Position numbers and translations under genes: made by a program. The notes below the pieces were generated by a model that saw nothing but the letters and a program-made list of their open reading frames with translations, had not been told where the DNA came from and did not search any database. Source: a virus. Taken from it: a stretch of 24,026 bases of DNA. Of the stretch, positions 1 through 24,026 are shown piece after piece; positions within the stretch are counted from its first letter, which is position 1; every line of letters starts with the position of its first letter. Where the stretch lies: the IMG/VR virus record IMGVR_UViG_3300047444_000331, positions 1 through 24,026 of that record, one strand, 5' to 3'.

Positions 1-351
1 AGTAACACCTGTTGAATCGTCGTGCAACCAGCCATACACCGTTGAAAATGTTGCTGACGACCAAGAAGGGTTAGCTGACGTCAGCGTCACAACAAGTCCT
101 GTTTTGCTGTATGAAACTGACGTCAAAGTTTGTCGAGTATAACCAGTGCCGATTGTCGACACCTCAGTAAGTGACGACCCCGGACTATTCGTCAGCAGAT
201 CTGAGACAGTCGCATACGTTTCACTGTTGACACGACTAGACAGAGTACCAGATGCAATCAGACCTACTTTCAGCGTATTAGAGCTGAAATTTATAGACCC
301 TGCGCCTAGGTAAGTTGATTCGAATGACGGTTGAAAATATGCAAGAGCCAT
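1..351 (-). CDS. Phage structural/tail-associated protein, partial (3' end cut by window edge)
   Basis: An open minus-strand frame runs from ATG at 349-351 to the window edge without a stop, giving 117 residues. The segment LKVGLIASGTL (residues 27-37) is followed by GTGYTRQTL (about 68-76), a hydrophobic strand, NPSWSSATF (94-102) and VYGWLHDD (105-112). I recognise this order from a widespread uncharacterised phage structural family: a 'small numbers of test variables' beta protein with 'EVSGTGYTRQTL', 'DPTWSSAT' and 'YAVIYDD' motifs. It is usually found near tail or head accessory genes, and its function is not established. It is the last visible gene of the late operon, 18 bases after the 180-aa gene. 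The Shine-Dalgarno site is weak (GTGAG about 10 bases upstream). Its base composition is AT-richer than the tail genes, as in its upstream neighbour. Confidence 0.7.
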   Translation of the reverse strand, partial: MALAYFQPSFESTYLGAGSINFSSNTLKVGLIASGTLSSRVNSETYATVSDLLTNSPGSSLTEVSTIGTGYTRQTLTSVSYSKTGLVVTLTSANPSWSSATFSTVYGWLHDDSTGVT

Positions 352-369
352 TCAGGGTTGCTCACATAA

Positions 370-912
370 CTACGCGAAGTCGAATGTAACAGCACCGGTG
401 CCGCCAAAGCTAGCATAGATTCCGGATGCTGCCGGCATACTCACGTTAATAAGTACACCTACTGCAGTAGACGCCGGAATTATTGCGAGCACTGTACCAG
501 AAGCTACAGCGGCATTATCATAAACGGTAATATCAGCACTCGGTGAAGCCGTGACTAGAATTTGCAGCAAGCGACCAGGAGCATTTTTTACTGCACCTGA
601 ACTAGTCACTGTTTCCGTATTCTCGAATGTGTAAGTAGCATAAAAATAAGCTGTAGTTGTTCCTCCTGATGTTATGCCGTAGAGTTTGCTATTCGATGAG
701 GGACCGATAAATATAGTAGATGTACTTTTACCCGGCGTAAGAGGAAATACGTTGTAAGTGGGTGTTACCGCTGAAGTTTGACCGAGGTACATAGTTTCTA
801 GACCGGTATTCTGAACTACTAGTTGTATTTGTGTGCTAGCACCTCCAGCGATAAGCTCCGTTGCAGTGCTACCGATGCTAACAGCGCCTGAATAAGATGT
901 TACAGTTGTCAT
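370..912 (-). CDS. Two-module beta-structured phage protein (decoration/tail-associated candidate), 180 aa
   Basis: The protein has two halves. Residues about 29-85 (VVQNTG, MYLGQ, FPLTPGKS, KLYGITSGG) match the beta module found in three small proteins behind the capsid gene (13114-14362). Residues about 105-180 (KNAPGRLLQILVT, ITVYDNAAVASGTVLA, MPAASGIYASFGGTGAVT) match a second common phage structural module of unknown function, with a 'GrLl..lvt..ysaditvYDNa..asGtvl' pattern. No catalytic residues or signal peptide are visible, so it is probably a virion surface protein. It starts at ATG 910-912, with AGAGAG about 10 bases upstream and the tape measure stop 18 bases before it. The gene is strikingly AT-rich: hand count gives 21 G+C in 60 bases at 601-660. 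This suggests separate origin from the tail genes upstream. Confidence 0.65.
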   Translation of the reverse strand: MTTVTSYSGAVSIGSTATELIAGGASTQIQLVVQNTGLETMYLGQTSAVTPTYNVFPLTPGKSTSTIFIGPSSNSKLYGITSGGTTTAYFYATYTFENTETVTSSGAVKNAPGRLLQILVTASPSADITVYDNAAVASGTVLAIIPASTAVGVLINVSMPAASGIYASFGGTGAVTFDFA

Positions 913-930
913 TTTTTCATTTCTCTCTGT

Positions 931-3555
931 CTAAGCCGGCTTGAAGATGCCGGTAGTCGTGCCGGAGTTGCGGATGTTGTACCGGTAAAGCTGAGATTGC
1001 ATGATGGTGAAGAGCTTCTGCCCGTCTACGTGGACGACGAGGTCACCACCACCACCACCGCCACCAAACCGCTGGGCGGCGGCAGCCGCGCCACCGGTGA
1101 ATGGAGCAGCGGCGCCAGATGACCCGATCCCACTGATGGCACCCAGCGACAGAGCCAGCCGCCTGGCGGCGCTGGTTACCGTCGTCTGCTCAGAGAGGAT
1201 GCCCGCGGCGATATCGCGTGCGAAGTGCTGGCCTCGGATGAAGGGAGCGCCGCCCGCCGACAGTGGGCCTTCCTTCGCCGGTGACAGGCCGAAGAACCCG
1301 GCGACTTTGCCGGCGATGCCACCGAGGAAGTGACCGAGGTCACCCAGCATCGACATCATGCCGTGGATGAGGCCCATGATAACTGCCTTGCCGGCGTTGT
1401 ACAGCATCATGTCGACGTTGCCGAGGAAGTGGATGATCTTGCCGGGGATGCTCTTGATCCAGTCGAGCATCTTGCTCGTCTCACCATGAGTGGCGTCATT
1501 GGCGCCAGCCCACCAGCGCCGGAACATGTCAGCCAGGCCCTCGAACCAGCTGATCACTTTCTTGACGACGTTGACGCCGAAGGTGACGACGGCCTTGATG
1601 ACCTCCCACGAGACCTTCCAGACTCCCGTGATGATATTCCACTCGATCTTCGTCTCAGCGGCGAAGAACCGGTAGAAGGGGCCGACCACGTCCCAGATAT
1701 AGTGGACCGCGATCTTGACGGCGTTGACGACGGCGTCCCATGCCTCCGTGGTGCCGTGGACGACCGCGCTCCAGTGAGTGACCACCGCGTCGACGACGAG
1801 GCCAAGGCCGCCGGTGGTGATCGCGAGCAGCAGCTTCCAGTGCGCCTTCACGAAGTCGACGACGGCCTTGACGACCGTCATGACAACGTGGACAGCGTCA
1901 ACGAACACCGTCTTCAGGACACGGCCAACCTCGTTGACCACATCACGGAAGCCCTTGAAGTGCGTGTAGGCGTAGATGATGCCCGCCACCAGCGCCGCGA
2001 TCGCGGTGACCACGAGGATGATCGGGTTGGCTTCCATCACCAGGTTGAAGGCCGCCTGGATCCCAGCCCATACCTTCGTCGCGGCAGCAGTGATCTTCGT
2101 CGCCACACCGAACGCCACCGTCGATCCGGCGGCGGCGTCTTCAGCAAGCGCCACACCTCTGATGGCGGCGCTGACGCCGATGTACACTTCTTTAAGTGAG
2201 TTGAATGTCCCGAAGGCACTCTTGCCCCAGCCCGCCGCCATCTTCGTGACCGAGCCGAGAAGCAGCATGTTCATCGCGAACTTGACGAGCCCGGGATTGG
2301 CCTTCGTGAACTCAGCTGCGAACTGAGTGATGGCGGGCAGGAACTTCAGCCAGACCATGTTCGATGCGGAACCAGCCATGTCCTTGAACACCTGGCTGAC
2401 GATGACAGCGAGGTTCTTCAGGATGCCGATGATGGTGGGGCCCTGCGTCGTCACCATCGTCATGAATTCCTGGAAGCCGACCGTCTTGCTCAGGCCGGCG
2501 GCCCACTTGTCGAACCCACCCGCCATCGCATCAAGGCCGGACAGGACCGTCTGAGCGAAGGGTGCGAACGTCACCAGGAGGTGGCCGATGCCCGCCGCGA
2601 ACCGGCCGATCGCCTTCGCGATCTTCTCGATCGATGGGCCGGCCTCGCCGGACATGGTCTTGATGAACTGGTTGAAGCCTTGTGAGTTAAGGCCGTGCCC
2701 CATCGCCTGGATGATGTGGTGAAGCGCCGTCTCCACCGGGCCCAGGAACTTCGCCATGTCTCGGAAGATGCCGGGCAGGAGCTTGATGCCACTCGACAAG
2801 ACGCTGGCGACGCCGGGCGTTGCCTGCTTGATGAACTTCTGCCACTCACCCTGGACTTGCTCAATCGACTTAGCTAGCCCTCGCTGCGCTGGTGTCAGCT
2901 GAGCGAGCTGCTGGTGATACGCCTTAAGAGCGGCTACTTGCTGCTTGCCGGTGGTGCTCTGCACCTTGGCGTAGGCGGTAACCGCGCCCTGCACCGATGT
3001 GATGGCAGCCTTCGCCACCACGCCAAAGATCCCGAAGCCGATGCCAGCGGAGACGATACCAGACGACAAGCCACCAATGACGGCGATGAGGCCCGCAGCT
3101 ACCGGCTCTAGGCTGCCGGTGGCAAAGCTCAGCCCCAGCACTGCCTTCTCGAGCATGCTCATCTCGAAGAAGGACTTCTTGGCTTCCTTCGCCGCCGCGC
3201 TCTGGGCGTCCGTGTTCTTCTTGTTGGCAGCCGCCGCAGCATTCAGCGCCATCGCCGCGGCAATCTGAGCTCGCTCCTGGTCGCGAGCCGCCTGGTTCGC
3301 CAGCTTCGTCGTCTCAGCGAGCGTCAGCTCACCGCGAGCCAGCTTCTCTGCCGCCTCCTCGGCGACCTTCATCGACAGCGCGGCCTTGTCGCCGGCCTCC
3401 TGAGCGCGCAGGCCGAGCTCACGGGCCTTCAGCGCCGCGGCGTCGGTCCGGTCACCGAACTGCTTCGTGGCCTCGATGGCTCGCTGAATCGGCTCAGTAT
3501 ATGACGAGACGTCGGCGACGAACCTGGCTACTGCTGGGGGGAGCTCGTCGGCCAT
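931..3555 (-). CDS. Tail tape measure protein, 874 aa
   Basis: This is the longest protein after the chaperone pair, in the canonical tape-measure position. The first 130 residues are Ala/Glu/Lys-rich and predicted helical or coiled coil. A hydrophobic Gly/Ala segment follows at about 152-182, and a second membrane-like stretch lies at about 510-530 ([20 protein letters not shown]). The region after that has regularly spaced Trp and Val residues (AHW, THW, HYIW). The C terminus has a Gly-rich linker (about 835-842) followed by a short beta end with [12 protein letters not shown], common in tape measure proteins. The protein sets tail length, is threaded into the tube, and its hydrophobic segments are thought to act at the host membrane during DNA entry. 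The start at ATG 3553-3555 has AAGGAGG five bases upstream (3560-3566), overlapping the stop of the preceding gene. A 7-Gly tract near 1050 makes an antisense poly-Pro shadow. Confidence 0.9.
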
Positions 3556-3564
3556 CTCGCCTCC

Positions 3565-4002
3565 TTACGTCTCAGTCCGGCTGCGGAACACTCTGATCGC
3601 CGCGTCGCGTGCCTTCGACTGCGACTTGAGGAAGCCGCGCGACACGTACGGCCGAGCCGGCAAGTTACTGCGGTGGTGGCGGCCAGCACGCCCGCCGAGT
3701 TCCTGGATGCGGCCATACACGGTCGTGGGAGCCACGTGAGCGGTCCACTGGCCGCGGCCAGTCTGGTACAGCCTGGTCTGCCGCACTGACCGCCTCAACT
3801 GTCCTGTGACCAGGGACGGGGGCATGCCAGGCGCCGCTGGAGTGCGTGTTCCCGGTGGGTGGCTTGAGACGCCGAGCTCTTGCTTGATGGCTCGCTCACC
3901 GACGGCGGACATGGCATTTGCCGCCTCCTTGGCGGCGTCGTCGGCGTCGTCGTGGATCTGCTGCAGCCGAGCCAGGAGTGCCTCAACGGTGACGCCCGCC
4001 AT
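3565..4002 (-). CDS. HK97-gp10-like tail completion/neck protein, 145 aa
   Basis: The sequence has the hallmarks of the HK97 gp10-like family: an N-terminal helix, then HPPGTRTPAAPGMPP (about 48-62), TGQLRRSV (67-74), a beta strand, VYGRIQELGG (94-103) and LPARPYVSRGF (114-124). Members are minor structural proteins that help complete the head-proximal end of the tail. The start codon overlaps the stop of the chaperone GT product (TAATG, 4000-4004), with GAGGGGG upstream, so translation is coupled to the chaperone message. Its place is unusual: in most siphophages this gene lies upstream of the tail tube gene, while here it sits between the chaperone and tape measure genes. The family call is firm; the exact role is inferred. 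Confidence 0.8.
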   Translation of the reverse strand: MAGVTVEALLARLQQIHDDADDAAKEAANAMSAVGERAIKQELGVSSHPPGTRTPAAPGMPPSLVTGQLRRSVRQTRLYQTGRGQWTAHVAPTTVYGRIQELGGRAGRHHRSNLPARPYVSRGFLKSQSKARDAAIRVFRSRTET

Positions 4003-4621
4003 TACTGCCCCCTCGTATGCCGTGCCCGGCTTGCCTCAAGCTTCTGCTGCGTCTCGGCGGCCTTGTTCTCCGCCTTCTCGATCTCGGGAAACCACGTGAG
4101 TGCGTCGAGTGATGACTCCTCAGTCATCTCTTCCGTGTAGCCGTAATTCTTCGCGAAGAACCGCTTCGCCAGCATGTCTGGCGGCATGCCATCAGGCAAC
4201 GGCAAGTCCTGCCGTCCCTCTGAGAGGAATAGCCCCTTCAGCCTGATGGCGTCTCGCGGTTTGGGGCTGACATGACCTTCTCGAGCAGTGGTGAGATGAC
4301 TTCTTCCAGCTTGTTGTAGTCGTCAAGCTCAAGCAGCTCACCGATCACATCCGAGACGTGATCATGCCAGGCGGCTGAGTTGCCCATGCAATCGCTGCAG
4401 GTGTGAGTTCCCGGCAGCGGGTCGGTGAACGACCACTCCTGGATGATCCGGGCCATCAAGGCACTTTGCATCAGAGACATCACATTGCCCGGCACCTTAG
4501 CGGTGCCGGCGGCTGTCATCTCCATGCTCGACGCGATCGCGTTCTGGACGCTGAACTTGTCTTTTGCCTTGAGCTTGTCCCTTATCTCAACCCAGTTCCC
4601 TGACGGGAGCTCGACTCGCAC
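4002..4621 (-). CDS. Tail assembly chaperone GT, made by -1 ribosomal frameshift
   Basis: Joining the frame 4621-4259 to the -1 frame 4259-4002 at the C_CCA_AAC site gives a 206-residue fusion: 121 residues of the G frame plus 85 of the T frame. The T part (PRDAIRLKGLF, then LPLPDGMPPDMLAKRFF and EEMTEESSLDALTWFPEIEKAE) has no stop between the slip site and 4002, and no good start of its own; the first possible one is TTG at 4203-4205. The T extension typically binds the tape measure and recruits it to the tube protein, while the shorter G form is in excess. The stop TAA overlaps the next gene's ATG. The gene structure follows the lambda G/GT paradigm. The frameshift itself is predicted, not measured. 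Confidence 0.85.
4238..4621 (-). CDS. Tail assembly chaperone G, 127 aa
   Basis: This is the zero-frame product between the tail tube and tape measure genes. It is a small, helical, acidic protein (MRVELPSGNWVEIRD at the N terminus, helices around IGELLELDDYNKLEEVISPLLEKV at 93-116), as expected for the short form of the siphophage chaperone. There is one Cys pair (CSDC, 75-78). The GTG start at 4619-4621 is supported by GAGGAA about five bases upstream. It ends six codons after the slippery site, at TGA 4238-4240. It keeps the tape measure soluble and is absent from the finished virion in known systems. A stem-loop between it and the tube protein gene may lower its expression relative to the tube protein. 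Confidence 0.85.
   Translation of the reverse strand: MRVELPSGNWVEIRDKLKAKDKFSVQNAIASSMEMTAAGTAKVPGNVMSLMQSALMARIIQEWSFTDPLPGTHTCSDCMGNSAAWHDHVSDVIGELLELDDYNKLEEVISPLLEKVMSAPNRETPSG
4259..4265 (-). promoter_or_regulatory. Programmed -1 frameshift slippery site CCCAAAC
   Basis: The minus strand reads GCC CCA AAC CGC in the G frame, so the heptamer C_CCA_AAC fits X_XXY_YYZ exactly in phase. After a -1 slip, decoding continues CCG CGA GAC in the frame that stays open to 4002. The G-frame stop follows six codons later. I did not identify a convincing downstream pseudoknot by eye. Confidence 0.85.
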
Positions 4622-4691
4622 GATTTCCTCACGCCCCTCTTCCTGATATAGTCACCAATGAGCGCCCTGCCCGGTTTGCTCACCTCAGAAA

Positions 4692-4725
4692 GAGGGAGGC
4701 TCAGTGCGTGAGCTGAGCCTCTCTC
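4692..4725 (-). terminator. Stem-loop between tail tube and chaperone genes
   Basis: GAGGGAGGCTCAG (4692-4704) pairs with CTGAGCCTCTCTC (4713-4725), 13 pairs with one G-T wobble and an 8-base loop. On the minus strand the stem is followed by TTTCT, a short U-rich tail, so it could be a leaky intrinsic terminator or attenuator after the highly expressed tube gene. The 164-base gap 4622-4785 holds this hairpin and the chaperone Shine-Dalgarno site; I see no convincing promoter in it. Confidence 0.6.
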
Positions 4726-4785
4726 GTTACTGCCATCATGGAATTGACTGCCAGCTGGTGCCTGCTACTGACTGCCGGAAGAAAA

Positions 4786-6141
4786 TTAGTACGTCGGGAC
4801 CGCATTCACCAGTGTGACGGTAACTGGGCCCTCACCACCGCTGCCGCCGATGTTGGTGCTGTTGGCAACCGCCTGGAACTCGTTCTCGTACGAGACGAGC
4901 ACCGCTGACCGGCTCGGCTTCGACTTCGTGAACGCCGCTTGCTGGAAGTTGAACGTCAGGCTCACATAGGTGAGAGCCGTCGCCGCGGAGCCGTTGTTGA
5001 TCGTGATCTGCACCTTCGGCTGCGTGTTCTGCAGCATCTCCTGGAGCGCCGTCTCGTCGCCGGGGGCGGTGAAGTTCAGGGTCCCAGTCGCGTCCAGCGG
5101 GCCGCGAGCGATGATGTAGGGGTTCTGGCTATTCTGGTCGGTGAAGTACACCTGCAGCTGCCGTTTCAGGCTGAGATTGTATTCACCAATCGTGAAGACT
5201 GTGCCCAGAGTCGTTGGCGACCCGGGCACGCCCAGGAGGATGTTCGTCCGCCAGTTGGGAACCGGGACGACGGTGGAGATGGCGTTCGTTGGCGCGGTCC
5301 CCGCCGGGACGGAGACCCAGCTGGATCCGTTGGCCTTCGCCTGCAGCAGCTGCTCGCTGTTGCCCTGGAAGTCCAGCTGCATGATGCAGCTAGATGGATA
5401 CAGCCTCATGCCGAAGAGGTTCGAGGGGCTGTTACCCAGCCCCGTCATGGGGCCAAGGTAGTCGCCGAATGTGTGCGTTGGCGGCTGCGCGCCGAGTGCG
5501 CCACCGTAGCCCTGCTGGCTGTTCAGGAGCGCGAAGGTGTGGCTGAATGGGTTGACGGGCGCGGACCCGCCCTGCACCGAGGAGACGGTGCCGCCATTCG
5601 CGTGAACGAACCGGAGCGGGGTGTTGCCGAAGCTGAGGATGTTGGTAGCGGTGCCGGTGACGGAGACGATCTCAGCGATGGTGCTTGCCGTCGACTCGAA
5701 CTGAGCGAACCCGCCAATGGTGAAGCCCGCGGTCGACGCCAGCGTCACCGAGGTGCTGCCGATGGTGCCGCCGCCACCGGAGATCGTCGAGGTCGAGCCG
5801 AGAGTGCCGGTGTAGAAGCTTGACAGGTCCCCGAAGACGTTGTCGAGGAAGAAGCCCTCCATGTCCCCGAAGAACGGCCCGCCGTAGCTGAAGGTGGCGT
5901 CCTCCGGGCCCAGGATCATGTTGTACAGCTGAGCCATGTTGCCGCGGAGCGCCTCATCTGGCAGCCAGTGCGGCATGTCCTCAGGCTCGAAGCTGGACTT
6001 GTCCAGGGGGATGGTGCTCGCCTGGCCGGCGATGCCGGGCATGGTGCCCGGCTGCAGCGCTGAGCCGGCGTTCTGCTCTCGCGTCACGCCCAGGAAGGTC
6101 TTGCTGCCGGGGAAGACGTTCGGGCCACCGAAAGTCGTCAT
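4786..6141 (-). CDS. Major tail (tube) protein with inserted beta module, 451 aa
   Basis: It lies directly upstream of the chaperone pair, the standard position of the tail tube gene. The long N-terminal arm (MTTFGGPNVFPGS...) and C-terminal half carry tube-protein-like features: an HTFALLNS segment, THTFGDYLG, a 'CIMQLDFQGNSEQLL' strand, LKRQLQVYFTDQNSQNPYIIARGPLDATG and a final SYENEFQAVAN. Residues about 125-190 are an extra beta module (GSTSVTLASTAGF ... LRFVHANGGTVSSV) resembling modules in the connector and in a decoration-like protein. I chose ATG at 6139-6141, nine bases after AGGAGA, rather than the in-frame TTG at 6178-6180, which lacks a ribosome site. At 451 residues it is long for a tube protein, so surface domains are likely. 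Confidence 0.8.
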   Translation of the reverse strand: MTTFGGPNVFPGSKTFLGVTREQNAGSALQPGTMPGIAGQASTIPLDKSSFEPEDMPHWLPDEALRGNMAQLYNMILGPEDATFSYGGPFFGDMEGFFLDNVFGDLSSFYTGTLGSTSTISGGGGTIGSTSVTLASTAGFTIGGFAQFESTASTIAEIVSVTGTATNILSFGNTPLRFVHANGGTVSSVQGGSAPVNPFSHTFALLNSQQGYGGALGAQPPTHTFGDYLGPMTGLGNSPSNLFGMRLYPSSCIMQLDFQGNSEQLLQAKANGSSWVSVPAGTAPTNAISTVVPVPNWRTNILLGVPGSPTTLGTVFTIGEYNLSLKRQLQVYFTDQNSQNPYIIARGPLDATGTLNFTAPGDETALQEMLQNTQPKVQITINNGSAATALTYVSLTFNFQQAAFTKSKPSRSAVLVSYENEFQAVANSTNIGGSGGEGPVTVTLVNAVPTY

Positions 6142-6213
6142 CTGCTCAAGTCTCCTCGGTGGTGTATGGTGAAACGGCAACCAGTGAGATTATTGACAGC
6201 CAAGAACTGCATG

Positions 6214-6726
6214 CTAAAATTGCATGATCTCAAGCAACTGCAGCGATATAAGCCCGTCGTACCGGTTGTAGCGCTGGTCATCTAGCGCCCGGATCGTGAT
6301 CCGGTAGCTCATGTTCTCGCCGACGTCGATCAGCGTCGTCAGCTGCTCAGTGTACGGGTCCTGAGCCACCGCGGGATCGGGGCTCGTCCTCAGCACGAGC
6401 ATGATGGCGTCCATTATCCCCGGGAACAGCGTATCTGAGTCGGGGTCGTCATCCTGGCCGAACCAGACCACGTAGACGTCAAGCCGGTGCTCGAACGCCT
6501 TGTATCCCGACGGAGTGCCGATGCCCGTGTTCCTGGGGACCGTCCCGCCCTTGGAGGGATCACGTGACTCGTCACCGTCACTCGGCCAGACGTATGCGGT
6601 AGGTATCTCCGCCTCGGTGTTCGGGTCAGGTGGAGTGATGTAGGCACGCAGCTGGCCCGCGGTGCCGGGCATCAGGATCCCGCTGATCAGGTTCTGGACG
6701 TATACCTGGACGGAGTTGATCGGCAT
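6214..6726 (-). CDS. Tail terminator / minor tail protein candidate, 170 aa
   Basis: It lies directly upstream of the tail tube gene, where siphophage tail terminators occur. The protein has a mixed alpha/beta pattern: an N-terminal helix (INSVQVYVQNLISGIL), a strand with AYVWPSDG, a basic-acidic loop, then FEHRLDVYVVWFGQDDDPDSDTLFPGIMDAIMLVLR and a late 'SYRITIRALDDQRYNRYDGLISLQLLEI'. The strand-helix-strand order and the length fit terminator proteins of the lambda gpU type. The ATG at 6724-6726 has GGTGAGGG four bases upstream, and the gene begins seven bases after the glycine-rich gene. Sequence identity to a named family is not something I can confirm by eye, so position carries most of the call. 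Confidence 0.6.
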   Translation of the reverse strand: MPINSVQVYVQNLISGILMPGTAGQLRAYITPPDPNTEAEIPTAYVWPSDGDESRDPSKGGTVPRNTGIGTPSGYKAFEHRLDVYVVWFGQDDDPDSDTLFPGIMDAIMLVLRTSPDPAVAQDPYTEQLTTLIDVGENMSYRITIRALDDQRYNRYDGLISLQLLEIMQF

Positions 6727-6733
6727 GCTGCCC

Positions 6734-7480
6734 TCACCAGTTCGCTGAGCGGCTGACCGCCTGCAGCGGCACCCGGTTCTTCACCGGCGGGTTCGCCAGC
6801 GTCCAGGTGACGGTCACCTGGCCCACGATGCCGGCACCACCGTTGAAGTTGGTGCTGTTAGAGCCGCCGCCACCGCCACCGCCACCGCCAGGGCCGCTGA
6901 CAGGGACGTTCCCAGTTGAGCCGGAGTTGCCGCCGACACCGCCGATGCCGCCACCGGTAGGAGGCACGCCACCCGCGCCGCCGGTGCTGCTCGAGGAGTT
7001 GCTGCCGGTGCCGCCAACAGCGGCCGACCCAGCTGATGAGCCGCCGCCACCGCCTCCATCACTCTTCGCCGGTACCGGGTCGACACCGCCCGCACCACCA
7101 TTGTGGTGAACTGAGTTGGTGCTGCCAGTGCCTCCCGCACCGGCAGACCCGCCACCGCCGACACCACCACTGCCACCGTGAGCGGTGACAGTTGTCGCAC
7201 CGGTGCCGCTGAATGAGCAGTTGCCGCCAGCCCCACCCGTGCCACCGCCGCCGGTGCCGGCGGTTCCCGCCGTGCCGATCGTGACCGTGTAGTTAGTAGC
7301 CGGGATGACGGTGTTCGTCAGCTCAGCCGCGTACTCGCCGCCGCCGCCACCGCCACCACCACCACCGGCAACACCGCCAGAGCCACCGCCACCGCCTGAG
7401 CCCCAGCACTCAACACTTGCCACCGTGACGCCAGCTGGCGCGGTCCACGTTCCCGAGGTGGTAAAGGTCTGGCTAGGCAA
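6734..7480 (-). CDS. Glycine-rich domain protein, 248 aa
   Basis: The N terminus QTFTTSGTWTAPAGVT followed by VECWGSGGGG is the signature of the glycine-rich domain found in many phage tail-tip and fibre proteins. Residues about 27-220 are dominated by GG and GGG tracts with S/T/N spacers, likely forming a polyglycine-II type bundle. The C terminus ends VTVTWTLANPPVKNRVPLQ. The TTG start at 7478-7480 directly abuts the previous stop (TAATTG); GGATGAG lies just upstream. Such domains often bind host receptors or act as virion spikes, but here the gene sits among neck genes, not with the tail tip. The antisense strand therefore shows long poly-Pro frames that are not genes. Confidence 0.7.
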   Translation of the reverse strand: MPSQTFTTSGTWTAPAGVTVASVECWGSGGGGGSGGVAGGGGGGGGGGEYAAELTNTVIPATNYTVTIGTAGTAGTGGGGTGGAGGNCSFSGTGATTVTAHGGSGGVGGGGSAGAGGTGSTNSVHHNGGAGGVDPVPAKSDGGGGGGSSAGSAAVGGTGSNSSSSTGGAGGVPPTGGGIGGVGGNSGSTGNVPVSGPGGGGGGGGGSNSTNFNGGAGIVGQVTVTWTLANPPVKNRVPLQAVSRSANW

Positions 7481-7840
7481 TTACTCATCCAGGTAGTCAG
7501 GCCAGACGGCGGGGATGCCCGTCTCAGCGAACCTGGCGGCACGCTCGTCGCAGCAGCGTGGCTTATGCATGAAGGCCACTCGCATCGCGTGAGAGATGCC
7601 GCGCTTGGTGTTAGGCTGGAACATCAGTGACTGGCAGTCCGGGCAGTCGAACCTGATGTACTCGTCATTGCAGATGAGAATGCCAGACCAGCCGCAGATG
7701 TCAAGGACTGGCTGGAAGCTTTCACGGGTAACCTGCAAGGTGCTGAGAGGGAACAGCCGCTTCTCGCGGTAGAGATGAGCCAGGTACGCAGTGGGGACGT
7801 GAGGATGGCATCTGGCAGCGAGGTCTTCAGGATGCTGCAT
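7481..7840 (-). CDS. Small Cys-containing protein in neck module, 119 aa, unknown function
   Basis: I do not recognise a named family. Visible features are C57, a CPDC pair (66-69) and a CC pair (96-97) with nearby His residues (H84, H92), which may bind zinc. The N-terminal part is helical (LAARCHPHVPTAYLAHLYREKRLFP). The start ATG 7838-7840 has a very strong GAGGAGG six bases upstream. It lies between the basic protein and the glycine-rich protein, downstream of the connector, where a head-tail stopper is often encoded. It does not look like a stopper by sequence, so its role is open. Confidence 0.65.
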   Translation of the reverse strand: MQHPEDLAARCHPHVPTAYLAHLYREKRLFPLSTLQVTRESFQPVLDICGWSGILICNDEYIRFDCPDCQSLMFQPNTKRGISHAMRVAFMHKPRCCDERAARFAETGIPAVWPDYLDE

Positions 7841-7850
7841 GACAGCCTCC

Positions 7851-8330
7851 TCAGTGGCTTGTCGCCTGGATGTACCTCCGTGCGGCTGCGACTACTCTCT
7901 TCTCCACCGCCCGTGTCTGAGCCTTCGTCTTGGCGATGCTCTGCCGCTTTTTCACCTGGCAGTGCAAGTTCTTGGCGTGAGCCTTCGCATTCTTGTGAGC
8001 CGCCGTCTTCGCCTTCTTAGCGGCCTTGGCGGCTTTAGCCTTCGACGCATTGATCTTGATTGCGCGGCTGCCACCCGCTGACTTCACCTTGGAGTTGCGA
8101 GCGGTAGGTGATGTCTTACCTGCCGGCTTAGTTGCCTGCTTGGTAGCCGGCCGCGCACCCGGTTTCTTCGACGCCACTGCCGACGACCGCGCGCCGGCAG
8201 CCGCGTTGCGCTTGGCCGTCGAAGTACTCGCACGCTTGGTGTTATGCGCCTTCAGCTTCGCCTTGTGACTGCTGACCTTGCGCTTCTTCTTGGCTACCTT
8301 GCGCTTCGAGTGGTTGGCGCCACACGACAT
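7851..8330 (-). CDS. Highly basic Lys/Ala-rich histone-tail-like protein, 159 aa
   Basis: Most of the 159 residues are Lys, Arg, Ala, Ser and Thr: SKRKVAKKKRKVSSHKAKLKAH near the N terminus, KPGARPATKQATKPAGKT in the middle and SKAKAAKAAKKAKTAAHKNAKAHAK at about 95-119. Only two Cys (C3 and one near 123) and almost no acidic residues are present. The composition is like the C-terminal tails of histone H1 and actinobacterial HU proteins, so binding to nucleic acid is likely. It starts at ATG 8328-8330, immediately after the connector's TAG. Being translated with connector and neck genes suggests a virion or packaging role, though a host-directed role is possible. No established phage family is assigned. 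Confidence 0.7.
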   Translation of the reverse strand: MSCGANHSKRKVAKKKRKVSSHKAKLKAHNTKRASTSTAKRNAAAGARSSAVASKKPGARPATKQATKPAGKTSPTARNSKVKSAGGSRAIKINASKAKAAKAAKKAKTAAHKNAKAHAKNLHCQVKKRQSIAKTKAQTRAVEKRVVAAARRYIQATSH

Positions 8331-9290
8331 CTAGATCGTCCGCCTGAACGGGTTCAGGAGGAGCTCAGCCTCACCAGCGACGTCACTGGGCTCCTTCGCG
8401 CCTGTGCCGCCTGAGCCACCACCGCCGGGGATGGTCTGGATGGTGGTCGCCGTCGCACCTCGTGTCAGTGCGATGCTGGTGCAAAGGAGGATAGTCGCCC
8501 AGATGACGGACTGCGGCAACGTCGACACCATGACGCCGGCGTCGTGGTTGAACGTCAGCGGCGAAGCCAGCGTCAGCGTCCCCGGCCCCGCCGTTGCGGA
8601 GGCCGCGGTGACCTGGATGACTTCCTGCGCCCCACTGTCGTAGACGGTGCCGGTGGCACCGGTCACCAGCGTCGCCTCCGACTGGATGGCCCAGCCGGTG
8701 CAGTCATCGACCTGGATCTGAGTTGAGCCGGCGTTGACTCCCGCCGTCAGGCCGGTATGAGGCCAGCCATTGATGTAGCTGACTCGGACTAGGTAGCCCT
8801 GCCGGCCCAGACACCAGCTCGTGGTACCGGGCGCAAGCACGATCGACTGCCCGCCTTCGCCGGCGGAGCTTGGCGCGTTGGTCCCGTAGATTCCGATGGG
8901 AGGCCACTCGATGTCCCACATCCCTGACTGAAGGCTTCTCCACTGCCGTGGGAACACCGCGTTGGCAGCCACCTGGACGCTGAGGACCTGGAGGATAGGC
9001 CACCGCTGCAGGATCATCCGGGTGTTCCCGGTCCCGTTCTGGATGGTCATCCGGTAGTGAGGGCCGGAGTACTGCTCGTTGTCGACCGATGCGCGAAGCA
9101 CCTGGTTGCAGTACGCATCGACCTGTGAGGTGGCGCGCTGGCAGATGTTCGCCTGCTCGGCCAAGCGCATCTCGTAGGTGACGTCACGGCCCGGTGGGAT
9201 GGTCGACCAGCTGATCCCCGTCGGTGCCTGTGTCAGGATCTCCGGTGTGACATACGGCGTCAGCGGGCCGACGGGAAGGGGTACTGTCAC
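8331..9290 (-). CDS. Head-tail connector (adaptor) protein, 319 aa
   Basis: The N-terminal half looks like actinophage head-tail adaptor proteins: TPEILTQAPTGISW (15-28), a helical stretch with AEQANICQRATSQVDAYCNQVLRA (44-67), GPHYRM (76-81), MILQRWPILQVLSV (92-105), a PRQW segment and GYLVRVSYINGWPH (165-178). Residues about 187-260 are an inserted beta module (GSTQIQVDDCTGW, then LTLASPLTFNHDAGV) shared with two other proteins here. A C-terminal helix and a Gly-rich linker (about 289-296) follow. The role would be to attach to the portal ring and receive the tail. The GTG start at 9288-9290 is supported by GGAGG six bases upstream. The upstream part of its operon is interrupted by the plus-strand gene block starting at 9373. 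Confidence 0.75.
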   Translation of the reverse strand: MTVPLPVGPLTPYVTPEILTQAPTGISWSTIPPGRDVTYEMRLAEQANICQRATSQVDAYCNQVLRASVDNEQYSGPHYRMTIQNGTGNTRMILQRWPILQVLSVQVAANAVFPRQWRSLQSGMWDIEWPPIGIYGTNAPSSAGEGGQSIVLAPGTTSWCLGRQGYLVRVSYINGWPHTGLTAGVNAGSTQIQVDDCTGWAIQSEATLVTGATGTVYDSGAQEVIQVTAASATAGPGTLTLASPLTFNHDAGVMVSTLPQSVIWATILLCTSIALTRGATATTIQTIPGGGGSGGTGAKEPSDVAGEAELLLNPFRRTI

Positions 9291-9312
9291 ACCGCCTCCA
9301 GTGTGGAATAAT
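9284..9312 (+). promoter_or_regulatory. Predicted sigma70-type promoter with extended -10
   Basis: CTGTCA (9284-9289), a 17-base spacer and AATAAT (9307-9312) form a -35/-10 pair with 4/6 and 5/6 matches to consensus. TGG directly precedes the -10, an extended -10 element. It is placed to drive the small plus-strand genes from 9373. It overlaps the palindrome GGAAT-A-ATTCC (9305-9315), a possible operator. The -35 lies within the start of the divergent connector gene. Confidence 0.45.
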
Positions 9313-9372
9313 TCCGCAGTGCTGGTGGTTCTACCTAGCAGACGGGAACGACAGGGAAAAGGAACCGACCTG

Positions 9373-9516
9373 ATGAAGATGATTCACCGCGTCATCAAGG
9401 CCGCTGAGCACGTAGCCTTGGAGGCACTCCCCGTGCCGCACCCGGTAGTTTTCGCACTTCACACAGCCGTCATGATGGCGTCTGCAGTGGCGTATCACAA
9501 CTTCGCAGTAATGTAA
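9373..9516 (+). CDS. Small protein with a hydrophobic C-terminal segment, 47 aa
   Basis: The frame starts at ATG 9373, about eight bases after AAAAGGAA. It encodes a 47-residue protein with an amphipathic, basic start (MKMIHRVIKAAEHVALEAL) and a hydrophobic end (VVFALHTAVMMASAVAYHNFAVM) that could form one membrane helix. A longer in-frame reading beginning at 9178 would run antisense through the connector gene and is not credible. It is the first gene of a four-gene plus-strand run (9373-10102). I do not recognise a family. Membrane location is an inference from hydrophobicity alone. Confidence 0.5.
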   Translation: MKMIHRVIKAAEHVALEALPVPHPVVFALHTAVMMASAVAYHNFAVM

Positions 9517-9526
9517 GGGGAAGAGA

Positions 9527-9832
9527 ATGGAACTGATCGACACCAGCTACGGGACCGGCAGCCAGTCTGAGACGCTTACTCGCGTTTACCGCCATGCCGG
9601 CGGCGACCTCATCCAGGTGGTCGTTCACCACGACGCTTACAAGATGCAGTCCTACGCCGTCGCGAGTGTATTCGCGCATGACCGGTCAGGCTGGCAGGAG
9701 CTGGTGACCGCACCGGCTAGCACCTGGTTCGACCTCGTCGACCGCAGGGATGCTCAGACTCATCACCGCACCGCTGACCAGCTGGCCAAGCGGGCCGAAG
9801 TGGTCCTAGACGCAGCTCCGGAAGGGAAGTAA
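9527..9832 (+). CDS. Hypothetical phage protein, 101 aa
   Basis: The start at ATG 9527 has AGGGGAAGAG directly upstream. The protein reads as a compact alpha/beta domain: TRVYRHAGGDLIQVVVHHDAYKMQSYAVASVF forms a strand-rich core (about 18-49), followed by a Trp-containing turn (SGWQELVTAPASTWFDL) and a helical basic/acidic C terminus. The 'RVYRH.G...V.V..D.Y..QSYA' pattern is one I associate with small uncharacterised proteins of actinobacterial phages, but I cannot assign a function. No signal peptide or metal site is visible. It lies ten bases after the 47-aa gene and five before the next one, consistent with one operon. Confidence 0.65.
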   Translation: MELIDTSYGTGSQSETLTRVYRHAGGDLIQVVVHHDAYKMQSYAVASVFAHDRSGWQELVTAPASTWFDLVDRRDAQTHHRTADQLAKRAEVVLDAAPEGK

Positions 9833-9836
9833 GACG

Positions 9837-9968
9837 ATGGGCAGCCTGCTCGACCAGGTTCTGCAAGAAGTCGCCGACAGCAAGCACGACGCCGCGTGGG
9901 TGGACGAGATCCTCGACCAGCTCTTCGAGGAGAACCGGGACGAGATCCCGTGGAACGATGCCTCGTGA
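9837..9968 (+). CDS. Small acidic protein, 43 aa
   Basis: The frame starts at ATG 9837 (GGAAG about ten bases upstream at the end of the previous gene) and ends at TGA 9966-9968. The 43-residue product is acidic and wholly helical in appearance (LLDQVLQEVADSK, WVDEILDQLFEENRDEI). The stop overlaps the GTG start of the next gene (GTGA), a typical coupled arrangement. The family and function are not recognisable. The call rests on operon fit and compact spacing. Confidence 0.5.
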   Translation: MGSLLDQVLQEVADSKHDAAWVDEILDQLFEENRDEIPWNDAS

Positions 9969-10102
9969 AGTCCGCCGTGCAGCAAGTAGATGAGTGGCTC
10001 GCCGAAGCCGATTCAGATCAGCTGCGAGCTCTCATCAGCCACCTTACCGAGGGCAGCATAGAGGCAGCGGTGCTCGCCTACCAGTTCATCAGATCTAACT
10101 GA
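9965..10102 (+). CDS. Small helical protein, 45 aa
   Basis: GTG at 9965-9967 overlaps the previous stop by four bases (GTGA). The product MKSAVQQVDEWLAEADSDQL... is a helical acidic protein ending LAYQFIRSN at TGA 10100-10102. The same frame is open further upstream, to a GTG at 9896, but that would overlap the 43-aa gene extensively and is less likely. It is the last gene before the bidirectional hairpin at 10106-10146. No family is recognised. Confidence 0.5.
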   Translation: MKSAVQQVDEWLAEADSDQLRALISHLTEGSIEAAVLAYQFIRSN

Positions 10103-10105
10103 GAG

Positions 10106-10146
10106 AAGAGGCGCTCAGCCGTGAGCAGAGAGGCTGAGCGCCTCTT
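10106..10146. terminator. Bidirectional stem-loop terminator between convergent genes
   Basis: AAGAGGCGCTCAGCC (10106-10120) and GGCTGAGCGCCTCTT (10132-10146) form a perfect 15-pair stem with an 11-base loop. It lies between the stop of the plus-strand gene at 10102 and the stop of the minus-strand gene at 10151, so it can serve both. There is no long U-tract beyond the arms themselves; the outer base pairs AAGA/TCTT supply a short one on either strand. Confidence 0.75.
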
Positions 10147-10150
10147 GCTG

Positions 10151-10744
10151 TCAGCTGCTGAGTGACTGGATCAGGCTCTTCTTCGACTGAGCGGCGTCGA
10201 TGCCGCGCTCCTCGGCGATCCGGCGGAGCTCAGACACCGACATCCGTGAGAAGTCAGGTGGCGGGCTGCTGTCGCCCGTCTTCTTGGTGGGCGCCTGCTC
10301 CCACGTGTTCTGCGAGTCGGTTTGCGTGATGACTGGCGCATCATCAACCAGTACCATGCCGCACTCGGCGCAATACCGGCTGCTAGGCAGGTTGGCGTGA
10401 CCGCTCTTGCACAGCAGGGGCTGGACCGTCTCCTTCGGCCGGCTGAGCGTTCCCTCTCGCGAGATCCGCTCCAGCGCGAGGGCTGTGATCTCCTCGAGAC
10501 TGCGGTCCTTCTGCTTGACGAGGCTCTCACGCTTCGAGGTCTCGTCCGGTGTCTCCGGCACCGCATGCCGGGTTCCCGACCAGTGCGGGTCGTTGATGAG
10601 GTGACGTTCGCACTGCGGGCAGTTAAGCTCCCAGTTCAGATCCGGGGCACCGTGGGTCACCGGTCGCGTATGCGAGGCTCCACAGCCACCCTCAGCGGGG
10701 CTTACTGCGACGTAGACAACGTCCCGTCGCGGGTACAGGGTCAT
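10151..10744 (-). CDS. Zinc-ribbon protein with C-terminal SAP-like helix pair, 197 aa
   Basis: The N-terminal part has CGASHTRPV and NCPQCERHL (C21, C42, C45), and a second zinc-ribbon-like site lies at C112, H116, C125, C128 (CKSGHANLPSSRYCAECG). The last 30 residues (MSVSELRRIAEERGID...KSLIQSL) resemble a SAP or Rho-N-like helix-turn-helix that binds nucleic acid. The middle is a basic/acidic helix with HAVPETPDETSKRESL. The start ATG 10742-10744 is preceded by AGGGAGG at five bases. It is a minus-strand gene inside a block of plus-strand genes, so it could be read by late transcription from the right or from its own promoter. A regulatory or packaging-related role is possible; function is not assigned. 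Confidence 0.7.
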   Translation of the reverse strand: MTLYPRRDVVYVAVSPAEGGCGASHTRPVTHGAPDLNWELNCPQCERHLINDPHWSGTRHAVPETPDETSKRESLVKQKDRSLEEITALALERISREGTLSRPKETVQPLLCKSGHANLPSSRYCAECGMVLVDDAPVITQTDSQNTWEQAPTKKTGDSSPPPDFSRMSVSELRRIAEERGIDAAQSKKSLIQSLSS

Positions 10745-10761
10745 GCATTCCTCCCTAGGTG

Positions 10762-10790
10762 TTTACATTGATGAGATGTGCTGGTATGGT
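10762..10790 (+). promoter_or_regulatory. Strong sigma70-type promoter with extended -10
   Basis: TTTACA (10762-10767), exactly 17 bases, then TATGGT (10785-10790), with TGG immediately before the -10. The -35 has 5/6 and the -10 has 4/6 matches to consensus. It lies 33 bases before the ATG of the 55-aa gene and upstream of its AGGGAG site. It occupies the divergent gap (10745-10823) between that gene and the minus-strand zinc-ribbon gene. Confidence 0.65.
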
Positions 10791-10823
10791 CGTGGCTAAA
10801 GACGTGCATGAAGGGAGACTGAG

Positions 10824-10991
10824 ATGACTGAGATAACCGGGCGCCACGCTGTCTCATACCGAGGCAAGCACGAGAAGCCTGACAGCAGAGACGGTGAGAC
10901 GTACCGTGGGCGTCACCGCAAGCCCGTGTTCGAGGAGTGGCTTGACATCATTCGGCAAGAGCAGTTTCCTCGCCACACCGGGGGCAGGTAA
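10824..10991 (+). CDS. Small basic protein, 55 aa
   Basis: The ATG at 10824 follows AAGGGAGA by about six bases and the promoter at 10762-10790. The product (MTEITGRHAVSYRGKHEKPD... ending QEQFPRHTGGR) is rich in Arg, His and charged residues, with no membrane segment, Cys pair or recognisable family. Its last 44 bases overlap the 3' end of the convergent minus-strand gene 10948-11232. The combination of promoter, ribosome site and compact frame supports it, but its shortness leaves doubt. Confidence 0.5.
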   Translation: MTEITGRHAVSYRGKHEKPDSRDGETYRGRHRKPVFEEWLDIIRQEQFPRHTGGR

Positions 10992-11232
10992 GGCTCCAGC
11001 TGTTCCACAGCCGGCGGCAGGCACCGCACCAGCGTCCTGCCTTAGTGCCGAACGTCCAGCCCTCATTCAGGGAGAGCAGGCCGTTGTTGCTGCCTGTCCG
11101 TTTCGAGATGCTCATCTCTGCGGCATGGTGGTCGGCGATGCTGATGGCGGTACCCGGCTTGCCGGTGTACGTTGTGCCGTCGATCCTGGATGTCAGCCCG
11201 TTGCAGCCTAGCGGCAGCTTGACTCTCGGCAT
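10948..11232 (-). CDS. Zinc-ribbon hypothetical phage protein, 94 aa
   Basis: From ATG 11230-11232 (MPRVKLPLG), chosen because GAGG lies six bases upstream, the protein has a conserved-looking N-terminal half (NGLTSRIDGTTYTGKPGTAISIADHHAAEM) and a C-terminal four-Cys site C69-x2-C72-x10-C83-x2-C86 (WCGACRRLW ... CPRCG). The alternative start four codons upstream (11242-11244) is less well placed. This layout is familiar from small uncharacterised proteins of actinobacterial phages; function is unknown. The gene runs against the plus-strand 55-aa gene, overlapping it by 44 bases at the 3' ends. It belongs to the late-strand set, not to the plus-strand operons. Confidence 0.65.
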   Translation of the reverse strand: MPRVKLPLGCNGLTSRIDGTTYTGKPGTAISIADHHAAEMSISKRTGSNNGLLSLNEGWTFGTKAGRWCGACRRLWNSWSLTCPRCGEETALAE

Positions 11233-11248
11233 CTCACGCCTCACTGGG

Positions 11249-11277
11249 AATTAAGCAGCCGCAGCCGCAGTTATACT
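11249..11277 (+). promoter_or_regulatory. Weak promoter candidate for the 11311-13077 operon
   Basis: TATACT (11272-11277) is a good -10 (5/6), 33 bases before the ATG at 11311. The -35 at 17-base spacing is AATTAA, a poor match, and no extended -10 TG is present. It sits in the divergent gap between the 94-aa minus-strand gene and the plus-strand operon. Confidence 0.3.
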
Positions 11278-11310
11278 GAATGAAGGGAAACGGAAGAGAA
11301 GGGAACGAGA

Positions 11311-11460
11311 ATGCTGACCAAGGATCAGGCCGCAGCTCGCGCTTACGCATACCTGCTCGAGAATGAGCTGTACGACGCAGAGACGCTCGAGCAAGTCACC
11401 GACGACGAGCTGATCAGCTTCATGCAGTCCGAGGGGCAGGACCCGTACGCAGATGACTGA
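11311..11460 (+). CDS. Small acidic helical protein, 49 aa
   Basis: ATG at 11311 follows AGAAGGGA by about eight bases. The product (MLTKDQAAARAYAYLLENEL...) is acidic and helical, ending QDPYADD; the stop TGA at 11458-11460 is part of an ATGA overlap with the next gene. It resembles a short helical adaptor or regulator in composition only; no family is recognised. It opens the longest plus-strand operon in the window. Confidence 0.5.
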   Translation: MLTKDQAAARAYAYLLENELYDAETLEQVTDDELISFMQSEGQDPYADD

Positions 11461-11656
11461 TTTCAAGGCTGGCGACCGTATCCGCCTTGTCTTCACCGAT
11501 GACCCGCACACCAAACTGGAGCCAGGTGATACTGGCACGGTCATCAGCATCAGCAAGCCAACATCTATATCCCACAACGTCATCAACGTGAAGTGGGACA
11601 GCGGCAGCACGCTGAGCATGATCCCGGCTGCCGGAGACCGCATCGAGAAGATCTAG
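11453..11656 (+). CDS. DUF4314-like small SH3/KOW-type protein, 67 aa
   Basis: The sequence FKAGDRIRLVFTDDPHTKLE followed by PGDTGTVISI and VKWDSGSTLSMIPAAGDRIEKI fits the DUF4314 pattern: GDRxxLxxTDDPxTxLxPGDxGTV, then VxWDxGSxLxxIPGxD. It is a small beta-barrel-like domain common in actinobacterial phages and mobile elements; its function is unknown. The start overlaps the previous stop (ATGA), showing translational coupling. The motif match makes this one of the firmer family calls among the small genes. Confidence 0.8.
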   Translation: MTDFKAGDRIRLVFTDDPHTKLEPGDTGTVISISKPTSISHNVINVKWDSGSTLSMIPAAGDRIEKI

Positions 11657-11665
11657 GAGGCAGTC

Positions 11666-11911
11666 ATGGCGGAGAGCATCGTGCCGCCCATCGTGGAGAA
11701 GGCCTGCAAGCAGTGCGGTGAGCTTAAGCTCATGTACGCCGACCTGGCCATGTGCGATGACTGCATCGAGCCATTGCTGAGGATCATCTGGGGTGACGCC
11801 TACGACCGAGTGATCGGCCAGAAGGGTGTACTGCAGCCCATTCCATCGGCATCAGAGCCACCATCACGACCACAGAGAAACAACCGAGAGAGAAGGAGAA
11901 GGCATAAGTGA
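11666..11911 (+). CDS. Small zinc-finger-like protein, 81 aa
   Basis: The ATG at 11666 has AGGAGG five to ten bases upstream, just after the previous TAG. The N-terminal half has two CxxC pairs, C14-x2-C17 (CKQC) and C30-x2-C33 (CDDC), suggesting a zinc-binding fold. A helix follows (IEPLLRIIWGDAYDRVIG), then a disordered basic tail ending RERRRRHK. It overlaps the lipoprotein start by four bases (GTGA at 11908-11911). The family is not recognised; nucleic-acid or protein binding is possible. Confidence 0.65.
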   Translation: MAESIVPPIVEKACKQCGELKLMYADLAMCDDCIEPLLRIIWGDAYDRVIGQKGVLQPIPSASEPPSRPQRNNRERRRRHK

Positions 11912-12576
11912 AATTTAAGTCGGCGATCTTCGCCACTGCCGCACTGGCAGCGGTGGCGGGGAGTGCGGCACTCACTGGGTGTGGTGCGAGTGGCGGCAGC
12001 TACGATCACGCCCCCATGGCCGCTTATGGCCAGAACAACCAGTGCTACTACATCTACAACCCCGCGGAGGCAGCGGCGCTTGAGGCGCAAGGCCTTTGCG
12101 ACCCGAGCTGGGCCGCAGTGCGAGCGCCGGCAAGCTGGCTGGACGAGTATTACTACTACTACGACTCGCCGCTGTACTACAGCACATTCGTGCCGTCGCA
12201 GTACCGGACGGCCTACGTCAGGTCGTACGGGCCGAACTCCACGTTCTACCGTAGCAACCGGTCGGCCATCACCCGGCTGTCGAGCAGGGCCACCTACTAC
12301 AGCACCACGGGAGCCAAGGTCACCCACGTCACCGGCACCAGCCGGTTCGGGAGTGGCAGCTCATTCGGCAAGGCCGGCCAGACCTACGGTGGCGGTGGCC
12401 TGCGGCAGCGGACGGTCACGACGAACGGGCCAACGGCTCAGTCAACGTCACGCAGCAGCACAGTCAACATCCCCGGCACCAGTGGGTATAAGCCGACTGC
12501 CACACCGCCTGCCAAGCCGAAGTCAACCTTCGGCGGCGGATCACTACGCAAGACTTGCACGAAGAAGCCGTGCTAG
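11908..12576 (+). CDS. Secreted lipoprotein, Tyr-rich, 222 aa
   Basis: Residues 1-25 form a lipoprotein signal: MKFK basic start, an Ala-rich hydrophobic stretch and lipobox LTGC with C25 as the lipidated residue. The mature protein has a Tyr-rich segment (NNQCYYIYNP at about 43-52, then DEYYYYYDSPLYYSTF at 79-94) and a low-complexity C terminus rich in Ser, Thr, Gly and Pro (FGSGSSFGKAGQTYGGGG ... KPKSTFGGGSLRKTC). The GTG start overlaps the upstream stop and has AAGGAG nine bases before it. The product would be anchored outside the host membrane, which fits a superinfection-exclusion or host-surface 'moron' role, but no family match proves this. Next gene begins directly at its stop. Confidence 0.75.
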   Translation: MKFKSAIFATAALAAVAGSAALTGCGASGGSYDHAPMAAYGQNNQCYYIYNPAEAAALEAQGLCDPSWAAVRAPASWLDEYYYYYDSPLYYSTFVPSQYRTAYVRSYGPNSTFYRSNRSAITRLSSRATYYSTTGAKVTHVTGTSRFGSGSSFGKAGQTYGGGGLRQRTVTTNGPTAQSTSRSSTVNIPGTSGYKPTATPPAKPKSTFGGGSLRKTCTKKPC

Positions 12577-13077
12577 ATGGAGCACAGCCTCTTCGGCGCA
12601 TGGGCGGAGACGGCTGAGCGGTTCGCCGATGTCTTCGACGGCTCGGATTCCCGGGCCGTCGAGGCGTCTGCTCAGCAGATGGCCAGAGAAGCCGGCGGCA
12701 CCCTCTGGGTATGCCGCGTCTTCCGCGACGTCCACGTCCCAGTCGACACCTACACAAAGTTCATCGACCCGCGTGATGAACGGAACCTGGAGATCGAGGA
12801 CATCGAGCTCGATGTTCCCGACTTCCTGCACGACCACCCCCAGTGGCTGGTGCTTGGGTTCGCCTTGCCCAAGGGCGTGCCTATCGGGCACCCAGAGTTC
12901 GGCTGGACAGCTGAGCGGTATTCGGAATCTGTCTACGCACCATCCCCCCTGACCGCTGAGGATGCAGCACGCAGCCGCCTGGAGGACAAGGGTGCTGACT
13001 TTCTCGTTTGCTCAGTGCTGCCTGACTCGCCAGTGGCAGCCGACACCTACGCGAAATTCGCTGACTCAAACCGCTAG
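12577..13077 (+). CDS. Hypothetical protein, 166 aa
   Basis: ATG at 12577 directly follows the lipoprotein stop, with no clear ribosome site, so coupling to the lipoprotein gene is likely. The protein has an apparent internal repeat: GGTLWVCRVFRDVHVPVDTYTKFID (about 40-64) resembles the C-terminal GADFLVCSVLPDSPVAADTYAKFAD. This suggests two copies of a small fold. A Trp/His-rich middle (DFLHDHPQWLVLGFALPKG) separates them. No signal, membrane segment or catalytic motif stands out. It ends at TAG 13075-13077, just ahead of a strong hairpin. Function is unknown. Confidence 0.65.
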   Translation: MEHSLFGAWAETAERFADVFDGSDSRAVEASAQQMAREAGGTLWVCRVFRDVHVPVDTYTKFIDPRDERNLEIEDIELDVPDFLHDHPQWLVLGFALPKGVPIGHPEFGWTAERYSESVYAPSPLTAEDAARSRLEDKGADFLVCSVLPDSPVAADTYAKFADSNR

Positions 13078-13078
13078 C

Positions 13079-13119
13079 AGCTGAAGGCGCCGGAGGCTCG
13101 CACTCCGGCGCCTTCAGCT
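13079..13119. terminator. Bidirectional stem-loop at end of plus-strand operon
   Basis: AGCTGAAGGCGCCGGAG (13079-13095) and CTCCGGCGCCTTCAGCT (13103-13119) form a perfect 17-pair stem with a 7-base loop. It sits between the plus-strand stop at 13077 and the minus-strand gene 13114-13407, whose stop codon (13114-13116) lies inside the right arm. No U-tract follows on either strand, so termination may rely on the stem or another factor. Confidence 0.7.
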
Positions 13120-13407
13120 TGCTGTAGAGATAACCCAGTTGATGACGGCAGGCGTAGCCGTGCCGGCTCCGCGAACCCAGATCTGCTCCCCCGTAGAACC
13201 CGGGAAGCAGTTGATGGTGACAGCAGCACCGTTATTCAGAGTGAACCCGCTGACGCTGTTCGCGGTAGCGCTGCCGTTGGAGCCACCGCTGATGTAAGCC
13301 GGGGTCCCGCCTGAGTTGCTGATCGTCACCGAGCATGCCCCCGGTGGGATGATGAAGGCAGCTGATGCCGTCGCCGTCCCCGTTGAAGACTGCCCAAACG
13401 TGATCAC
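13114..13407 (-). CDS. Small beta-module protein (capsid decoration candidate), 97 aa
   Basis: The 97 residues are nearly all Ser, Thr, Gly, Ala, Ile and Val with alternating beta-like pattern: FIIPPGACSVTISNSGGTPAYISGG (about 18-42), FTLNNGAAVTI (55-65) and IWVRGAGTATPAVINWVIS (76-94). These match the module in the 128-aa and 177-aa neighbours (vxNxG, aYIGG, LpxGxxxti, lWaxxsaGt). It starts at GTG 13405-13407, one base after the previous stop, with GGGGAC upstream. Three such proteins behind the capsid gene point to virion surface decoration, by position and fold type only. Confidence 0.65.
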   Translation of the reverse strand: MITFGQSSTGTATASAAFIIPPGACSVTISNSGGTPAYISGGSNGSATANSVSGFTLNNGAAVTINCFPGSTGEQIWVRGAGTATPAVINWVISTAS

Positions 13408-13408
13408 C

Positions 13409-13942
13409 TTACGTCGTCCCCACGTTGACGTTGAGGTTGGTGCCAGACTGAGCGGTGATGGTCGTCACCGTGGCGCTGGCGTTGTGGTCGTACAGCAGCG
13501 GTGCCGACAGCGTGATCACCGTGCCGCTGGTGATTGTCGCGAAGGTGATGAACTCCTGCGCTGATCCCGCGCCCAGTGCCACCGTGCTGCCGGTGCCGAA
13601 TGACGCCACCGACCCAGCGAACGTCAGCGCCGTGCCACCAGCGGTGCCTGCGACTGAGATTGACGTCGATGGTGTCCCCGTCACAACACCGCCGCCGCAG
13701 CCCCAGATCGAGAAGTTGGCATTCGGCAATGTGATCTGCGCCCCCGGCGGCAGTGGGAATCCGCTTGACGGGGTCACGGAGCTGCCGCCGATGTAGGCGA
13801 AGCTCGACCCATTGTTGAAGATCACCGCGTGAGGTGTGCCGACGACCGCGGGGTTGTAGATCTTCGTGATCGGTGACTGAGCTGTGACAGGCGGGTCGAC
13901 GCCGGTAGAGGGTGAGCTGTGAGAGCCCTTAGGTGCCGCCAT
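13409..13942 (-). CDS. Two-module beta protein (capsid decoration candidate), 177 aa
   Basis: A Pro/Ser-rich leader (1-25) is followed by beta module A at about 39-80 (VIFNNGSSFAYIGGSSVT, FPLPPGAQITL, FSIWGCGGG). Module B lies at about 100-163 (AGGTALTFAG, then GSAQEFITFATITSGTVITLSAPLLYDHNASATVTTITA). Module A recurs in its two neighbours and in the 180-aa protein at 370-912; module B recurs in the connector and the tail tube protein. The start ATG 13940-13942 has AAGGAGA seven bases upstream. No enzyme motif is present. It is likely exposed on the capsid, but this is inferred from its position and composition. Confidence 0.7.
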   Translation of the reverse strand: MAAPKGSHSSPSTGVDPPVTAQSPITKIYNPAVVGTPHAVIFNNGSSFAYIGGSSVTPSSGFPLPPGAQITLPNANFSIWGCGGGVVTGTPSTSISVAGTAGGTALTFAGSVASFGTGSTVALGAGSAQEFITFATITSGTVITLSAPLLYDHNASATVTTITAQSGTNLNVNVGTT

Positions 13943-13975
13943 AGCGGTTCTCCTTCAGAGTCGCGCTAGAGAGGG

Positions 13976-14362
13976 TTAGTCCACTGCCACGACGGTGGCG
14001 AGACCCGCCTCGATGCTGGTCGTGCCCGCGGATGTGATGGCCCACAGGTTGAAGTTCGAGCTCGTGGCGCTGACCACCGCGGTGCCCTGGATCGTCAGCT
14101 GGAAGCCCGCAGGCAGAGCCAGGCTGGACGTGGTGGGGGTACCCGCGCTGCCGATGAAGGCGGTCGCGGTGCCGGTGTTGATGACGGTCAGGTTGCTCAG
14201 GATCGCACTCGCCGGGAAGGCGTAGAACGCGGTGCCCGCAGAGGTCACGACCGTGGCGCTGCCGGCGTTGTAGACCTGGACACCAGCCGCGGCGGTGCCG
14301 ACTGAGGTGCCAGCCGCCTGAGTGGACTGGAAAGCAGGCGGCGCCCCGTTGAAGATTGCCAT
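13976..14362 (-). CDS. Small beta-module protein (capsid decoration candidate), 128 aa
   Basis: Residues 1-57 are Ala/Thr/Ser-rich beta (MAIFNGAPPAFQSTQ, VQVYNAGSATVVT) and residues about 58-117 carry the shared module (LTVINTGTATAFIGS, LALPAGFQLTI, FNLWAITSAGTTSI). The start ATG 14360-14362 follows AAGGG and overlaps closely with the end of the glycosyltransferase gene. It is the first of three paralogous genes in a row. Ser/Thr richness and the adjacent sugar-transfer genes make it a plausible target of glycosylation; no direct evidence is visible. Confidence 0.7.
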   Translation of the reverse strand: MAIFNGAPPAFQSTQAAGTSVGTAAAGVQVYNAGSATVVTSAGTAFYAFPASAILSNLTVINTGTATAFIGSAGTPTTSSLALPAGFQLTIQGTAVVSATSSNFNLWAITSAGTTSIEAGLATVVAVD

Positions 14363-14364
14363 AA

Positions 14365-15072
14365 TTACCCTTTCAAGTGAGGGTCAGGACTGACCCGCTT
14401 TTTCCGAAGCAGCTTCTGTACCTTGGCCACATCGGTGTCCATCTTGTCGTGCCGCCAGGCTTGGTACGCCTGAGCATCTTCTGAGCCATACCGCTCAGTC
14501 TGCTGGTAAACCGTGTCGTACGCCGTGCTGGAGGTGACTGAGTAATGGTGATGAGGGATCAGCACACTTGAGCACAGCTTCAGGCAGCCCGCGTGCCTGC
14601 CGATGTCTGCCCAGGTGTTGTCGTTGTAGTAGTGCCTGAGCGTGGGCTGTGCGAACCAGCCCAGGGCCCTGACGATGTCTGTCGACACCAGCCAGTGCTC
14701 GGGGATGTCATTCCGTCGCCCGTTCTCCGGGTACAAGATGCCGGTGCCGCCCATGGCCTCGAGCTCAGCCATCATGATGCGGTCCCAGTCCTGCGTCTCG
14801 AAGACGCAGTCGTCACCCACGAAGAACAGCGCCTTGTAGTCAGGTGCCTGCTCATGTGCGACGGCATTCAGCTTGGCACCGAGCGGCAGCCAGTCGAGCA
14901 TCATGTGGCCGCGGACGCCTTCCGGCAGGATGATCCCGTCGTAGGAATTGTCATCCACGTCATGGATGAAAAGCATCTCCGCGTCGGCGGTCTTCTCCGC
15001 GAAGGAGGCAGTGCACCGGATGGCGTTCTCACGCCGGCCGCGAGCCGGCAGCAAGACCAGGAGGTCGCTCAC
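14365..15072 (-). CDS. GT-A-type glycosyltransferase, 235 aa
   Basis: The N terminus LLVLLPARGRREN resembles the first strand and P-loop-like start of family-2-like glycosyltransferases. The segment ALFFVGDDCVFETQDWD (81-97) gives the D-D metal/nucleotide-sugar motif (D87, D88) followed by the usual Trp. A later block (WLVSTDIVRALGWFAQP; HYYNDNTWADIG; LIPHHHYS) matches the acceptor-side part and a metal-binding His cluster (about 174-176). It transfers a sugar from an activated donor to an unknown acceptor. The GTG start overlaps the cytidylyltransferase stop (GTGA, 15069-15072), so the two are made together. The C terminus is basic (LLRKKRVSPD). Confidence 0.75.
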   Translation of the reverse strand: MSDLLVLLPARGRRENAIRCTASFAEKTADAEMLFIHDVDDNSYDGIILPEGVRGHMMLDWLPLGAKLNAVAHEQAPDYKALFFVGDDCVFETQDWDRIMMAELEAMGGTGILYPENGRRNDIPEHWLVSTDIVRALGWFAQPTLRHYYNDNTWADIGRHAGCLKLCSSVLIPHHHYSVTSSTAYDTVYQQTERYGSEDAQAYQAWRHDKMDTDVAKVQKLLRKKRVSPDPHLKG

Positions 15073-15485
15073 TCAGCCCGCTCCAGGACTCGCCGGCGGA
15101 TCTCCGTCGTTGAGATCGACATCGCCTGGACGTAGGGGACGTAGGCCAGGATGATCTTCTGCTCATCCAGCCAGTCCTGCGTCACGTCGATCTGAGCCAG
15201 GTAATCCTTCCGGGCCCAGTCTGACCCAATCGCCAGCACACTCGGCCGGACGCTGGCGATCAGCTCTCGCCCGGCTGAGGTGTTGAGCTGAGCTGAATAG
15301 CCGAACTGCCTGATGGAGTGCAGCCGCTCAGCCTGCGTCATGATAGGTGCCGGCTTGAACAACTGGACGAACTCGTCTGAGTTGACGCCGACCACGAGGC
15401 CGGAGCCGAGCTGTTCGCACTGCCGCAGGAAGGCGATGTGCCCGAAGTGAAGGATGTCGAAGGTGCCGATGGTCAGGACTCTCAC
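15069..15485 (-). CDS. TagD-type cytidylyltransferase, 138 aa
   Basis: MRVLTIGTFDILHFGHIAFLR contains the nucleotidyltransferase signature GTFDxxHxGH (G7-H16), and SISTTEIRRRV (123-133) is the C-terminal ISTTxI motif of the glycerol-3-phosphate/ethanolamine-phosphate cytidylyltransferase group. Length (138) fits these single-domain enzymes. They use CTP to activate a phosphorylated small molecule, releasing pyrophosphate; the substrate here cannot be told. The start GTG 15483-15485 has AAGAAGGG about eight bases upstream. It lies after the capsid gene and its hairpin, and is translationally coupled to the glycosyltransferase, so a virion- or host-surface-modifying pathway is the natural guess. 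Confidence 0.85.
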   Translation of the reverse strand: MRVLTIGTFDILHFGHIAFLRQCEQLGSGLVVGVNSDEFVQLFKPAPIMTQAERLHSIRQFGYSAQLNTSAGRELIASVRPSVLAIGSDWARKDYLAQIDVTQDWLDEQKIILAYVPYVQAMSISTTEIRRRVLERAE

Positions 15486-15512
15486 GCAAAGCCCTTCTTC
15501 CGGGAAAGCTCA

Positions 15513-15547
15513 CCCGGCAGGAGAAGCGCAGGGGCACTCCTGCCGGG
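15513..15547 (-). terminator. Stem-loop after the major capsid gene
   Basis: CCCGGCAGGAG (15513-15523) pairs perfectly with CTCCTGCCGGG (15537-15547), 11 pairs with a 13-base loop. It lies 15 bases past the capsid stop in the minus-strand direction and is followed by TGAGCTTTCCC, so it has only a weak U-tract. It may partly terminate or stabilise the capsid message. Confidence 0.55.
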
Positions 15548-15562
15548 CGAGCCGCTCGGTGA

Positions 15563-17398
15563 TTACGCGTATGGAGTGGTGTCCGACACCTGCAGGCCCT
15601 GGAGGATGCCAGAGTACTGCGGTGCGTGCGCCACCATGGCGCCGAACATGAAGATGGAGTAGCGGTAGGTGGCGTCGATGACCGGCCAGGCGATGGACAC
15701 GTAGTCCTGCACCATGGTCATCTCCCAGGCGTTGGCCACGTTCGACCACGTCTGCGGAAGCTGGTAGGTCATGAACAGGGCGGTGCCCTGAGTCAGCCAC
15801 GGGTGGACGACGAGCTTCAGGATCGACCGGGTGATCGGGTTCTGGAACTCGCTGACGGCGGCACCGACGGTCACGCCGTTGACGTCGCCCTGGTCGAGGA
15901 ACAGCCGGTAGTTCGTAGCCGAGCCCTGGCTGATCACGTCGTTCGAGAGGCGCATGATGTCGCCACCGTCACCGACGATCTCGCCCGGGTCAGCCTTGAA
16001 GGCACCGGGGTTGTTGCTGCTCGGGTTCTCCCACAGGGCGTCCAGCGCCGTGTAGATCGCCGCGTAGCTGAGGTGAGTGCCCACGTTCTGGTTGACGTAG
16101 CCACCCTGCCACGGTGACGGGTAGACGCCGGAGGCGCTCGACTTGCCGGTGAGGACGGGGACGATGCCCTCCATCCGGTTCGCCGAGCCGGTGCCGGTGT
16201 CCACCGTCGGCGGGTGAGTCGCCGGGGCGGCCAGGGTCAGCACGCCCTGGATGGTGAACCGGAGGCCACCAACACCCGAAGCGACCTTCCACAGCTGCGC
16301 GTTGGTCGGTGACGCGGCGTTCTCCGACACGTAGATGTTGTAGGACATCGCGCCGGGAACCGGGACGATGGTGACATCGACCACATTGGTGGTGCCGACG
16401 GTGGTGATGTCGGTCGACACCGCCGAGTTGAGCGTCTCACCCCAGTAGTTGACCGCGGTGACGGCCACGACGAAGTGAGCCGGAGAGCCACCGATCGCGG
16501 TCTCGTTGCTGCCGGCGGTACGCAGCGTGGTGGTGACCTGAGCCGGAGTCGCCAGGCTGGTGCTCGTCGCGGCGATCATCTGGTACTCCTCGCCCATCAT
16601 CATCTCCTGGAGGAGGATGAGGTTCGCGAGTGCCGAGATGTCCTCGAAGCCTTGGCCGGCGAACTGAGCCAGCCAGGACAGCTGCTCAGTGAGGCCGAAG
16701 AACTTGTAGGGGATGTTGAGCTGAACCTCGGTCTGGCTGCCGGAGCCAGGGAGGTTCAGCGGCCAGGTGCCGAAGTTGCCACCGGTCTGGACAAGCTCAG
16801 GAATCGAGATGTCCACGACACTCTGGCCGCCGGTCTGCGAGCCGGAGATGCCGGTGAACACCCGCTCGATGCGGCTGGTGCCCTGGCCCGGAGGCCGAGG
16901 CAGCTTGTTCCTGAAGACTGTGTAGACCGGGTAGATGAGCCGGCTCGGAGCCAGGAGGTCGAACGGCACGAGGCCGTAGATGCTCCCGATGCCCAGGTTG
17001 CCCGCGGTGAAGCTTCTCACCAGGTCGGGGCTGACCGCCCCGAGTGCCTGAGCGACTTGCTCATTGATCGACGGAGTCGACAGCGCGGTCTTGAGGTACC
17101 CGTGCTGGTCGAGGAAGGTGGGGTTGAGCCCCTTGACGACGGAGGCCCGGTCCGCGTAGCCGCGGTAGGTCTCGGTGCGAAGGTCCAGGGTCGCCTGGTG
17201 AGCCTTCGTCATGATCTGAGTCTCGTTGTTCAGCGGCGTGTTGCCGTTGCCAACGTAGCCAGCGCCCTTGACCATTGAGGTCATGCGAGCCTTCAGCATG
17301 TCGCCGGTACGGGAGTACCGGTTCGCTTCGGCCGCAGCCTGGCTCGCGACCTGGGCCGGCGCCGCTGGCGCGTCCAGATCGGGAAGCATTGCTGCCAT
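15563..17398 (-). CDS. Major capsid protein (HK97-fold candidate) with fibronectin-III-like insertion, 611 aa
   Basis: It directly follows the protease/scaffold gene, the standard position for the major capsid protein. Support: a long helical N-terminal arm (about 10-90), SYNSYGLVPFDLLAP-like segment at 138-150 (IYGLVPFDLLAP), a basic/aromatic strand with LIYPVYTVFRNKLPRPPGQG, an ISIPELVQTGGNFGTWPL stretch, and a C-terminal half ending WEMTMVQDYVSIAWPVIDATYRYSIFMFGAMV. Residues about 284-386 read as a fibronectin-III-like domain: HFVVAVTAVNYWGETLNS, then VPVPGAMSYNIYVSENAA. This would be a surface insertion, extending a length of about 350-450 usual for the family. The start ATG 17396-17398 has AGGAGA seven bases upstream. 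The fold call is from position and pattern, not alignment. Confidence 0.75.
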   Translation of the reverse strand: MAAMLPDLDAPAAPAQVASQAAAEANRYSRTGDMLKARMTSMVKGAGYVGNGNTPLNNETQIMTKAHQATLDLRTETYRGYADRASVVKGLNPTFLDQHGYLKTALSTPSINEQVAQALGAVSPDLVRSFTAGNLGIGSIYGLVPFDLLAPSRLIYPVYTVFRNKLPRPPGQGTSRIERVFTGISGSQTGGQSVVDISIPELVQTGGNFGTWPLNLPGSGSQTEVQLNIPYKFFGLTEQLSWLAQFAGQGFEDISALANLILLQEMMMGEEYQMIAATSTSLATPAQVTTTLRTAGSNETAIGGSPAHFVVAVTAVNYWGETLNSAVSTDITTVGTTNVVDVTIVPVPGAMSYNIYVSENAASPTNAQLWKVASGVGGLRFTIQGVLTLAAPATHPPTVDTGTGSANRMEGIVPVLTGKSSASGVYPSPWQGGYVNQNVGTHLSYAAIYTALDALWENPSSNNPGAFKADPGEIVGDGGDIMRLSNDVISQGSATNYRLFLDQGDVNGVTVGAAVSEFQNPITRSILKLVVHPWLTQGTALFMTYQLPQTWSNVANAWEMTMVQDYVSIAWPVIDATYRYSIFMFGAMVAHAPQYSGILQGLQVSDTTPYA

Positions 17399-17454
17399 GA
17401 AGTCTCTCCTAGAGACAGGTGGGCTTGTGCCCGGCGGAAAAATCTAGCTAGTAG

Positions 17455-20400
17455 TTACAGGCCACGCATCTTGCAGATTGCCGTCCAGGCAGCTTCCCGC
17501 TGCGCCGGGTCGGGTGAGTAGCGGAACTGCTCTTCCAGTTCCTTCATAACCATGACCTGAGTCCGCTCCGCGATCTCGGTCATGGACGGCATTCCCGCCG
17601 GGACTGCCGAAGCTTGTGGTGCGTACTGCGGTGGTGCCGGAGGCGTCATGGCGACGCCCTTCCAGGCACTGACGCGGGGGTCGGGGCCCTCTTCCAGGGC
17701 ACTGAACCTGTCCTCGTAGCTGTTGACGCGCTTGCGAAGCCGCTTGATCTCTGACATGAGATCCGTGGTGGCTTCCTCAACCGCTTCCATGACCGCGGCC
17801 TTGATGACGTCGGCGGACACGCCTGCCTCACCAGCTACGGCAGCCTTGGTGATCGTGTCATCAGCCGGGGCCTGGGCCTTAAGGATCTCATCGCGAGCAT
17901 CCTCTATGGTCATCTGGCCCTTCAGGACGAGCTTCTCGAGCCGCCCGACGAGATCGGTGACATCCACGCGCCGCTTCGCCTTCTTGGTCTTCCGCGCCGG
18001 TGCGAGCTCGTCAGCCTTCACCGCGTCGGGGACAGGGTTATCTGGACCTGACTGCTGCCCGCCCATCGGGCACAGGTCCGGGAATGTCTGAGCGATGTGA
18101 TCGTGCATCGCCTTCATCGCCTGCCGAGCGTTGTCGCGCTGCGCATTGGTGTAGAACCGGCGGCTGGCGTTGCTCGGCCGGCCGGCCGGGCCGGTGATCA
18201 TGTCCCCGCTGCCGGCCTTCATGCTCGGCACGTCTGGGCTAATCGGCGCGCCACCGAAGCCCTGCGAGTGAAGAGGTGCCGGGATCGAGTGACTGCTCGG
18301 TGAGTTGGCGGCGTGGCCGGCGGTCAGGTAACCGCGGCCGAACGAGGACGCGCTGATCTGGCCAGCAGGGACAGGGCCGGAGTTAGGCCCATCGTGCCCC
18401 GGCGATGGTGCGGCGTGGCCGGTGGTAAGGTACGGCCGGCTGAAGCGGCCCGGCGTGAATGGCGACTGCGGCGTCAGCCCCTGGCCAGGACCGGGATTCG
18501 CGTCACTGAAGGCCTTGTTCGCCTCGAGCTTGATGTCGAGGATGAGCTCAGGCTCAGCTGTCTTGAGGCAGATGGCCGCATCCCAGAGGTCCTGCGCCTT
18601 GATCGCATCAGCGATGGGAGCCGTCGCCGCCATGTCCATGGCGATGCGCTGCCACTCACTCGTGTCGATGAGGTCGGCGAGTGAGGCGTGGGGGTGGCTC
18701 TTCTGCGCCGCATCCGGCTCGAATGCCGGGCAGGTGAGGTCGTGGAGCGCCCCCAGCGAGGAGCTGACGCCGATGGCGCGGTGCCTCTTGGCCGTCTTCA
18801 TCTCGTAGTTCGAGTCCGGGTCCGTCGGCAGGCCGGCGTCGTGCTCGAAGTCCTCGATGTACGGGCCATCAGGCTCGCGGTGCTCAGGCACAGGCTCCGT
18901 GCCGTGGCCAACGGTCGGCTTGGCCGCCTTCATGTAGCTGGTTGGCTTGCCGTCGAGTGTGACGTGAGTCGCCTCGGAGACGGGCTTCTCATCACCGGCG
19001 AGTGACTTAGCGGGTGGTGACTCCTTGGGCTGCTTCTTGCCCTTCTTCTTCGGCCCGCCGGGAAGGATCTTCCGTCCCTTGGACGCCTTCTCGTCATCCT
19101 CGTCGTCGTCCGAGTCGTCCTTGCCGGAGTCCTCGTCCTCGTCGTCGTCACCAGCGGCTGGCTTCTTCTTCAGCCACGGCGGCATGGAGCCCTTGGCGGC
19201 GTCCAGGCCCTCATCCATGCCCTCGCCACTGTGGTGTGTGCCGGTGCCGTCATCCGAGTCGTCGTCACCATCCTCGTCGGCATCGGCGTCAGCGTCGGCG
19301 TCTTTGCCCTTGCCATCGTCCTTCTCAACGAGGCCTTCCAGGATCGCCTCACGGACGGCGTCACGCTCTGCCTTGCGCTGCGCCTTCTCAGCGGCGGCCT
19401 TCTCAGCCGCGGCCTCACCGGCACCCATGTTCCCGCTGCCCTTGCACTTCGGGCAGGTGACGTGGCCCTCACGGATCTTCCCGCTGCCGGTGCACAGCCG
19501 GCACGGAGGCGCGCCATCACTCTTCTCCGCCTCGGGCTCAGGGTCACTCTTCTTGCCGCTGCTGCCGTGGCAGTCAGGGCAGGTGACGTGACCTTCACGG
19601 ATCTTGCCGGAGCCACCGCACAGCTTGCAGCCATCACCGCCGTCGTCCTTCATCAGCAGCTGAGGCTGCTCATCCGCCTTCAGGCTCGGAGGCAAGTCGT
19701 CATCTCCCATTCCGAATTTCCGCTGCGCGATTGACCGGATCCGAGCCCGGACCGCACCGGGGTCGTCTGCGTGGTGAGCCAGGCTGGCAGCATCACTGAC
19801 GTCATCACGTGTCTTGATGGGGTAGGTCTTGCCGGGGCCAGCGAAGTCATCATCACTGACATCAGACACATCGCGGCCGCCGGAGTCGACGACGCGGCCG
19901 TCTTCGAGCTGCCGCTTCTCAACCGTGGGCCGCTTGCTCTTCAGGATCTTCTCGAGATCTGTCGGTGAGAACGAGATCTCGACGTCTTCAGGGAGCTCGA
20001 GGGTGATGATGCCGACGACTCCCTCACTCTTCTCGACCTCTTCCACCGACATGCCTGCCGCCTTGGCGACGACGTCACTGGCGCCGAAGACCTTGCCGCT
20101 GTACTCGGGATGGCCGTCGCTGCCAGCCGCCTTCACCAGCTGGATTCCGCAGTTTTTATTCGCCGGCCTGTCTACCAGGCTGATCTCCACGATCTGGCCG
20201 CCAGTGATGCGCCCACCGCGCGCAACGTTATCACGGACGATGACTGGCTTGGCGATGCCGACGCTGTAGGCCCGGAGTGCCCCCTTCGACACCAGGCGCT
20301 TGGCGACGGGCTCGATCACCAGGCTCTTCACCCACTGGCTGCCATCCGGCCCCGGCTCAGCGGACATCCCCACACCCGCTGGGTCACGCTGCGGGTTGTG

Positions 20401-21309
20401 CTGGACTCGGACGTTGCCGCCGGTGCTGAGCCACTCCTGGATCGCCTTGGCGCTGAAGTCGGGGTCAACGATCTGCTCATCAGAGTCGACGCTGCCGTCG
20501 GTCGCCTTGCCATAGACAGTAAGGTCGCCATCGGCGGTAGTCTCAATCTTCTCGATGGGGAAGTTGACGTAAGTGAGCTCGCCCGACCCTGTGAGTGTGG
20601 CAGCCTTCTCGAGGAGATCTGCGGTCATGATAACTGGTTCCTCCACTGCCTTTTTCGCTGCTTGAGCACTCAGTGACGCTGCCTGAGCCTTGAGGTCTGT
20701 GATCTGGCTTTCAACCGCCTTGAGCTTCGACCTCAGGCTGCTAAGGCCCGCCTGAGTGCTCGCGATCTGAGACGCGGTGCTGCTGCTTGATGAAGATGAC
20801 CTAGAAGACGAGCTGGAACCACTCCGCTGGCTGCTCGACGCGCTGCCACTCTGAGCTGCGGCGCCACTCTGAGATGATGAGCTGCTGCTTCGCGATGACG
20901 ATGCCGGCTTCTTCGAGCTGCCGCCGTGATGAAGCCGGTAAAGGCTTGACAGCTTCTCCTGCATCTGGTGGATCTGATGGCGCAAGCCGACGGCTCGCGC
21001 CTGCAGCTCCTTCACCTTCAGCCGAGCGCGGTGAGCCTCAGCTCGCAGCTGCGCCCTGGACATGGCCTGCCGCTTCTTGTCGTCCGTCTTGGCAGGCTCA
21101 TGCTTCTTCGGCGGCGGCCGGTGATGTGCCGGTGCGTGAGGGTGAGCCGACGGCTTGTGCGTCACCGGCTTCTTCGCCGGGTGATGAAGTGGCTTCTTCG
21201 GCTTCTTCTTTTTCTTCGGCGGTGGCTTCTGCTGCTGCTGCTGGTCACCGCTGCCGGTGGTCCACTGGCCGGTCACTGACCGCGGCTCAGCCGGGTTAAA
21301 TCCCGCCAT
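17455..21309 (-). CDS. Giant prohead-protease/scaffold-like multidomain protein, 1284 aa
   Basis: Domains in order: a basic His/Pro/Lys-rich N terminus with a Gln tract (about 23-75); a helix (80-125); a Ser-rich linker (131-178); a short coiled coil (180-220); a prohead-protease-like domain (about 230-395) with VQHNP (candidate catalytic H304), AYSVG (candidate S349) and VEISLVDRPAN (374-384). Then come a DUF6582-like FAGPGKTYPIKTRDDVSDA stretch (489-507), two DnaJ-type zinc motifs (561-582, 603-624), two acidic tracts (670-690, 721-740), two YLTxGHAAxSP repeats (about 955-1004) and a C-terminal coiled coil (1110-1210). The usual protease has about 200-300 residues, so most of this is extra, probably scaffold-like. 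Start ATG 21307-21309 with AGGTGAG at four bases. It would cut scaffold and capsid arms during prohead maturation. Confidence 0.75.
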   Translation of the reverse strand: MAGFNPAEPRSVTGQWTTGSGDQQQQQKPPPKKKKKPKKPLHHPAKKPVTHKPSAHPHAPAHHRPPPKKHEPAKTDDKKRQAMSRAQLRAEAHRARLKVKELQARAVGLRHQIHQMQEKLSSLYRLHHGGSSKKPASSSRSSSSSSQSGAAAQSGSASSSQRSGSSSSSRSSSSSSSTASQIASTQAGLSSLRSKLKAVESQITDLKAQAASLSAQAAKKAVEEPVIMTADLLEKAATLTGSGELTYVNFPIEKIETTADGDLTVYGKATDGSVDSDEQIVDPDFSAKAIQEWLSTGGNVRVQHNPQRDPAGVGMSAEPGPDGSQWVKSLVIEPVAKRLVSKGALRAYSVGIAKPVIVRDNVARGGRITGGQIVEISLVDRPANKNCGIQLVKAAGSDGHPEYSGKVFGASDVVAKAAGMSVEEVEKSEGVVGIITLELPEDVEISFSPTDLEKILKSKRPTVEKRQLEDGRVVDSGGRDVSDVSDDDFAGPGKTYPIKTRDDVSDAASLAHHADDPGAVRARIRSIAQRKFGMGDDDLPPSLKADEQPQLLMKDDGGDGCKLCGGSGKIREGHVTCPDCHGSSGKKSDPEPEAEKSDGAPPCRLCTGSGKIREGHVTCPKCKGSGNMGAGEAAAEKAAAEKAQRKAERDAVREAILEGLVEKDDGKGKDADADADADEDGDDDSDDGTGTHHSGEGMDEGLDAAKGSMPPWLKKKPAAGDDDEDEDSGKDDSDDDEDDEKASKGRKILPGGPKKKGKKQPKESPPAKSLAGDEKPVSEATHVTLDGKPTSYMKAAKPTVGHGTEPVPEHREPDGPYIEDFEHDAGLPTDPDSNYEMKTAKRHRAIGVSSSLGALHDLTCPAFEPDAAQKSHPHASLADLIDTSEWQRIAMDMAATAPIADAIKAQDLWDAAICLKTAEPELILDIKLEANKAFSDANPGPGQGLTPQSPFTPGRFSRPYLTTGHAAPSPGHDGPNSGPVPAGQISASSFGRGYLTAGHAANSPSSHSIPAPLHSQGFGGAPISPDVPSMKAGSGDMITGPAGRPSNASRRFYTNAQRDNARQAMKAMHDHIAQTFPDLCPMGGQQSGPDNPVPDAVKADELAPARKTKKAKRRVDVTDLVGRLEKLVLKGQMTIEDARDEILKAQAPADDTITKAAVAGEAGVSADVIKAAVMEAVEEATTDLMSEIKRLRKRVNSYEDRFSALEEGPDPRVSAWKGVAMTPPAPPQYAPQASAVPAGMPSMTEIAERTQVMVMKELEEQFRYSPDPAQREAAWTAICKMRGL
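18298..18447 (-). repeat. Repeated YLTxGHAAxSP peptide segments in the protease protein
   Basis: Residues 955-970 (RFSRPYLTTGHAAPSP) and about 989-1004 (SFGRGYLTAGHAANSP) share YLT-x-GHAA-x-SP with Arg/Phe before it, 34 residues apart, in a Gly/Pro/Ser-rich disordered region. The repeat may be a short linear interaction motif. Confidence 0.6.
19090..19302 (-). repeat. Low-complexity acidic tracts in the protease protein
   Basis: Codons for D, E, A and S make two acidic runs, residues about 670-690 (DADADADADEDGDDDSDD) and 721-740 (DDDEDEDSGKDDSDDDEDDE). The nucleotide sequence shows repeated GTCATCG/GTCGTC-type units on the plus strand that are likely prone to slippage. Confidence 0.75.
19432..19629 (-). 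repeat. Tandem DnaJ-type zinc motifs in the protease protein
   Basis: Residues 561-582 and 603-624 both read C-x-L-C-x-GSGKIREGHVTCP-x-C-x-G. Each copy has four Cys arranged as two CxxC pairs, and the 12 residues GSGKIREGHVTC are identical. Together they supply eight Cys, enough for two zinc sites. A 20-residue acidic spacer separates the copies. Confidence 0.8.
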
Positions 21310-21317
21310 GGACTCAC

Positions 21318-21533
21318 CTAGTCTTCGTCGTCGTCATTACGAGAGAATTCCGTGAAGATACGCGTCCGAGCAGCGAAGCTGCCGTCGTCAAGAGGCAGGA
21401 TGAATCCCTCTGAGCATGAGATGACGCCGTGCCTGACCTTCAGCTTCAAGCCAGCATCACTGCATGCCGTAAGCGCGGCTGCCGCCGTGGTAAGGAGATC
21501 TTTAGCTAGCTCTACCCGGTTTTCAGCTGGCAC
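21318..21533 (-). CDS. Small hypothetical protein, 71 aa
   Basis: A GTG start at 21531-21533 overlaps the 3' end of the upstream gene by 11 bases. The product (MPAENRVELAKDLLTTAAAALTACSDAGL...) has an N-terminal helix, a short beta core (KLKVRHGVISCSEGFILPLDDGSF) and an acidic tail (RNDDDED). The ribosome site is weak, so it probably depends on read-through coupling. I recognise no family. It lies nine bases before the giant protease gene, so it is part of the head operon. Confidence 0.6.
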   Translation of the reverse strand: MPAENRVELAKDLLTTAAAALTACSDAGLKLKVRHGVISCSEGFILPLDDGSFAARTRIFTEFSRNDDDED

Positions 21534-22653
21534 CGTGCAGGATGCTCATAGCCTCGTCGTTCGTCATGAAGTCGTCATCACCGGGGAACTTGCCAGATGA
21601 CGCCGCATCCATGATTGCCTCGGCGACGTCACTTGCGGTGTCGTCATCCACGCCGTGAGCAGTGAGCCTGCTGGCGATGAGTGCGGTAAGCTGCTCAGCC
21701 GGTGAGCTCTCTGATTTCTCGTTGAGCTTCAGCTTCCGGCGTCGCGTCATCTTCGTGTCTTTTGGCTTGCGCTTGATGGGTGGCCGTACCCCTGGCTTGC
21801 CGGTGTGAACCTTCCTAGAGCGAAGGTACTCGGCGACTTCCTTGACGATCTCCGGCATGCGGTCGAGCATAAGCGTCCCGACCGCCACCGCCGACAGCTC
21901 TTCGTGGCCGGTCGCGAACGCCAAGGCCACCGCGCCGGCGATCGCGGCGATCCGGATGCCGAGCGCCACCTTCGCATCTCGGTGAGCCTCAGCATGCATC
22001 TCCGCCGCTAGTGTGCTGATCTGCGACTGGAGAGACTTCATCTGATGGTCGGTGTACACCTTCGACTGGCGGTTGGTGTTAGCCACCGCACGCATCAGCT
22101 CTTCATGGCCGACATTCTCTAGGCCCGGCGTCTCATGAATGGCGCCTTCGCCTGTCTCAGGACCTCGGTTGAATGTCCGCTCACCTTCACGGAAGCCGAC
22201 ACGGACTCGCGTTGAGGTGTGACTGATGATGTGCCCTGTTCCCAGAGAAGGGTGATCCACCTTCGCATCTGGAACCGGGGTGCCGACGAACCGCCAGCCG
22301 TGGACGAAGCCTTCAGGGCCAACCTTGACCAGGCTGGCCAGCTGAGCGACAGTCATGGTGACCTTCCTAGCTGACGGAAAGACACCTATGCTACTGGCGG
22401 AATTATAATATCCATCAGCCTGGTACTGTCCACCTAGCTCACGGTACTTCTCACTGAGCTCACCTGTGTCAGCGCTGTAGTGGACGTACCCGTTCGAGGT
22501 GCCGGCCAGGTGCTGGTAGGCGGCAGCCGCCGACCCGGTGCGATGCACAACTGAGTCGGCGATGCTCTGCAGCGCCTTCGAGGAAGCTGTGAGCCTCCCG
22601 TCATCTAGCCGTATCGTGCCGAGTACTCCTGACTCGGTACTGGCGGTGATCAT
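21523..22653 (-). CDS. Head-operon protein with KVGPxGxxHGW motif and membrane segment, 376 aa
   Basis: Features in order: an N-terminal domain (about 1-60) with SGVLGTIRLDDGRL and SKALQSIADSVVHRTG ... SNGYVHY; the shared motif QLASLVKVGPEGFVHGWRFVGTP (104-126, written here in two parts: QLASLVKVGP, EGFVHGWRFVGTP); an SH3-like beta segment (HPSLGTGHIISHTSTRVRVGF, 134-154); a helical region (about 180-225); a hydrophobic helix (LGIRIAAIAGAVALAFA, 231-247); and a basic stretch (PPIKRKPKDTKMTRRRKLKL, 291-310). The start ATG overlaps the previous stop (ATGA, 22650-22653). Its role is unknown; it may be a minor head protein or injected protein. The family is not named. Confidence 0.65.
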   Translation of the reverse strand: MITASTESGVLGTIRLDDGRLTASSKALQSIADSVVHRTGSAAAAYQHLAGTSNGYVHYSADTGELSEKYRELGGQYQADGYYNSASSIGVFPSARKVTMTVAQLASLVKVGPEGFVHGWRFVGTPVPDAKVDHPSLGTGHIISHTSTRVRVGFREGERTFNRGPETGEGAIHETPGLENVGHEELMRAVANTNRQSKVYTDHQMKSLQSQISTLAAEMHAEAHRDAKVALGIRIAAIAGAVALAFATGHEELSAVAVGTLMLDRMPEIVKEVAEYLRSRKVHTGKPGVRPPIKRKPKDTKMTRRRKLKLNEKSESSPAEQLTALIASRLTAHGVDDDTASDVAEAIMDAASSGKFPGDDDFMTNDEAMSILHGAS

Positions 22654-24026
22654 GAGGCACGCACCTGAGCTAGTGTGTTCATCATCTGGTTGTGCCAGTC
22701 TTCGTGGCCCAGAGCCGCGAAGTCAGGCTGCAAGTCAGCTAGATTGCTTTGGAAGTTGTCCCACTCCTGCGGAGTGAAGCTTCCACCCGACAGCTGCTGT
22801 GAGAACTGGCTTTCAGGCTTCCACCCGTTGTAAAGAGACTCGCCGTGGTCAATCGGCACCGCTCTGTTGTCAGGCCCAATCAGCCAGTTTCCCTTGTTCC
22901 GGTCGATGTTGCTTGTCACCGCGTCGAGAAGCCCGATTCTTTTCCCATTCGGAGTGTCGTAGTACTTATCCAGGTTGGCGTTGTCACCTTCCAGCGCCTC
23001 CTTCTCTACCGCGGGAGTGCCGGGCAGCATCGGCTCCCAGATAACGGGATTGACGTCGCCTGGCTTCCACCCCGGCTCGAAGATGACTTCAGGCGCGTTA
23101 GCGCCGAGAGCGTCAGAGACTCGAGACGACAAGACCTCTCGGTCCTGGCTGATCATGCTGTCCTTCTTGCGCACCCACCGAGAGCCGTCATTGAATGTGA
23201 CCATCTTCGTCTCGCCCATGGCGCCCTCACCGGGCGCCTTCTCCTTAGCGATCCCTGATGCAAGGCCGTGAACCAGCTTCTTGGCTGTAACCTGCGCTTC
23301 CGGCCTGTCAGGCAGCTGGCTGCTACGTCCGGCCAGCTGAGCCCCGTTGAGCAAGTCTGAGTGGTAGTTGAGGACGAACGCCACATTACGAGCCGGGTGC
23401 TCCATCCCGGGAATGGGTGGGTCGCCGCCTCTCTCAGCTACCTGGTGAGCGGCGAGAGCCGCCGCATCCAGCTGCTTCCGAGCGCCGCGGATGTCCCCAT
23501 TCTGGATGGAGCTCGCCGCGCCCTTGAGCACATCGTGAACAGGCTTCGCCAGTGGGCTGTCGCCGACTGAGGCGTGGATGGCGTCGGCACTAGAAGAAAG
23601 GAAGTCAGCGTGCTCCTGGCTTCCCGGTGTGCCGTGGAACACCCAGCCGTGGGTGTAGCCATGAGGTCCGACCTTGATGACCTCCGCCAGTGCGCTTGCG
23701 TTCAGGAAGTCATCATCATCATCAAGGCTGAGTGACTTCCTCGTGCTGAATCGCGCGTTGGTAATCCGCCTCGGGTTACCTCCGAGGTGACGATTCCGCC
23801 AGATCTCAACGTCAGCTGGGTCGAAGTCGACGTCACCTTCTCGGAGTGAGATCCTGAGCTTGCCCTCTGGCGTCATGCTATGGTATTCACCCGCGACTCG
23901 CTTGCCGTTGTGATTGACATAGACGAGCTGCCCGCGCGATGCCGGCTCCTTCTTACGCCACTCTTCCGCATTTGCCACGATCTCATCGGGAGAAGGCAGG
24001 TCACCTCGCGCCCAGGCTCTCGGCAT
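22650..24026 (-). CDS. PI4-kinase-like/HipA-like protein in head operon, 458 aa visible (possibly partial at the 5' end)
   Basis: The window ends exactly at an in-frame ATG (24024-24026), so this may be the start or an internal Met; upstream sequence is not visible. N-terminal residues 32-75 form an SH3-like strand segment (GQLVYVNHNGKRVAG, LRISLREGDVDFDPADVEIW). The shared KVGPHGYTHGWVF motif lies at about 118-130. Residues 282-402 read as a kinase core: RWVRKK (candidate ATP-binding K287 or K288), REVLSSRV (candidate E298), AVTSNIDRNKGNWLIG with D375 and N380, then AVPIDHGESL with D393. The NxDRNxGNWLI plus IDHG arrangement is that of type II PI4-kinases and related HipA-like kinases. Substrate is unknown; cargo, virion or host-directed action are all possible. 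Confidence 0.65.
   Translation of the reverse strand: MPRAWARGDLPSPDEIVANAEEWRKKEPASRGQLVYVNHNGKRVAGEYHSMTPEGKLRISLREGDVDFDPADVEIWRNRHLGGNPRRITNARFSTRKSLSLDDDDDFLNASALAEVIKVGPHGYTHGWVFHGTPGSQEHADFLSSSADAIHASVGDSPLAKPVHDVLKGAASSIQNGDIRGARKQLDAAALAAHQVAERGGDPPIPGMEHPARNVAFVLNYHSDLLNGAQLAGRSSQLPDRPEAQVTAKKLVHGLASGIAKEKAPGEGAMGETKMVTFNDGSRWVRKKDSMISQDREVLSSRVSDALGANAPEVIFEPGWKPGDVNPVIWEPMLPGTPAVEKEALEGDNANLDKYYDTPNGKRIGLLDAVTSNIDRNKGNWLIGPDNRAVPIDHGESLYNGWKPESQFSQQLSGGSFTPQEWDNFQSNLADLQPDFAALGHEDWHNQMMNTLAQVRAS

Follow-up and report, generated by a model that had tools for sequence, protein, structure and literature searches.

Reverse-facing accessory cassettes with promoter and hairpin signals at three neighbouring late-operon junctions of an uncultivated bacterial virus

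The DNA described here, referred to as the window, comprises 24,026 nucleotides of the uncultivated bacterial virus record IMGVR_UViG_3300047444_000331 (positions 1 to 24,026). Between the decoration gene (13114-13407) and a further core gene on the minus strand (8331-9290) the coding strand alternates, as a preliminary description of the region had reported, with plus-strand genes at 9373-10102, 10824-10991 and 11311-13077 and minus-strand genes at 10151-10744 and 10948-11232. That description regarded the whole as one 3.8-kb island, which is not upheld because both minus-strand genes are conserved late-operon genes; the region consists of three reverse-facing cassettes, A, B and C, at three neighbouring junctions of the late operon. 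Genes were predicted with a home-made gene caller, which missed some short genes. A search of the window against Rfam gave no match, and no near-DNA match to the window was found among named phages.

The minus-strand gene 10948-11232 encodes a 94-aa protein with a C-terminal zinc motif and occurs in 45 of 54 relatives; the nine loci without it all stop less than 3.5 kb from the capsid gene. Its cysteines 69, 72, 83 and 86 are invariant in 10 of 10 aligned sequences, and the predicted structure has a mean pLDDT of 70.5. Gene 10151-10744, likewise on the minus strand and found in 41 of 54 relatives, encodes a 197-aa protein with a zinc motif, invariant cysteines in the alignment and a C-terminal SAP domain (26.1 bits against a cut-off of 23.9). 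These small zinc proteins had been counted as cargo, from which their presence in most relatives removes them. Beyond cassette C lies core gene 8331-9290 (minus strand, 40 of 54 relatives), called a connector in the preliminary description, whose product gave no match in PHROG or Pfam. In the relatives both minus-strand genes are always on the strand of the capsid gene, in the order capsid, decoration, 10948 gene, 10151 gene, connector, and in many relatives little or nothing separates these core genes from one another. Head-region zinc proteins that belong to the core are told apart here from real cargo, a distinction that matters for the annotation of uncultivated phages.

Cassette A (11311-13077, plus strand) lies between the decoration gene and core gene 10948-11232 and holds five genes, with products of 49 aa, 67 aa (DUF4314, E 1.7e-11), 81 aa (a small zinc protein), 222 aa (a lipoprotein with an LTGC lipobox) and 166 aa (no assigned function). 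The lipobox protein has relatives in Streptomyces phages and none in viral_contigs; to judge from the lipobox alone, a role in the envelope or in superinfection exclusion is probable. The DUF4314 gene is the only gene of cassette A that recurs, reverse-facing and at the same junction, in relative L025. In a tblastn search of the 54 relatives it was also the only plus-strand gene of the region with a match, and the pattern suggests that the plus-strand genes are accessory, in which respect the earlier reading as moron cargo holds.

Cassette B (10824-10991, plus strand) is a possible 55-aa frame of doubtful coding status behind the strongest promoter of the region. It overlaps core gene 10948-11232 on the opposite strand by 44 bases, no hairpin is present at this convergent end, and the frame may not be a gene. 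In 8 relatives the same junction is occupied by a reverse-facing RecE-tail-like gene, preceded in several of them by promoter-like sites; the gene of L026, which fell below the score filter, was assigned to this family by eye. Derivation of cassette B from a RecE-tail-like gene was considered and rejected, as there is no protein match. Close relatives that carry identical genes at this position without transcribing them independently, named earlier as the case that would tell against independent cargo, were not found for the cassette genes of the window; the RecE-tail-like family does recur at a fixed junction.

Cassette C (9373-10102, plus strand) holds four small genes (47, 101, 43 and 45 aa) between genes 10151-10744 and 8331-9290. 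At this junction a small zinc-ribbon core gene is present in 43 of 49 distinct loci, as counted after removal of nine duplicates and with a model that 34 of them had seeded, and the window is without it. It is also absent from L025, L040 and L068, which have reverse-facing genes there, and from the record of L029. Absence was recorded for 5 of 7 carriers of reverse-facing genes and for 3 of 44 non-carriers (Fisher p 0.00045, the kin not being independent). L051 and L077 retain the zinc gene beside reverse-facing genes, which counts against a picture of replacement. The plus-strand genes are not remnants of the missing gene; this origin was rejected, as the model has no hit in the window with an E value under 0.22.

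The frames starting at 9527 and 9837 in cassette C and at 11311, 11453, 11908 and 12577 in cassette A have codon scores of 13 to 51, and their antisense frames are poor. Frames 11666-11911 and 10824-10991 score negative, the latter at -3.8. These two frames, one of them overlapping a core gene, are what could be cited for the view that most plus-strand frames are artefacts and the region a longer spacer of the late operon. Against the six well-scoring frames, the DUF4314 match and the lipobox protein with its Streptomyces-phage relatives, this view is hardly credible.

Two perfect hairpins are present, one of 17 pairs at 13079-13119, where cassette A converges with the late operon, and one of 15 pairs at 10106-10146, where cassette C does. 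Both had been noted before as closing the convergent ends, which is correct for two of the three. They are the only perfect stems of at least 12 pairs in the window, none occurred in 12 dinucleotide shuffles, and their folding gives z values of -5.6 to -7.5 on both strands. Neither is followed by a T run, and both are proposed as bidirectional terminators. Convergent junctions are enriched in such structures: in four relatives perfect stems of at least 10 pairs were found at 8 of 26 convergent, 9 of 311 co-directional and 0 of 27 divergent junctions. A hairpin that terminates strongly in both directions would also interrupt late transcripts ahead of the next core gene, which counts against the explanation preferred below.

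The predicted promoter of cassette B, TTTACA-17-TATGGT with TG before the -10 element, is located at 10762-10790 on the plus strand, 33 nt before the ATG at 10824. It contains the only exact copy in the window of a phage-wide motif (0.00 expected) and scores 28.3 with a matrix from which the window site was excluded, compared with a best score of 16.5 in 20 shuffles. The plus-strand site ahead of cassette C (9284-9312, CTGTCA-17-AATAAT with TGTGG before the -10) is weaker, with p 0.15 and a matrix score of 8.4. Ahead of cassette A a weak plus-strand promoter-like site at 11250-11277 (p 0.076) has TATACT at 11272-11277, 33 nt before the ATG at 11311; its matrix score of -0.6 places it outside the class. 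The promoter signals read for the plus-strand genes are strong for cassette B and only moderate or weak for C and A; a generic scan of the window found 2 promoters where 0.9 were expected, which alone is not clearly above chance. The plus-strand genes appear to carry signals for independent transcription, best developed in cassette B.

The motif class TTTAC-N15-17-GGTATRNT has 22 exact sites in nine records, 21 of them in the records of 8 of 50 relatives and one in the window, while the other 42 records have none. The reversed pattern gave no site in 50 records and a permuted pattern none in 16. In 9 of 9 genomes all exact sites are opposite to the capsid gene, on the strand that bears the genes for DNA polymerase A, helicase, thymidylate synthase and methylase. 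Matrix sites in four records show the same bias (24 of 26 opposite the capsid gene, 23 of 26 within 50 nt of the next gene), and two in one relative fall on the late strand. The cassette B promoter belongs to this class, which it shares with genes of the early, or replication, strand. Among 19 regions scored, promoter scores with p < 0.05 were obtained towards the cassette in only 8 and towards the core in 2; the L024 promoter was missed in this scoring because the gene start was called too late. The core-ward scan gave no enriched late promoter at the next core genes. The pattern provides a way to locate early genes in this group of phages, no cultured member of which was found.

This promoter class bears on the lysogenic sense of the term moron, in which the cassettes would be classical cargo, expressed from a prophage for the benefit of the host and independent of phage functions. 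Promoter and hairpin signals of their own would suit such genes, as would a lipoprotein without relatives in viral_contigs among small genes without assigned function. However, a tyrosine integrase scored above cut-off in only 5 and a resolvase in 2 of 24 large relatives, neither of them in the near kin L029, L040, L024 and L004. None of 9 further near kin has a tyrosine integrase (the window itself being a 24-kb fragment), and the single capsid relative in the genome collection is a MAG contig. The GC content of the cassette genes is shifted only slightly, at 61.1% compared with 63.9% for core genes. Lysogenic cargo is not favoured, since the searches of the nearest kin gave no integrase and the promoter is of the class of replication-strand genes, and we consider it unlikely.

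On the tree of relatives, labelled by hand and without L029, whose locus ends before the connector, reverse-facing inserts are clustered: 14 of 19 members of one clade (support 100/98) have them and 2 of 29 outside it. All 17 members of its sister clade have the same late genes and no reverse-facing gene at these junctions. Same-strand inserts occur there in L016, L018, L044 and L050, so that reverse orientation is not obligatory. The distribution speaks to the proposal that cassettes and hairpins are a timing device, throttling late transcripts between the decoration, zinc and connector genes and so setting their dosage, with the small genes secondary. The hairpins do sit at convergent ends, and cassette B keeps the strongest promoter despite its doubtful frame; yet many relatives, including the whole sister clade, manage with the same late genes and no reverse-facing gene, and the frames of cassettes A and C have mostly positive codon scores and one Pfam match. 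We regard this proposal as quite unlikely.

The best fit is with accessory cassettes that, judged by sequence signals, would be expressed early. The region probably carries three accessory cassettes of the early (replication) strand in adjacent late-operon junctions, with putative promoters of their own and putatively insulated by hairpins. Transcription of each by the host RNA polymerase would begin at a sigma-70-type promoter within the divergent gap that precedes it; for cassette B, at least, this promoter is of the early-strand class of the phage group. The hairpin at an end-to-end meeting would stop both transcripts, or at least block cassette antisense through the late genes, and an opposed cassette, whose promoter faces away from the neighbouring late gene, could be switched on early without the virion genes. 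Cassette genes may be swapped freely and their landing junctions re-used, and at cassette C the small zinc-ribbon core gene would have been lost in the exchange. On this account the phage illustrates a route for adding early genes inside the most conserved operon, in opposed orientation, under an early promoter and closed by a hairpin. Possible, though doubtful, is a wider reading in which a dispersed early regulon colonised the late operon in one clade, with a shared promoter class, repeated settlement at fixed virion-gene junctions, opposed orientation and a virion-operon gene that can be replaced outright; orientation and hairpins would then provide timing insulation, letting early genes join without disturbing the late programme.

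A literature search gave precedents in Cluster O, cluster AL and T4, and no paper on the phage group of the window. The PeSL (promoter-stem-loop) cassettes of T4-like phages, attributed to Arbiol 2010 and Comeau 2014, reportedly tie an early promoter and a stem-loop to gene shuffling. By this definition promoter and stem-loop are joined directly, whereas here they lie at opposite cassette ends, and the divergent gaps (0/27) have no perfect stem of at least 10 pairs. PeSL cassettes are also mentioned in an excerpt of PMC4503421. The morons of lambdoid phages, according to excerpts of PMC1524935, are additional genes with promoter- and terminator-like signals on their flanks, inserted where two genes are adjacent in related phages. 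The cassettes likewise stand between genes that adjoin in kin, with the core order kept. They differ from the morons of that excerpted account in that their base composition is near that of the core genes, the promoter belongs to the early class of the phage itself, several of them are neighbours and all oppose the operon, and near kin show no sign of lysogeny. Arthrobacter phage cluster AL has many genes inserted among the virion genes, including some that separate the capsid from the tail genes; the excerpted text of PMC5513430 describes neither reverse orientation nor promoters, both of which are reported here for the window. The closest parallel in layout is mycobacteriophage Cluster O (Corndog and kin), in which the virion operon is broken by as many as four small sets of reverse-facing genes, one such gene has a SigA-like promoter, and the reverse strand also carries a long non-structural block (PMC4351075, in excerpt). 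Small reverse-facing groups and a sigma-70-type promoter are common to both; the likeness is of layout, without a claim of kinship, and no Cluster O phage was among the matches listed in the named-phage searches. Loss of a core gene at an insertion and clade-wide re-use of junctions, both proposed here for the group of the window, are not described in the excerpts of PMC4351075. Small reverse-facing groups in a virion operon are, on the same excerpts, already known from Cluster O, and with this published parallel and the recurrence of the layout in relatives the region is a good instance of a familiar type and not a single special island of cargo.

The window stems from an uncultivated tailed phage (24,026 bases), and its late genes, from capsid through tail, lie on the minus strand. 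A search of the named-phage collection with the window delivered no similar DNA, and the named-phage matches to the capsid protein are all distant, the best with 25.6% identity across most of its length. For the capsid gene (15563-17398, minus strand), the matches are a PHROG whose function is unknown and a distant phage protein that carries the annotation major head protein. The decoration-like genes (13114-14362) and the connector-like gene (8331-9290), both on the minus strand, were named in the preliminary description; these labels, like 'capsid', reflect gene position and that first reading. The tape measure gene (931-3555, minus strand) marks the far end of the tail genes.

With the capsid protein as query, viral contigs yielded 54 loci of relatives. 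The strand alternation originally noted between the decoration-like and connector-like genes is borne out, with five blocks of switching strand. It had been read as one 3.8-kb island of independently expressed cargo (9291-13113), of which only the plus-strand genes are accessory-like. The minus-strand genes 10948-11232 (94 aa) and 10151-10744 (197 aa) have matches in 45 and 41 of the 54 loci, respectively, in relatives without exception on the capsid strand and always between decoration genes and connector. The nine loci without the former belong to contigs that stop within 3.5 kb past the capsid gene. When 10 and 11 members, respectively, were aligned, both proteins showed invariant cysteines, and sequence comparison places both among the core late genes. 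Of the plus-strand genes, just a DUF4314 gene (11453-11656) is matched in the 54 loci: its counterpart lies at the same junction, reverse-facing, in L025, the closest relative of the window on the connector tree. Because the minus-strand genes are core and the plus-strand genes nearly without matches, the 'island' is resolved into three reverse-facing cassettes inserted at three successive junctions: A (11311-13077), B (10824-10991) and C (9373-10102). The feature is thus real and orderly, but its extent and part of its content had been misread.

Reverse-facing genes at these junctions are present in 16 rows of a connector tree (48 proteins); 14 of these rows belong to one well-supported clade of 19, and a clade of 17 containing the loci L004 and L055 has none there. 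One reverse-facing gene family is common to eight relatives at the cassette B junction; two of three scanned members show weak similarity to the tail region of a RecE-like family (E 1.5e-5 and 1.6e-4). The window has the promoter at this junction, followed by a short frame of poor codon score that is unrelated to the RecE-tail-like family. Same-strand inserts also occur at these junctions (L016, L018, L044, L050). Another lipoprotein-like gene faces backwards in the late region of L029 (15826-16770, minus strand), between capsid and decoration genes.

Most relatives carry an extra small gene, rich in paired cysteines and by this pattern of zinc-ribbon type, between the 10151-10744 gene and the connector, where the window has cassette C. 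With a model built from 34 members it was detected in 43 of the 49 distinct loci, a count that includes the seeds, with no match in L025, L040, L049, L068, L083, L089 or the window; L029 and L040 also lack it across their entire records. It is missing in 5 of 7 loci with reverse-facing genes at its junction versus 3 of 44 others, so cassette C probably replaced it.

Readable plus-strand promoters had been proposed, and this holds for cassette B, whose upstream site reads TTTACA-17-TATGGT and has a TG ahead of the -10; A and C have only weaker sites, and that of A does not fit the class. Generalised to TTTAC-N15-17-GGTATRNT, the pattern has a single site in the window and none in 100 shuffles. 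Among 50 relatives' records (16 + 29 + 5) it gave 21 sites in 8 records, each of them, like the window's own, on the non-capsid strand (orientation read per record). The backwards pattern was absent from the same 50 records; the permuted pattern was absent from 16 records, and its own backwards form occurred once. Of the matrix sites scoring at least 20 in four records, 24 of 26 lie opposite the capsid strand, the two late-strand sites both in G030, and 23 of 26 lie no more than 50 nt from the following gene; these figures are descriptive, not an independent test, because the matrix was derived from sites of the same records. Some sites of the class precede genes of the replication block, which in G031 and G014 includes DNA polymerase A, helicase, thymidylate synthase and methylase. 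The second-best early-type match in the window (4624-4652, plus strand) scores 15.1, against 16.5 for the best of 20 shuffles. It falls in an intergenic gap of the tail genes, with a strong hairpin downstream at about 4690-4730 and no clear gene, and may represent an empty cassette, a small RNA or a chance match.

Hairpins were said to close the convergent ends. Two of three ends have perfect stems, of 15 pairs (10106-10146) and 17 pairs (13079-13119), and twelve shuffles of the window contained no perfect stem of 12 pairs; the third end lacks a hairpin, its two frames sharing 44 bases. Across the records of four relatives, perfect stems of at least 10 pairs occupy 8 of 26 convergent gaps, 9 of 311 co-directional ones and 0 of 27 divergent ones. 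With a median of 12 bases, versus 81 convergent and 95 divergent, co-directional gaps are shorter, which favours the first contrast; divergent gaps are comparable in length. This excess identifies convergent-end hairpins as a habit of the phage group. Neither window hairpin is followed by a T run, and at these hairpins a terminator scan listed only a shorter, different stem (10112-10127); termination there is putative.

Further features surround the capsid and connector genes. A perfect 11-pair hairpin just 3' of the capsid gene (15513-15547) is perhaps an attenuator. Upstream (17455-21309, minus strand) a 1284-aa protein is encoded; it combines DnaJ-type zinc repeats with long stretches of low complexity and gives weak protease matches. 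The glycosyltransferase and cytidylyltransferase-like genes directly 3' of the capsid gene (14365-15485, minus strand), matched in 6 and 0 of 54 relatives, respectively, are same-strand accessory genes. A Lys- and Ala-rich histone-like protein of 159 aa (7851-8330, minus strand) adjoins the connector and has no match in the 54 relatives. The capsid gene of the window is uninterrupted; those of L025, L026, L029, L030, L040, L044, L046-L049, L051, L056 and L078 carry interruptions of about 250-1380 nt, recurring near residues 137-166, 228-262 and 558-583. Among six loci scanned, Rfam group I introns were found in the capsid genes of L026, L029 (two) and L030.

Among 24 large relatives, 5 have tyrosine integrases above cut-off and 2 have resolvases; no tyrosine integrase was detected in 9 further kin, all in records that may be incomplete. 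The cassette A lipoprotein matches Streptomyces phage proteins, e.g. of Muntaha (36 to 38% over half of its length), where the gene lies among small genes close to one tRNA and one Lsr2-like gene. The only capsid relative in the genome collection, L064 (PMZA01000074.1), lies on a short contig of an Armatimonadetes MAG, an uncertain link to that host; the predicted host is likely actinobacterial.

According to PMC4351075, small reverse-facing genes in up to four groups interrupt the virion operon of Cluster O mycobacteriophages, and one group has a SigA-like promoter. The layout is therefore already known, and the feature in the window is a variant of it. Morons, as described in PMC1524935, are alike in insertion and signals, but the cassettes differ from them in composition; the joining of promoter to stem-loop in T4 PeSL elements (PMC4503421) was not found here. 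Added to the known layout are a single promoter class common to cassettes and replication-strand genes, the re-use of neighbouring junctions within one clade, and the loss of a core gene at one junction.

What the first reader, a model, noticed from the sequence alone, without database searches (positions are those of the whole stretch)
22821..23183. Kinase-like domain with type II PI4-kinase signature inside a phage head operon
Residues about 282-402 carry NIDRNKGNW (D375, N380) and IDHG (D393), with a candidate ATP-binding Lys at 287-288 and Glu at 298. This order of motifs matches the catalytic loop and metal-binding loop of type II PI4-kinase-like and HipA-like kinases (established family knowledge). 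It is encoded next to head genes, just upstream of the protease and capsid. A kinase made with virion proteins could modify capsid parts or be injected into the host; both ideas are inference.
Basis: partly seen in the sequence, partly recalled or inferred. Interest (0 to 1): 0.65.

Follow-up and report, generated by a model that had tools for sequence, protein, structure and literature searches.

The report
PI4-kinase-like effector in phage head operon
A virus of bacteria carries, among the genes that build its capsid, an enzyme shaped like the kinases that modify lipids or proteins in our own cells, and its relatives are fused to capsid proteins in several other viruses, which suggests that these viruses load such kinases into their particles to inject them into the bacterium.

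Summary
The C-terminal 203 residues (256-458) of the ORF at 22650-24026 (-) form a complete PI3/PI4-kinase-like domain. A diverged family of 21 domains keeps the ATP lysine (K287), catalytic Asp (D375), metal-binding Asn (N380) and metal-binding Asp (D393); the helix-C Glu (E297, not 298) is kept in 20. An AlphaFold2 model (pLDDT 93.8) is closest to PI4KII-alpha/beta (Z 14.7) and, tied, to the secreted Helicobacter kinase CtkA (Z 13.9). The head context is real: head protease and major capsid protein lie downstream, in an order shared with a related contig. In five independent loci the same domain is fused in one polypeptide to a head protein (MuF, minor capsid protein 2, head-morphogenesis protein, prohead protease), sometimes beside ADP-ribosyltransferase or 2H domains. 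The best reading is a virion-carried effector kinase, a new domain for the known MuF/polyvalent-protein class; packaging, injection and substrate are inferred. The protein and the next ORF also share a 24-residue tag (KVGPxGYxHGW). In related phages this tag occurs up to 20 times per contig, across the region holding portal, MuF, ADP-ribosyltransferase and kinase. It is undescribed in the papers searched and may be the more novel part.

The parts
22650..24026 (-). ORF of the kinase protein, 458 aa as read; first ATG is the last codon of the contig, so the N-terminus may be incomplete
22653..23261 (-). PI3/PI4-kinase-like domain, residues 256-458
   Evidence: Pfam PF00454 6e-5; AlphaFold2 pLDDT 93.8, pTM 0.91; PI4KII-alpha Z 14.7
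23166..23168 (-). K287, predicted ATP-binding lysine (strand 3)
   Evidence: invariant in 21 sequences; in strand 28-33 of the model
23136..23138 (-). E297, predicted helix-C glutamate
   Evidence: Glu in 20 of 21 sequences, Asp in one; in helix 36-52 of the model
22884..22910 (-). catalytic loop NIDRNKGNW (D375, N380)
   Evidence: D, R and N invariant in 21 sequences
22842..22853 (-). metal-binding motif IDHG (D393), the DFG-like position
   Evidence: I392 and D393 invariant in 21 sequences
23622..23693 (-). 24-residue tag ALAEVIKVGPHGYTHGWVFHGTPG
   Evidence: alignment; family of 27 tags; E=3.3e-15
21523..22653 (-). next ORF (376 aa), with the same tag and a hydrophobic stretch; homologous to the ORF after the kinase in G018
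   Evidence: E=1.7e-19
22273..22344 (-). second copy of the tag, QLASLVKVGPEGFVHGWRFVGTPV
21318..21533 (-). small ORF (71 aa), function unknown; a 104-aa ORF holds the same place in G018
17455..21309 (-). 1284-aa head-protease-like protein with DnaJ-type zinc-finger repeats; its N-terminus has an EPRSVTGQW variant tag
   Evidence: phrog_21715 5.8e-15, phrog_3270 0.0016, PF00684 1.3e-4; 47% identical to the G018 protein over 417 aa
15563..17398 (-). major capsid protein (611 aa)
   Evidence: phrog_13692 9.5e-60; annotated 'major head protein' in Alicyclobacillus phage MMB025

Best explanation
The protein is a catalytically intact, PI4-kinase-II/CtkA-like phosphotransferase made with the head proteins and carried in the virion as an effector. 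The N-terminal part, with its KVGPxGYxHGW tag and helical linker, would associate it with the procapsid. The C-terminal kinase would enter the host with the DNA and phosphorylate a host target early in infection, most likely a protein. Shown here: kinase fold and catalytic residues; head-gene context and synteny; fusion of the same domain to head proteins in other phages; the tag. Inferred: packaging, injection, activity and substrate.
For: Fold and active site: PF00454 matches all 17 members; the best PDB sequence-profile match is PI4KII-alpha, 1e-6; the AlphaFold2 model has pLDDT 93.8; Z is 14.7 to PI4KII and 13.9 to CtkA; catalytic residues are conserved across 21 domains. Virion link: the domain is fused to Phage_min_cap2 (1.7e-75, L014), Phage_Mu_F (L011 2e-19, L017 2e-12), prohead protease S78 (L021) and a head-morphogenesis protein (L009). 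In Pumpernickel it ends a 2235-aa protein one small gene after the portal. Synteny kinase - ORF2 - small ORF - protease - capsid is shared with G018. The G018 region also holds portal+Arr-type ADP-ribosyltransferase, MuF+NUDIX+ADP-ribosyltransferase and further ADP-ribosyltransferase proteins with the tag. Effector use: the domain sits with a weak papain-fold toxin match beside a WXG100 gene in Nocardia (L020). Kinase identity to the related contigs is 28-34% while capsid identity is 69-76%, consistent with host-directed conflict.
Against: No virion proteomics or enzymology exists for any member found. The window's own Pfam score is below the curated cut-off. No second enzymatic domain was found in the window protein. 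Head-gene neighbours could reflect co-regulation or insertion only. Fast divergence may also mean replacement by recombination or relaxed constraint. The N-terminus is cut by the contig end.
Confidence: 0.62

Rival explanations
1. Active kinase acting on the virion itself: it phosphorylates capsid, scaffold or portal proteins during assembly and is a morphogenesis factor rather than an effector.
For: Encoded directly among head genes and fused to a head protease in L021.
Against: Neighbours and fusion partners are mostly host-directed enzymes such as ADP-ribosyltransferases, 2H and NUDIX; the kinase is far more divergent than the capsid; a contig with a window-type capsid, G022, showed no kinase, although records may be fragments.
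Confidence: 0.14
2. Lipid kinase effector: it phosphorylates phosphatidylinositol in the host membrane, as PI4KII does.
For: Closest solved folds are PI4KII-alpha/beta. Actinobacterial hosts of several relatives (Micromonospora, Microbacterium, Nocardia) contain phosphatidylinositol (established knowledge).
Against: CtkA, reported as a protein kinase (established knowledge), is tied in Z (13.9 against 14.7). The domain has no cysteine, so no PI4KII-type CCPCC membrane motif. Structural matches extend to viruses of haloarchaea, whose lipids differ (established knowledge).
Confidence: 0.12
3. Virion-associated structural or binding module with a kinase fold but no catalytic role.
For: No activity data exist.
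Against: All canonical catalytic and metal-binding residues are kept in 21 domains at about 25% mean column identity.
Confidence: 0.06
4. Not virion-borne: an early or late intracellular phage kinase (like T7 gp0.7 in principle) that merely lies beside head genes.
For: Some relatives (L006, L012, L013, L016) have no head-protein fusion detected in the same protein.
Against: Direct fusion to MuF, minor capsid and head-morphogenesis proteins in several independent loci; conserved place between effectors and protease/capsid in G018.
Confidence: 0.1

Closest known systems
Type II phosphatidylinositol 4-kinases (PI4KII-alpha/beta, PDB 4pla, 4hnd, 9hhm)
   Same: Bilobal fold over the whole domain (Z 14.7, rmsd 3.4, 193 residues); K, E, DR...N, D catalytic set; best sequence-profile match in the PDB (1e-6)
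   Different: About 14% identity; no cysteine-rich palmitoylation motif; N-terminal phage tag and helical linker; bacterial virus; substrate unknown
CtkA, secreted kinase of Helicobacter pylori (3akk)
   Same: Fold tied with PI4KII (Z 13.9); compact bacterial kinase used as an effector (established knowledge)
   Different: About 14% identity; not phage-encoded, no head association
HipA, CotH and Fam20 kinases
   Same: Same atypical kinase superfamily fold (Z 10.4 to 11.9)
   Different: Lower Z than PI4KII/CtkA; the window protein itself does not match HipA_2 at E 0.01
MuF polymorphic toxins and polyvalent proteins (Iyer et al. 2017, PMC5512222; Zhang et al. 2012, PMC3482391; Jamet et al. 2017, PMC5576092)
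   Same: Effector domains fused to, or encoded with, portal/MuF head proteins, together with ADP-ribosyltransferase, 2H, ParB and metallopeptidase domains; proposed injection with DNA
   Different: Kinases named there are an S/T/Y-type group lacking the C-lobe, zeta-like kinases and a lantibiotic-synthetase-type toxin kinase; no PI4K- or HipA-type kinase was found in the main texts searched
SCO1664 family (NCBIfam TIGR03843)
   Same: 16 of 17 domains match it at E<=0.01
   Different: Far below the curated cut-off (18.7 against 172.4 bits for the window)

Membership tests
PI3/PI4-kinase superfamily (Pfam PF00454) | Profile score above the curated cut-off (27.1 bits) | tested here: not met
   Window 21.8-23.5 bits, E 2e-4 to 6e-5; several relatives exceed it, e.g. 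L017 41.8, L018 38.7, L005 38.2
PI3/PI4-kinase superfamily (fold) | Kinase fold with ATP Lys, helix-C Glu, catalytic Asp, metal Asn and metal Asp | tested here: met
   AlphaFold2 pLDDT 93.8; Z 14.7 to PI4KII; K287, D375, N380, D393 invariant in 21, E297 in 20 of 21
Type II PI4-kinase proper | Cysteine-rich (CCPCC) membrane-anchoring motif | tested here: not met
   No cysteine in the whole 458-aa protein
Type II PI4-kinase proper | Phosphorylates phosphatidylinositol at D4 | not testable with these tools
   needs biochemistry
HipA-like kinase | Match to a HipA family model (HipA_2 PF20613) | tested here: inconclusive
   4 of 17 relatives match, the window does not at E 0.01; fold Z 10.4
SCO1664 family TIGR03843 | Score above the curated cut-off | tested here: not met
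   18.7 against 172.4 bits
Polyvalent / MuF-type virion effectors | Encoded with portal-terminase-class head genes | tested here: met
   Protease and capsid downstream; portal and MuF in the syntenic G018 region
Polyvalent / MuF-type virion effectors | Fusion to a head protein or several effector domains in one polypeptide | tested here: inconclusive
   Not detected in the window protein (N-terminus incomplete); met in relatives L009, L011, L014, L017, L021
Polyvalent / MuF-type virion effectors | Present in the virion and injected | not testable with these tools
   needs proteomics or an injection assay
Known anti-phage defence proteins (PADLOC) | Match to a defence model | tested here: not met
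   Window: none at E 0.01; weak matches to candidate models in about half of the relatives

The most novel reading that the evidence does not exclude
The KVGPxGYxHGW tag, with its look-alikes GHxFHGNQW, RDxxGRF/GRW and GGGQF, is a portable capsid-loading or processing signal. Phages would use it to load a whole arsenal of injected enzymes, up to 20 tags per genome contig, into the head, and the PI4-kinase-like effector would be one item of that cargo.
Probability: 0.4. Interest if true: 0.85.

Novelty: new variant of a known kind. Interest (0 to 1): 0.66.

Why it matters
Phages are known or proposed to inject ADP-ribosyltransferases and other enzymes with their DNA. A PI4-kinase-II/CtkA-like kinase fused to or encoded with head proteins in several phage lineages adds a whole enzyme class, and one that is easily assayed. 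If the shared tag proves to be the loading signal, injected effectors could be recognised from sequence alone in uncultivated phages, and reporter enzymes could be loaded into capsids in laboratory systems.

Tried and rejected
Searching viral contigs with the full window protein gave no relatives; the domain alignment worked. A single-sequence PDB search gave only a chance match. Pfam PF04233 (MuF) misses the minor-capsid fusions in L014 and L009, which PF06152 and PHROG models recover. L017 and ORF2 found no match in cultured phages. A PADLOC scan gave no defence match for the window. Literature searches for phage PI4-kinases and for the tag strings found nothing relevant; the term search for PI3_PI4_kinase/PF00454 returned only papers on 'phage' in general, so it is weak evidence of absence. 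The regular expression used for the look-alike tags was written after seeing some of them, so its observed/expected ratio (9 against 0.29) is descriptive.

Full report
Observation. The ORF at 22650-24026 (-) reads 458 residues, but its first ATG is the last codon of the 24,026-base viral contig, so the real start may lie beyond it.

The domain. On its own the window protein matches Pfam PI3_PI4_kinase at E=2e-4, slightly under the curated cut-off, and NCBIfam SCO1664 weakly. A tblastn search of phage genomes found the same C-terminal domain in Microbacterium phage Pumpernickel gp82. Seeded with that pair, domain-alignment searches found 15 viral loci (some already in hand, some redundant) and 4 bacterial loci. 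In an alignment of 17 domains (20-34% identity to the window), every member matches PF00454 and 16 match the SCO1664 model. The profile's best PDB matches are PI4KII-alpha (1e-6) and PI4KII-beta. In 21 domains K287, D368, D375, R376, N380, I392 and D393 are invariant and E297 is kept in 20. AlphaFold2 on residues 256-458 gave pLDDT 93.8 and pTM 0.91, with strand 3, helix C, catalytic loop and metal-binding loop in kinase order. The closest solved folds are PI4KII-alpha/beta (Z 14.7) and, tied, Helicobacter CtkA (13.9), then CotH, Fam20, PI4KIII-beta and HipA (10.4).

Context in the window. Downstream on the same strand are a 376-aa ORF, a 71-aa ORF, a 1284-aa head-protease-like protein with DnaJ-type zinc fingers and a 611-aa homologue of a phage major head protein. 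A neck/tail-completion-like protein and a tape measure follow further on. Terminase, portal and MuF genes were not found in the window and are presumably off the contig.

Context in relatives. Contig G018 (95.7 kb) has the same order: kinase, ORF2 homologue, small ORF, protease; then two small tagged ORFs and two further ORFs; then capsid. Capsid identity is 76% to G018 and 69% to G017, protease 35-59% in the longer matched blocks, kinase only 28% and 31% (34% to G024). In G018 the region on the other side of the kinase holds a portal protein fused to an Arr-type ADP-ribosyltransferase, a MuF protein fused to NUDIX and ADP-ribosyltransferase domains, and another ADP-ribosyltransferase protein. 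This suggests what lies beyond the edge of the window.

Fusions. The kinase domain is in one polypeptide with Phage_min_cap2 in Micromonospora phage pMLP1 (L014, 1.7e-75), with Phage_Mu_F in L011 and L017, with a head-morphogenesis domain in L009, and with a prohead serine protease and a 2H domain in Sinosporangium (L021). L008 and L011 also carry ADP-ribosyltransferase domains. In Pumpernickel it ends a 2235-aa protein one small gene after the portal. Structural relatives in the viral library include proteins annotated as portal and as head morphogenesis. Outside phages, the Nocardia copy (L020) lies in a giant protein with a weak papain-fold toxin match, next to a WXG100-domain gene. The domain is therefore used as an effector-like module, and in phages it is repeatedly tied to the head.

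The tag. The kinase and the next ORF share a 24-residue segment, KVGPxG[YF]xHGW. A search with it found 13 loci; 27 examples align with invariant G, G, H and G. Whole-contig scans count 20 tags in G018 (62-94 kb; capsid at 57-58 kb), 20 in G020, 16 in G021 and 2 in the window, all on one strand within each contig. They lie at the N-termini or between domains of proteins that include the portal+Arr, MuF+ADP-ribosyltransferase and kinase proteins. Other phages with this kinase show look-alike glycine-rich tags (GHxFHGNQW, KYSEDQARDxHGRF, GGGRF) in equivalent places. That the tag loads or processes virion cargo is inference; alternatives are a linker, a docking site for the portal or scaffold, or a recombination-prone joint that lets effector domains be shuffled.

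Mechanism. I favour a virion-carried effector: made late with head proteins, taken into the procapsid through the N-terminal part, injected with DNA, and acting as an ATP-dependent kinase on a host target, more likely protein than lipid because CtkA fits as well as PI4KII and the PI4KII membrane motif is absent (no cysteine). Steps shown: fold, residues, context, fusions, tag. Steps inferred: packaging, injection, activity, substrate.

Comparison and novelty. The class of head-associated injected effectors is known: MuF toxins and polyvalent proteins (PMC3482391, PMC5576092, PMC5512222). The kinases described in the 2017 paper are an S/T/Y-type group without a C-lobe and zeta-type kinases; the 2012 paper adds a lantibiotic-synthetase-type toxin kinase. 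None is PI4K- or HipA-type in the passages searched, but supplementary lists could not be read, and some viral proteins already bear automatic PI3K/PI4K labels in public tables. Hence 'new variant of a known kind'. The shared tag's look-alike strings were not found in the papers searched, and the tag could be of wider interest than the kinase itself.

No virion or enzyme data were found for any member. Viral contigs are fragments. Head association was not tested for every locus (L006, L012, L013, L015, L016 and L023 remain open).

Noticed in passing
window:23622-23693 (-) and 22273-22344 (-); L024-L036; L041-L043: A 24-residue tag KVGPxGYxHGW is shared by many head-region proteins, with up to 20 copies per contig, at N-termini or between enzymatic domains.
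   Followed up: partly
L012, L013, L016, L005, L019, L008, L011; window 21247-21309 (-): Look-alike Gly-rich tags (GHxFHGNQW, KYSEDQARDxHGRF, GGGRF, EPRSVTGQW) start or punctuate head-region proteins in other phages.
   Followed up: partly
L042:11772-15485 (-): A portal protein fused to an Arr-type (rifampin) ADP-ribosyltransferase domain and a weak ParB-like match, with tags between.
   Followed up: no
L042:7582-11775 (-): A MuF protein fused to NUDIX and ADP-ribosyltransferase exoenzyme domains with two tags.
   Followed up: no
window:17455-21309 (-): The head-protease-like protein carries DnaJ-type CxxCxGxG zinc-finger stretches and long acidic, low-complexity regions.
   Followed up: no
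window:14365-15485 (-): A nucleotidyltransferase-like and a glycosyltransferase-like gene sit directly downstream of the capsid gene.
   Followed up: no
L015:4920-8594 (+): A 1224-aa protein that appears by reading to hold a Nudix-like N-terminus and three tandem kinase-like repeats.
   Followed up: no
L020:3246-16630 (+): In Nocardia seriolae the kinase domain lies in a giant protein with a weak papain-fold toxin match next to a WXG100-domain gene, suggesting use as a secreted bacterial toxin domain.
   Followed up: partly
window 22650-24026 and 15563-17398 against G017, G018, G024: Kinase identity to related contigs is 28-34% while capsid identity is 69-76%; fast divergence or replacement of the kinase.
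   Followed up: partly
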